The notes beneath the pieces are model-generated. The model was given only the letters and a program-made list of their open reading frames with translations, did not search any database and was not told the DNA's origin. Below, in pieces: positions 1-64,000 of a DNA stretch of 64,000 bases. Source of the stretch: Odiellus spinosus (taxonomy: Eukaryota > Arthropoda > Arachnida > Opiliones > Phalangiidae). Position numbers and translations under genes: made by a program. The DNA lies in contig OY987239.1 of assembly GCA_963920705.1 (NCBI GenBank), forward strand, positions 496,001 to 560,000. Reading direction: 5' to 3'. The first letter of the stretch is position 1. Each line of letters opens with the position of its first letter.

Positions 1-649
1 TAAACCCTTCGTTCTCAAACATAGTCTTATTCTCCAATGGACCGAATGCCAAACAGGGCCCGCAATATACAGATCTTTTACTTTCAGAATAAACCAGCCA
101 ATTTCGGTCATTCACTTCATTATTTTTCATTTTTCTTTGGAAGATACTCACTGGCAAGAAACGACGCTGATCTGCATATAATTTTCCACTTTTAGAGAAG
201 TCGCAAGATTTGTTTTGATCGAAGCCGTACCGTGCGATAGTCTTCCTTAAGGTGTCGTTGATTTCCCATAAAGCTGGATCTTTCTTTTGATTTACTGTTG
301 TTTGCTTTTGGTTATTACCTAACGTCTGATTCTGAGACGCACTTATTGATGATTCCTCTACTGCCTCTGCGTCAGAAACATAAATATCCGTTTTTTCAAA
401 ACTAGTTTGTTCAACAGATGACTGTTGTTGAACAACTTGAACTTGTTGTTGGGCCGCAGAGGCGGCAGAGTTCAAATCCGTATCCGTTTCATCTTTTCCA
501 GGTTGACGAGGTTGTATTGTCTCACTTTCACTTTTAAAAAAACTGTCAATTTTTATCAATTTACGGATAACCTCTTCTTGTCCTTCTTTTTTAATTTTGG
601 CAATCTTTTTATATTCAGCTCCACTAAGCCGCTTTCTGCCATCACTCAT
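1..649 (-). CDS. hAT transposase N-terminal part (copy 1, partial)
   Basis: The ATG is at 649-647 and the frame stays open to the window edge, giving about 216 codons. It starts MSDGRKRLSGAEYKK, has a Gln-rich stretch near residue 70, and then enters the TTF-type zinc finger with its conserved W and the pair CGPC. It matches copy 2 except for one visible Val-to-Met change. In this ZMYM-like hAT family the zinc finger binds transposon ends, and the catalytic part would follow beyond the edge. Whether this copy has the nonsense codon of copy 2 cannot be seen. Confidence 0.85.
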   Translation of the reverse strand, partial: MSDGRKRLSGAEYKKIAKIKKEGQEEVIRKLIKIDSFFKSESETIQPRQPGKDETDTDLNSAASAAQQQVQVVQQQSSVEQTSFEKTDIYVSDAEAVEESSISASQNQTLGNNQKQTTVNQKKDPALWEINDTLRKTIARYGFDQNKSCDFSKSGKLYADQRRFLPVSIFQRKMKNNEVNDRNWLVYSESKRSVYCGPCLAFGPLENKTMFENEGF

Positions 650-994
650 TCTAACAATTTTTTAGAATTTCAATTTCTTGTACGTAATTAGGCTAATTAG
701 CAGAAATTTATTTAAATATGATATTATTTATTGTAATATATTATGATTACTTACCTACTATAAGTTTGTACGAACCGGTGGAGCTATGTTATGAAATTAT
801 TCATACAGTGATTACAGTCCACGAAAAATTACAGATTACAGCACACAAAAAAAATGTGTCAATTCTTTATGAAAATATTAATACGTGTTGAAGCCTGTTT
901 TAACGGGGCAGAAATCGAGGCGAAACGGAGCGAAACAATTTTGGCGGGACGAGACGAAAAAACCCTTTTCGCCAGACCTAGGAATATTTTTAGG

Positions 995-1295
995 GGGATA
1001 GAACGGCGGCCGGTATAGCTAAATCAGTTCGCGAAAAGTCTTAAGATGACGTATTTTCCCTCTCTCGCTTCTGCGACCGAATATGCTAACTGCACATTTT
1101 TGGTGCGCACTCACGTGACATACCTACATCTCGCGTTGGGGGATGGAACGGCGGTCAGTATCTCTGATTCCCCTGTGAAAAGTCTGAAGTTTTTCTCTCT
1201 AGCGTAGAAAATATTTTTAAAATGGGGAATGGAAGCATTGCAGAAGCGGAATTTAAACGACTTTGCGTTATAACGTGTAGCCGCCGTTCCATCCC
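995..1295. repeat. inverted-repeat insert inside hAT copy 1
   Basis: This segment is bounded by GGGATAGAACGGCGGC and its near-complement GCCGCCGTTCCATCCC. An internal copy of the same motif, ggggatggaacggcgg, lies near 1140. It looks like a MITE nested in the hAT upstream region. It also occurs in copy 2, so it was there before the two hAT copies separated. I see no clear target duplication. Confidence 0.6.
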
Positions 1296-1452
1296 AATAA
1301 ATACGTAAATTGTAGAAACATTTATATATATAATTTTATAAATATGATAATTTTTAAGTACTGTAAGAAAAAAAGGCCCCGAATTTGCCGCCCCTAAAAA
1401 TCTGCCGCTCTAGGCTATAGCCTTTTCAGCCTATTGGTAAATCCGCCACTGG

Positions 1453-2085
1453 CCCCAGTCGTTTCCCCCCATCATTCTAAGAAATACATTATCATGTCAC
1501 CCCAGCCGTTTCCCCCATCATTCTAAAAAATACATTATCAATAATTAAAAATAATAAAAACACAATTTAAGGTATTAACAAGATGGTCAAGCCCATAGGT
1601 ATAGCTAAACCTTCATGTCATCCCAGTCGTGTCACACGGGTTTGTAGCCCCAGTCGTTTCCCCCCATCATTCTAAGAAATACATTATCATGTCACCCCAG
1701 CCGTTTCCCCCATCATTCTAAAAAATACATTATCAATAATTAAAAATAATAAAATCACAATTTAAGGTACTAACAAGATGGTCAAGCCCATAGGTATAGC
1801 TAAACCTTCATGTCATCCCAGTCGTGTCACACGGCTTTGTATCCCCAGTCGTTTCCCCCCATCATTCTAAAAAATACATTATCAATAATTAAGAATAATA
1901 AAATAACAATTTAAGGTACTAACAAGATGGTCAAGCCCATAGAAATAGCTAAACCTTCATCTCACCCCGGCCATGTCACCCCAGTCGTGTCACCCCGGCC
2001 TTGTAACCCCAGCCGTTTCCCCCATCATTCTAACAAACACATTATCAATAATTAAAAATTATAAAATCACAATTTAATATTACCA
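1453..2085. repeat. 195-bp tandem repeat, about 3.3 copies
   Basis: Units start at 1453, 1648 and 1843, so the period is 195 bp. Each has C-rich pieces (ccccagtcgtttccccc) and AT-rich pieces (aataattaaaaataataaaa). The third unit lacks an internal segment of about 36 bp. hAT copy 1 inserted at the start of this array. Confidence 0.85.
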
Positions 2086-2111
2086 AATAAGACGAATTTC
2101 ATAAAATTTAC

Positions 2112-2220
2112 CTCATGTCTCCAGAGCTCTTTAACATCGTCCATAATATTCGCATTCCATCCTCTTTTAATAATTTTCTTCTCAACTACATCCCAGTTTG
2201 GGCTTTTTTGGTATCTTAAT
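2112..2220 (-). CDS. candidate C-terminal exon of the leftward zinc-finger gene
   Basis: On the minus strand an acceptor (ttttttaaag) is followed by an open frame with SPNWDVVEKK and later MDDVKELWRHE, then a donor gtaaat at 2111. The pattern of hydrophobic residues resembles the last exon of the rightward recombinase gene at 50615-50838 (SADVLREKIKEA, then MESVKGHW). It does not splice in phase to the exon at 3639-3888, so one or more exons would be missing between them. The link to that gene is an inference. Confidence 0.4.
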
Positions 2221-2651
2221 CTTTAAAAAAACATATTTTAATTAGCAACATCACCGATTTGCCAATTACGCGACAAAACGTATAGCTTACTCGTGGGCCA
2301 CGCGCGAGATTTTCTGTGATATTTTGATCTAATTATAATTTATATATATATAATTAATCAACTTATAAATAATTTTGTAACTACATATTCAATATATTAA
2401 TTTAGAGTACCTTCTCGTGAAACTATTTTTGAGCAGCTGGCTCCCTCGTTCAAATGAGTACGATCTATATGAGAAAAAATAATAAAGTTACTTTTATTAG
2501 TGTAAATAGTGACTGATAAATGTCTTTCGTTTTCATTACATTCGAGTGGGCAAAGTTACGATCTCTTAATTAGTCGTAATTATATTAATATCTGTTTGTT
2601 TTACTTCACGATATGCCTTTAAAGGGAATAACACCCAGAGAATAATAAAAT

Positions 2652-2724
2652 AATAAAAACAGAATTTTTTTCAACGGTATTTATTGTGCCAATAAATACC
2701 GTTGAAAAAAATTCTGATTTTATT
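2652..2724. repeat. 34-bp-arm hairpin with 5-nt loop
   Basis: The arms at 2652-2685 and 2691-2724 are complementary with one mismatch around the loop gtgcc. The arm core is TTTTTTTCAACGGTATTTAT. It is almost a perfect snap-back. It could be a very small MITE or the trace of a palindromic rearrangement. Confidence 0.8.
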
Positions 2725-2784
2725 ATTTTTACGCGCAAGTAGCCGCGCCTTAATATTTCCATTCTACCCAGAGAATACTTGGGA

Positions 2785-2955
2785 AGCCTTCGAATGAGCG
2801 GTTCCCGTAAGCGCGGTTCCCTTAATAGCGATTCTCAAACCAGCAGTTCTCAAAACAGCGTTTTCCCGAAAAAGCAGTTTTTTCATTAGAGCAGTTCCGA
2901 ATACAGCGGTTTCCGAAAACTCAGTGTTTCCTTTAAACTGGTTCCCGAAAACGCA
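2785..2955. repeat. Degenerate minisatellite, unit like GCGGTTCCCGAAAACA
   Basis: Loose repeats of about 18-24 bp built on gcggttccc and cgaaaacagc. The same motif family appears at 50160-50400, in the intron before the last exon of the rightward recombinase gene. Confidence 0.6.
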
Positions 2956-3202
2956 CTGTTTACCTTAGTTTAGGTTAGTTTAGACTCTCATTCCCAATGT
3001 TGGATTCGTAGACAATTTCATATTGGGTTAGACAAAGTTTTGTAAGATAAGGTTAGGTTTGGGTTGGTTAGAATTCAATCCCAAGGTTGGATGAAGGGCG
3101 CGTACCTCGTATTGGGTAAGATTAGTTTACATTAAGAACTAATTCTTCTAATTATTGGAAGCACACGCACCTATGTTTCCGAGAATCTTTGATTATTATT
3201 AG

Positions 3203-3490
3203 ACCCGTTTTTCGTGTTTAATTTAATTTCTAAAATTTAGTTGTGTTTTAATGTAATTGAAGTATATATTAAGGCCAATCAACTTATTTAAGCCTTCAAC
3301 AGCGCTTCTAATGTCCTAACATGAAAATCTTTCCAATTTGAATTATTGTCTAGCTCGCGAACAATTTATATTGTAAGGGCATTACAAGCGCTGTTGAAAG
3401 CTCAAATATAATGATTTACCGGAATTTATAGTTCACTTCCATTAAAACTTTAGGAAATTTTAGAAAATAATTTAAACACGAAAAACGTGT
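3203..3490. mobile_element. Palindromic MITE, about 288 bp
   Basis: The ends are inverted copies around CGTTTTTCGTGTTTAA and TTAAACACGAAAAACG, continuing inward through TTTCTAAAATTT. A second inverted pair (aacagcgctt / aagcgctgtt) lies inside. No coding capacity. Confidence 0.75.
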
Positions 3491-3638
3491 AAAAACATTA
3501 GTTTGAGTTGGGCGTAATTGAAGTTCCTAACTCGTCCCATAGCGAAAGAACACCTAACCAATGGGATCTAACCAGAGCCTACGCTCGTTAAACATTAGTT
3601 TCGTGTTTCTTATGATATAAACAAAGATTCAACAATAC

Positions 3639-3888
3639 CTTCTGCAGGTACATCCTGTTCTTTAACATCATCCGCGCTTTCATCATCCGCGCTTTCATCA
3701 TCTGCGTCAAATTTAATTATTATAGTTTCATGTTGACATTATTTTCTTATAAATATCGGGTTTACCACTGGAATAGATCTTGTATTGTTTTTTTGGTTTT
3801 TTAACAATCGGTATTATCTCGTCGTCAGACGAAGCTTCTTCAAGGTATTTCAAATTTGAATTTCCTTTTCTTTTCAAAGGATTTTCTT
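3639..3888 (-). CDS. Leftward gene, exon 3 (frameshifted)
   Basis: Minus-strand exon between acceptor ggttttag and donor gtattg. It encodes a basic start (NPLKRKGNSN), an acidic piece (EEASSDDEII), a Lys-rich piece, and after the shift two tandem DDESA repeats ending VKEQDVPAE. Its length is 250 nt where phase 1 to phase 1 requires a multiple of three. One extra base near 3738 explains this, since both frames are open on their own side. Confidence 0.6.
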
Positions 3889-3981
3889 CTAAAACCAAAA
3901 CAAAAATAATAGTTTTAAATAAATGATAATTAAAGGAATTTTGTATTCTTCACAACGGACAGTATAATATAGCCTACGTAC

Positions 3982-4035
3982 CGATTTCGACGTCATCGAG
4001 AATTACTCTTAATTCCTTTAGTAATAATTTCACAT
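3982..4035 (-). CDS. Leftward gene, exon 2
   Basis: A 54-nt minus-strand exon after acceptor tttccag and before donor gtacgtag. It enters and leaves in phase 1, and encodes VKLLLKELRVILDDVEI. It matches exon 2 of the rightward gene (VEKYLKKLGHVIVEDD) in position, phase and character. Confidence 0.6.
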
Positions 4036-4302
4036 CTGGAAATAAACACATAAATTTAATTTAAATTAGTAGCCTTAGTAAATTCTTTTAACTAAATGTT
4101 AAATGATAAAAGCAACGAGCCTATTTCTTACAAATACGTGTATATTCTTTTTATCGTGCTTAAATAAACAATTTTCAACAACCTTTCATCAGTCATCAAA
4201 CTCTATAACATATTTTCGTAACTATCGCATTTCGTCCCATTTCGTTAAAAGAATCAAGATGGCGAAGTCGACAGTTATGAAACTCTTTTTCATCTGTACT
4301 TT
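4036..4302. other. Intron stretch, nothing recognised
   Basis: Part of the first visible intron of the leftward gene, between exon 2 and the pyrimidine array. I see no gene or repeat in it. Confidence 0.4.
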
Positions 4303-4864
4303 TCCTCTATTCCTTTTTCTGCCTTTCCTTTGTCCCTCTTCCCCTTTTTCATCCTCCCCTTTTCTATCTCCCGTTTTGCATTTACCCTTTTTCCATCTTC
4401 CCCTTTTACCGTTTCCCTTTTTTTCATCTTTCCTTTTCAATTTTCCCTTTTTAACCTTCCCTTTTTCCTATTTTCCTCTTCTCCATCTTCACTTTTTCCA
4501 TCTTCCCCTTTTCCTTCTTCCTACTTTTCCACCTCCCCTTTTTCATCCGCTTATTTCCAAATTCCTATTTTCCATCTTCGTTTTTTCAAATATCCTCTTA
4601 TTCATTCCTTTTTTACCTCTTCCAATATTCCGTCTTCCACCTTCTCAATCTCCACCTTTTTCCACCTTCCCTTTATTAAACCTTTCATTTTTCATCTTCC
4701 CCCTCTCACATCTTCGCCGTTTTCTATCGCCCTTTTTAAATCTTGCCTTTTTCAACCTCCCTATTTGCAATTTCTTCTTTTCCATCTTCAATATTTTCTA
4801 TTTCTTCTTTTCTATCTTTCATTTTTTATCTTCTCATTTTCCATCATCTCCTTTTCTATCTTCG
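4303..4864. repeat. Pyrimidine-rich minisatellite, part 1
   Basis: Degenerate tandem units of 15-17 bp like ttttccatcttcccc, almost purely T/C on the plus strand. Long open frames here (4103-4939 and others) come from composition only. The array continues at 8606 after the hAT and at about 9215 after a MITE, so it was one tract before two insertions. Confidence 0.85.
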
Positions 4865-4872
4865 CCTTTCCA
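4865..4872. repeat. hAT target-site duplication, left
   Basis: cctttcca, repeated exactly at 8598-8605. Confidence 0.95.
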
Positions 4873-5233
4873 CAGTGGCGGATTTACACATTTTCCGCCA
4901 GAAGGCTTTTCAAATTTTGCCGCCCCTACCGAACTCTAAAAGTGTCAGTTCCTCATTATTTTTAGTTGGATTGTAATTTTTTTACAATCCAACGATTTTG
5001 TGTAAATACAGTTGAATAAGAAATAGTTTTTGGGTATATTTCTGAGCTATTAAAAACTCAATCATTCACTACTGGCCTTAATACTACTTACATAATAATG
5101 TACATTCGGTAAACGTAATTAAAAATTTTTTAATGCGCTTTCTTAGTTACAGTTTAAAAACAATATGTTTATTTATCTAGTAACAATCCGGCTGATGATG
5201 AAATTCAATTAACTGAATTAAGTTATGAAAGTT

Positions 5234-7795
5234 TTACAATTTCTTTTTGCGCGATTTTCTATTCGCAAAATCATCAATTACATCGTCGTATGAAATCTTG
5301 TTCATAACTTCTGACTCTATGCACAAAAGAGCTAAGGCGTTTAGTTTTTCTTGACTTAAGGTAGATCTTAGGTAATTTTTCACCCGTTTTAAGCAAGAAA
5401 AACTTCTCTCACCCGAACAATTCGTCGCTGGTGTACATAGAGCCATGCGAACTGCTATATCCAAGTTTGGATAAACGTTTTGCAAATTATATTTTCGCAG
5501 GAACGAAGACAGACTTTCCAATGATCCAGAATCTGGTTTTACCAAAATTCTTTCAGAAGAAACGTGGCATTGAAAATGTATGCATTCTTGAACTAAGTCA
5601 GTCTCTAAATCATTAGGATACATTTCTACCAAGAAAAGGGCTTTTTCCGTAAGGGTTGATGATGAAAGTTCACTCATTTTGGTCAGAAATGAAAACTTTT
5701 CGTTGAACCTGTTGTAGGCCTCCTGACGTTTTTCTAATTCGGATACGAGTCTATCAATGAGGACGAGAAATGTGTTTACCCTGAAAGTATCACTCGCAGT
5801 CATTCTCAATTCTTCATCGGGTGTTTCGTCATGAAATCTTTTCCTTTTCGGTTGTCTTTTCCCCATGTCTTTCGTATACTGCTTTGATACGCTTAATTCC
5901 ATCGCCTTTTCTTCGACATACTTAAAATTTTCTCGTTCAGCTACGAAAAACTTGCAAAGAGACTCGTAAAGATCGGCAACAGTTATCAAATCTACGGTGG
6001 AAGCCTGAATTTGAACATTCACTTTGTTTATTCTTTCCAAAAAAACATTCCACACAACAGCCATTACCGCCGTTTCCATTTTTTCTAAATTTAGAAGTAT
6101 TCCCTTCGCTTCGTTTCGCGTTACAGGCTTTTCGGTACAATCATCCTTTATTGATTCCAAAGTTTTGAGGACTTCTTGCCAAGAATCTCTCAAACTTCTA
6201 CACGCGTCCTCTCTAGCTGACCAACGTGTTAGATTTACTCTCTTTAGCGTTTTCCCTTTCCCGATTTCAGTCATTAATTTTTGCCACCGTTGTGTCGAAC
6301 TTCCAAAAAAAACGTAGATTTCTTGAAGCAACATGAAGAAGCGACAAGCTTCTGGGCAAGATTCAGCAGCCGCAGTTGCCACTAAATTTAAAGAGTGGGC
6401 AGAGCAAGGAACGAAAAAAGCAAAAGGGGCTTGGCTTTTAATTTTAGCCTGTAAGCCATTTTACACACCAGACATGTTCGCGGCATTATCATATGATTGT
6501 CCACGACAGTCTTCAATATTTATGCCCAGTGTTTTGAGCTCCGAAATAACGGCAGAAAACATTTCTTCAGCTTTATGTCCCACTGAAGGCAAAAACTTTA
6601 AAAATCTTTCACACGGTTCGCCTGTTTCCAAAACGTATCTAATGACGAGGGTAAGTTGGTCCACATGTGCTATATCTGGGGTTGAGTCAATGATTAAGGA
6701 ATAATATTTCGCCCCTCTTATCTCCTCTCCAATTTGTTTTAAGACTTTATGGCCCATCAAGTGAATAAACTCATCGCAAACGGTCTTTGATAAGTAACTG
6801 GTACTTCCAGATCCTTGATTCCCAAATCGTTCAATATGACTGGCTAAAAAAGGATCAAATTCAGCTAACAGTTCCAAAATCATACAATAATTTCCGTTAT
6901 GCGGATCACCAAACTTTTCATTTTTTCCTCTGAAAGCTAGACCTCTTGAACATAGTCGCTTAACTACGGCAACAACCCTCTTCAGAACTTTTCTCCAATA
7001 AGTAATTTCTTCATCAATCTGCACATGCAGTAAACTGTCGAGTCGGCCATCAATCTCAATTCTAGCTTTCAAACTAAGTATACTAGATTTATGACGAGCA
7101 GATTTTTCATGGTGAGATACTCGCTGTTCTGCATTTTTCCAGTCATTAAACCCTTCGTTCTCAAACACAGTCTTATTCTCCAATGGACCGAATGCCAAAC
7201 AGGGCCCGCAATATACAGATCTTTTACTTTCAGAATAAACCAGCCAATTTCGGTCATTCACTTCATTATTTTTCATTTTTCTTTGGAAGATACTCACTGG
7301 CAAGAAACGACGCTGATCTGCATATAATTTTCCACTTTTAGAGAAGTCGCAAGATTTGTTTTGATCGAAGCCGTACCGTGCGATAGTCTTCCTTAAGGTG
7401 TCGTTGATTTCCCATAAAGCTGGATCTTTCTTTTGATTTACTGTTGTTTGCTTTTGGTTATTACCTAACGTCTGATTCTGAGACGCACTTATTGATGATT
7501 CCTCTACTGCCTCTGCGTCAGAAACATAAATATCCGTTTTTTCAAAACTAGTTTGTTCAACAGATGACTGTTGTTGAACAACTTGAACTTGTTGTTGGGC
7601 CGCAGAGGCGGCAGAGTTCAAATCCGTATCCGTTTCATCTTTTCCAGGTTGACGAGGTTGTATTGTCTCACTTTCACTTTTAAAAAAACTGTCAATTTTT
7701 ATCAATTTACGGATAACCTCTTCTTGTCCTTCTTTTTTAATTTTGGCAATCTTTTTATATTCAGCTCCACTAAGCCGCTTTCTGCCATCACTCAT
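5234..7795 (-). pseudogene. hAT transposase (ZMYM-like) with one nonsense codon
   Basis: One continuous minus-strand frame of 853 codons from ATG at 7795 to the stop at 5234, interrupted only by TAA at 6463-6461 (codon 445). Domains in order: a Gln-rich linker (about 60-80); a TTF-type zinc finger (about 125-245; CGPC, then the paired His of HHEKSARHK); the DUF4371/RNase H-like core with IDSTPD near 370 and DNAANMSG just before the stop; and the hAT C-terminal dimerisation region (NCSGERSFSCLKRVKNYLRS) in the last 100 residues. Family members have a tyrosine-like or lysine position here (NMSG, then a short linker, then YNG). A one-base change from a TAC/TAT codon is therefore the simplest cause. 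With no other damage visible, this copy died recently. Confidence 0.92.
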
Positions 7796-8140
7796 TCTAA
7801 CAATTTTTTAGAATTTCAATTTCTTGTACGTAATTAGGCTAATTAGCAGAAATTTATTTAAATATGATATTATTTATTGTAATATATTATGATTACTTAC
7901 CTACTATAAGTTTGTACGAACCGGTGGAGCTATGTTATGAAATTATTCATACAGTGATTACAGTCCACGAAAAATTACAGATTACAGCACACAAAAAAAA
8001 TGTGTCAATTCTTTATGAAAATATTAATACGTGTTGAAGCCTGTTTTAACGGGGCAGAAATCGAGGCGAAACGGAGCGAAACAATTTTGGCGGGACGAGA
8101 CGAAAAAACCCTTTTCGCCAGACCTAGGAATATTTTTAGG

Positions 8141-8441
8141 GGGATAGAACGGCGGCCGGTATAGCTAAATCAGTTCGCGAAAAGTCTTAAGATGACGTAT
8201 TTTCCCTCTCTCGCTTCTGCGACCGAATATGCTAACTGCACATTTTTGGTGCGCACTCACGTGACATACCTACATCTCGCGTTGGGGGATGGAACGGCGG
8301 TCAGTATCTCTGATTCCCCTGTGAAAAGTCTGAAGTTTTTCTCTCTAGCGTAGAAAATATTTTTAAAATGGGGAATGGAAGCATTGCAGAAGCGGAATTT
8401 AAACGACTTTGCGTTATAACGTGTAGCCGCCGTTCCATCCC
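8141..8441. repeat. inverted-repeat insert inside hAT copy 2
   Basis: Same insert as at 995-1295: GGGATAGAACGGCGGC at the left and GCCGCCGTTCCATCCC at the right. Confidence 0.6.
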
Positions 8442-8597
8442 AATAAATACGTAAATTGTAGAAACATTTATATATATAATTTTATAAATATGATAATTTT
8501 TAAGTACTGTAAGAAAAAAAGGCCCCGAATTTGCCGCCCCTAAAAATCTGCCGCTCTAGGCTATAGCCTTTTCAGCCTATTGGTAAATCCGCCACTG

Positions 8598-8605
8598 CCT
8601 TTCCA
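8598..8605. repeat. hAT target-site duplication, right
   Basis: cctttcca, matching 4865-4872. Confidence 0.95.
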
Positions 8606-8871
8606 TCTTCCGTATTCGCAATTACCTCTTTTCCATCTTCCCTACTCCCAATTACCTCTTTTCCATCTTCCCCCTCTCCACCCTCTATTTCAACTTCATT
8701 TTTCCATCATCCCTCTTTACCTCGTCCCCATTTTACGTTTTCAAAATTTCTTCTTCCTCCTTTTCCATCTCCCACTTTTTCGACCTTCACTTTTTCAGTC
8801 TTACCTCTTTTCCTTCTTCCCCCTTTTCTATTTCCCCTTTAATCATCTCAATCTTCTCTTTTTCATCTTCC
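8606..8871. repeat. Pyrimidine-rich minisatellite, part 2
   Basis: Continues the array at 4303-4864 (ttttccatcttcccc units) on the far side of the hAT. Confidence 0.85.
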
Positions 8872-9207
8872 CAGAAGCCGATGAAACCCTCCTTTGAAGT
8901 TTATTACTCCCGAGTCTCGTCTACCCCTCTCTGTATGGGTTAGTCTCAAAAATCGCGATTCGTACGCCTCCTAACGGTAGATATTTTCTGGCGGGAGTTC
9001 GTCCCGCGAATATCTCTAGCAACCTTGGAGTTCGTCAACCAAACGTCGTCATACGTGGAGAGAGAGAATTTCCAATTCTACGAAGACAGGGGGTAAGAAC
9101 TAAGGCCCCTCAGATCTCGTAAAATTGGGAATTTTACCCATACAGAGAGGAGCGCTATATGGAATATTAGAGTAATAGACTTCAAAGGAGGGTTTCATCG
9201 CCTTCTG
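8872..9207. mobile_element. MITE, about 336 bp, nested in pyrimidine array
   Basis: The ends CAGAAGCCGATGAAACCCTC and its complement match over 29 bp with one mismatch. A second inverted pair (tctctgtatgggt / acccatacagaga) lies inside. Pyrimidine repeat flanks both sides. No exact target duplication is visible. Confidence 0.8.
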
Positions 9208-9214
9208 ATCTTTG

Positions 9215-9375
9215 GTATTTCCAATTTCCATTTTTTCATCTTCCCTATTCACAATTTCCTTTTTCGCAACTTCAATTTTCCATCTTCCCCACTCTTTCTT
9301 CCACCTTTCCACCTTCCTCTATCGCATCTTCCCTTTTTTATCTTCCTTATTTCTCGTTTCATCTTCCATTTTGTG
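9215..9375. repeat. Pyrimidine-rich minisatellite, part 3
   Basis: The last piece of the ttttccatcttcc array, ending near cattttgtgag. Confidence 0.8.
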
Positions 9376-9567
9376 AGATGTAGCTACAATTTCCCTAGCC
9401 CCCGCCGCTCTCTAACTAATTCTGTAGCTTCAATCTCCCGAAATAGCATTAGCTCCTCAACTTTATCGCCTCTTCTTACACCTAGGGAAAGCCCAAATTA
9501 CATATATCCCTCTTAACAGTGTGACAACGTTTAAGGCGCATTTATTTAAATTATTAAGAAATCTTAC

Positions 9568-9797
9568 CACTAAATCTTATTGTATTTTTTTCGATGTTTC
9601 TTTGACCTAGAATTTCATTTAATTTTTCAACAGAAATTCTTTTTGGCTTATTCAAGAGGAAAGCAATCCTCGCTTCCTCCGCAATGTTTTCCCTTTCTTT
9701 TTTCGACAAATCTTTGTGCTTTCGAAAAAGGTGCTTTTTCAGTAATCCTTTTTGATCCGTGTTGCATATTGGGCAGTAAATGTGGGCCCTTATGTTT
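9568..9797 (-). CDS. Leftward gene, C2H2 zinc-finger exon
   Basis: Minus-strand exon after acceptor ctttttttcag and before donor gtaagatt, ending in phase 1. It encodes HIYCPICNTDQKGLLKKH, then FRKHKDLSKKERENI, and a basic helix-like tail. The pattern C-x2-C-x12-H-x4-H is a C2H2 finger, and its CPxC, KG-x-L and RxHK pattern matches the first exon of the rightward gene at 45026. It is probably DNA-binding. The exon is not the first, since it opens at an acceptor with no ATG in the conserved part. Confidence 0.7.
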
Positions 9798-9881
9798 CTG
9801 AAAAAAAGAAAGAATATATTGAGAATTAAATAAAGAATACTACAATTTAAAATTATAAAGATACACATTTATTTTTTCATA

Positions 9882-10255
9882 ATTTTCTATTAATTAATTC
9901 AAGCTTTATTTTCATATATTTCTAGTTTAACTAATATTTTTCTAGTTTAACAAATATATTTCTAGTTTAACAAATATATTTCTAGTTTAACAAATATATT
10001 TCTAGTTTAGCAAATATATTTCTAGTTTAACAAATATATTTCTAGTTTAACAAATATAATTATGGTTTAACAAATATAATTCTGGTTTAAGAAATATATT
10101 TATAGTTTAAAAAATGTATATTTCTAGTTTAACAAATATAACTCTTGTTTAAAAATATATTTCCAGTTTAACAAATATATTTCCAGTTTAACAAATATAT
10201 TTCCAGTTTAACAAATATATTTCCAGTTTAACAAATATATTTCCAGTTTAACTCG
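9882..10255. repeat. 20-bp minisatellite (tttctagtttaacaaatata)
   Basis: About 17 copies of a 20-bp unit, sliding gradually to tttccagtttaacaaatata. It merges into the 21-bp block to the right. Confidence 0.85.
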
Positions 10256-10435
10256 GTGTATTTCCAGCTAAACTCGGTGTATTTCCAGCTTAACCCCGTG
10301 TATTTCCAGTTGAACGCCATGTATTTCCAGTTGAACGCCATGTATTTCCAGTTGAACGCCATGTATTTCCAGTTGAACGCCATGTATTTCCAGTTGAACG
10401 CCATGTATTTCCAGTTGAACTCCGTGTATTTCCAG
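10256..10435. repeat. 21-bp minisatellite (tttccagttgaacgccatgta)
   Basis: About eight units of 21 bp carrying ccagttgaacgccatg, with variant units at the edges. Long open frames on both strands here only reflect a period divisible by three. Confidence 0.85.
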
Positions 10436-10800
10436 TTTAACTTGTTAATTTTCAAGTTTAACTTGTTAATTTTCAAGTTTAACTTGTTAATTTTCAAGTT
10501 TAACTTGTTAATTTTCAAGTTTAACTTGTTAATTTTCGAGTTTAACTTGTTAATTTTCGAGTTTAACTTGTTAATTTTCGAGTTTAACTTGTTAATTTTC
10601 GAGTTTAACTTGTTAATTTTCGAGTTTAACTTGTTAATTTTCGAGTTTAACTTGTTAATTTTCGAGTTTAACTTGTTAATTTTCGAGTTTAACTTGTTAA
10701 TTTTCGAGTTTAACTTGTTAATTTTCGAGTTTAACTTGTTAATTTTCGAGTTTAACTTGTTAATTTTCAAGTTTAACTTGTTAATTCTCAAGTTTAACTT
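10436..10800. repeat. 21-bp minisatellite (tttaacttgttaattttc)
   Basis: About 17 near-identical units. The base at one position (ttttcAag or ttttcGag) switches in blocks: A in the outer units and G in the centre. This block pattern suggests recent homogenisation from the centre. Confidence 0.9.
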
Positions 10801-10859
10801 TGTACATTTCAAGCTTAACTTTATATATTTGGATTTTAACTTCGTGTATTTCTAGTTTA

Positions 10860-11150
10860 ATTGTCCCTTTTTCACAAAATTGTCTCTTTTTCACAGTATT
10901 GTCTCTTTTTCACAAAATTGCCTCTTTTTTCACAAAATGCCGTTTTTTCTCTAAATTGCCTCTTTTAATTCAAAATTGTCCCTTTTAACTAAAATGCCTC
11001 TTTTTAAATAAATTGTCCCATTAAAATAAAATATCTTATCTTTTAAACTAAATTTTCCCTTTTTAAATAGTGTCTCTTTTTGACTAAAATGTCTCTTTTT
11101 AACTAAATTATCTCTTTTTAACTAAATTATCTATTTTTAACTAAATTATC
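10860..11150. repeat. 19-20-bp degenerate minisatellite (ttgtctctttttcacaaaa)
   Basis: About 14 loose units, changing from ...tttcacaaaa to ...tttaactaaa. It continues the row of minisatellites from the left. Confidence 0.75.
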
Positions 11151-11249
11151 TGTTGAAGAGCGACAGAATCTCTGAAGCAAACAGTGACAGAATTTCTGTG
11201 GCAAAAAACAACTACCAACAAGTTATTTTTATGGATACTTCATCGTTTA

Positions 11250-11470
11250 AAACTTACCCGGAATATAGGCTTAGCTGGATTCATGGAGATCAGCCAAACT
11301 CCTCACATAAGGGGCATCGATCAATGTCATTGGTCGCTGTCCTTATACGGCGAGTTCATCTGATCTCCATGAATCCAGCTAAGCCTATTTTCCGGGTAAA
11401 TTTCAAATTTATTTCAAGTTTAATATTAGTTTGTAAATTTTTTTCTGGTGGATTAGGCTTATTTAAACAA
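11250..11470. mobile_element. MITE family A, copy 1
   Basis: Arms ttacccgg, ataggcttagctggattc and catggagatcag are inverted at 11360-11400. A tail like the other copies (aaatttatttcaagtttaat) follows. Related copies are at 21664-21994, 31697-32286 and, in part, 44640-44765. Confidence 0.75.
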
Positions 11471-11854
11471 TAACGAATCGACAACTCTCCCTTCATCTTT
11501 TGAAAGAAAATTTAATTATAAAAAATTTACAAGTTAAATAACATTCATTTAGTTTTTTAACGAAATTGGAAACGAAACGTTGTTTAGTCAGAAGCGCGCA
11601 GATTCAAAGAGAAGATGAAACAATGCGAAATCTAAGAGAAAAAATAGTATTTCCGAGATTTAACATAATAAAAGGGGCAAATTCTAGAGCATTGTTTGTT
11701 CTATAATTTGCTCCTTCTAAACGCTCTTTCCTTATGAACACAGCTTACCTTTGACTGTATAATTTGCTATGGTGAGCATCGTCTGCTAAGCTAGAAAAGA
11801 ATGTGAATTTAAAGGGCATTCAAAAAACGCAGACAGTTCCTTTACATTCAACTT
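11471..11854. other. Non-coding stretch, nothing recognised
   Basis: AT-rich single-copy-looking DNA between a MITE and the 100-bp repeat. No gene, RNA gene or repeat structure could be supported. Confidence 0.4.
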
Positions 11855-12694
11855 TTAAACCCAATTAAAATTAATTTTTTCATCATTTTTGATGTTAATA
11901 GCTGGGAAAGCTGCTAATTGAGATACTGAAATCTTTATAATTTCCCTATTGCCCTTTAAACCCAATTAAAATTAGTTTTTTCATCATTTTTGATGTTAAT
12001 AGCTGGGAAAGCCGTACTTGAATCCGATTAACCATAACATTCCTCCCACTGCCCTTTAAACCCAATTAAAATTAATTTTTTCCTTATTTTTAGTTTCATA
12101 GCTGGGAAAGCTGTACTTGAATCCGATTAACCTTTACATTCCTCCCACTGCCCTTTAAACCCAATTAAAATTAATTTTTTCCTTATTTTCTAGGTTCATA
12201 GCTGGGAAAGCCGTACTTGAATCCGATTAACCATTACATTCCTCCCACTGCCCTTTAAACCCAATTAAAATTAATTTTTTCCTTATTTTCTAGGTTCATA
12301 GCTGGGAAAGCCGTACTTGAATCCGATTAACCTTTACATTCCTCCCACTGCCCTTTAAACCCAATTAAAATTAATTTTTTCCTTATTTTCTAGGTTCATA
12401 GCTGGGAAAGCCGTACTTGAATCCGATTAACCTTTACATTCCTCCCACTGCCCTTTAAACCCAATTAAAATTAATTTTTTCCTTATTTTTAGGTTCATAG
12501 CTGGGAAAGCTGTACTTGAATCCGATTAACCTTTACATTCCTCCCACTGCCCTTTAAACCCAATTAAAATTAATTTTTTCCTTATTTTTTAGGTTCATAG
12601 CTGGGAAAGCCGTACTTGAATCCGATTAACCTTTACATTCCTCCCACTGCCCTTTAAACCCAATTGAAATTAATTTTTTCCTTATTTTTTAGGT
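11855..12694. repeat. 100-bp tandem repeat, about 8 copies
   Basis: Units recur every 98-102 bp (for example 12051, 12151, 12251, 12351, 12451). Each contains tttaaacccaattaaaatta and ataGCTGGGAAAGC. The leftmost copies are most diverged. The array abuts the 193-bp satellite at the right. Confidence 0.9.
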
Positions 12695-15600
12695 TCATTA
12701 GTTATCCATCAATCAGGCTATCCAGAACTAAGTTCTGTCCAAAATTGTGAAGGCATGCATCGAATCTTCTTTACATGGGTTTCAATGAGAAATATCCCAA
12801 TAATTGAAGATTCCTAATTTTTGATGTAACTTCTTCTGCTTAAATCTAATCATATGACGTCAGTCCTCACTATTAACAGTACGCGTGTTAAAAGTTATGC
12901 ATAAATCAGGCTATCCAGAACTATGTTCTGTCCAAAATTGTGAAGGCATGCGTGGAATCTTCATTACATGGGTTTCAATGAGAAATATCCTAATAATTGA
13001 AGATTCCTAATTTTTGGTGTAACTTCTTCTGGTTTAAACTAATCATATGACGTCATTCCCCACTATTTACAGTACGCGTAGTTAAAGTTATCCATAAATC
13101 AGGCTATCCAGAACTATGTTCTGTCCAAAATTGTGAAGGCATGCATCGAATCTTCTTTACATGGGTTTCAATGAGAAATATCCTAATAATTGAGGATTGC
13201 CAATTTTTGATGTAACTTCTTCTGGTTTAAACTAATCATATGACGTCATTCCCCACTATTTACAGCACGTGTGGTTAAAGTTACGCATAAATCAGGCTAT
13301 CCAGAACTATGTTCTGTCCTAAATTGTGAAGGCATGCGTGGAATCTTCATTACATGGGTTTCAATGAGAATTATCCTAATAATTGAAGATTCCTAATTTT
13401 TGAAGTAACTAATTCTGGTTAAAACTAATCATATGACGTCAGTCCTCACTATTTACAGTACGCGTGTTAAAAGTTATGCATAAATCAGGCTATCCAGAAC
13501 TATGTTCTGTCCTAAATTGTGAAGGCATGCATCGAATCTTCTTTACATGGGTTTCAATGAGAAATATCCTAATAATTGAAGATTCCTAATTATTGAAGTA
13601 ACAACTTCTGGTTAAAACTAATCATATGACGTCATTCCCCACTATTTACAGCACGCGTGGTTAAAGTTATCCATCAATCAGGCTATCCAGAACTATGTTC
13701 TGTCCAAAATTGTGAAGGCATGCATCGAATCTTCTTTACATGTGTTTCAATGAGAAATATCCTAATAATTGAAGATTGCTAATTTTTGAAGTAACTAATT
13801 CTGGTTAAAACTAATCATATGGCGTCAGTCCCCACTATTTACAGTACGCGTGTTAAAAGTTAAGCATAAATCAGGCTATCCAGAACTATGTTCTGTCCAA
13901 AATTGTGAAGGCATGCATCGAATCTTCATTACATGGATTTCAATGAGAAATATCCTAATAATTGAAGATTCCTAATTTTTGAAGTAACAACTTCTGGTTA
14001 AAACTAATCATATGACGTCATTCCCCACTATTTACAGCACGCGTGGTTAAAGTTATGCATAATTCAGGCTATCCAGAACTATGTTCTGTCCAAAATTGTG
14101 AAGACATGCATCGAATCTTCTTTACATGGGTTTCAATGAGAAATATCCTAATAATTGAAGATTCCTAATTTTTGAAGTAACAACTTCTGGTTAAAACTAA
14201 TCATATGACGTCAGTCCTCACTATTTACAGTACGCGTGTTAAAAGTTATGCATAAATCAGGCTATCCAGAACTATGTTCTGTCCTAAATTGTGAAGGCAT
14301 GCATCGAATCTTCTTTACATGGGTTTCAATGAGAAATATCCTAATAAATGAAGATTCCTAATTATTGAAGTAACAACTTCTGGTTAAAACTAATCATATG
14401 ACGTCATTCCCCACTATTTACAGCACGCGTGGTTAAAGTTATCCATCAATCAGGCTATCCAGAACTATGTTCTGTCCAAAATCGTGAAGGCATACATCGA
14501 ATCTTCTTTACAAGGGTTTCAATGAGAAATATCCTAATAAATGAAGATTCCTAATTATTGAAGTAACAACTTCTGGTTAAAACTAATCATATGACGTCAT
14601 TCCCCACTATTTACAGTACGCGTAGTTAAAGTTATCCATCAATCAGGCTATCCAGAACTATGATCTGTCCAAAATTGTGAAGGCATGCATCGAATCTTCT
14701 TTACATGTGTTTCAATGAGAAATATCCTAATAATTGAAGATTCCTAATTATTGAAGTAACAACTTCAGGTTAAAACTAATCATATGACGTCATTCCCCAC
14801 TAATTACAGCACGCGTGGTTAAAGTTATGCATAATTCAGGCTATCCAGAACTATGTTCTGTCCAAAATTGTGAAGGCATGCATCGAATCTTCTTTACATG
14901 GGTTTCAATGAGAAATATCCTAATAATTGAAGATTCCTAATTTTTGAAGTAACTAATTCTGGTTAAAACTAATCATATGACGTCATTCCCCACTATTTAC
15001 AGTACGCGTGTTAAAAATTATCCATCAATCAAGCTATCCAGAACTATGTTCTGTCCAAAATTGTGAAGGCATGCGTGGAATCTTCATTACATGGGTTTCA
15101 ATGAGAATTATCCTAATAATTGAAGATTCCTAATTTTTGAAGTAACTAATTCTGGTTAAAACTAATCATATGACGTCAGTCCTCACTATTTACAGTACGC
15201 GTGTTAAAAGTTATGCATAAATCAGGCTATCCAGAACTATGTTCTGTCCTAAATTGTGAAGGCATGCATCGAATCTTCTTTACATGGGTTTCAATGAGAA
15301 ATATCCTAATAATTGAAGATTCCTAATTATTGAAGTAACAACTTCTGGTTAAAACTAATCATATGACGTCATTCCCCACTATTTACAGCACGCGTGGTTA
15401 AAGTTATCCATCAATCAGGCTATCCAGAACTATGTTCTGTCCAAAATTGTGAAGGCATGCATCGAATCTTCTTTACATGTGTTTCAATGAGAAATATCCT
15501 AATAATTGAAGATTGCTAATTTTTGAAGTAACTAATTCTGGTTAAAACTAATCATATGGCGTCAGTCCCCACTATTTACAGTACGCGTGTTAAAAGTTAA

Positions 15601-18600
15601 GCATAAATCAGGCTATCCAGAACTATGTTCTGTCCAAAATTGTGAAGGCATGCATCGAATCTTCATTACATGGATTTCAATGAGAAATATCCTAATAATT
15701 GAAGATTCCTAATTTTTGAAGTAACAACTTCTGGTTAAAACTAATCATATGACGTCATTCCCCACTATTTACAGCACGCGTGGTTAAAGTTATGCATAAT
15801 TCAGGCTATCCAGAACTATGTTCTGTCCAAAATTGTGAAGACATGCATCGAATCTTCTTTACATGGGTTTCAATGAGAAATATCCTAATAATTGAAGATT
15901 CCTAATTTTTGAAGTAACAACTTCTGGTTAAAACTAATCATATGACGTCAGTCCTCACTATTTACAGTACGCGTGTTAAAAGTTATGCATAAATCAGGCT
16001 ATCCAGAACTATGTTCTGTCCTAAATTGTGAAGGCATGCGTGGAATCTTCATTACATGGGTTTCAATGAGAAATATCCTAATAATTGAAGATTCCCAATT
16101 TTTGAAGTAACTAATTCTGGTTAAATCTAATCATATGACGTCAGTCCTCACTATTTACAGTACGCGTGTTAAAAGTTATGCATAAATCAGGCTATCCAGA
16201 ACTATGTTCTGTCCTAAATTGTGAAGGCATGCATCGAATCTTCTTTACATGGGTTTCAATGAGAAATATCCTAATAAATGAAGATTCCTAATTATTGAAG
16301 TAACAACTTCTGGTTAAAACTAATCATATGACGTCATTCCCCACTATTTACAGCACGCGTGGTTAAAGTTATCCATCAATCAGGCTATCCAGAACTATGT
16401 TCTGTCCAAAATCGTGAAGGCATACATCGAATCTTCTTTACAAGGGTTTCAATGAGAAATATCCTAATAAATGAAGATTCCTAATTATTGAAGTAACAAC
16501 TTCTGGTTAAAACTAATCATATGACGTCATTCCCCACTATTTACAGTACGCGTAGTTAAAGTTATCCATCAATCAGGCTATCCAGAACTATGATCTGTCC
16601 AAAATTGTGAAGGCATGCATCGAATCTTCTTTACATGTGTTTCAATGAGAAATATCCTAATAATTGAAGATTCCTAATTATTGAAGTAACAACTTCAGGT
16701 TAAAACTAATCATATGACGTCATTCCCCACTAATTACAGCACGCGTGGTTAAAGTTATGCATAATTCTGGCTATCCAGAACTATGTTCTGTCCAAAATTG
16801 TGAAGGCATGCATCGAATCTTCTTTACATGGGTTTCAATGAGAAATATCCTAATAATTGAAGATTCCTAATTTTTGAAGTAACTAATTCTGGTTAAAACT
16901 AATCATATGACGTCATTCCCCACTATTTACAGTACGCGTGTTAAAAATTATCCATCAATCAAGCTATCCAGAACTATGTTCTGTCCAAAATTGTGAAGGC
17001 ATGCGTGGAATCTTCATTACATGGGTTTCAATGAGAATTATCCTAATAATTGAAGATTCCTAATTTTTGAAGTAACTAATTCTGGTTAAAACTAATCATA
17101 TGACGTCAGTCCTCACTATTTACAGTACGCGTGTTAAAAGTTATGCATAAATCAGGCTATCCAGAACTATGTTCTGTCCTAAATTGTGAAGGCATGCATC
17201 GAATCTTCTTTACATGGGTTTCAATGAGAAATATCCTAATAATTGAAGATTGCTAATTTTTGGTGTAACTTCTTCTGGTTTAAACTAATCATATGACGTC
17301 ATTCCCCACTATTTACTGCACGCGTGGTTAAAGTTATCCATCAATCAGGCTATCCAGAACTATGATCTGTCCAAAATTGTGAAGGCATGCATCGAATCTT
17401 CTTTACAAGGGTTTCAATGAGAAATATCCTAATAATTGAAGATTCCTAATTATTGAAGTAACAACTTCTGGTTAAAACTAATCATATAACGTCATTCCCC
17501 ACTATTTACAGCACGCGTTGTTAAAGTTACGCATAAATCAGGCTATCCAGAACTATGTTCTGTCCAAAATTGTGAAGGCATGCATCGAATCTTCATTACA
17601 TGGGTTTCAATGAGAAATATCCTAATAATTGAAGATTCCTAATTTTTGAAGTAACAACTTCTGGTTAAAACTAATCATATGACGTCATTCCCCACTATTT
17701 ACAGCACGCGTGGTTAAAGTTATCCATCAATCAGGCTATCCAGAACTATGTTCTGTCCAAAATTGTGAAGACATGCATCGAATCTTCTTTACATGGGTTT
17801 CAATGAGAAATATCCTAATAATTGAAGATTCCTAATTTTTGATGTAACTACTTCTGGTTAAATCTAATCATATGACGTCAGTCCTCACTATTTACAGTAC
17901 GCGTGTTAAAAGTTATGCATAAATCAGGCTATCCAGAACTATGTTCTGTCCTAAATTGTGAAGGCATGCGTGGAATCTTCATTACATGGGTTTCAATGAG
18001 AAATATCCTAATAATTGAAGATTGCCAATTTTTGATGTAACTACTTCTGGTTAAAACTAATCATATGACGTCATTCCCCACTATTTACAGCACGCGTGGT
18101 TAAAGTTATCCATCAATCAGGCTATCCAGAACTATTTTCTTTCCTAAATTGTGAAGGCATGCATCGAATCTTCTTTACATGGGTTTCAATGAGAAATATC
18201 CTAATAATTGAAGATTGCTAATTTTTGAAGTAACTAATTCTGGTTAAATCTAATCATATGACGTCATTCCCCACTATTTACAGCACGCGTGGTTAAAGTT
18301 ATGCATAAATCAGGCTATCCACAACTATGTTCTGTCCAAAATTGTGAAGGCATGCATCGAATCTTCTTTACATGGGTTTCAATGAGAAATATCCTAATAA
18401 ATGAAGATTCCTAATTATTGAAGTAACAACTTCTGGTTAAAACTAATCATATGACGTCATTCCCCACTATTTACAGTACGCGTAGTTAAAGTTATCCATC
18501 AATCAGGCTATCCAGAACTATGTTCTGTCCAAAATTGTGAAGGCATGCATCGAATCTTCTTCACATGTGTTTCAATGAGAAATATCCTAATAATTGAAGA

Positions 18601-20900
18601 TTCCTAATTATTGAAGTAACAACTTCTGGTTAAAACTAATCATATGACGTCATTCCTCACTATTTACAGCACGCGTGGTTAAAGTTATGCATAATTCAGG
18701 CTATCCAGAACTATGTTCTGTCCAAAATTGTGAAGGCATGCATCGAATCTTCTTTACATGGGTTTCAATGAGAAATATCCTAATAATTGAAGATTCCTAA
18801 TTTTTGAAGTAACATCTTCTGGTTAAAACTAATCATATGACGTCATTCCCCACTATTTACAGCACGCGTGGTTAAAGTTATCCATCAATCAGGCTATCCA
18901 GAACTATGTTCTGTCCAAAATCGTGAAGACATGCATCGAATCTTCTTTACATGGGTTTCAATGAGAAATATCCTAATAATTGAAGATTCCTAATTTTTGA
19001 TGTAACTACTTCTGGTTAAATCTAATCATATGACGTCAGTCCTCACTATTTACAGTACGCGTGATAAAAGTTATGCATAAATCAGGCTATCCAGAACTAT
19101 GTTCTGTCCTAAATTGTGAAGGCATGCGTGGAATCTTCATTACATGTGTTTCAATGAGAAATATCCTAATAATTGAAGATTCCTAATTATTGAAGTAACA
19201 ACTTCTGGTTAAAACTAATCATATGACGTCATTCCCCACTATTTACAGCACGCGTGGTTAAAGTTATGCATAATTCAGGCTATCCAGAACTATGTTCTGT
19301 CCAAAATCGTGAAGGCATACATCGAATCTTCTTTACATGTGTTTCAATGAGAAATATCCTAATAATTGAAGATTGCTAATTATTGAAGTAACAACTTCAG
19401 GTTAAAACTAATCATATGACGTCATTCCCCACTATTTACAGCACGCGTGGTTAAAGTTATCCGTCAATCAGGCTATCCAGAACTATGTTCTGTCCAAAAT
19501 TGTGAAGGCATGCATCGAATCTTCTTTACATGGGTTTCAATGAGAAATATCCTAATAATAGAAGATTCCTAATTTTTGAAGTAACTAATTCTGGTTAAAA
19601 CTAATCATATGACGTCAGTCCTCACTATTTACAGTACGCGTGTTAAAAGTTATGCATAATTCAGGCTATCCAGAACTATGTTCTGTCCAAAATTTTGAAG
19701 ACATGCATCGAATCTTCTTTACATGGGTTTCAATGAGAAATATCCTAATAATTGAAGATTGCCAATTTTTGATGTAACTTCTTCTGGTTTAAACTAATCA
19801 TATGACGTCATTCCCCACTATTTACAGCACGCGTGGTTAAAGTTAGGCATAAATCAGGCTATCCAGAACTATGGCCTGTCCAAAATTGTGAAGGCATGCA
19901 TCGAATCTTCTTTACATGGGTTTCAATGAGAAATATCCTAATAATTGAAGATTGCCAATTTTTGATGTAACTACTTCTGGTTAAAACTAATCATATGACG
20001 TCATTCCCCACTATTTACAGCACGCGTGGTTAAAGTTATCCATCAATCAGGCTATCCAGAACTATGTTCTGTCCAAAATTGTGAAGGCATGCGTGGAATC
20101 TTCATTACATGGGTTTCAATGAGAAATATCCTAATAATTGAAGATTGCTAATTTTTGAAGTAACTAATTCTGGTTAAAACTAATCATATGACGTCAGTCC
20201 TCACTATTTACAGTACGCGTGTTAAAAGTTATGCATAAATCAGGCTATCCAGAACTATGTTCTGTCCAAAATTGTGAAGGCATGCATCGAATCTTCTTTA
20301 CATGGGTTTCAATGAGAAATATCCTAACAATTGCAGATTCCTAATTTTTGATGTAACTACTACTGGTTAAAACTAATCATATGACGTCATTCCCCACTAT
20401 TTACAGCACGCTTGGTTAAAGTTATGCATAAATCAGGCTATCCAGAACTATGTTCTGTCCAAAATTGTGAAGGCATGCATCGAATCTTCTTTACATGGGT
20501 TTCAATGAGAAATATCCTAATAATTGAAGATTCCTAATTTTTGAAGTAACTAATTCTGGTTAAAACTAATCATATGACGTCAGTCCTCACTATTTACAGT
20601 ACGCGTGTTAAAAGTTATGCATAAATCAGGCTATCCAGAACTATGTTCTGTCCAAAATTGTGAAGGCATGCGTGGAATCTTCATTACATGGGTTTCAATG
20701 AGAAATATCCTAATAATTGAAGATTGCTAATTTTTGAAGTAACTAATTCTGGTTAAATCTAATCATATGACGTCATTCCCCACTATTTACAGCACGCGTG
20801 GTTAAAGTTATGCATAAATCAGGCTATCCACAACTATGTTCTGTCCAAAATTGTGAAGGCATGCATCGAATCTTCTTTACATGGGTTTAAATGAGAAATG
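12695..20900. repeat. 193-bp satellite, about 42 copies, with higher-order repeat
   Basis: The monomer is marked by atcaggctatccagaacta at 12712, 12905, 13098, 13291, 13484 and onward, a strict 193-bp period. Each carries CATATGACGTCA, gcatgc and acgcgt palindromes. Variant monomers recur in the same order 1737 bp apart (9 monomers; 13367 and 15103) and then 1930 bp apart (10 monomers; 14281 and 16211). This gives a higher-order repeat with one extra monomer in its second copy. No open frame is maintained. Confidence 0.95.
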
Positions 20901-21045
20901 CATTTGCTCGTGTAAGTCTTTTTTTTCTGTGAATTGAAAATAAAAATATATCAAAATTTCTATTACTTATCAAGCTAATATTTAAATCATTGCATGCTTT
21001 AAATTAACCCAACTACAACTTAAACAAACCAAACGTTAAATTATC
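20901..21045. other. Array edge and short duplicated flank
   Basis: The satellite stops at 20900. The piece aactacaacttaaacaaacc from about 21010 recurs at 25331, directly before another copy of the same MITE. Confidence 0.6.
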
Positions 21046-21185
21046 TAATACCCCCTAGAGACGAGGCGTAATTAGCTGGTTTAACAACATTTAACCAAGG
21101 TTTACATAACCATCTCATTTCAATAATCCTCGGTTAAATCGGTTAAAACCTCGGTTCTTTAAGCCTCGTCTGAAGAGGGTATAAC
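21046..21185. mobile_element. MITE family B, copy 1 (about 140 bp palindrome)
   Basis: Near-palindrome with ends like TACCC then AGACGAGGCGTAATTAGC and the complement ending GGGTATAAC; the interior has ggttaaat repeats. Other copies: 21996-22130, 25369-25506, 26196-26356 and 42427-42565. Confidence 0.85.
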
Positions 21186-21663
21186 ATAAACTAAACCAAT
21201 TTACATTAACCCTAGCCTTACCTAACTTAAACTAACTAAATTAAACTGAACTAAATCTTTTACAAATATATTTAGAAAAAAACTTTACAAAAAATATTTT
21301 AAATATAACCAAAATTTTAATTTAAACTTATTTAAAATTAAATTTAATTTTTCGCACTAATCATTACAATTTTCACTACTCGATTCGTTTCGTACTTCAC
21401 TGTCTTTTTTCCTCAAATAACCTCAAATAAAACTACTCGAGTACTCGACAGGCATTTAGATACTCGACTCGATACTCGATAAGAAAATTTTCAATTATTC
21501 TTACTGGACTCAACACCCAAGATTCACTATTTACTTATTTATTAATGAAATTTATTTTAATCTATAAATTTAAGAAGAAATAGGTCGTCTTTATCAGTTT
21601 TTCGAGAAATATTGAAAGGGAGAATGCAACCTAATAACAAGATTTTTAATCCATCACTTATCG
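21186..21663. other. AT-rich non-coding stretch
   Basis: Contains short direct runs such as cctcaaataa and tactcgac repeated around 21410-21480. Nothing else recognised. Confidence 0.4.
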
Positions 21664-21994
21664 TTTAAATAGGCCGATAAAAAGATTACAAAACAAATAT
21701 TAAAGTAGCAATAAATTGAAAACATACCATGACAATAGGCTTAGCGGGATTTATGAAGATCGTGAATTGCCTCGCTTTGAGGTCTAGCGGCCATTGAGCA
21801 AAGGCCCGTCGTTCTAGCAAATTCTCTACGAGACTTACAATTGCATTTGATTGGCCGCTAGACCTTACTCGCGTGGAAATCGGGATCTCCTTGAATCCCG
21901 CTACGACTATTTTCTGGGTATGTTTTGAATTTATTTCTACTTTAATATTTGTTCGTAAATTTTTCCACAAGGGGATTAAGCTTATTTAAACAGT
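21664..21994. mobile_element. MITE family A, copy 2 (about 330 bp)
   Basis: Both ends carry inverted copies of TTAAATA, then acaaatattaaagtag, aataaatt and aaacatacc, then AATAGGCTTAGCGGGATT. The arms are about 100 bp. The centre holds a second inverted pair, tctagcggcca / tggccgctaga. Confidence 0.8.
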
Positions 21995-21995
21995 A

Positions 21996-22130
21996 ATAGC
22001 CTCTTCAGACAAAGCGTAATTAGCCGGTTTAAGGAGATTTAACCGAGCTTTATTGAACTGAGAAGCTTAAGTAAACGTCGCCTAAATTTGATTAACTGGC
22101 TAATTACGTCGCGTTTGAAGAGATTATAAG
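21996..22130. mobile_element. MITE family B, copy 2
   Basis: Inverted ends cctcttcagac and gtttgaagag, with aattagccggttta against aactggctaatta. Most diverged copy of the family. Confidence 0.75.
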
Positions 22131-23330
22131 GAATCAATGCAAAATCATTCGTTAGGTTGCATCTTCCTTTTAATAATAATAAAATCTTGGTAGTAGAAAA
22201 CTAAATCTACTAACTATTATTATAAAGATATTAAATTTCTCGCTAACAATTAATTTGTCTCCCTTGACGAATTTGAGCCTAGTTGAATCATGGAACTAAT
22301 CAACTAAGGGACGGTTCACAGGCAAGGAAATAGGAAGAATGTTCGGGGGCAACCCACCCTAGCAGAATCTACGCGCATTACCGGAATAGCGAATTGAAGA
22401 GGGGGGAGGAAAAAGCTTTTTTTTTTCAAAGTGTAGTCCGCTTCCATTTGATTTGGAAAGAGTTTAGCCACGCTGGTTAGGCTTAGGTGATTTGTTTAAT
22501 AGCTTTTCATCATGTTTAGTCGTTTCAGTAGCCATACTTATTAAAATTTCGAGGATTACAGCTATTCCTAAATACGTAAATAATTATAAAAGATATTCGG
22601 AAGAAATCAGTTTCTCAGGTAGGTTTGGCGATTATCACTCCTACAACCAGTATTAACGTATATCTTCAGTCTCACCATAATTATAATCAAAATATAAAGC
22701 TAGAAATAATACAAAGTAACTTACAGTTAGTTCCATCATGTTAACACGCACTTGCCACGTGTTTAATTTAACTTTATTTTTTACTCAGCGGCTGCGTCAA
22801 TTTTTAAAATCCTTAAGCCTAACCTAACAGACGACTTTTAAAAGAAGATTACGTACGTTAGTAGATGAAACAGCTTGCGGGTGGCGTTAAGAGAATCTCA
22901 AAGTTCCGACCTGAATCACCAATTTCAGTGGGTGGAGGGAGATTTTAAAAGGAGGGAGGGTTTGATTTGCCACTGAACTTTCTTCAAGGAGACTAAGGCA
23001 AAGTCTATGGGTGTGAAACGTCCAGTAGTTGAGTAGTTTCATGGTTGGATAAAGAGCCCTTTTTAAGGGCGAGAAGCAACATCTTTTCGCGTAACTTGTA
23101 CTTTTTTCAGAAAATATACCCTTTTTCGACATAATTTCACTAGTTAGCATTATATATCTTTTGAAACTTAATTCTTACTAATGATGAACATAAATTATTG
23201 CGTCTAATTGAGGCTTCAATCTTACGTAATTAGGAGCTTGGTACAAATCTGGAAAGACCGAGATTAACTAACCTAACCTTACCTAAACTAGTAAAAGACG
23301 GATGGACTAATGCGATGGATTAGATTTAAT
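22131..23330. repeat. Diverged duplicate of the 26365-27330 segment
   Basis: The left part (about 22150-22270) matches the right half of the element at 26640-26780 (aatctactaacta, attaatttgt). The right part (about 23030-23330) matches 27055-27330 directly, through agcaac, ttaattcttactaatg, attgaggcttcaatct and aaagaccgagattaacta. The sequence between is not recognised. No gene seen. Confidence 0.6.
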
Positions 23331-23978
23331 ACAAATAAAGGGACTATCCGCAATTTTTGAAGGACCACTTTAAATTCAATTTTTCTCCCTTTGCAGACAA
23401 TGTAGACTGTAACAAATTGTACAGTCAAAACTAGGCCAGGTGAATAAGGGGCCAATTTCAGAGCAGATAGAGCCTTTAAGAGAAATTAATTTTTATTATC
23501 CTTACATTATTTTTGGATAAAAGCGCCGAGAAAAGACGAAGGGACGGAATAAAGTCAAATCTGACGCGTATGATCAAAAGTTAAGACTTTTTTGCGAAAA
23601 CCCTCTAAGATAAAGAAAATCGGTTAGTTTGAAAGAATTATTTAGTAAAACGCATTAAAATAAACCAAATTATTTTTCAAATGAGGGAAAAGTTTCTTGA
23701 AGAAAAGCAAGTTTTTCCACCAACGATTTTCCTTCAAAACCTATAAATTGGAAAAAATAAACGTAATTTACAAAACTTTAAGCAAACACGCAACCCGACT
23801 CAATTCGAGTCATATCAAATTGATTTCGTGAGAAGGCTCCTAATTTTACAACCACGTCGGATTGAATTTTCATTTAACTTTCCTTCCGTAGAATAACAAA
23901 AATTGACTTTTTAAAGTGGGTAAATCCATGTGAATTCGATTTGAGGAAAAAGGGCCTAATTTTAAATTTCAACCATTA
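23331..23978. other. Non-coding stretch, nothing recognised
   Basis: No open frames, RNA genes or clear repeats could be supported between the duplicated segment and the long palindrome. Confidence 0.4.
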
Positions 23979-25330
23979 TTTTTCTACGGATACACAAGTG
24001 TAAGAAACTAATATTTATTTCTCGAGTTATAATTTTTTAAAGTTTTTTGCATAAATTTGGATTTGAAATTTTTAAATTGGGTTTTCTCTAATATCTTTAG
24101 AATTCATAACCTTAAATTAATAAAAATTCATGATATAGACGAAAAAGTGGTGCTGAATATGAATTTGATGACGAAAACACTGGGAATAAATTACAGAACG
24201 AGATAATTAAAATTTTTGGGGGTCTCATAGGGGCCAAATTTGAGACTTAGCGGCACTTTCAAAAATTATGAAAATTTAGATATTTTGGGCCCAACAGGCT
24301 ATTTACTTCGAATTATAAACGGGATCAATGAGAAACAATTTTAAAGTGCAAAAATAATTTTTTGTTATTTTCCAAAGTTATACTATATTAACTTATGTTG
24401 AATTTCTTCAAAAAAAAATATTTCACATCATTCAAACATTTGTTTTTTGAATCGCTACTTCTTCCCAATTAATGTTTTTGGGCAATCTACTCTAAATTCG
24501 TAATTAAGGCATGGAAAAGGGGCCCAGTCCTAATTTGAAGCCTAGTCAAGAAACACTGAGACAGATAAATAAATTAGGGAAAGGGGGTGGGGTAGTTTTC
24601 ATATGAAAAACTATATTTTGAAAAATCTAATCTCATTGATCCCATTTATAATTGATAGACTATTTGGCCCCTATGAGACCCCACCCCTTCCTAAATTTAT
24701 TAATCTGTCTTAGTATTTCTTTACTAGGGTTTTAGGTTTCAAATTAGGATTGAGCGCCTTTTCTATGCCTTAATTAAGAATTTAAAGTAGATTGCCCAAA
24801 AACATCAAACGGGAAGCAGTGCCAGTACAAAAAACAAATGTTTCAATGACATGAAATTTTTTTTTTTTTTTAAAAATTCATCATAAATAATATAGTATAA
24901 TTTTGAAAAATAAAAATAAAATATTTTAGCGCTTTAAAATTGTTTCTCGTTGATCCCGTTTATAATTCTAAGTAGATGGCCTGTTGGGCCAAAAATATTA
25001 AATTTTCAGAATTTTTGAAGGTGACGCTCGAGTCTTAAATTTGGCCCCTATGAGACCCCCAAAAAATTGAAATTACCTCGTTCTATAATTTTTTCCCAGT
25101 GTTTTCGTCATCAAATTCATATTCAGCACCATTTTTACGTCTAATGCGTGAATTTTTATTAATTTAAGGCTATTAATTCTAAAGATATTAGAGAAAACCC
25201 AATTCAAAAATTTAAAATCAAAATTTATGCCAAAAATTTAAAAAATTATAACTCTAGAAATAATTTTTTTTTTTTGGAGTCTGAAACTTGGTAAATATCA
25301 GTTTCTTCCGCTTATATATCCGTAGAAAAA
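23979..25330. repeat. Long inverted repeat (foldback), about 1.35 kb
   Basis: The left arm from 23979 (tttttctacggata) is matched by the right arm ending at 25330 (tatccgtagaaaaa). Arms of about 600 bp run nearly to the centre at about 24620-24690, with strong similarity throughout; gatgacgaaaacactggga is conserved in both. There is no coding frame. A transcript through it would fold into a long hairpin. Confidence 0.85.
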
Positions 25331-25506
25331 ACTACAACTTAAACAAACCAAACGTTAAATTATCTAATACCCCTCTTAGAGACGAGGCGTAATTAGCTGG
25401 TTTAACAACATTTAACCAAGGTTTACATAACCATCTCATTTCAATAATCCTCGGTTAAATCTGTTAAAACCTCGGTTCTTTAAAACTCGTCTGAAGAGGG
25501 TATAAC
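25331..25506. mobile_element. Duplicated flank plus MITE family B, copy 3
   Basis: Repeats 21010-21185 in the same orientation and almost base for base. The MITE itself is 25369-25506. Confidence 0.85.
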
Positions 25507-25848
25507 AGCTGTAAATAGTGGGGAATGACGTCATATGATTAGTTTTAACCAGTAGTAGTTACATCAAAAATTAGGAATCTGCAATTGTTAGGATATTTCT
25601 CATTGAAACCCATGTAAAGAAGATTCCATGCATGCCTTCACAATTTTGGACAGAACATAGTTCTGGATAGCCTGATTGATGCATAACTTCTAACACGCGT
25701 ACTGTAAATAGTGGGGAATGACGTCATATGATTAGTTTTAACCAGTAGTAGTTACATCAAAAATTAGGAATCTGCAATTATTAGGATATTTCTCATTGAA
25801 ACCCATGTAAAGAAGATTCGATGCATGCCTTCACAATTTTGGACAGTC
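25507..25848. repeat. Inverted 193-bp satellite monomers (about 1.8 copies)
   Basis: Minus-strand satellite monomers, complementary to the array at 12.7-20.9 kb. The left one carries the rare variant acaattgcaga with ctactactgg, which in the array appears in the monomer near 20328. This pinpoints the likely donor unit. Confidence 0.9.
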
Positions 25849-26195
25849 AGGGCTCCCAAACCAACTATAATACCTATAATTACTTAAAATTCTGAAGTGA
25901 TCCTATAAAAACCTATAATACCTATTTTTTGGGAATTTATTTAATTTCGCTGATAAAATTCGAAATGAATGATCCATATAACTATAAAAATTATACTTTA
26001 AATTGTACTTGAAAAATTGGAAATGTTCACAAAAACCAAAGCTGTGGCAGAAAACTATCTCCTCCTAGGTCACTGGAAATTATTACTCTATTTTATTAGA
26101 GGTTCGTTAGACTTTCGAGAGTGGGCGTAGAGCCAAAGAAAGGCAGAGGGACAGGTCTAGAGGCTAAAGAACCTTTATTGCATTACATGTCAGCC
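25849..26195. other. Non-coding stretch
   Basis: Starts with repeated acctataatacctata pieces. Nothing else recognised. Confidence 0.4.
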
Positions 26196-26356
26196 GTATA
26201 CCCTTTTCAGACGAGGCGTAACTAGCCTGTTTAATCAGATTTAACCATGGTTTATTCAAAATTAACCGAGGTTTACTGAACTGAAAAGGCTATGTAAACC
26301 TCGGTTAAATCTGATTAATCCACGGCTAATTAAGCCTCGTCTGAAGAGGGTATAAC
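26196..26356. mobile_element. MITE family B, copy 4
   Basis: Left gtatacccttttcagacgag, right cctcgtctgaagagggtata; the interior has ggtttactgaac and aacctcggttaaatctgatt. Confidence 0.9.
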
Positions 26357-26364
26357 CTACCTAT

Positions 26365-27095
26365 TGTACAAAAAACAGGTTGCTTTCCACCCTTAACAAA
26401 AGCTCTTTATCTGACTCGAATCAAACCCGTGAAGGGACACAACTTAATTGTTAGAGAAAGAGCATCTTCATATCTTTAAAATATAATTTTAGTAGATTTT
26501 ATTATTATTATATATTTTCCAAAAAACAGATAAAGACGACCTTGGAAACCTTCCTCTTTTATAGATGTTATTTTTAAATAAATGAGTATCTAATAAAAAT
26601 AGCTAAATATAGAGTTTCTTTAATGTTTGTTTTTCCATTAGTCCTAGGTCGTCTTTTTCCGTTTTTTGGAAAATATATAATAATAATAAAATATTTGAAG
26701 TAGTAGACTAAATCTACTAACTATAATTTTAAAGATATGAAGTTGCTATTTCTCTAAGAATTAATTTGTGTCCCTTCACGGCAGGCTGGTAAATAAGGAT
26801 AATTTTTAAACTGCACTTGCGGCCAGTAGAGCCCAAGCAGTTTAATTAAAAAACTGGACATTGGCCAATTACAATTTTTACGAGCTTGACAATCTATCAT
26901 TATGACGTAGGACTATGACGTAGGCTAAGAAACAAAACTAAATTTTGGAATTAATTAACTGGCCTTGTGGCCAGTAGACCCACAAGCATTTAATTTTTAA
27001 ACTGGACTTTTGTTCAGTAAAACCGCCTTATTTCCCAGCCTGCTTCACGGATATGATTCGAGATAAAGAGCTTTTTTTAAGGGTGCGAAGCAACC
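26365..27095. mobile_element. Inverted-repeat element carrying a nested MITE
   Basis: The left arm (aggttgctttccaccctt, agctctttatct, gtgaagggacacaa, then aaaaaacagataaagacgac) is inverted in the right arm from 26650 to 27095. The right arm is interrupted at 26782 by another MITE. A related, more broken copy is at 22140-23160. Confidence 0.8.
26782..27042. mobile_element. Nested hAT-type MITE (261 bp) with 8-bp target duplication
   Basis: Ends CAGGCTGGTAAATAAGG and CCTTATTTCCCAGCCTG. The 8-bp target duplication cttcacgg at 26774-26781 and 27043-27050 is perfect. Length, end sequence and 8-bp duplication fit a non-autonomous hAT. Confidence 0.92.
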
Positions 27096-27279
27096 TCTTT
27101 TTTGTAAAATTTCTGTCCCCTTTTCATCAAAAATATACAACTTTTCCACATTTCACTATTTTGCTTTTAGGTCTATTGAACCTTAATTCTTACTAATGCT
27201 GAATAAAAATTATAGTGTTTAATTGAGGCTTCAATCTATTCGTAATTAAGACCCTGGTACAAATCTCGAAAGACCGAGA

Positions 27280-28015
27280 TTAACTAACCTAACCTTACCT
27301 AAAGTAGTAAAAGAGGGATGGCTTAATTCAATTGATTAACTAACCTAACCTAATCTTACCTAAAATATTACAAGATGAACGGGTTAGCCCGAACTAGGGA
27401 TTACCTAGTTGGAGGGATGAGCTATTCCCAGGGATTAATTAACCTTATTTAACCTCACCTGATAGATTACATGATGTAATGGGTAGCCCGAGGGAATAAC
27501 TTGTTGGAAGGATGGGCTAATTCGAGGAATTAACTAACCTATCCTAGCTTTACCTAAAATATGACAAACAGCCCGAGCTAAGGATGAACTAGTTGGAGGG
27601 ATTGGCTAATTAGTGGGATTAACTAACCTAACCTTACCTTAAAGAATTCCAGATGGACGGGGTAGCTCGAGAGATTAACTAACCTAGTCTTTCCTAAAAT
27701 ATTACAAACAGCCCGAGCTAAGGATTAGCTAGTTGGAGGGATTGGCTAATTCGAGGGATTAACTAACCTAACCTTACCTTAAAGAATACCAGATGGACGG
27801 GGTAGCTCTAGAGATTAACTAACCTAGTCTTACCAAAAATATTACAAACAGCCCGAGCTAAGGGTTAGCCAGTTGGAGGGATTGGCTAATTAGAGGGATT
27901 TACTAACCTAACCTTACCTTAAAGAATACCAGATGGACGGGGTAGCTCGAGAGATTAACTAACCTAGTCTTTCCTAAAATATTACAAGAGGCACGGGTTA
28001 GACCGAGCTAGGGAT
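27280..28015. repeat. Tandem repeat of about 145 bp, left arm of palindrome
   Basis: About four to five units with aactaacctaaccttacct, agatggacggggtagctc, cccgagcta and gttggaggga. The same kind of units lie in reverse orientation at 29206-29655. Confidence 0.8.
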
Positions 28016-29200
28016 TAAATTTATAATATTGAATCGCATCGACAAAAAATGGGCATGGTAAGCGAAACAATTCTTTAAAGCAAGAGAACATAATTCTGGA
28101 GACCAGAAGTATGTGGCCGTTTATTTAACTCGCTGATATCAACTTCCGTTTCGCCTATCCTATTTAACATTCTAAATATTTTTTTTAATACACCCAAGTT
28201 AGATGTGCTTTAGATCCAGACTTTAATAATTGTCAAGTACTTAATAGCAACGTCATTACGTTGTAGTAATGAGGTGCTTTCGGATCGAAAGCACATCCTA
28301 GTCGCAAGACTCAAGTATTTTAAATAATAAAGTAGAGATTTGGAACGTTACACTTTAAATTCCATGCGTAATTACTAATTGAGCACTTGGCAGGATATGA
28401 AGTCCAACTCAAGTGATATTTAATCCCTAGACCTTTCATTGTTAAATATATTAAATTAGCCACATTTCTAGGTAATGCGATTTAAATTCAATCGCCTCGG
28501 TTTATTCGAGTACTCTACCCAAAAGATCGTGAGAAAGAGGTCTCTAATCACCTAAATATAGGCGAGAAACGATTAATGAAACAATCGAAGACGACACCAT
28601 CGCGCAATTTGGCAATCGTTTCTCACCTATATCTGGTGATAATAGACCTCTTTCTCACGATCTTTTGGGTAGAATACTTGAATAAACCCCAAGCGATTTC
28701 CTAGAAATGTGGCTAATTTAATATAGTATGTCTGTGTAAGAACATTACACAATGAAAGGTCTAGGGAATAAATATCACTTGAATTGGACTTCGTATCATG
28801 CCAAATGCTCAATTGCACGTGAAATTTATAGTTTTAACATTCTCAATCTCTACTTTTTTTTAATATACTTGAGTTTTGCGACTAGGATCTGCTTTAGATC
28901 CAGACTTAAGTAATCAGCCAAAAACTTAATTGGTCGTCATAACTACTACTTAATGACGTATTTGCAATTAGTTGGCCAATTATTAAAGTCTGGATCTAAA
29001 GCACATAATTGTCGCGGAACTCCAGTATATTAAAAAAATAAATATTTAGAATGTTAAATAGGATCGGCGAAACGGAAATTGATGTCGGCGAGTAAAACGG
29101 CCACATACTTCTATCTTCTGAATTATGTTCTCCTGCTTTAAAGAACTTTCGCCTTCCATGCCCATTTTTTGTCGATGCGAATCAATATTATAAAATTTAA
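28016..29200. repeat. Long inverted repeat (foldback), about 1.2 kb
   Basis: The left arm begins taaatttataatattg and the right arm ends caatattataaaattta. Shared interior marks are gacaaaaaatgggcatgg, ggccgtttatttaactcgc and ctttagatccagacttta. The centre is near 28600 between two copies of gagaaagaggtct. With the flanking inverted tandem repeats the palindrome spans about 27280-29655. Confidence 0.9.
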
Positions 29201-29205
29201 GATTA

Positions 29206-29655
29206 GTTTATATAATCCCTGGTGCTTGCCCGTCCCTCTTGTTACTTTGTAGGTAAGGTTAGGTTAGTTAATCGCACGAACTAGCCCGTGCTAACCCGTC
29301 CCTCTTGTAATATTTTAGGTTGGGTTAGTTTATCCCTCGAATTAGCCCATTCTCCAACTTGTTAATCCATCGAATTAGCCCATCCCTCCAATTAGTTAAT
29401 CCATCAAATAAGAAGATCCCTCGAGCTACCGCACCGATCTTGTAATCTTTAAGGTGAGGTTAGGTTAGTTAATCCCCTGAAGTAGCCCGTCCCTCCAACT
29501 ATTTAATCCCTAACTCGGACTAACCCTTCTCTTTTGTAATATTTAAGGTAAGGTTAGGTTAGTTAATCCCTCGAATTAACCCATCCCTTCAACTAGTTAA
29601 TCCCTCAGGCTACCTTGTCCATCGGGTAATCTTTCACGTAAGGTGACGTTAGGTT
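29206..29655. repeat. GGTTAGG-type tandem repeat, right arm
   Basis: Units with aggttaggttagttaatccc, tcgaattagcccatccctcc and aactagttaatcc: the reverse complement of the unit type at 27280-28015. Confidence 0.8.
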
Positions 29656-30394
29656 AGAAACTTAATGGGATTTTATTATGGAAATTATAAAGTTGCAAAT
29701 GCGTATTACTGACATTTCTGCTGGTCTTAATTAAAAAAAAAATAAAAGAAATAAATCAGAATTCCCCGAGTCCAAATTAGTCGAAAACCATTGTTATCTA
29801 TTTGGGTGTTTGAATATTGCCATCTAGTTCTAAGTTTTACTACAAAGTATATTTTAATATTATAAATCTAACAGTTAAACAAATTTTATTTTGCAATTTA
29901 AAAGTTAATCATGTTTGAAGGGACTTCTAACGAGTTATTTTTGAGCGATGTGGACTGTTTAAATACGGGAAAAATATCAAGTCTCACATTTTTTTAGGTA
30001 ATTTACAGTTAATTCTTAGTCTCGAATTAGACTCGCTAAGCATTAATCCATTTTGATGAAATTTTAGAATGGTAGATTTCTCGACAAGAGTTAATTGCTC
30101 ATGCCATTAAAGTTATAGAACAAACATTTAACAATATTTCTAGCAGACATCTCTTTCGGTTAGCTAGAATGTTCCTTTGAATCAACAATTGATTAGTCTG
30201 AACAAAAAAATCTTCGAGCCTTAATTCGTAAATCTAAAAATTAACCACAAAGAATTCGTAAGATTATTGCGAGTTTTGATATTATTAGTTATGTCTTATA
30301 AGTCTAAATTGATTAAAAATAATTATTTTCTGGAGGCTAGTATCGCTTTTAGGAATTATATAAGGCAAATACTCAAAAATTGCAGCCGAATCAG
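29656..30394. other. AT-rich stretch, possible body of an unclassified element
   Basis: The beginning (tatggaaattataaagttgcaa and on) resembles 37435-37500, and in both places it follows a GGTTAGG tract. No open frame. Confidence 0.5.
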
Positions 30395-31085
30395 TTTTCC
30401 GCAAAGAATATGACTTTAAAATTTAAATAAAAATAGGCAATTTTCTTTTTAAAGTTAAATTTCTGTGCTTTAAAAAGGTTTGGTTATTCTAAACATTACA
30501 TTTTGCTTAGTATTTAACCGAATATTTGGGCCAAGTGCTCATTTTACTTGATTATTCAATCTTTGCGTTCCCGGAAATTTATAATAAAATTTTCATCGGG
30601 TATATTTAAGTAAAGATCTTGTCCCAATGAACCGAATATTAAACCCGGATAAGTGCGGGTTTTTCGGTTCAATGAATCAATGGGACAGTCCTATTGGAGC
30701 GAAACCGCTAAAGTGCGGAGTTTTAGGTCGAATGGGAATGCGTTCGGTCGTATGGGATTCGGCGCAATGGAACTGAAGCGTTTTAAAACAATCAATAAGC
30801 TATGTTCCAATTTGTCCCAATTGCGATGTCTCCCAAGAATATCAGTTGTCCCAAAAACCTGTAGACCTATTTCACCCAATTCCATATCTCCCAATGGGGG
30901 CCTCATTTTACCCAAAAATATGGATTCCCATTTCTCCCAATGATTAATTTAACCAAAGATATGTATTCCCATGTCTCCCAACGATTACTTTAACCGAATA
31001 TATGGATTCCCATCTCTCCCAACGATTTCGTTAAGCAAAAAGGTAAATTCCCATTTCTCCCAGTGCCATTGCTCGCAACGGTATG
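30395..31085. repeat. AATGGGA-type dispersed element, copy 1
   Basis: The body begins gaatatgactttaaaattta and passes gcgttcccggaaattta. It ends in short repeats such as gtcccaatgaaccgaat, aagtgcgggtttttcggtt and gtcgaatgggaa. Complementary-sense pieces (attcccatttctcccaatg) follow from 30790. Related bodies: 37680, 44195 and 52640. Confidence 0.75.
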
Positions 31086-31454
31086 AAAAACGAGTTTCTC
31101 GTTGATAATCGAGGAGAAAGCTTCCGGTTTCTTAATTAATTGAAGATAATATCTGATCTGCAAAGTTTTACTAATTTCTTACGTTTCCAATCGTACGTTT
31201 TCACTCATTACTAATGATATTATATTTAAAGAAAGCGAGACTCTTTCGAGAAAAATTCCGATTCTACTTGAGAAAGAGTGAATAATTGCAAATTTTTAAA
31301 CGGTGGATCGTTTTACGAGTAAGAAGGAGGAAAGAGGGAATGCCATTTTGTTTCAATTTAAAAATTTGGGTGCAGGAATCAAAATTAAATACCATTAAAA
31401 AATCGATTTTCTTTGAAAGTATTTTGTATGGGAGCTTTGGTTCGCGTGGGGCTA
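31086..31454. other. Non-coding stretch, nothing recognised
   Basis: No gene or repeat could be supported here. Confidence 0.4.
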
Positions 31455-31619
31455 TGGCATAGCTCAGCGTTCGGACAAGATAATCCCTAAATATCAGTTA
31501 ATCATTTATTTATTAATAATAATCTATATTATTCAGTGAATTTTTCGCGGTAACACGCATTTAGTATGGACTCCCCGTGGATATTTTCATGTCCAAACGC
31601 CGAGCTCTAGGCTATGCTA
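31455..31619. mobile_element. MITE with tggcatagctcagcg / cgccgagctctaggctatg ends
   Basis: The ends are imperfect complements over about 30 bp. The interior is AT-rich. No target duplication seen. Confidence 0.6.
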
Positions 31620-31696
31620 GTTTCCAAACTTGACGACTATAATTTAATGGTAAATTTATAGATTACTTACCATGTAAATAGTCTTACTATCCTCCA

Positions 31697-32286
31697 ATAA
31701 ACTAGAAATAAATTTAAAATAAATTATCTCTGAAAATAGGCTTAGCTGAATTTACATAGATCCTGAATTTCTTCGAATTGATGGGTCAGCGATCCTTGAA
31801 GGAAGAAAGTTGTATTCTGGAATGGAAATGTGTGGTTCCATCAGGAGGTGCGTAAAATTCCCATGGTGCTTTTCTTGCTCCGACGTCACTAACTGCAGCC
31901 ATCTCTTGGTTTTAAAAGTAGTTTAAATTATCCACACGTCAAAACACGTGATTATCAGGCGAAAGAGGGACAAAAACCTCTTAAGTCTAAAACTAGGTGG
32001 TAGTTGAAGCTTGCTTCTGAACAACTCCATAGGTAGCTTGGGTAATTCTAGCTCTCAAAGATGGAAAAGGCCCCCCATGATAAAGCTATAAGTTTTCCAC
32101 TTCAGACTACAACTTTCTTCCTTCAAGAACGATCAATCGAATGTTATTGGAAGTCTCACAAAGGTCTCGCCTTAACAACGGGCCCTTGCTCATTGGTCAA
32201 TGATCCTTCATTGCGAAGCAATTCTGGATCTCCATGAATCCAGCTAAGCCTATTTTGACGATAATTTTTAAATTTATTTCTAGTTA
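31697..32286. mobile_element. MITE family A, copy 3, with nested insert
   Basis: Left aactagaaataaattt then aaaataggcttagct; right agctaagcctatttt then aaatttatttctagtt. A second inverted insert lies inside at about 31794-32127 (ccttgaaggaagaaagttgt / acaactttcttccttcaag), which explains the greater length. Confidence 0.75.
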
Positions 32287-32745
32287 GGTTGGATTGGCTT
32301 AGGTTAGGTTAGGCTGGGTTAGGTTCGGATAGATTGTGTCAGGTAATCGCGCAATTGGTGTACAGCTTAATACAAATGGTTTTTACAAATAGTCACCAAT
32401 GGGACTCTTTCTTTCAACGTTTCTTTTGACGGAGGTTGCTTCTCAATTTCCACTTTCTTTGACGTTGGCATTCCCAGGCATAAACCTAGACCCAACTCCG
32501 GCTCATTTGAAACTAAAGTGTATCCGTTATACACTCTACAGTTGAAATAGCCAAAATTCCTGACTTTTTATTAGGCTCCCCTGGCTAAGATGCCAAAAGC
32601 TGGAAATTTACTATTCGATTGGGAATAGTTAATCATAACGTTGCTTCGCAAATTCCGCTTTAGTGTACAATAAAATGTGAATTCTATAAAGGGCGAGTCG
32701 AGTTGCGTATTCGATTCTCGTCAATATTTATCACAATTCCTCTAT
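32287..32745. other. Short GGTTAGG tract and non-coding stretch
   Basis: ggttaggttaggctgggtta around 32295-32345, then DNA with no recognised content. Confidence 0.5.
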
Positions 32746-32912
32746 ACATAGTTTTCCATAAAAGGGCAAAAGATAATTCTTACCCCTCTTTCCTAGCTAT
32801 ACTTTCATTGCAATGCTGCCAGGAGTTCGAAAACTGAACTGCTAGCCTTTTCACTGATAAATGGCTGGCAACACTGACTTTTGAGTTTGCCCCATTTAGC
32901 GAAAACTATGTG
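32746..32912. mobile_element. MITE family C, copy 1
   Basis: Ends acatagttttccataaaagg and gaaaactatgtg. The interior matches 40617-40816 in the opposite orientation through agataattcttacccctct and ctgccagg. Confidence 0.75.
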
Positions 32913-33433
32913 CGGTATTTTGTGAAATTTGCAGTTCTCAGGTAATATATTGTTCCAGTGCCTTAATAACAACAAGCAAATCGACGAGAGCCGATGGAGG
33001 TTCGAGTCGAAAACCACTTTAATCTCCATTTCGTAATAATCACGGATATTTGGAGAAATAATAATGAGGCATTGATTTGAGATAGAAAGGTTTCAGCGTC
33101 ACTTTCAAGAAAAGCAGTCCCGAAAAAAATCGAACCCAGTACGCGAGGACTAATAATATCACTATTCACGCTCAAAGGAAGAATGAAGCTGGAAATAAAT
33201 ATGGTCATTACAAGGCTGATAGACAACGGTCCCCACCATAGGTTGGCCGACCATCATGAAATTTTAGGTACACTAAATTGTGGCCGAATAATGGAGAATT
33301 GTAGACATTGAACGATCAATATTGATTGGTTGAGGAATTATAGTTCGTTTTCGTACGTTGGGTTTTTGAGATAAATTCATGAAACTTATCATTTATATAT
33401 TAATTGTAGCGCAGAATCCGGATTTGACCTTAG
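32913..33433. other. Non-coding stretch, nothing recognised
   Basis: Lies upstream of the RPS12 copy. No first exon for it could be identified. Confidence 0.35.
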
Positions 33434-34379
33434 ATTGGCGATCCGGGTGTTATGGATGTTAGCACTGCACTGAAAGTATTGAAGATTGCTTTAATCCACG
33501 ATGGGTTAGCCAGAGGTCTTCACGAAGCTGCCAAAGCCTTAGACAAGCGTCAAGCTCACTTGTACGTTTTGGCTAGCAATTGCGACGAACGAATCCTAGA
33601 AAATATAGTAAAAGGATAGTACTTCAGCAGTTAAAAACTGAGGAAATTCTGCTTCCGGAAATAAGTGCCATCTATAATGTGATGATTTCATATTTCCCGT
33701 CTAGCAAAGACTAAAAACGCTAGTCAGTTATTTAGTCTTTACTATTGTTGTCGGCTGCTCGGTCCATACTCGGTCATTCGCTTATCAACTTATAAATAAT
33801 AATAGTATTACTAATATTAGCTTTTAAGAAAATTAAAAGTATTCGCATATTACGTATTGTGGAAGGGGATGAGATAAAACTAAATTTAATTATTATACGA
33901 ACACGAAAGAGTCGAGACCTATTAATATAAACATTATACCCTAATTATTTACCAGTATATTTTGAGCAGACGATGATTTAAAGAGGCAATAGGAAATATA
34001 CCGGAAATAGAAATACCCCTCGATCGAGATAATCTGAGCTCGACTAGCATGAGGCCAAAAGTTTATACAGGGAATAAGACAGCTTCTTTTTAATTTATTT
34101 ATTTTCTACAAGGAATTCTTGTAGTATATTTTCTATGAGCCAATGTACGTTAAAGTAGTTGAGGCTCTGCGCGCCGAACATCAGATCACTTTGATCAAGG
34201 TGGACAGTAGCAAGAAACTCGGAGAATGGGCTTGTCTTTGCAAAATCGATAAAGAGGGCAAAGCTAGGAAAGTGGTTGGGTGCAGTTGGGTCGTCGTTAA
34301 AGATTATGGCAAAGAAACTCAAGCCCACGATGTGTTGAACGAATATTTCAAATCCAAACGAGGCTCAAGTGTACAATAA
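33434..34379 (+). pseudogene. RPS12: Ribosomal protein S12 (eS12) copy, interrupted
   Basis: Two plus-strand pieces match the small-subunit protein eS12. 33452-33588 encodes [20 protein letters not shown] and on to LASNCDE. 34139-34379 continues [18 protein letters not shown], then [30 protein letters not shown] and a stop. They join exactly in frame as NCDE-PMY, but the 550-bp interruption lacks GT-AG ends and is bounded by tagaaaatata / tatattttcta, so it looks like an insertion. One residue is missing (TALQEVLK is usual, TALKVLK here) and conserved positions differ (GCSW for GCSC). The N-terminal 18 or so residues are absent, replaced by a possible acceptor (gaccttag). AATAAA overlaps the stop. 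A decayed retrocopy is most likely; a diverged gene with an unusual intron is less likely. Confidence 0.75.
33589..34138. mobile_element. 550-bp insertion splitting RPS12
   Basis: Ends carry ctagaaaatatagta and the near-complement tagtatattttctat. Only a 2-bp duplication (ga) is evident. No open frame. It is probably a non-autonomous element, of uncertain class. Confidence 0.5.
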
Positions 34380-34527
34380 AATATTTTCGACATATCTTAA
34401 AGGTATATGCCCATTGGATTGAATCCCATTGGGTCGAATTCCCAATGGTTCGAATTAAAAAATATATTTTCCCAATTGATCGAACTATAATTTTCCAAAC
34501 ATTAAACTTATTTTTTTCCATGGTGCT
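34380..34527. repeat. AATGGGA-type short repeats flanking the Penelope remnant
   Basis: gcccattggattgaatccca, ttgggtcgaattcccaatgg and related pieces; more follow at 35843-35880. The Penelope-like piece seems to have landed inside such an element. Confidence 0.6.
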
Positions 34528-35842
34528 ATTATAATACAAATTTAAATAAAGAGAAAACTCATGGAGGAAAACATTTATTGGGTGTAAATTGCCCGCAAAA
34601 ATAAACGCAGAGAGCTTTCGGCTCGAGAGCCTTTTTCAATCTAAATATAAACTTAAAAATCTATACAGAGGTAAATTTCAGTTGTCACGTGAGTCGGCCT
34701 ATTTTTTATACACATTGAAATGCTTATCGTCAATTACCCCCCATAATCCAGATTCTTCGCATCCTTCGTCCAAATTTAAATCCCCTTGTTTTTTAATAAA
34801 TAAACCCTCCACAAATTTCCGTTTATAATATCCTTTTTCACTATATAGAATTTTTATACTATCAAGGTCAATGTTATGACCTCTCTCTTCCAGCATGTGT
34901 TTCGCCAAACCATTACTTATCTCTTTTTTTAATACATGTTTGGTGTTCTTTAAGACGTTCACGTAGGGGTCTTTTTGTTTCCCCCACATATTTTTTACCA
35001 CATTTACAACTAATTTCGTAGACTAAACCTTGGTTATCAAGTAATGATTTTTTATCCCCTTCGGGTTTATTATTAACTAGTAAATTTTTAAATTTATTTC
35101 TCCCCTTATGAATTAAAGTTATTCCTAACGGTTTTAGAAGTCGATTTGCTAGCTCGCTATTTCCTTTCATATATGGTAAGGTTAAACACATGCTGGTGTC
35201 AAAAGGTTGGTCAATATTCCTGACTTCGTTATTGTTAAAAATCGAATCAATAGAGTTTCTGGGATAATTACAATTAATTAGTTTTTTTTTTACAATTTCC
35301 TTGTCAAGGTCCGGTGTGTCAGATATATTCTCAATGCGAAATTTTAAGCTCTTAAGTATTCCAATTTTGGTTTTAATATGATGATATGAATTAAAGTCTA
35401 AATATTTTTTGCAATGAGTCGGTTTCTGGTATAATGAAGTTTCCAGTAAACCGGTCTCATTATTACGTTTTACTAAAACATCTAAAAAAGCTAATTTATT
35501 TTCATGTTCTAATTCAATTGTGAATTTAATTGATTTGTCAAGTTTATTAATAGATTTGTGGAGGGTTTATTTATTAAAAAACAAGGGGATTTAAATTTGG
35601 ACGAAGGATGCGAAGAATCTGGATTATGGGGGGTAATTGACAATAAGCATTTCAATGTGTATAAAAAATAGGCCGACTCACGTGACAACTGAAATTTACC
35701 TCTGTATATATTTTTAAAGTTATATTTAGATTGAAAAAGGCTCTCGAGCCGAAAGCTCTCTGCGTTTATTTTTGCGGGCAATTTACACCCAATAAATGTT
35801 TTCCTCCATGAGTTTTCTCTTTATTTAAATTTGTATTATAAT
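34528..35842 (-). mobile_element. Penelope-like element remnant between 285-bp inverted arms
   Basis: A minus-strand reverse transcriptase end and GIY-YIG endonuclease are flanked by perfect-looking inverted arms, 34528-34812 and 35558-35842. Each begins attataatacaaatttaaat and includes aaacgcagagagctttcgg. The left arm contains the end of the endonuclease frame, and the right arm repeats it in reverse. Penelope-like elements often insert with partial inverted or tandem copies, and this fits that habit. The 5' part of the transcriptase is missing. Confidence 0.85.
34699..35557 (-). pseudogene. Penelope-like RT C-terminus plus GIY-YIG endonuclease, frameshifted
   Basis: Read leftward from about 35550. 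An RT end comes first: IELEHENKLAFLDVLVKRN, then YQKPTHCKKYLDFNSYHH, typical of the Penelope reverse transcriptase C-terminus. The linker contains LTLPYMKG. Then comes the GIY-YIG nuclease: LVYEISCKCGKKYVGETKRP, with the Arg of RPLRERLKEH and the His/Glu region KHMLEERGHNIDLD. The frame shifts once inside an A7 run near 34935 (rightward frame 35191-34913, then 35001-34699). The element is 5'-truncated at the inverted arm and cannot be active. Confidence 0.88.
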
Positions 35843-36295
35843 TTTCCAGTCCCGTTGGAAAGAATTCCATTCATCCGACAATTATTTATCCATGATTATA
35901 CAATGGGAGATAAAGAATACAATATTAAATTTCAATTTGATTATTTCATCTTATTAACAGCAGTTAGGGGGAAATTACGATATTCTGACCCCCTAAATAT
36001 TACTGGCTATGGGACCATAAGGGTATGTACCCCTTTCTCCCAAATATTTCGCCATAAATTATCTATTCCAATTTCGCCCAAAGAATTTTTGGCCCAAAAT
36101 AATTTATTTGCATTTCGCGCAATCCTACTTCACCCAAACGTATTATAATTTGGCCCAAAATTATCGATTCCAAATTCGCCCAAACTAAAAATTACTTGTC
36201 TCAATTCGCCCATTTCCCACTTCGCCCAATCGTTTTATCAGTGAGCTCAGAATTATCTATTCCCAACCTAAAAATTCCTCTTCCCGTTTTGCTTA
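35843..36295. repeat. Left arm of a TTTCGCCCAAT / ATTGGGCGAAA foldback
   Basis: From about 36025 short units read ctattccaatttcgcccaaa, ttggcccaaaat and cacttcgcccaat. They are complementary to the units at 37008-37290. The earlier part has aattccattcatccga pieces of the AATGGGA type. Confidence 0.75.
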
Positions 36296-36900
36296 ATTTT
36301 ATTAGGTTAGGTTGGGTTAGGGTAAATTGGGTTGGGTTAGGGTAAATTGGGTTGGATTAGGGTAAATTGGGTTTGGGGTTGGGTTAGGGTAAATTGGGTT
36401 TGGGGTTGGGTTAGGGTAAATTGGGTTTGGGGTTGGATTATGGTAAATTGGGTTTGGGTTTGGGGTTGGGTTAGGGTAAATTGGGTTTGGGTTTGGGTTG
36501 GGTTAGGGTAAATTGGGTTGGGTTCGGTTATCTAAACTAATAAAGGAAATTTGTGGGTTGGGTTGGATTAGGGTAAATTGGGTTGGGTTAGTTTATCAAA
36601 AACTAATAAAGGAAATTTGTTGGGTTGGGTAGGTGTTGGGTTGGTTGGGTTAAGTTAGGTTGGGCTAGGTTATCAAATCTTATAAAGTAAATTGGTTGGG
36701 TAGGGTTGGTTTAGGGTACGTTGGGTTGGGTTTAGTTAGGTTTAGTTGGGTTTGGTTAAGTTATCAATACTAATAAATAAAATTTTTCTTTAGATTGGGT
36801 TGGGGTAGGCTGGGCTGGGTTAGGTTGGTTTGTGTTTGGGTAGGCTGCGTTAGGTTGGGTTGGGTTGATTAAGGTAGGTTGGGTTAGGTTACCAAAACTA
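36296..36900. repeat. GGGTTAGGGTAAATT minisatellite
   Basis: Degenerate tandem units such as gggttagggtaaattgggtt, with longer repeats ending ctaataaaggaaatttg. It forms the centre of the foldback between 36025 and 37290. It resembles telomere repeats but is too irregular and is internal. Confidence 0.85.
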
Positions 36901-36989
36901 ATAAATTAAATTGTTCTTCAGATACATCAAGAAGTACGTGCAGAAATGATTAAATGGGCCTAAGGAACCGATCAAGAGGATATTGCTCG

Positions 36990-37290
36990 CGAAGGCATTT
37001 ACCTTGGGAGTGGATTGGGCGAAATATGAATTGGGCAAAATAATCAAAATTTTATTTGGCGAGATGGAAATTAGGGGAAATGGATAGTAGGCGAAATGGG
37101 ATTGGGCCAAATGGGACTTCAGCGAAATAGGAATTGAGTTATATGGGATTGGGCGAAATAGGATTATGCCAAATGGGAATTGGGCGATATGAGTTTGGGT
37201 GAAATAGGACTGGCGAAATGATAATTGAGCGAAATGGGAATTAGGTGAAATGAGATTGGAGGAGATGAAATTAGATCAAATGGGGTAGAC
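36990..37290. repeat. Right arm of the foldback, unit ATTGGGCGAAATGGGA
   Basis: About 15 loose units of 16-17 bp such as gggattgggcgaaatagg and ggaattgggcgatatgag. Confidence 0.8.
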
Positions 37291-38090
37291 TTTTACTAGT
37301 ACCTGGTGAGTTCAGCAAAAATACTTAAAAGAATCTAAGACCATCAGAAATAGGAGCAAAACTGAAATGAAACTTTCAAATCTCCGTGTTAAAATCACAT
37401 AGGTTGGTTTAGGTTGGGTTGGGTTGGGAACTCTTGTATTTTAATATGGAGATTTGAAAATTGCAAATACGTTTTACCAAATTTCTCTTGGTCGTAGATT
37501 TTTAAAAGTATTTTTCTGAGCTCTCCTAATTCTAATTAGTCCATAATTAATTGTGTTAAAATCCCATATGTTGGGCTGAGTTAGGCTAGGTTGGGTTGGG
37601 TTAGGTTAGGTTGGGTCAATTTGGGTAAGGTTGGGTTAGGTTGGGCTTTGCTAGGAACTCTTTAGAAATTTAAGAATTTCAAGTAGTTTTATATATTGTA
37701 ATCTCATGAATATGACTTTAAAATATAAATTTAAATCAACAGTTTCCTTTATTAAGTTGAATTTCATTGTTTTTCTAAACAATAACATTTCATCAATATT
37801 TTACGAAATGTTTGGGTCTAGTGCTCAAGTTACTTGACCATTAAATTATTATAAGTCCATCAAATCGTTTGCTTGCAAAGATTTAATATTTGCGCTCCCG
37901 GGAATTTAATTATATAAATCCCAGCAAAGATTGAACCGAATCATAAGCCCGGAGAAGTGCGGGTTATGCGGTCGAATGGGATAGGCGGTCCAATGGGACA
38001 GTAGGTCCATTGGGACTATCGGTCCAATGGGATTCGGTCGAATGAGAATCGACCCAATGGGATTCTACCCAACGGTACAGAAGCGATTTG
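37291..38090. repeat. GGTTAGG tract plus AATGGGA-type element, copy 2
   Basis: A GGTTAGG tract (37395-37660) is followed by the body gaatatgactttaaaatata, then ttgcgctcccgggaattta, then terminal units ggtccaatgggacagtaggt and gaatgggattcgg. Same order of parts as at 29.2-31.1 kb and 51.8-53.4 kb. Confidence 0.75.
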
Positions 38091-38849
38091 ATATATGACA
38101 GCTTAAAATTATGACGTGTTGGTCACGCGTAAGAGGATGAATAAAATATTTCGTCACGCCCTGCAATTCCCGTCCTTTCTCCAAAAACTGGGTTTACTTC
38201 TGGGCTTTACTATAATTGAATGACGTCATAGGCTGATGACAACGTTTCAGATCCCGATTTCAAAGCCATTTTGTTTTGAAAAAAAAAAATGGAAAATATT
38301 TCGCAGATCATCTTTACGTCAGATCTATCGCGAATGAAATAAAGTATCTCTAAATGAATTCTCTTAGGTTATTTATTATAATATAACAGCGAAAAGAAAG
38401 CTGGATTTGCAAAGCGGCAGAAAACTGTCTAGTAGCGCGTTCAAGCCAGCATAAATGTTCAGCTTTTTGCGTCTTCGCGAGCGCGGCTTTAATAACAATT
38501 CTAAAGTTGGAGTGACTCCGAAAATTCATATCCTATCTTATTTTCCCAGTTAACTCGTATACTCTTCTTCCCTCGTTAATTTAAACTATCGGCTCTTATT
38601 AACTGTAAAGCAAATTCGGGTTGGTGGTCGTAACACAGGTCGTCTTATGGCGCGTAAGATAAGGAAACGGCATGTGATCCTTTGAACTACGCCGTATTTT
38701 ATGGCTTCTTCGCTTTTCGCTTGTCAATGTATTTTTATTTATGGGCTCTATTCTTTGAGGCCCTCCGTATGTCATCCGGCTGTAAAGAATACTCCTTATG
38801 GAGCGCCATCGAATGTTTCGAACGCCTGCAGACTGCGGGTGCCATTAAC
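38091..38849. other. Non-coding stretch, nothing recognised
   Basis: Two small overlapping frames lie near 38680-38901, but neither looks conserved and part of the DNA recurs at 39485. No gene called. Confidence 0.4.
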
Positions 38850-39560
38850 ACTTCCGGAATATTTAAATACGCCAACGAGTCTTAGTTTTAATAATTTCTA
38901 ATAAAAATTCTCTGCACTTTCATTTTCACCCTCTCTTTAAGGGATTAATTTGAATGTATAGTTTTTTAACGGGCTATAAAATTCTTAATCATGTGAAGTT
39001 TTAACAAGTTTAACGTTATTCCATCGTTAGAATAGTTTTTCGAGAATTAAAAAATAAGCCAAAAACATTTAGTTAAATATGGAATAGAGTTAGACCTTAA
39101 TTCTTCCGGAAAATGTGCCCATTTTACCGCGGTATAACCCCAATCTGTTTAAGCCGAATTCGGTTAAAGAGAGTCTGATGAGGTGAAAGGTAAATATTTT
39201 TAAAAATAAGATTTATTTCCGTATTAGAACATTTCCAAAACGTCCCTGGACCGTGCAATATTTAATTAAACAAAGAACATATGACTAATAAATAGATGTT
39301 CCTTCTTACGCCTACTTACGTCCCCGCGTCAAAATAATCAAAACCGAGGCCTAGCGCGATTCATAGGGCGCGTCGCTGCAACGGTCGCGAGTATTTAATT
39401 AAGCCAAAGGTAGGATGCCGTTTGATTAGTCATTTTAAGCCAACGGCCTTTTAAGAGTTTTTCGCCGTCCGGTGACACTTGAATGTTTTAATACGTCAAT
39501 GAGTCTTATTTTTAAGAGAATCTGTTCAAAATACCTATATTTTTCCCTTCACCCTCACAT
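38850..39560. repeat. Pair of related repeats (38850-38945 and 39485-39560)
   Basis: Both contain tttaa(a)tacg, caa(c/t)gagtctta, ttttaa and a following caccctc-c-ttaagg. The DNA between them is not recognised, apart from a weak family B-like piece at 39130-39180. Confidence 0.5.
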
Positions 39561-40167
39561 TAAGGCCCTACCGCACTAAAAAAGCAGTTTTCGATGAATT
39601 TCATTTACGTTTTTAATCCCTTTAAAACTTCAACAAAGCTAAGAAACTTTTCAAACTTAATTATTGAAATCTTATCTTTAAACTGGTAATTTTTTAAGAT
39701 CTTGAAAAAATTAGTTTTTGAGTAATTTTAGTTTAAGTTAATGCCCTTTTGCATTCGCGCTTGTTCATTATAATGTAACTAGCGTCAAATGTATGGGTCC
39801 GAAATTTTTTATTCTAAGCTCTTTTCAATCACAATTGTTGGGTCAAAGAGATGAGATACTTTCAGGAAGATTCAATTATTAATTCGGGAGTTAAGTAAGT
39901 TCAAAGTCAAATTTAGTTTTTCGAAAATTTCTACATGATTTTCATACATCGAAATCACACACTTCTTTTCATTTTACAATTTCGAAAAACCTTCATCCCC
40001 TGAAATACACATTCAGCTTTTTTTTTAAAACAATTCCCGTAATTTTCCCATTACTGATACGCGTGCGAGTTAAGTTTAAATACAGTGCTATATTTCGCCA
40101 TTGAAATTAACCTTGTGCCCAAAATCTCGTAGTTCCGGCAAAATCCGCTCGGGCGCCACCGAATTCT
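39561..40167. other. AT-rich non-coding stretch, nothing recognised
   Basis: No gene, RNA gene or repeat could be supported. Confidence 0.4.
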
Positions 40168-40289
40168 GACCTAATAGCTGCGATTTCTTTCCTCCGTATT
40201 ACCCTCTATCATCAAAGGTCCCGTGGGGGCAATTATCCAGTAAGTAAGATGACTCGCCGCGCGGGACGTCCGATCTCAGCTATTAGGTC
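40168..40289. mobile_element. Small MITE, gacctaatagctg ends
   Basis: Ends gacctaatagctgcgat and atctcagctattaggtc are inverted over 17 bp with one or two mismatches; the interior is GC-richer. Confidence 0.65.
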
Positions 40290-40616
40290 GTAAAAAAGAA
40301 GGGTACCCTTCTCCGGGACATTTCGCTGGGGGTGGAGGGGTTTGGGGGGGGGGCTAAGTGCTTCTAAAACTACAACAATACTTTTGGCTAAATAAAGAAG
40401 GCATTTTCTTTACGCGGTCCTGAAATGATATAGTTGGCAATGATACCGCGAAGTGACATATAATATTGAACCCAATAAAGAAAATAGTAAACACATTTTG
40501 CGCTTTCTCTTATGGTTGGGGAGATGCTATTTTTGCTCCTTATGTTTTCCTAGAGTTTCAACGAAGTTTTGAATCTTTATTTTCGTTATTCCTCTCGCTC
40601 GGAGACACGAACATAT
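40290..40616. other. Stretch with a G-rich run
   Basis: Contains ggggtttggggggggggcta near 40336. Nothing else recognised. Confidence 0.4.
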
Positions 40617-40816
40617 ACATAGTTTTCACTAAAGGGGGTAAGTGCCGTTCCCCCCATGTTGCCAACCACTTGTGAGTGCAGAGGGAAAGGCTAGAGTTCA
40701 GTTTTGAAACTAATCTGTTCTGAACTGCACTCACAAGCTCCTGGCAACCTGGGAATGAAAGCAAAGCTGGGTAAGAGGGGTGGAATTATCTTTTGCCCCT
40801 TTACTGAAAACTATGT
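40617..40816. mobile_element. MITE family C, copy 2
   Basis: Ends acatagttttcactaaaggg and cctttactgaaaactatgt. Inverted relative to the copy at 32746-32912. Interior inverted pairs include cactcacaagctcctggcaa. Confidence 0.8.
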
Positions 40817-41458
40817 ATAAGCATATTTCAAATTAATTCTAAAAGGTAGGATAAATAAAAATGTATTTGTTATAGCCTATAGGCAATCATATTTCAAAAT
40901 CAACGTGAAGAAATGTATGAGTAACGTCCATATATTAATCCTAGCGTTGATTTGACCGACAGATATACCTAACATAATTATCAATTTGGAAAAAACTGTT
41001 ATACATAAGTTGGCTCAAAGTTGAGCTTTTAGTTTTCAACGATAAGTATTTTAGTAGTCAAGCTAAAACATTACGCTCCATTACTTTTTATAGAAGTGTA
41101 AACCCCAAAGCAAAGTATATTCTTGCGCAAGAACACAGGTTCCAAAAAAAAAAAATAATAAAATAAAAATCTTATCCCTTACAATAAGCACTGTTCGCAA
41201 ATTAGAATCAATGCGTTGATAGCCGGAGGAATTCTTTTTATAAGGACCATCTGCCCATTTTAGTCCCCGTCCCGTTCATCGTAATAGTGTCTCAACGCAT
41301 AATACACGAGATAAAGGGAAGGGTGTATATTTTTTGTTAAAGAGAAAATGAAGTCTGTCAAGGATTTTTTATTGATTGCTTAATTTTTAAATAGGTCTAA
41401 TAATATTTAATTATAAATAAATTTTTAACTTATTCGGAAAATATGGATTCGCGGTAAT
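40817..41458. other. Non-coding stretch, nothing recognised
   Basis: AT-rich with short A runs; no gene or repeat supported. Confidence 0.4.
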
Positions 41459-41595
41459 TAATTTTTTTTGCAGTGGGTGCGCCGATCAATCAGCGAACGC
41501 GAATCGGGGTTGCTATGGAAACACTCGAGTAGGGCGCGCTTCAGCTCGGTATTATGTGGCACGCACGTTCGCTGACTGATCGGCAAAAAAATTAA
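41459..41595. mobile_element. Small MITE, gccgatcaatcagcgaacg ends
   Basis: gccgatcaatcagcgaacg is inverted as cgttcgctgactgatcggc (one mismatch), extended outward by aattttttttgc / gcaaaaaaatt. The interior is GC-rich. Confidence 0.8.
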
Positions 41596-42426
41596 ATATC
41601 TAAGAATCCCCGCTAAGCCTATAAAAGTTTTAAAAAATACTAATTAAATAATCTGTAAAATTGTAACTGGTGAATTAGATCTATGATGAGATCGATAAAA
41701 ACTACTAGTTGTCAGACTTCATTCTCCCTTTAAATACCCACAGTTGACTATTCTTGAATACTTTTTCCTTTCATGGATATTCTGGTTTCCTACTCATTTT
41801 ATGACCAATTTATCACTTGAAGGGAATTCCTATTTTTGAGGGGCGGTAAAGTCAAACGAAACAAACTTTTAGCCGATATAATAGAAAAATCTTGGAAGAG
41901 TCAATAAAAAATTAAGAAACCCCCACGGTTTCTTAATTTTTCAGTACTTTCAAATTAGCTAGTCAACAGTTTATCTATTGCTTAAACGAGAATTGAGCTC
42001 ACTGGAAGAGACCACTTACACTTTGAAATTTCAGGTTGAATTTATCACATTTTCTGGAAAATCTCACTACGCGACGTCTTGTTTAGAATAAAATCGAAGC
42101 TAAGGTGGCAGAAAACCTTAACTTTTTTTTGTGGTACAGCCTTAAGGGTTTAATTTTGATAGATGAGAAATATTTCAGTTATTCAATATGAAACTCAATC
42201 TAAGTATTTATATTTTTATTAGTATTTCATCATTACAATTTTTCGCGAAATAACAAAAATTACAGTATTAATTAAGCCTCGTTTTCAGTCCAGATTTTTG
42301 GGACAAAAAATATCTTTTTCGATAGTAATTTGACTTAGTTACTACGAAAAATCTACTTCTTTGGTCCAAAAAACTTGATTGAAAACGCGCCTTTTTTCTC
42401 TCAATCACGGCACGGAGTTAAGCCGA
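41596..42426. other. Non-coding stretch with two small hairpins
   Basis: Contains aaattaagaaacc / ggtttcttaattt near 41910-41937 and an inverted pair gttttca-tccagatttttgg against ccaaaaaacttgattgaaaac (about 42279-42385). No gene. Confidence 0.5.
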
Positions 42427-42565
42427 GTTATACCCTCTGCAGACGAGGCTTAATTAGCCGGTTTACTCTTGTTTGACTGAGGTTTATTTAGCTTTTGTAG
42501 TTCATTAAACCTGGTTAAATCTGATTAAACCGGGCTAATTACGCCTCGTCCGAAGAGGGTATAAC
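42427..42565. mobile_element. MITE family B, copy 5
   Basis: gttataccctctgcagacga at the left and cctcgtccgaagagggtata at the right, near-palindromic throughout. Confidence 0.9.
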
Positions 42566-44194
42566 CCTTTAAATTATCGAGGATAGCCAAATGAACGTAA
42601 AATACGCAATTCCGAAACTAGCTGATAAAAAAATTCTTTCACTCGCCCTTTAGGAACTTTAAACTTAGCTAAAGCTCGAATCCAAGTACCTAATCGCTTA
42701 GTCAGTGAACGCATTTGCGAAATCGAATTTATAACCCCTCTGATTTAAAATTTTACGAAATGACGATGAAGATAAAGGTTAACTTAAAGTAATAAAAAGT
42801 TTTCAACTTCGGTAAATAAGAATAAAATCACAATATATATATATATATATTTTTAAGCCATTATTATTAATTATATACTTAGTGCAGAATATCTATCGTG
42901 AAAACCGAAATAGGATAATTTAAAATTATATAGCAATGAAATTAAAGGTAAAATTAAACGAGCTGTACGAATTCGGAGATGTTAAATTAGCAACTTAAAT
43001 ATCACGAATCCAAAATCGGACGAGGACCTAATGAAAGATAGCATTACGACCGGAAACATCCGCTAAGATTCAAAGTAACGATTGCCCATTGAAGAATAGG
43101 TTCTTGGGAGAGGGGCGATGAATAATTTCAAAGCTTCCGAATGAGGGACCGCTCCTTTTTTCTTTCGGTACCTATTTGACGTATCTTGAAATCTTTGTTA
43201 ATGTTGTTTCTTTATAGGAAAAAGTGGGCTAAAAGCCCTTCAGGTAATTACCTCTATGGGGTTGTAGACGAAATTTCTTGACGGAAGCGCTGTCTCCGTT
43301 AACGAAGGTTTTCCATTGGCCAAGGACAATTTCGCGGTAATTCACACAACCTACGAGGGATCCTAGAAAAGTAGCACTCTCCGAAGGGACAACCTGTTAC
43401 TTTTAGAAACTCGGACCAAGTAAGCCGCATTTAAAATTTCATTTCAGCAAACTCGGGAATTTTTAGAAAGTAACGTCAGAATTTTACTCCTCAGTACGAA
43501 CGTAAGAATTATCGCGGAGCGAACTTGTTGCTAATACAGCCTAAGTTTAAAAACATTCAAAAATCTTCTAAGAATTGGTTTTCTTAGACGTAAGTCGCTT
43601 GATTTTAGTTTATCCGTCCATTTAACGTAATACGATGCAACGTATATTCACTACTAAAAAAGGCTAAAACGCCCAACTAGAACGACTCTTCAAGAGCCTC
43701 ATCTTTTTCCATCACAAGACACCCGTAATTTACAACGAAAGGTACGTACTTTTTTTTTAAAGAAGGTAGACCTTATTTCGTATATTTGAACGGGAAACGA
43801 TTCCTCAAAGATAATAATTCCGGAAAAAAAGTTATATATCGATCGACTCGTTTCTATTAAGCTTAAGAATTTTTGTTCGTATCGTCGTACGGTGCTCGCT
43901 TATTAGGCAATTATTTCTTAAAGGGATAATACAGCCCGACGAAATATTCTTAAAGGTTAAACGGGGTCGTACGTTTTCATTATGAAAATTTGTAAAGATT
44001 CAACATTAGCTCTACGCTGTAATTCCACTAAATTTAAAGGTCGCGATTCAAAGTTTTGAAATAATCTAACTTTTATTATCAATTGATCGATTACATTCGC
44101 ACTTGTGAGATCAACAAAGTATTTTCTTCTTTTACACGCTATTGAAATATGTAAGGGGCTGTACGCGTCTTTATTTCCCGAGTTTATGGTCATT
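42566..44194. other. Non-coding stretch with (TA)n
   Basis: A TA dinucleotide run lies at about 42832-42851. The minus strand has an 88-codon frame at 43957-44223 that I could not tie to any family. Nothing else recognised. Confidence 0.4.
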
Positions 44195-44625
44195 TTAATT
44201 GCAGCCGAATTATTTTTACGCAATGAATATGACTTTAAAATTTAAATAAAAGTTTAAAGTTAAATTTCTGTGATTTAAAAAGGTTTGGTTATTCTAAACA
44301 GTACATTTTGCTTAATATATAACCAAATTTTTGGGTCTAGTTCTCATTTTACTTGATTATTAAATTATTATAAGTCAATCAGATCGTTTACTGGCAAAGA
44401 TTCAATCTTTCCGTTCCCGGAAATTTATAATTTAATTTTCATCTGGTATATTGAAGTAAAGATCATGTCCCAATGGACCGAATATTAAACCCGGATAAGT
44501 GCGGATTTTTCGGTTCAATGGGACCCAATCACATTGGACCGAAACCGCCAAAGTGCGGAGTTTTCGGTCGAATGGGAATGCGTGCGGTCGTATGGGACTC
44601 GGTGCAATGGAAATGAAGCATTGTT
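44195..44625. repeat. AATGGGA-type element, copy 3
   Basis: Close to copy 1 at 30395: gcagccgaatta, gaatatgactttaaaattta, ttccgttcccggaaattta, gtcccaatggaccgaatatt, then gtcgaatgggaatgcgtgcg. It lacks the GGTTAGG tract. Confidence 0.85.
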
Positions 44626-44639
44626 CATTGGTCGCTGGC

Positions 44640-44765
44640 CCTTATTAGCAAAAATTCCAGATTTCAGTGAATCCAGTTTTTGCATATTTTATCGCTAAGT
44701 TCCAAATTTATTTTTAGCTTAATGTTTCTTTCAAAATTACTAGTGAATTAGGCCTATTTAAAAGA
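44640..44765. mobile_element. MITE family A, partial copy 4
   Basis: Right half only: cagtgaatccag, ttccaaatttatttttagctt and attaggcctatttaaa match the tails of the other copies. Confidence 0.6.
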
Positions 44766-45025
44766 TGAGTATTCGATAATAAATCACACGTTGTGAGGTC
44801 GCGCTATTCTTGTAAGGCGTATTTTCATTTAAATGGTTAAAAATGCTAAAAGCTTTGGATTTGACATTTTTCCGTTACAGAATGAAACTCTTACCGGATC
44901 TTCCTACTGTTCAACTTTGAATTTAAGACTTTGTTAAATACCAAGCGAATTTTTGCACAAATACGGCTTAAAAGTATTCCCGACAGAATCCCCAAACATT
45001 TAGCTATATATTCTTGCTTTTCAAA

Positions 45026-45281
45026 ATGTCAGAAGACGCTACGGTCATTAAACGACAGTTCAGAAACAATATACCTTGTCCAGTGTGCAGCGTCAACACA
45101 AAAGGTCGCTTACCCGAACATTTTAGGCGAGCGCACAAGTTCTCCGAAAAAACGATAAAAAAGATTAATAGCGAAACTAGGGACTTGCATTCCCGAGAAG
45201 GACAATTCAAACGCGCTCGTATTTTGCGATCCAAAATGATGGATTATCTATCGGCCAGAAATGGACTGGTTAAAATTACAG
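45026..45281 (+). CDS. Recombinase gene exon 1 (zinc finger)
   Basis: Starts ATG tcagaagac. It encodes MSEDATVIKRQF then the C2H2 finger and a helical basic tail, and ends in phase 1 at donor gtataatg. Upstream UTG/CTG-type starts exist, but ATG at 45026 is the first methionine before the finger. Confidence 0.8.
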
Positions 45282-45352
45282 GTATAATGTTTTATTTGTT
45301 TATTTATAATGCCGAGAATGTTTTTCATACGTCATTTCATTTGAAATCCAAG

Positions 45353-45481
45353 CCGTTGAAAAGTATTTGAAGAAACTTGGACACGTTATTGTAGAGGATG
45401 ACGATGAGGATTTCTCGCTTTCAAAGTCGGCGTTGGACAACAGTGAAGAAAATTCAAACGCGATAGTACCCACGCGCTCAG
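45353..45481 (+). CDS. Recombinase gene exon 2
   Basis: Between acceptor gaaatccaag and donor gtatttt; phase 1 to 1. It encodes VEKYLKKLGHVIVEDDDEDF and a Ser/Asn-rich end. Counterpart of 3982-4035. Confidence 0.75.
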
Positions 45482-46041
45482 GTATTTTTAAAATTTTTAT
45501 CCTTTCAAATAAGAAGTTAAGTCCGTTAGAAGGCACACCCTGAGAGCTCACGGTACTATCACAATTAGCCGCCAAGCCAGGTGTGCTAAAAATCGAAGTT
45601 TTTTGAGACTTGATTTTAAAAATCATGCTTTTCATGATTTTCGAATCATGGTTATTCGAGTCATGGTTATTCGAGTCATGGTTATTAAAATCATGATTTT
45701 CATTACTGACAGTCTAACACCCAACACTCATAAGCTTACTTATTATCTCGTTTGCAACCACTTGTGTTTGCTATCGAGTATAGTTTATTTTCAAGCTTCT
45801 GTCGACGTCTGGTGGGTACGAAATTCTATTGTCATTTTCGCTTCCTCTTTTGAACATACTACAACATACTAAAGCCAAGTACAATGCCGTAGCCTATACC
45901 TATCCCCCGCGTGATTTTGTTTTCGTCACGTAGCCACGTTAGAACCGAAATTATTAAAGTCGATCTATCTCTTTTTTTTTTTCCCTAGTAACTCGCTATA
46001 TTTTTAGCCAAATAATTGATAATATGAAATATTTGCCGTAG
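45482..46041. other. Intron 2 of recombinase gene
   Basis: Contains a short tandem repeat atcatggttattcgagtcat near 45640-45690. Otherwise nothing. Confidence 0.6.
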
Positions 46042-46272
46042 GTCTAAAACGAAAAGCCACGCGAGAATTGTTTTACGATGATAACAGTGAAGAAAATACG
46101 TCTTCAGACGAAGAAATTGAATCTGGAAACGAGCGACATATTGAATGGGGGATTAATACTACAAAAGGAAAACTTAAGAAAGCTGGTCTTTACCGAGCTT
46201 TTCCAAAAAATCATCCTTTATTAAAGGAATTTCAAACCTTTCTACTAGATAACATGGGCTCAATAAGCGAAG
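46042..46272 (+). CDS. Recombinase gene exon 3
   Basis: Acceptor tttgccgtag, phase 1 to 1. It encodes LKRKATRELFYDDNSEENTS, then HPLLKEFQTFLLDNMG, the start of the core-binding region. The donor is taken as gtactg at 46273 because only this fits the phase of exon 4. A read-through to 46394 is also open. Confidence 0.7.
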
Positions 46273-47072
46273 GTACTGTGAAAGTTTACGTATTATATAA
46301 GCCTTCAAAAAATCCATCTCATCCCATTAGGTGTTTATCGAAAACCTATAATCACACCCACTCCAGTAGAAGGTTTGGGATAGTTATTTTTTAAATGTAA
46401 GATTTCAATTATTAGAAACAAATGCAGATTGTCACTATTTATATTTCCCCATGTTATTTTCTGTTATCAGTTAATTTAACCCTAAATATAAGCATATTCG
46501 TGTAAGAACTAGTTGGCCTCACCACCTACCCTTAACTCAAGGCTTTAAAATCCATGGTGATGACTTCGTCGTTGCGCAATGGTACATCCATCAATCGGCG
46601 AAAACTTTGATAGGTTCTCCCCTAATTAAAAATATTCAATGCTGTTAATAAAAAGTCCTAAATAATGCATGAAATGATAAATGGTGATTTCTGCCGTAGT
46701 TCGCGTCAATTTCTTCTATTACCTAACATTCCTGGACGTTATCAAGTCTGGCACACGTTATTGATATAACGATCCGATACCTCATTCGCGCGCGGCATTT
46801 GGAGTTAACATATCTCCGTTTTTAGGTTTCTAAGACATACAATAATCAAAAATTTTAAATGGCATTGTGTCCACGGTTTAGATAAAACTTAAGTTTTTTA
46901 AAAAATTATTATCAGAAGGATACTTCATGGACTTGTATTTTTAAAATTTTAATATAAGGTAAAATGTTTATATAATAAAAATTGCAGAAAAATCGCGTTT
47001 TACAATTTGAACCCTCACTCTATTTCGAAACAAATTTGAGTACTAATAAAATTTAAATAATAACAATTTTAG
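46273..47072. other. Intron 3 of recombinase gene
   Basis: About 800 bp with no repeat or gene recognised. Confidence 0.6.
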
Positions 47073-47355
47073 AAGCCAACAAACAAGATTGTAGCCGTGT
47101 TTCCAAAATTCTGAAATTTATGTCGAAATCAGGTGGAAAAAACATCGATTTTGCGATATTTTCAGACACGTCGAAGCTAACCGAGTACATCACGAAACTG
47201 AGGCATTGTGGCGTAAGAGTACACACTAAGAAATCTAGGAATTGAAGCATTATTGATTCAGTTTTTATCCGCTCAGATGACTGCCGAGGCGATTAAAAAT
47301 TTTATTAGCTCCTTTGAGAAGTTTCTTAAATTCGTTTTGCATTGCAAGAATCCCG
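47073..47355 (+). CDS. Recombinase gene exon 4 (frameshifted)
   Basis: Acceptor acaattttag. It encodes DCSRVSKILKFMSKSGG and TEYITKLRHCGVRVHTKK. After one surplus base near 47243 it continues LLIQFLSAQMTAEAIKN and FEKFLKFVLHCKNP. The length is 283 nt instead of a multiple of three. This is the core-binding helical region of the recombinase. Confidence 0.65.
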
Positions 47356-47424
47356 GTAATATTTACAGCACGGTGATAAACTCTCGGTAAAATTATTATA
47401 TTTTAAATTTTTTACGTATTCTAG

Positions 47425-47683
47425 AGGAGTCATTGGAAAAGAATATTGCCCGTTTTGTAAGAAACCTAACCCTCTTAAAAACCTCCAACTCTAAGCGAAT
47501 GAACCAAGAGTCCGTGGAACGGAAATTTGATCTTTTGGTGTCGGACAAAAACCCGCCTAGCATAGGGACAATAATTGAGCCATTTAATAACCGTGATATA
47601 ATTGAAAACGTTAATCATTGTTTGGCTGTTGTCGAAAAGGAAGGCGTTGCTTCTCACGAAGTTGAATACGCAACTGTTGTCCA
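47425..47683 (+). CDS. Recombinase gene exon 5
   Basis: Acceptor gtattctag, donor gtaagc; phase 1 to 2. It encodes EKNIARFVRNLTLLKTSNSK and continues to HEVEYATVVQ, the end of the core-binding region leading into the catalytic domain. Confidence 0.75.
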
Positions 47684-47756
47684 GTAAGCGAATGAAATTA
47701 TTATAAAAAAATCTAAGTCATATCTAACACGTTCGTTCTAAATTAACCAAAAATAG

Positions 47757-47954
47757 GTACTGTTTCGCGTATATAAGCGTAAAGACGGCCCAACGTCCTG
47801 GAGTTGCCAAAAACATGACTCTTCAAGAATACAACTTAGGGCGTATGGATGAAATGGGTGATTACTACATTGTAAATGTAAAAAATCATAAAACCGGCAC
47901 CAAAAGTCCCGCTCACGTAGCTATTACTATGGAAGTTAAAGCCCTGTTTGACAG
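47757..47954 (+). CDS. Recombinase gene exon 6 (catalytic Arg and Lys)
   Basis: Acceptor aaaaatag, donor gtgtga; phase 2 to 2. It encodes TAQRPGVAKNMTLQEY with the first catalytic Arg, and VKNHKTGTKSPAHVAI with the catalytic Lys in the beta-hairpin. Confidence 0.85.
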
Positions 47955-48023
47955 GTGTGAGATACTGCTTGAATTTCGCTAATTAACTAATTATAATGTT
48001 GTTACGTTATTTAAACTTCGTAG

Positions 48024-48131
48024 ATACAGAGACATACTTAGAGCGAAGTTTCCCAAAGCGAGCAGTGAAAAATCATTTTTTCTTACATCTAAAGGAGAAA
48101 AATACTCAAACGCTTCGAAGGTTGTTTCAAG
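48024..48131 (+). CDS. Recombinase gene exon 7
   Basis: Acceptor cttcgtag, donor gtatac; phase 2 to 2. It encodes RDILRAKFPKASSEKSFFLT and GEKYSNASKVVS, the spacer before the second Arg box. Confidence 0.75.
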
Positions 48132-48392
48132 GTATACTTCAATTTCGGTTTTAGCTAATGTTATTATCTTAAATTATAGCTTTTGGGTAGTATTGCACTT
48201 TACCTAACTAACCCATTAAACACTTTTTTTCTGACTAATGTGACCATGGGGAGTTATAAAAATAGTTTAAAAATATTAGGCCGGCGCAAATATTTTTAAT
48301 TTTATTTAAAAATTTCACAATTGCATGTTTTTTACCATAAATTCCGCATACTAGGTTGAGGGGGATACCTTCACGACGGAGATATACCAATG

Positions 48393-48673
48393 CAAGGAGG
48401 ATCAGAGAAGGAGAGGAAATGTGGGGCTGCGTTGAGTTAGAGAGAGAAGAGCCAACCTCCCACTCGGGTGGAAAGGGGGGATAGGAAATTCTCGAGGTAA
48501 ACTGTTGTCACGTGGTCGCTAGCTAGCGCGTCTCATAAAGGATTCGTTTTACCCACGCGACAACATTTTACCACGAAACGTCTCTACCCCCGTTCTCCCA
48601 GAGTGGGAGTTTAGGCCGACGCAGTAGGAACCGCGCCGTCCCCGCATTTCCTCTCCTTCTCTGATCCTCCTTG
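48393..48673. mobile_element. Nested MITE (281 bp) with 7-bp target duplication
   Basis: Ends CAAGGAGGATCAGAGAAGGA and its complement; the perfect arm is about 29 bp. Target duplication accaatg at 48386-48392 and 48674-48680. The interior is GC-rich with inverted cccactcggg / cccagagtggg-like pieces. Confidence 0.9.
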
Positions 48674-48699
48674 ACCAATGTAACTTCAAACATCTATAA

Positions 48700-48860
48700 A
48701 AAGCTAATTATAGAAAAGGGCGCCAGTTCAAAAACCGATATTTTGGAAAAGGCGCCAATATCAAAAACCCCTATTTTGGAAAGGCGCATAGTTAAAAAAA
48801 ACATATTTAAGAAAAGGCGCCTAAATCAAAAGCCCATATTTTGGAATAGGCGCAGTTTTA
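48700..48860. repeat. Minisatellite of about 36 bp, ggcgcc units
   Basis: About four units with ggcgcc, a-tcaaaaacc and atattttggaaaa. Confidence 0.75.
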
Positions 48861-48904
48861 TGTAAGATTTTGAACCTAATTTACTTTTCAATATTTTAGA
48901 AAAT

Positions 48905-49430
48905 TGAAATTGGCGCAAAACACTCTAGAGCCTCATTAGGTTAGCAAATTGAAATTGGCCTAAAACACTGTACAGTCTCAATAGGTTAGCAAATTGAAAT
49001 TGGCCTAAAACACTGTAAAACCCTAATAGTTTAGCAAATTGAAATTCGCCTAAAACAATGTAAAGTCTCAATAGGCTAGCAAATTGAAACTGGCCAAAAA
49101 CACTGTAAAGTCTCAATAGGTAGCAAATTGAAATTGGCATAAAACACTGTAGAGCTTCATTAGCTTAGCAAATTAAAATTTGCCTAAAACACTAAAGTTG
49201 TAATAGGTTAGCAAATTGAAATTAGCCTAAAACACTAAAGTTGTAATAGGTTAGCAAATTGAAATTAGCCTAAAACACTGTTAACTCCTAAGTTATCAAA
49301 TAGAAATTGGCCTAAAACACTGTAAAGTCTCAAAAGGTTAGCAAAGTGAAATTGGCCAAAAACATTGTAAAGTCTCAATAGGTTAGCAAATTGAAATTGG
49401 CCTAAAACATTGTAAAGCTCCTTTAACAAA
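48905..49430. repeat. Minisatellite of about 45 bp, about 11 copies
   Basis: Units with ggttagcaaattgaaattgg, cctaaaacactgtaaagtct and caata. Small open frames on the minus strand come from the repeat. Confidence 0.9.
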
Positions 49431-49603
49431 AACCAATGGGCCTTTTCCAAAATATTAATTTTTATATATGTTTAAACTTACATAGGTACATCTCCGTCGC
49501 GAGTCCGTTACGAAGTTGCGTCCATTCCCAACCCTTGGCAAATTGTGTATGATTGAGTGCGTAATGCACTATGCGGAATTTATGGAACAAAACATGAAAT
49601 TTT

Positions 49604-49643
<40 letters not shown>

Positions 49644-49806
49644 TTGCGGCGTCCCAATATTTTTAACTGTGTTTTTAACATCTCATGGTCTAATTAGTCA
49701 GAAAAATGTGTTTGTTGGGCTAGTTAGGTAACGTGCAATCCTACCAGATTATGTTTGATGCCCTATTGATGTGATATACTTTTAAAACTACCATTTTCTA
49801 TTTAAG

Positions 49807-50030
49807 CTTCTATTTAAAGCATAACCTAGGACCGATTACAGCAACGCTAGCCCGAAAAGCGTATCAAACAGCGGCTGACCGAGATTTAACCGAAACCGAG
49901 AAAAAGTCAGTATCGAGTTTTTTGGCGCACAGCGAGGGCACGGCTGTGCGTAATTACCGTTGGACTAACACGGAAGGCATCGCCAAACAAGTTCGATTAT
50001 TAGCGAGTCTCGAGCCTGAAAATGAAGAGA
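49807..50030 (+). CDS. Recombinase gene exon 8 (catalytic Arg, His, Tyr)
   Basis: Acceptor ttctatttaag, donor gtgagt; phase 2 to 1. It encodes HNLGPITATLARKAYQTAAD and LAHSEGTAVRNYRWTN, with Arg, His and the Tyr nucleophile in the usual spacing. Confidence 0.85.
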
Positions 50031-50149
50031 GTGAGTAGGAAGCACGATTTTCTTAGAAACTTAATTCAGTAGTAATTCTGTAATCGGATAACTGAATTCT
50101 TTAAGCATTTATTCACGAGGGGAAAATTGAATTTATTTCGAATTTCAAC

Positions 50150-50400
50150 AGCTATTTTCTCTGAAGCCTCGGCAGCGGCTTTAGCAATAGCGGTTTCCCA
50201 AAACAGCTGCTTCCTAAAACTGGTTTTTTAATAAATAAACATTCGACGGTTTCTCATAATATCATTTCCTAGTTGGGCAGCTTTAGTACAAGAGTAAAGA
50301 GTCTACATATCCCAGACTTAAGTTGCTAAAATAGCTGTTTCCCGAAACAGAGGGATATTGTGGCTAAAACCCTCGCGGTTTCTCATATGAGGGAATATTA
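50150..50400. repeat. Degenerate minisatellite in recombinase intron 8
   Basis: agcggtttcccaaaacagct, acggtttctcat and gctgtttcccgaaacag pieces, of the same type as 2785-2955. Confidence 0.55.
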
Positions 50401-50614
50401 TTTGGGCGCGTACTTCCGACGGCGCATGCATTATACTCGCCTATATATTGCGCAAAGGAACATGTAACTATTAACATGTAACAAACACTCGCGGGTGTAT
50501 TCTTATACAGCAGTGTCATACATTTTCCCAATAGAACGAATAACCAATGCTAAGCGTGATGAAAGTCTAAAATGGCGTAAATAATCAATTTTTTATTTCT
50601 TATTGATCTTTCAG

Positions 50615-50838
50615 AGAACGAACTTGGCACGGAGAGTCCACTTACTCAAGCAAAAGCCTTCATACTTGACATTTTTCCAGTCGAAGTTGAAGCGGATCTT
50701 CCTTCAGCGGATGTTCTTCGCGAAAAAATCAAGGAAGCTATGAATATCGATGTCACAAGATCGCAAATGGAGAGTGTTAAAGGACACTGGATCTATAAAA
50801 GACTTTTGAAACGAGCAGACTTAGTAGCTAACGAGTAA
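50615..50838 (+). CDS. Recombinase gene exon 9 (C-terminus)
   Basis: Acceptor atctttcag. It encodes NELGTESPLTQAKAFILD, LPSADVLREKIKEA and MESVKGHWIYKRLLKRAD, then stop TAA at 50836. The gagtaatt at the stop is also a possible donor (gtaatt). Used with the acceptor at 50898, it would add 29 residues before another stop. Confidence 0.7.
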
Positions 50839-50898
50839 TTAGATTCGAAATACATAAACAGACATTCTTACTGATATTTATTCACAATTCTAACAGAA

Positions 50899-51015
50899 TT
50901 GCTCGAGACACAAGCTGCAGTGAGCGGGACGCGGAAAATGCCCTTTACGAGAGGAATTGGTACACAAAAAAAAACAGCGATTAAAGTCATGTCCATTGTA
51001 AAAAGCCTCGAAACG
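50899..51015 (+). CDS. Unrecognised gene exon A
   Basis: After acceptor tctaacag. It encodes LLETQAAVSGTRKMPFTRGI and VMSIVKSLET, ending in phase 0 at donor gtatgttc. An internal ATG is at 50938. The frame before ATG is open, so it may equally be an internal exon. Confidence 0.5.
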
Positions 51016-54000
51016 GTATGTTCAATTTTTATTTTGAAAGTGTTAGTACTTTAAGATAAAGAATTGCGTATACGTCAAATTTCTAAAAAAGTGCCTCGGG
51101 AAGAGACATTTTTAATTCAACGTTAGCAGTTGTAAAATTTTGGTTTATGGTGGCACTGTGAAAAAACACTTTTCTGAAAACAGTCGATTATATCAATAAT
51201 TAGTTAACGAAGATAAAACTAAAAACGACCCTAAGAAATAATTTTTAACTAAAAAGAAAGAAGTTTGTCATGATGAGTTAATCGTTTTTTTCTCCGATTT
51301 AAAAAAAAATTACCTTATCCTCGGTCATATACCATAGGACCGAATTCCCATTTGACCAAACGATAAAATAGCAAAGCTCATATAAAAAATAGCCTTCTTG
51401 CGGGTTTCGATTGAATGGTATTTCTTCCTATTCAATCAAAAATTTCTTTACATATAACATATCAATGTTACCACAAGTAAATCATCCGCAAGTGTGTTAG
51501 ACGACATACTGCGGGTAACAGTGTAGTAGACTCTATTTTCTCAGTTCATTGTTTTAATATAAGTATTATGAAATTTGTACAGTATGGCAGCGTGATCGAA
51601 AAGTTTCTCTAACCATATAGTTAACTATACTTGATCTCTTACAAATAACGAAAGAACAACAGTTATATTGGGGCCAGCCTTCAGACAGCTAGGGTTCTTT
51701 ACAACATTTTACCCTATAAGAATTGCGAATCACTTGTTGTTTAAGACCATCACTAGCAAAGACTCAGAGACTTTTATAATTCCCGCCTCTTATTCGCGGC
51801 CATGTGTTAGTCCATTTTGAGCTGGTTAGATTAGACAGGGTTGAGTTATGTTGGGTTAGGTTAGGTAAGATTGGGTTGGGCTGTGTTGGCTTTTTATGTT
51901 TGGTTTAGTTAGCTTTGGGTTTGGTTTTTAGGTTGAGTTAGGTTAGATGTGGTTTGCTTAGGATAGGTTAGGTTAGGTTAGATTAGGGTTGAAAGGTTGT
52001 GTTAGGTTAGGTTGGGTTAGGTTAGGCTGGGTTGAGTTGGATTGGTTTAGGTAAGATTGGGTTTGTTTCGGTTGTGTTAGGTTAGAATTTTAGGATGGGT
52101 TGGGTTTTGGGTTTCGATTGAGTTCGGTTGGGTTGGTCTAGGTAAGGTTAGGTTAGGTAAGGTTAGGTTAGGTTAAGTTAGGGTACGCTAGGTTGGGTTT
52201 GTTTTTGTTGGGTTGGATTCGAACTTTACGATGGGTTGGGATAGGTTTTTAGGTTACGTTAGTTTGTTTTTGGAATCGCCATAGTTTCGGTGGGATAGGT
52301 TTGGGTTAGTTTGGATTTGATTAGGTTTCGTTCTGGGCTACTTTTAAAAATTTTAAGCATTGTACTCCTTAATTGTGGAATTGATATATTCATATTCTAT
52401 AAATAAAATTGATAATTTTCGTCAAATATCTTCCCTGCACGAAATAACATTTCCTGATTAAAATTATTTTTATAATTACTATGTAAAGTTCTGATTTAAT
52501 TTCGCTGTACCTTTCCTCGATGCTGTAGCAGCCCCAAGATCATATAATTTAAAATTATTCTTAAAAATCAACTAAAAACTATTTCAAAATGTTATTTCCT
52601 ATTATCTTGTTTAGTGAAGACACTGGTAATTATTTACAGAATTATAGAATTAATAATACAAAAATAAACTGCACCCGATCGAATCATTCATACGTGATGA
52701 AAATTACTTAAAAATATTAATATTTATCAGTAAGTCGCTTTATAAAGGTAAATTTCAGTGTTTTAGAAATATTTTGTTCTTTTAAACCGTAATTTTTCCT
52801 TAAAATTTCACAAAATATTTAGGTTTAGTGCTCAGTTAACCTAACCAATATCTTTATTAGTCAATCATATCTTACCTAGCAAAGATTTAATCTTAGCGTT
52901 CCCGGGAATTTATTTTTAGTTCCAGCGGGTAAATTTAAACATAGATTATCGTCTCGTTTAACCGAATCTTAAAGCAGTGAAATGCTGTTTATTCGGTCCA
53001 ATGGGACTGTCCCATTTAACCGAATAAAAAATCCACTTAAGTGTGGTTTTTCGGTCGAATGGAAATTCGGTCATATGGGAGACAAGCCGTACCCTCGAAT
53101 GGGACCCGAAAAAGATTTTCATTCACTTGCTCGGCAAGCGGTCCACGTGATCGACAACCAAATAATTGACTTTAAGTTGTTGAAAAATACCATTATTATC
53201 GACCACAAAATGATCGATTCCCAAAACAATGGGATTTGGTTCAATTTAGTCGAGTACGAAAAGACAGACTCAGTTAATCGATCCCCAACAGTATATATGC
53301 TCTTGTCGCATAGGATTGTCTTAATAGAACGTAATAGAATTCCATTCGACCGAAAACCCGCACTCGAATCATATCTTTATAAACCAACGCTAGGTATATA
53401 TTAGTGTTAAAAATTACATTAATTTTTTAGAATGATTCGCTGCCAACATCAACAGCAGGAGAAGCAAAATTGACCACGGCCGATTCAGCTGCTGTTTTGC
53501 AATCAAACTCTTCCGCATTGTTAATCCCTCTTCCGTCACCATCGTCAGCATCTAGCACATCTGAGATTTTCAAGCGTCTTCCGGTACCATCGTCAACATC
53601 TAGCACTTCCGTGCCTTCTAGTCCTACTATACCTTCAAATGCGCAGATCTCCAATGCGAGTTCTTCTAAGCTTGGCGTTAATCCTTCGTTCTCGCTGCCA
53701 ACATCAAGCCATCACAGATCAACAGCAGAACACAAAAAATTGATCACGGCCGAGACGCTCGCTGGTTTACAATCAAACTCTTCCACATTTCTAATCCCTA
53801 TTCCGTCACCATCGATAACATCTAGCACCTCGGAAATTTTAAACCATCTTCCGTTACCATTGTCACCATCAAGCATTTCCGTCTTTTCCAGTCCTACCGT
53901 ACCTTCAAATGCGCAGACTTATAATGCGAGGTCTTCTAAGCTTGGCGTTTATCCTCCTTTACCTACCAATGTCCGTAAACCCACTGAAAAACGAATATTT

Positions 54001-56769
54001 CCATTGTACTTGGATAATAATTCGAAAGTTTTAGCAGCATCAAATTATCGAAGGGGTATGTTTGCAACATTATATTAAACCGGAAAACGAGCGAAATGAA
54101 AATTACCACACGAAACAACTTATATATAATTCCAATGAATGGTGTCACTGTAATATTTTCTAATAATTCCATACTCACGTTATTAACCAAATAATAATTG
54201 TTTTGAAAATTGTTATACGGATGCTACAAATGGCATTAAACGATTAATTTAAATTTAATATGTAATCAGATTATATTAAGTCATCTAGCATTTATGTGAC
54301 TTGACTTATTCTAATCTGCCATAATTGTAAACGTTTGTAGCAGAGTCTCGCGTGGTGAATGCTTAAAAAGTTTTTTTTGCCGCTTTCAATTTTGTCAGTT
54401 TAGCGGCTAGAAAAACCATTTTTAATGCTCTAAATTTTAAAAAATACGTATTCCGTCTTTTCATTCACTCGCTTATTTTTCTTTAAAGGCGAATGAATAA
54501 TAATTTAATCTTAAAATTAATTTTATCTACCTAAAAATAGGACAGATAGTCTGGAAATTCAGTTGTCGTACCGTAACTGGAAACTTGGCGAAAAACATGC
54601 GGACTTCAAAGGAGTTTTATTTTAAATTCACGAAAAATCGCGCGAAATTTTTCGTGATTGGCCATAACTCCAAACTTCAACTTCTTTGTAAAATACTAAT
54701 CATACTTAACAAATTTAAATGATCTGGTAATGTTTACTTTGAGATAAAGTTACCAAAAAATGAGTTTGAATCAAAAAAGGCATACTGATTTTTGTGATAT
54801 TTAGTTTGGTTTTAAAGTATATTTCCATCTTATCAACGGACTAGTTGTCTGCTACAAAAAAGCATGGAGCCCCTGTGTTTGAATTTCCGAGGTGGGCAAT
54901 AGGCGCTTATATGATTAAACAAATAATTCCTAAAAACTAACAACTAACAAGGTCTGTCAGGATAAAAATTATTTCATTTGAAATCAAGACGTAGCGAACG
55001 CGTTAATAAGGGACCTTATGAGAGTTGCGTAACGTGGTCTCTCAGGACAAACATTATTTCATTTGAAAAACAAAACGTCGCGAACACGTTAATAAGGGAT
55101 CTTATTGCTGTTGCGTAACATGGTCTGTCAGGACAAAAAATATTAGATTTGAAAAACCTAATTTGAAAACATGAGGGTGTGGCTATGCTTATGGGTTTAC
55201 CCATCTTGTTAGCTTCTACCTCAAAGAAATGCAACGGAATTTTTTTGTTGATAATGTTTTATTAATAATTTTAGTATGATACACCGCAAAGAAGATAAAC
55301 TAGGGTATTTCACATTAGCCCCAATGATATATGGAGGTGAGATGTCCAAAATGTCTTCGGAAATGGACTCTGGGACTGAATTAATTGATTATAGTTTATA
55401 AAAATCGACGGGAAATTTATAGTACGCTTGATAATTTAAAGGTTGTCACGCGCAATTTCCGTCGTTCGAATGCAAGGGTTCATCCGACAGGGTAATGTCT
55501 TAAACACCCGCTGATGAACAAATATCAAATTCCAATTTTAAACGCAAAATTTTGGTTTATCAGATTTAGATCATAATTTTTACCTTTAAAATTGTAGACT
55601 TTAAAATTATAATAATTCAATATTTGTTGATCGGCGGGTAGTTATTAAGACACTACCCTATCGTATGAACCACATATGTCATTCGAACGATGATAATAAA
55701 AACCATATCTCGGAAACGCGCTCGGAAACCTGTATATTAAAGGCAACAATTATTCTTTAGTTTACGTTCGATTACAAGTCTTTCTACGCTCAAGTCATTT
55801 ATTTCATGATCAAGTCTTTCAATGGATATGGAGTCTGGCGACGATAATGATGAGTGTAGTAATTAATATGTCCCCTATTTCAATAAGGTTGAAAGTTTAA
55901 ATATTACTCCTGGATTATTTGAAATTATCATAATCTAATGTTCATTTTATATGTATTTCCCAACTCTTTGATCTATCTAACATATAAATTATTTTATTTA
56001 GGTAGACAATTACTATCCAACTCTTCGCATTTCATCCCTCCGTCGGGATCGATGGATTTAAATAGTCAAGTATGAAAAATATTTCCTTATCGCGGAACTG
56101 TTTTAATTTATTTAACGTTCATTTTAGGGTCAAGGTGAAACTGTGAAATCTGTGTCGAATTTTGTCCCTACGCTAAACAAATCCATTAGACGAAGTGGCA
56201 CGATAAAATCTGCCACACTAAAAAAAGAGAAAGAATTGTGTGACGAAGAAAAGAAATTAAGCGTAGTACTCGAGTACGTTGAACACGCGTTGGATCATAT
56301 GAAAGACGTAAGCTTTTAAGTGCTTAGAAATGGCAGTAAATTTAACGCCAAACATATTAATTAATTAACGCCAAACATATTAATAGTTCGAAGGAACAAC
56401 GGTGCCACACAAAGCCATGTCGCAGTGCAAACACGTGATATACCAGTACATGGAAGAAATTGAGGAAAAAAGGAGGTATAATATTCGAGTCGACTTCCCA
56501 AGAAAAATACAGAGGCTCGTCGACGGGGTGGAGTTTGGAAGATCACCTGATCTGTTCAACGACGAAAAATTGGAAGAGATATTGAAGTCCGCATCGACCT
56601 CCACTGAAATTTTGGTATGTGAGCCTTATAATTTAATTATATTTACTTTGGGTGATACATATTGCAGTAAAGTGTAATTTTTCTATATTAAAGCGCGCAG
56701 TACGTACACCTTCAAGAAACACTCCTTACAGAGCTCGAAGGAAAGGTAGAGGAAGGTGGTGATTTGTAA
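50899..56769 (+). CDS. Unrecognised multi-exon gene, Ser/Pro-rich plus coiled-coil-like
   Basis: Six plus-strand exons join with agreeing phases: 50899-51015 (ATG at 50938), 53431-54055, 56002-56069, 56128-56307, 56387-56614 and 56701-56769. The product from 50938 is about 415 residues. The first part (26 residues) is basic. Residues about 27-234 are rich in Ser, Thr and Pro, with two tandem copies of a block of about 95 residues. The last 180 residues are charged and helical (KKEKELCDEEKKLSVVLEYV, QYMEEIEEKRRYN, LFNDEKLEEILKSAS). AATAAA follows at 56779-56784. It starts 60 bp after the recombinase stop; linking the two would need a one-base change in phase. I do not recognise the family. An alternative short start exists at 55822. 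Confidence 0.55.
51016..51799. other. Non-coding stretch with AATGGGA-type pieces
   Basis: cggtcatataccataggacc, gaattcccatttgacc and gattgaatggtatttcttcc lie around 51330-51440, and may be the distal end of the element at 51.8-53.4 kb. Otherwise nothing. Confidence 0.5.
51800..52345. repeat. Degenerate GGTTAGG tract
   Basis: ggttaggttaggtaaggtta and gggttgggtt variants over about 540 bp. Interrupted and irregular, so not a functional telomere. Confidence 0.85.
52346..53400. repeat. AATGGGA-type element, copy 4
   Basis: Body with ttagcgttcccgggaattta, then ggtccaatgggactgtccca, aagtgtggtttttcggtcga and ggaaattcggtcatatggga. It ends with attccattcgaccgaaaacc in reverse sense near 53340. The frame 52982-53404 is a by-product of the repeat. 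Confidence 0.75.
53431..54055 (+). CDS. Unrecognised gene exon B (Ser/Pro-rich, internal duplication)
   Basis: 625 nt between acceptor aattttttag and donor gtatgttt; phase 0 to 1. Two tandem blocks align: LQSNSSALLIPLPSPSSAS and LQSNSSTFLIPIPSPSITS, then SNAQISNASSSKLGV and SNAQTYNARSSKLGV. The end is basic (RKPTEKRIFPLYLDNNSK). Low-complexity, probably unstructured. Confidence 0.6.
54056..55821. other. Long intron with a local direct repeat
   Basis: A unit containing ggtctgtcaggataaaa-ttatttcatttgaaa and gcgaacgcgttaataaggga recurs at about 54950, 55035 and 55120 (period about 85). No exon recognised. Confidence 0.55.
55822..55858 (+). CDS. Alternative first exon of the unrecognised gene
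   Basis: ATG gatatggag, encoding MDMESGDDNDEC, with donor gtaatt in phase 1. It therefore splices in frame to 56002, as exon B does. It would give a protein of about 193 residues without the Ser/Pro-rich part, from a separate promoter upstream of 55822. Confidence 0.45.
56002..56069 (+). CDS. Unrecognised gene exon C
   Basis: Acceptor ttttatttag, donor gtatga; phase 1 to 0. It encodes RQLLSNSSHFIPPSGSMDLN. Confidence 0.6.
56128..56307 (+). CDS. Unrecognised gene exon D
   Basis: Acceptor cattttag, donor gtaagc; phase 0 to 0; 60 codons. Basic start (KSIRRSGTIKSATLKKEKE), then a helix LSVVLEYVEHALDHMKD. Confidence 0.65.
56387..56614 (+). CDS. Unrecognised gene exon E
   Basis: Acceptor attaatag, donor gtatgt; phase 0 to 0; 76 codons. 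It encodes HKAMSQCKHVIYQYMEEIEE, IRVDFPRKIQRLVDGVEFGR and an acidic helix. The most conserved-looking exon of the gene. Confidence 0.65.
56701..56769 (+). CDS. Unrecognised gene last exon
   Basis: Acceptor agcgcgcag; YVHLQETLLTELEGKVEEGG to stop TAA at 56767. AATAAA at 56779-56784 marks the 3' end. Confidence 0.6.
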   Translation, partial: YVHLQETLLTELEGKVEEGGDL

Positions 56770-56778
56770 AACCGAAAT

Positions 56779-56784
56779 AATAAA
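56779..56784 (+). promoter_or_regulatory. Poly(A) signal AATAAA
   Basis: Ten bases after the stop codon of the unrecognised gene. Confidence 0.55.
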
Positions 56785-57260
56785 GATATAATTTCATGAA
56801 TTGGTTATCTTTAATGTCTTAGAGTTTAGTTTACTCCTAAGACATTCCGTTCAACGGGAATTCCTATAATCAGGCTGCCACATTGATTAGCTTCAGGTAT
56901 TGTGTAATTACATGCAAAAGCATGTCATCGCCTTCCACCATCTACATCATGGTCGAACCTCGATGGTGGACACTTGAAGGCGATTATAGCCAATGGGACA
57001 TCTCCCACTGTTATAATCATCTCCGACCATCCCAAAGTTCCAAGGTCCAACCTCCTGTTTCCCATCACAGCGGGCCATATTATCGAGGCGACCCTCACTA
57101 ATATGGTCCACATCAACCTTCCACTCTCCCCCTCCACGGGTCAACGTCTATTTCACATAGACACCAATCAGACATATTGGTTTCTACTACTCCCTCTACG
57201 GATCTTTGTGGTGCAGTTACCGAATGCCTAGTGGTCCACCTGTAGACTTTGAGAAGCAGC
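56785..57260. other. GC-richer stretch of unknown nature
   Basis: Overlapping open frames on both strands (56883-57231) and an inverted pair ccaccatctacatcatgg / ccatcgaggttcgacc-like. No family recognised. It may be an old element fragment. Confidence 0.35.
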
Positions 57261-59560
57261 GACGTCCTCCAATTTTTCTCGGTAACTCGCTCGAGAAATA
57301 AAGCATCGCGAGAGCCTTATATAGTACATTTTTTGCACTAACGAGTTTTAGCCTTTTGGCGTGGTATCTTTTAGTGAATCAAAACGTATCATTAAAACTA
57401 CGATTAAAAATATTTAAATTGTTTAACGTACTCTAATAATTTCGCTGAAAATTAAGTTAAAAATAAAAGATACTTTAAAAGATATATAAGAAATTGTCTA
57501 GGAATTTTGAGAAATTTGTGTGTTCAATACCAGCTCGAGTTGGCAGCACGCGCTAAGCTATATTCCATAAACCATTTAGTCCAAAAACCTAGGTATAACG
57601 GTACTGTAGGATTACGCTTGCTGCAAAGTCAGGGTGGATTCGAAAAACTAATAGCAGTTCTAAGCATATGGCAGTACTCTTTTTTTTTTCTATTAAAGTT
57701 GATTGATTTAATTTTTTAGCTTAGCCTCAGTTAGTGAAATGTAATTGTTTTTATTTTCTTTCTTTATCATTTCTTGGAACATATATAAGGGTGAAATACT
57801 GGTTTGGTAGTCTTTTATAGGTGGCCATTGAATAACAAACCCACTATTACGTGGTGAGGTGTGTAAAATATATATTCTATCGTCCGATAATCGAGAAATA
57901 GATACAGCATGGACGTGCTGAATCGTTTATTTGAGCTAGAATTTCATCAGAAACCGTTATGTCTTTTCCCATATACCCGCGGCACATTTTTTCAGACATA
58001 CTTGAAATCATCGTATTCGATTTCAGCCATGCGTCTGACCGTTCACTGAATTCGAATTAATGGAGACAAATCTACCAATGAACACATTAGGGATGACTTT
58101 TAGCGGCTACGAGTGCTTCTCGCGGTTATAAACCAAGATTTAAATTATGAAAGAGTGTTAAAGTACATGAAATAATAGAGAAAAAGTTGGCTGAATGTGT
58201 AACAAAAGGATAAAACAAACTGAGTCGATAGCTTATATGAATTGCTTCTAAAATTATAAACAAATTTATTAGTTCAATAGTAGAAAAATAAGGAATATTT
58301 TTTCATAGGTAGACGAACTGTGTTCTTTTACTCGAGTAGTACTCTTTATAACCCTATAATGTTGTGTATTTCTTTAAAAAAAAACAGTTAAAAACATATA
58401 ATTTGTTTTTGAGGTTTTAAAATCATGACGTATCGTTCTCATAAATACCAGTTAATAAAATATTTAATTTTCAAGCCTAAAAATAGGAACTTTCAACTAA
58501 ACTAAATATTAAATAACTAGAGGTTTTAACTACATATACAAGCGGCTCTCCTTGTGCCATTGTTTACAGAAATCCTCCTCAGCGCTAAATATATTTACTT
58601 TAGAATATGAAAAGAATTCCATTTACATTGCTTTAAAAAAACCTCACTTATAGCGAAATCCATAGGGAGAAAAAAGTTATATCAGAGGGAGATCTACGTA
58701 TCAAAATTTTACAAAATTGTTCGCGTTATTACTGCTCCATGGTAGTGGATATTTTGTCACAGTGGAATACGCTATAAAAAAATATCCCGGAAATATCTTA
58801 AACGTGAAACTCTAAACGTATCGGAACCTTGGTCTATAGCTTTATTGCTCCATGGTTGTCGTTTTTAATTTTTAAATCTCGTGAAAGATTTTGGGACCGA
58901 GTTGGGAGGGGAGCCATGAAATATTTTTTAAGTAGTTGCGTGACGTAATTTTATAAAAAGCCCTCCATTAACGCAGGGACGTGAGAAGCCTACTTGAAGT
59001 AATTACAATGTAAGTATTAGATGCCCATTACGTTGAAGAACCTAGATCTCTCGGTTTTATTGCTCCAAGTTCGTTGCCGTGTCGCTCCGTGAATTATTGC
59101 GCATTTAACTAGTTTGTCTTGTAGGTTTAATAGGACATTTTAGAATTAAGGCAAACAATGATTAAAACGCTTTTACGTGACGTCATTAACACCTTTACTT
59201 GATAAATACTTTTTTGGCTGTGCGATGTGTGCCTAATCAATTTTATTAAATCATTCTTATTAGGGAAATATTTCGGGTTTTGTTTAACATCCACTAATAG
59301 ACGTCAATGAGGGAGTAATATCTTTACTCTGTGGTTTGCATACTCTGATATTTAGTAGACAAAAACATTTTACATTTGAATTTCATGCACGGACCTTTTT
59401 TTTTTTACTTTTATTTCAATATTTATTTTGTACAATAAAATAACACTAATTGCAATTGAAACGTTGCACGTTCATTATGGGAAGGCTCTCGCGTAAAATT
59501 TTGCTTGCTTTGTAGTGTCTTGCGTTTCGTTTAAGATATGTTTAGGAGTTTTCTTCCGGC
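57261..59560. other. AT-rich non-coding stretch
   Basis: No gene, RNA gene or clear repeat could be supported over about 2.3 kb. Confidence 0.4.
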
Positions 59561-60330
59561 TTTAATGACTGCATAATTAAATCGTACATTGCATGTACAG
59601 GTAAACGTGATTTTTTAATATTCATATTTTGATAAATTCGAAAATAATTTAGTAGTTTGAGTGTTTAACATAATTAAAATTATATATTCTTGTATTTTTC
59701 CGTTTGGAAAAACGAGCTTTTCACCGAAAACCATTATATTTTATTAAATAACAAGTAATCTCAAAGAGTTTCTTTGTGATGTTGAATTGTTCATTTTCTG
59801 TGAGAAGCAGAAGAATGGTTTTTTGATATTCCTATAACTAATTCTATTTCGATAAATTTAAAATTATATTGAGTGTATATCAAGTGCTATACGATTTCTT
59901 AATTTGTTTAAATTGCCTGGTACCTTTCATGTACAGGTAAACGTAGTTTTTTTATATCTATTTCAATAGATTTGACTGTATTAAGTGTTTTGCAGAATTA
60001 TTGATTTGTTTGGGATATTTTGCACTTTGTGATGATGAATTATTCATTTTCTGTGAGAAGCAGAAAAACGTTTTTTTAATATTTCTATTAATAATTATAT
60101 TTGGATAACTTTAAAATTGTATTAGTTGTTTTTCAGATTTTTTCTGATATTTTGACTTCTGTGAACTCAAGGTTTTAAGTAAAAAACAGAAGGTTTTTTG
60201 TGATTAATTTCTAATTATTCTATCTAAAAAAGTGTCTTTGTGAATTTCTAATTTCTGTGAAGAGCAGAAGAGTGGTTGCATGATTATTAAGACTTAAACT
60301 ACAGAACTCCCCTAATATAGTCCCGAATCA
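59561..60330. repeat. Diverged tandem repeat upstream of the THAP-Helitron frame
   Basis: catgtacaggtaaacgt recurs at 59593 and 59930. tctgtgagaagcagaa recurs at 59799, 60050 and, in part, near 60255. The period is roughly 250-340 bp. It may be the 5' non-coding part of the element. Confidence 0.6.
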
Positions 60331-60887
60331 TTCTTTCAGAACAGTTGAATTGATTGGACTAGTTCATTTTATTTTGGATTGGGTTATGTTGAACTAACTT
60401 AACTTTTTATTTTGAATTTGGTTAGGCCTCTTAGTACGAGTAGAAGTAGTATTGTGGTTTTCCCAACTTATTTATTTTAAAATAGACTAAATTACTTCAT
60501 TTACAATCAACAAGTGAACGGTAAAGTTTATTTAAGAAATTTCTTTGATAAATAAAAAAATGAAGCGACTCAATGTATACGTCTTTTGTGGTCATTAATG
60601 ACTGAGTACACAAATATATTGGAGAGAAAATTGTTAGGTATTTTACACGTGCTCGAATGCGATATTAACACTTACATTTTCGATTACGCTAGATTGCAAT
60701 ATTTTTGGTTAAATTTGTGGCTTTATTTCCCTGAAATTCGAAAGTGTCTTATTTGCCGTTTTGAGTACAGGAAATGTATACTAGTAACATTGTTTGCTCT
60801 ACTTTTGTAAGTTTCGCCAGTAAATATATTTTCAACAAGTGAATTTAATAGTAAGATCAACGTTCTATTTAGTCTTTTAAAGATAAA
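60331..60887. other. Leader region before the THAP frame
   Basis: AT-rich; a 74-codon frame at 60586-60810 is not recognised. It probably holds the promoter and leader of the following frame, but no core promoter motif is clear. Confidence 0.35.
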
Positions 60888-61922
60888 ATGGTGAAGATAA
60901 AGTACTGTGAATATCCTGGGTGTTTAAACAGCACACGCAAGAAAGATGTGAGTGTGAAATTTTTTCCCTTTCCAAAGCCAGGAAGACAAGCCATAAAATG
61001 TGCAAAATGGCTGCTACTTTGCAAAAAAACATGTCCGCTTAGTTCAATTAAGGAACATTGGTATATCTGTTCAAACCATTTTTTGGGTGGCAAAGGTCCA
61101 AATGAAGAACATCCGGATCCAATACCCGTGGTGGTAAGGGTGGGTTCAAGTGTTCATAACGATGAAATGATTTCTAAGGCCGATACTGATGAAAATAATG
61201 CGTTGAAAAGGTCTCCTTGTTCCCAAGACGATGACGTGGTCAAAAGGCTTTGTGTTAATTACCAAGAAAGGCTAGGCATACCTAATAGTCTACATTTCAA
61301 TGACCATGACACAAGAAAAGACCATGATGTTGCTATGACAAAGGTGGTCAGCCCAAATGGCCGCTTGACGAAGCGGGTCAGCCCAAATGGCCGCTTGACG
61401 AAGTGGGTCAGCCCAAATAACCGCTTGACGAAGCGGGTCAGCCCAAATGGCCGCTTGACGAAGCGGGTCAGCCCAAATGGCCGCTTGACGAAGCGGGTCA
61501 GCCCAAATGACCGCTTGACGAAGCGGGTCAGCCCAAATGGCCGCTTGACGAAGCGGGTCAGCCCAAATGACCGCTTGACGAAGCGGGTCAGCCCAAATGA
61601 CCGCTTGACGAAGCGGGTCAGCCCAAATGACCGCTTGACGAAGCGGGTCAGCCCAAATGACCGCTTGACGAAGTCGGTCAGCCCAAATAGCCGCTTGACG
61701 AAGTCGGTCAGCCCAAATAGCCGCTTGACGAAGTCGGTTGAAAACAAACACAGAATATACTACCTACGGCACCAAGAATGGCTTAAAAAAAAGAAGCCGT
61801 GTATTATGAAACGAATCGGTCTCAAATTGCGAAAAAAAAGGCGGTGCATTATAAAACCAATCAAGCTGAAATTGCTGAAAAGAGACACGTGCACTATAAA
61901 ACCAATCAATCTCATATTGTGA
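60888..61922 (+). pseudogene. THAP-domain protein with 13 tandem 10-residue repeats
   Basis: 344 codons from ATG at 60888. Residues 1-80 form a THAP zinc finger of the C2CH type: Cys7, Cys12, then 48 residues, then CSNH; a Trp in AKWLLL and FFPFP match the fold. THAP domains bind DNA and occur in P-element-type transposases and host regulators. The usual AVPTIF box is replaced by HPDPIPVV. After an acidic linker come thirteen copies of VSPNxRLTKR (about 153-284). The following basic residues read out of frame relative to the 14-15-residue repeats: the coding track moves to the next frame at an A8 run (61786-61793), so this frame's end (from about 300) is not the original sequence. Confidence 0.75.
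61347..61736 (+). repeat. 30-bp coding minisatellite, 13 copies
   Basis: Exact 30-bp period. Almost all variation is at one codon: GGC, GAC, AAC or AGC (Gly, Asp, Asn, Ser), ordered G G N G G D G D D D D S S. A few units differ at the last Arg codon (Trp or Ser). Confidence 0.95.
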
Positions 61923-62065
61923 AAAAGAAAGCCGAATATTATAAAACAAATATATCTCAAATTGCGAAAAGGAAAGCTGTGCATTATGAAACCATTCAAT
62001 CTCAAATTGCTAAAAAGAGGGCCGTGCACTATAGAACTAATCTTTCTCAAATAGCAAAAAAAATG
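61795..62065 (+). pseudogene. Basic 14-15-residue repeats of the Helitron-like protein
   Basis: In the frame of 61799-62173: AVHYKTNQAEIAEKRH, VHYKTNQSHIVKKKAE, YYKTNISQIAKRKA and so on, six copies. Similar Lys-rich HY-x-TN repeats precede the Helitron region in several animal Pif1/Helitron proteins. The frame changes again at an A8 run (62056-62063). Confidence 0.65.
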
Positions 62066-62076
62066 CAGTTTACCGT

Positions 62077-63603
62077 GTGTCTCATCACGAGTTACTTAAA
62101 GGTTATCAAGCTCGGTACGCTCTTCGCCATTCACAAAAGGAAAAAGACAGATTATATGCATATCAAAAATTAAATCGCCAAAAATACATTAAAAATCAAG
62201 CGAAATATGTCGAAAAGAATCGACAATTGATTCACGATAGAAATAAAATTAAAAGAGATAAATATTACAAGAGTAACGTCGCTTCTGTCCGATCTGCGAA
62301 TTTAATTCGTTACTACCAAAAATACAGAGAGGCCCAAAAAAGACCGCTTAAAGCGAGTCACCCACGACTCTGTGTTAAACAACCTAGGCAAGACTTTCTT
62401 GCAAAGAAATTGCTTGAACATTCTCTGGGAAATCTAGTTGATGGTGCTGAGAGACTAGCCCCAAAAACTGTACAAAAGCAGGTCGAATCTTGGCTTTTGG
62501 CTGGCCAGGCCTTGAAATTGAAAACGAGTTTATATGCCAAACTAAAAGCTCAATCCTCCGAATTTGGTAAACGATGTCAAAGTATTTTGAAAGAAATTCC
62601 CGACGGGCCGTTAGACCCCGATAAGTTGTTAAAAGGCATTGGAGGCAAAAGAATCCATTGCTCCAATTGCGAGCCGTTCTTTTGGGACATTGCCTACAAT
62701 CCATTAAGCAAAAACGGGAAAGTTCTGGAAGTAATGGACGATGGTGTTATTTCAAATGCATTTAATGTTCTACCACCTAACGAACAAGACTATGAAGAGG
62801 CCATCACTTTGGCCGAAAATGATATGCCTCTACCCGAGAATGAGGGTGATCACGAGATAGTCGATCCTAGTCAGAAAATGGTAAAAAATCCAGGCGTATA
62901 TTGGGAGTGTGGGACTTATTGTAATATTCGGGAAAATTCCCTCCAAAGAATAGCTGACATTATTCTGACCTTTGCGACTTGCAAAGATAGTACAATGGCG
63001 GAATTTTACTCAAACATTGATGAATGTGCGTTGCGCAACTTGAATCCGCCCTTAAATCATCCATTTAAAGAGCAGCTAAAAGAAAACCCTCTTTTTAAAA
63101 TGTATGTGCCATGGCGTTACCCTATAACTCGAGGCCACAGCCTCGCTTGTTTAGAGAACAAGGACTGTCTCAGTATATTAAGACTTCTCAGGGAATTGGC
63201 CCCACATTTCACTGCCTTAAGAACTCTCGTTAAAAGGGTTTACGTATTAAGAGCGCTCGCTCTAGGACTTAAATCCCTTACAAACGTCATTGAAAGGGCT
63301 GATATGAAAGAGTTAAAAGAAAGTATGCATAGCCTAGAACGCCTGCTAGTTGACAAAAGAAATAAAAAACTAAAAGACATTCAAAGAAACGAAGAGGGCG
63401 GTGTAGAAATAGCGATTCGACCCATTCTTAATGAGGAAGAACTGAGAAAGACGTACCAGAAACAGTTCAGTCATTGTTTCAGAGAAATTAACGAATTTCA
63501 CGACACCCTTTGTGATTGCTGTGAGAGACTGTATCAATTAAAAAACCTAAAAACTCTTGAAAAGTTGGTTCCAAATGTGACTTGGACAGCAACCAGGCGC
63601 TAA
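62077..63603 (+). pseudogene. Helitron-like N-terminal linker region
   Basis: About 508 codons, open from the second shift to 63603. It starts as SHHELLKGYQARYALRHSQK with further Lys/Tyr repeats. The middle has Cys pairs (HCSNCEPFFWD, CGTYCNI), then PWRYPITRGHSLACLENKDC, a helical region, and FHDTLCDCCERLYQL at the end. The GTG at 62077 is not a real start, since the frame is open before it. It ends through a third shift near 63582. Confidence 0.7.
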
Positions 63604-64000
63604 ACACTTTACGAACGGCGTGGGAATTGCAACGCCCTGATTCTCCTGATTACGATTATTACTCTAAAATTAACTTGTGTGACTGTTGCTTCAAAGCGTT
63701 GCTAGCTGAGAAAGTACCAGCAATATGCTTCTTGAATGGACTTGAAGTTGATCCGGTGCCCAAAGAAATATCAGATTTAAACATTTTTGAAAAAATGCTA
63801 ATACAAAAAGGGAAAGCTTTTCAAACTGTCGTTCGATTAGGAACGCAGTTGAAAACTTATAATCATACCGGTCTCACCAGGGCGGTTAAAGGAAAAGTCT
63901 TATATTTACCACTTCCCTTGCAGAATAATACGGACATGATTCCGAAAGAACTGCCAAAAAAATCACGAGTTACATATTTTAGTGAATGGCTTACCGACAC
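63582..64000 (+). pseudogene. Helitron-like DUF6570-type region, partial
   Basis: Open from about 63582 to the window edge. DSNQALNTLRTAWELQRPD, then CDCCFKALLAEKVPAICFLN with GLEVDPVPKEISDLNIFEKM, then FQTVVRLG and KGKVLYLPLPLQNN. The pattern (two Cys, VPxxxxxNGL, VPxE, LxxxEKMLI, KGxVxxLPLP) is that of the domain ahead of the Helitron-like N-terminus in animal Helitron proteins. The rest is beyond the window. Confidence 0.75.

Follow-up and report, generated by a model that had tools for sequence, protein, structure and literature searches.

The window, by which we mean the whole 64,000-nucleotide stretch of Odiellus spinosus DNA that was analysed, contains on its forward strand a gene of 10 exons (45026-50838) in which all introns are of the GT-AG type and all junctions are in phase. 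The spliced frame is open over 615 amino acids, from the ATG at 45026 to the TAA at 50838, and encodes a C2H2 zinc finger and a tyrosine recombinase (YR). The start codon and the finger (C-x2-C ... H-x4-H) are located in exon 1 (45026-45281), homologues of which were found in L030 (E 1e-8) and, by profile, in L072 (E 3e-14). Linker sequences follow, acidic in exon 2 (45353-45481) and with a 'KAGLY..HPLL' block in exon 3 (46042-46272), and then exon 4 (47073-47212). The N-terminal part of the recombinase is encoded by exon 5 (47277-47355), which starts with M.AE.IKN, and by exon 6 (47425-47683). Exon 7 (47757-47954) carries the catalytic Arg (AQRPGV) and Lys (NHKTGT) and, beyond exon 8 (48024-48131), exon 9 (49807-50030) carries the catalytic Arg (TATLARK), His (LAHSEGT) and Tyr (RNYRW). 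The start of exon 9 was placed at 49807; by reading of the sequence, an alternative acceptor at 49819/49820 would bring in a stop. Exon 10 (50615-50838) closes the frame with the TAA at 50836-50838 unless it is spliced on. In that case it ends at 50834, and a GTAATT donor at 50835 takes out the TAA and links it in phase to exon 11 (50897-51015), which is like the exon preceding the pre-SET in relatives, a likeness with a profile E of just 0.31 and an in-phase peptide recognized by reading. A Ser/Pro-rich stretch further downstream (53431-54057, +), open in group A and in the three group B copies compared (dN 0.105 versus dS 0.123; groups described below), is a possible, unproven exon 12.

A many-exon zinc-finger and tyrosine recombinase gene had been proposed here in a sequence-only reading, and the open splice frame confirms it. 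The exons with the finger and with AQRPGV, NHKTGT, TATLARK, LAHSEGT and RNYRW all lie at the place and on the strand that it gave. It had counted nine exons instead of ten, and what it described as exon 4 consists of exons 4 and 5, parted by a 64-base phase-0 intron (47213-47276, +). The surplus base that it reported near 47243 is therefore no lesion. The intron was found in all four close copies holding this exon and also in the distant L030, its place being the same in L009, L010, L029 and L030. A missed intron of 64 bases can masquerade as a disabling frameshift. The window gene is real and its model goes beyond chance, because there are eight close copies, because the exons are conserved and because dN is below dS.

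Two repeats are present in intron 8: an inserted, high-copy MITE-like palindromic repeat of about 284 bp (48393-48676, +), which is missing from both group A siblings (A218 and A657), and a tandem repeat array (48888-49420, +). On the reverse strand a C2H2 exon at 9611-9790 (E 1e-10 against L030) represents the relic of a second family member, to which an exon-11-like piece at 2106-2222 (-; E 0.001) probably belongs. A SET piece in the same orientation as the latter is situated 6.4 kb to the left of the window (C17:489255-489594). Upstream of the gene, a weak pre-SET-like match (41244-41348, +; E 0.002) lies in a dispersed 2.6-kb repeat. An Rfam search of the window gave no matches. The idea that contig C17 is a sex chromosome was considered and is unsupported: COX1-like rows are enriched on it (9 of the 12 non-mitochondrial ones, some overlapping), yet kinase rows show no depletion (3 of 148 versus 4.6 expected).

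Comparison of a family profile with XerD, XerC (partial), FimB, FimE and lambda Int gave a probability of 93.1% in hhalign (score 55.2), against 0.5% (score 18.6) for the best of 30 shuffles, 0.1% for the reversed profile and at most 0.8% for five unrelated single proteins. The first R, the K, the H and the Y are present in all seven rows of the family alignment, and the second R in six, the C136 row being frame-broken there. The H-to-Y spacing is 9, the same as in XerD. The five catalytic residues that had been named thus fall in register at YR active-site positions, but the set is not full: the His of HxxR is replaced by Thr in five of the seven rows, the window included, which gives R-K-(T)-R-H-Y (one row has Ile and one is frame-broken). 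The loss of this His is taken as variation and is no bar to membership. By its active-site register the gene is assigned to the tyrosine recombinase superfamily. The window sequence alone did not match the YR profile (0.5%), and no YR match was obtained in Pfam and PDB with single exons, seven family members or the family profile. PHROGs returned one weak 'integrase' match for one of the seven members (E 0.02), and scans of IMG/VR for relatives confirmed none.

About eight divergent YR lineages are present in this genome, each of low copy number and several of them decayed. In six of these (L019, L024, L025, L026, L027 and L030) the YR exons are followed on their own strand by pre-SET or SET exons. 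In L030 (C17:2.443-2.450 Mb), 13 exons with GT-AG introns can be chained without a stop, the YR and SET exons splicing in phase to give the order C2H2-YR-SET, with a weak donor at one of the 12 junctions and a start codon that was not found. The L030 SET matches Pfam SET with E 9.3e-15 and among solved structures is most like KMT5A/SETD8 (E about 8e-12), from which it differs in being fused behind a finger and a YR. SETMAR, in which SET is joined to a mariner transposase of the DDE and not the YR class, likewise combines SET with a transposon enzyme, but the L030 SET matches it more weakly (E 3e-4 versus 8e-12 for KMT5A). The L030-type gene occurs, apparently open, in four near-identical places, and the flanks that this group has in common (about 8.8 kb for C55 and 5.8 kb for C41) point to segmental duplication and not to transposition. 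In the window lineage tblastn found no SET in the regions surrounding the A siblings (22.5 kb and 22 kb) or in the B pieces (17 kb and three of 2.2-3 kb), and within the window neither tblastn nor profile detected one. A literature search at the level of titles and the start of abstracts found no such combination of YR and SET.

The eight close copies are all located on contig C17 and all on the + strand; this agreement in strand has little weight as evidence, since the members of a group are duplicates. The copies of a group have their flanks in common, in group A over at least 14.5-16.4 kb (to the limit of the sequence compared). This shows that copying within groups occurred by segmental duplication on contig C17, not by transposition. 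Groups A and B have in common a stretch at 42808-54417 (+) with internal gaps. Among the matches listed, its left end is seen in one B copy only and its right end in four of five; in the 1.565-Mb copy it stops at 54222. It ends abruptly, and the B flanks (2.2 kb left, 1.6 kb right) have no match to positions 38000-58000 of the window. An inverted repeat of 57-58 bp that flanks the A unit was considered as an element end and rejected, as it lies outside the common stretch and an 18-base part of it (with at most 2 mismatches) is also found inside a B copy. At the two independent junction pairs (A and B) no terminal repeats were seen by eye. Neither a target duplication, nor an empty site, nor a dispersed burst of near-identical copies was demonstrated, which counts against reading the family as mobile elements.

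Groups A and B diverged under purifying selection. Over the corrected exons dN/dS between them is 0.28 (dN 0.042, dS 0.149, p = 1.2e-9), the noncoding K of about 0.14 is close to dS, and exons 5-9 and 11 are better conserved than introns and flanks. Each of the eight close copies carries a disabling lesion. Two stops in exon 3 are common to A218 and A657, and A218 has one further stop. In the 5.34-Mb copy exon 9 has a deletion and exon 7 an insertion, and a stop is present as well. In four B copies the matches, among those listed, all start at window position 47583, within exon 6 (the sequence upstream of this start was examined in one of them, L028). In the window copy the frame of exon 11 is lost in an A-run (about 50966-50975), followed by a stop at 50982-50984. 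The sequence-only reading had suggested a gene kept by the host or lost very recently. Recent loss fits, whereas a host-kept gene is not favoured, and the further lesions in relatives are of the kind that it had itself set against such a gene.

A broader version of the host-kept idea would see an old, domesticated YR-SET family, amplified in a repeat-rich and possibly sex-linked or heterochromatic region, of which the window copy is a decaying duplicate. We regard this as rather unlikely. It agrees with the low copy number per lineage, with the intron positions common to the window gene and L030, with a dN (0.12) that is low beside the nearly saturated dS when L030 and L024 are compared, and with amplification via segmental duplication and the apparently open 13-exon member. 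Also, dN/dS of the window copy versus A218 and A657 is still 0.41 and 0.33, computed from 7 synonymous changes with the earlier exon 4 model in two frames. Against it stand the lesions in all close copies, the decay of the members on C8, C18 and C136, and the unrelated flanks in which the A/B stretch is abruptly set. Furthermore, the family has retained its catalytic residues, unlike the DUF3504 genes (KCTD1, KIAA1958, WOC/ZMYM/QRICH1), which are described as YR-derived and multi-domain, some with introns, with most catalytic residues lost (Kojima and Jurka, 2011; PMC3212892). The likeness to these genes lies in the introns and in a YR within a multi-domain protein. Pfam DUF3504 was not among the families listed for seven members at E up to 10, a range in which HMMER filters drop most matches above 0.1.

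That the window copy is still functional, its protein ending at the TAA of exon 10 or at the early exon 11 stop with finger and YR intact, is improbable. Exons 1-10 are open, and the two other full-length A copies have internal stops in these exons whereas this one has none. However, its exon 11 frame break is unique, the exon being open in all seven other close copies, and the substitutions polarised to it (about 3 nonsynonymous and 2 synonymous, too few to test) reveal no constraint.

DIRS and Ngaro retrotransposons carry a reverse transcriptase beside their YR. The A/B stretch differs from them in that none of its four ORFs of at least 130 amino acids (42808-54417) was judged by reading to resemble a reverse transcriptase. 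Animal Cryptons include CryptonA and CryptonI, with insects among the hosts; CryptonI, whose insect hosts include the hemipteran Rhodnius prolixus, is without terminal repeats, and the 2011 survey describes animal Cryptons as having no C-terminal domain (PMC3212892). The likeness of our family is to this published description and concerns the YR catalytic core and the fact that no reverse transcriptase was seen. It differs from what is described there by its C2H2 exon, its at least 11 exons and the C-terminal pre-SET/SET in six lineages, so that the trait of having no C-terminal domain holds for the window lineage and fails for the family. An ordinary insect CryptonI with introns, next to which SET derives from a neighbouring host-derived gene, is very unlikely: the known occurrence of CryptonI, an element without terminal repeats, in insects, the SET-free window lineage and the SET without YR exons at C1:6.17 Mb would suit it, but the six lineages in which SET or pre-SET stands behind YR in the same orientation, the in-phase splicing in L030 and the Crypton description just given argue against it.

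We lean towards the reading that the window gene was functional until recently and is now a disabled copy within a low-copy, multi-exon C2H2-YR family, which is most like a Crypton-type element which acquired introns, a finger and SET. Judged from domains and residues, the protein may have had recombination activity and the element may have been mobile. The C2H2 finger would help to locate DNA; the YR tyrosine would attack it, aided by Arg, Lys, Arg and His; and the recombinase would cut and rejoin the element, probably via a circle. In the sibling lineages the SET domain might methylate histones at the donor or target site. More tentatively, and with a little less than an even chance, YR mobile elements fused their recombinase to a KMT5A-like methyltransferase behind a C2H2 finger, after which one lineage shed SET and was amplified and inactivated in one repeat-rich region.

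YR elements of eukaryotes are rare, and little is understood about them. If the fusion is true, a protein that combines a finger, strand exchange and chromatin marking would offer a natural way to ask whether mobile elements prepare the chromatin at their sites of action or silence it. The C2H2-YR-SET idea can be tested by ordinary expression studies and biochemistry on the 13-exon L030 gene, which is apparently open.

The gene starting at 45026 (+ strand) lies in a window that spans C17:496001-560000 of a 443-Mb genome of 286 contigs. Joining its exons over 45026-50838 gave ten, and not the nine of the sequence-only reading, with 615 codons without a stop, GT-AG at all introns and all phases matching. 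The surplus base which that reading placed in exon 4 was accounted for by an unrecognised 64-base phase-0 intron (47213-47276, GTAAGA...CTCAG). The exon-4 frame break was also present in the close copies L009, L010 and L029; being common to two groups of copies that diverged under selection, it can hardly be taken for a lesion. At the position of this intron a GTAAGT donor followed by a phase-0 junction between G and M is also found in L030, a distant relative on the same contig. Downstream, a GTAATT donor at 50835, the end of exon 10, removes the TAA. Exon 11 (50897-51015, + strand) is in phase in all seven other copies, and in the window copy alone its frame is broken in an A-run, with a stop at 50982-50984. 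It resembles the exon before pre-SET in the relatives, a profile match in the window giving an E-value of only 0.31 and the in-phase peptide being alike by reading. A possible further exon, a Ser/Pro-rich frame at 53431-54057 (+ strand), showed no clear constraint (dN 0.105 versus dS 0.123).

Pfam and PDB searches returned no tyrosine recombinase (YR) match, and PHROGs a single weak 'integrase' match, from one of seven members. A family profile, built from seven lineages of this genome, was aligned by hhalign with one made from XerD, XerC (partial), FimB, FimE and lambda Int; it gave 93.1% (score 55.2, 146 columns). Among thirty column shuffles the highest score was 18.6 (0.5%); reversing the profile gave 0.1%, and none of five unrelated single E. 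coli proteins exceeded 0.8%. The window sequence alone gave 0.5% against the YR profile. In the alignment of the two profiles the Arg, Lys, Arg, His and Tyr singled out earlier by eye fell on the catalytic residues of XerD, and Thr replaced the His of the XerD HxxR.

A protein search with exon 9 found 17 places, eight close copies and nine distant ones. All eight close copies are on C17 and on the + strand. Those at 0.218, 0.545 (the window) and 0.657 Mb (group A) have at least 14.5-16.4 kb in common with the window, gapped, to the end of the sequence compared. In the upstream flanks of both group A siblings (within C17:206001-213000 and C17:645001-651500) a tandem satellite of ~1.3-kb units ends just ahead of the duplicated unit. 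Group B lies at 1.32, 1.565, 2.89, 5.19 and 5.34 Mb, and has in common with group A a stretch of ~11.6 kb with internal gaps (window 42808-54417). On the left, its end is known from the 5.34-Mb copy only; on the right, it stops at 54222 in the 1.565-Mb copy and at 54417 in the other four B copies. The flanks of the 5.34-Mb copy (2.2 kb left, 1.6 kb right) did not match window 38000-58000. Sequence past the right end is common to three B copies, so that group B as well consists largely of a single duplicated block.

Several other repeats were seen in the window. A 2.6-kb repeat at 39559-42150, with a weak pre-SET-like match inside (41244-41348, E 0.002), has copies 95-98% identical on C2, C5, C6, C9 and C17 among the matches listed. 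A palindromic repeat of ~284 bp (48393-48676) has at least 35 other copies at 97-100% identity among the best 40 of 1305 candidates, and appears to be a young MITE-like burst. At 54906-64000 begins a repeated stretch that matches pieces of C8:4056963-4067692 at 95-97% identity and holds a THAP-domain ORF (60873-61922; Pfam THAP 5.7e-9) and a 520-aa ORF without Pfam match.

Half of the YR exon-7 places (9/18) are on C17, which has 3.1% of the bases; by lineage it holds only two of about eight. Among the matches listed, family and COX1-like places on C17 were below 5.4 Mb of 13.7 Mb. The mitochondrial contig carries COX1 with internal TGA codons, whose protein under the invertebrate code may be of hemipteran type, and nine of the 12 COX1 matches outside this contig were in the first 5.4 Mb of C17. 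That part of C17, where the listed YR/SET copies of the contig also lie, appears to be rich in mitochondrial DNA.

Between the window and the 5.34-Mb copy (553 codons) dS was 0.149 and dN 0.042 (ratio 0.28, Fisher p = 1.2e-9), with noncoding K between A and B at ~0.14. Synonymous divergence between the groups was lower in exons 5-9 (47277-50030) than in other exons (p = 3e-4). Within groups, using older exon bounds and leaving out stops, dN equalled or exceeded dS in four B pairs, one of them identical, and in the 0.218- versus 0.657-Mb comparison. The window gave ratios of 0.41 and 0.33 against these two siblings, on 7 synonymous changes, and a noncoding K of 0.004, below both dN and dS; changes on the window branch were too few for a test. 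Both siblings have two exon-3 stops in common, and the 0.218-Mb copy a third in exon 4. In the 5.34-Mb copy exon 2 contains a stop, exon 7 is interrupted by a 1.9-kb insertion and exon 9 has lost 69 bases. In four B copies the match starts at window 47583, inside exon 6, as upstream sequence confirmed for L028.

Four distant loci (L019, L025, L027, L030) have pre-SET and SET exons behind their YR exons on the same strand; L026 has decayed pieces there, and L024 pre-SET without a SET match. The matches listed near the eighth lineage (C8:3.548 Mb) include no SET. The 7.5 kb examined at C1:6.17 Mb contained pre-SET and SET but lacked a YR exon. The L030 SET matched Pfam SET at E 9.3e-15, its best structure matches being KMT5A/SETD8 (E about 8e-12). 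Thirteen GT-AG exons of L030 were chained without a stop, with splice sites chosen by a simple score and a weak exon 2-3 donor; a start codon was not found in the chained model. L030 occurs on C17, C41, C55 and C234, without a difference over 3,192 bases; as the C55 and C41 flanks are 99.1-100% identical, either duplication or the assembly may have produced these copies. Between L030 and L024, over 232 codons, dN was 0.12 and dS, at 1.87, was close to saturation. A second, decayed C2H2-(YR)-SET member lies on the minus strand, opposite to the window gene (window 2106-2222 and 9611-9790, plus C17:489255-489594); its YR exons were not found. Between its window pieces is a hAT-like element with minus-strand ORFs (5234-7807; DUF4371 6.5e-15, hAT dimerisation region 2e-11).

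Introns and constraint make the family gene-like, while the discrete 11.6-kb stretch and the many decayed lineages make it element-like. In parts of one account (PMC3212892) animal Cryptons are described without a C-terminal domain, and no YR-SET fusion was presented in the titles or abstract starts of the literature searched. The account with the best support is that of a low-copy, putatively mobile YR family, in which six of about eight lineages carry pre-SET or SET and the window lineage, with no detectable SET, is dying.
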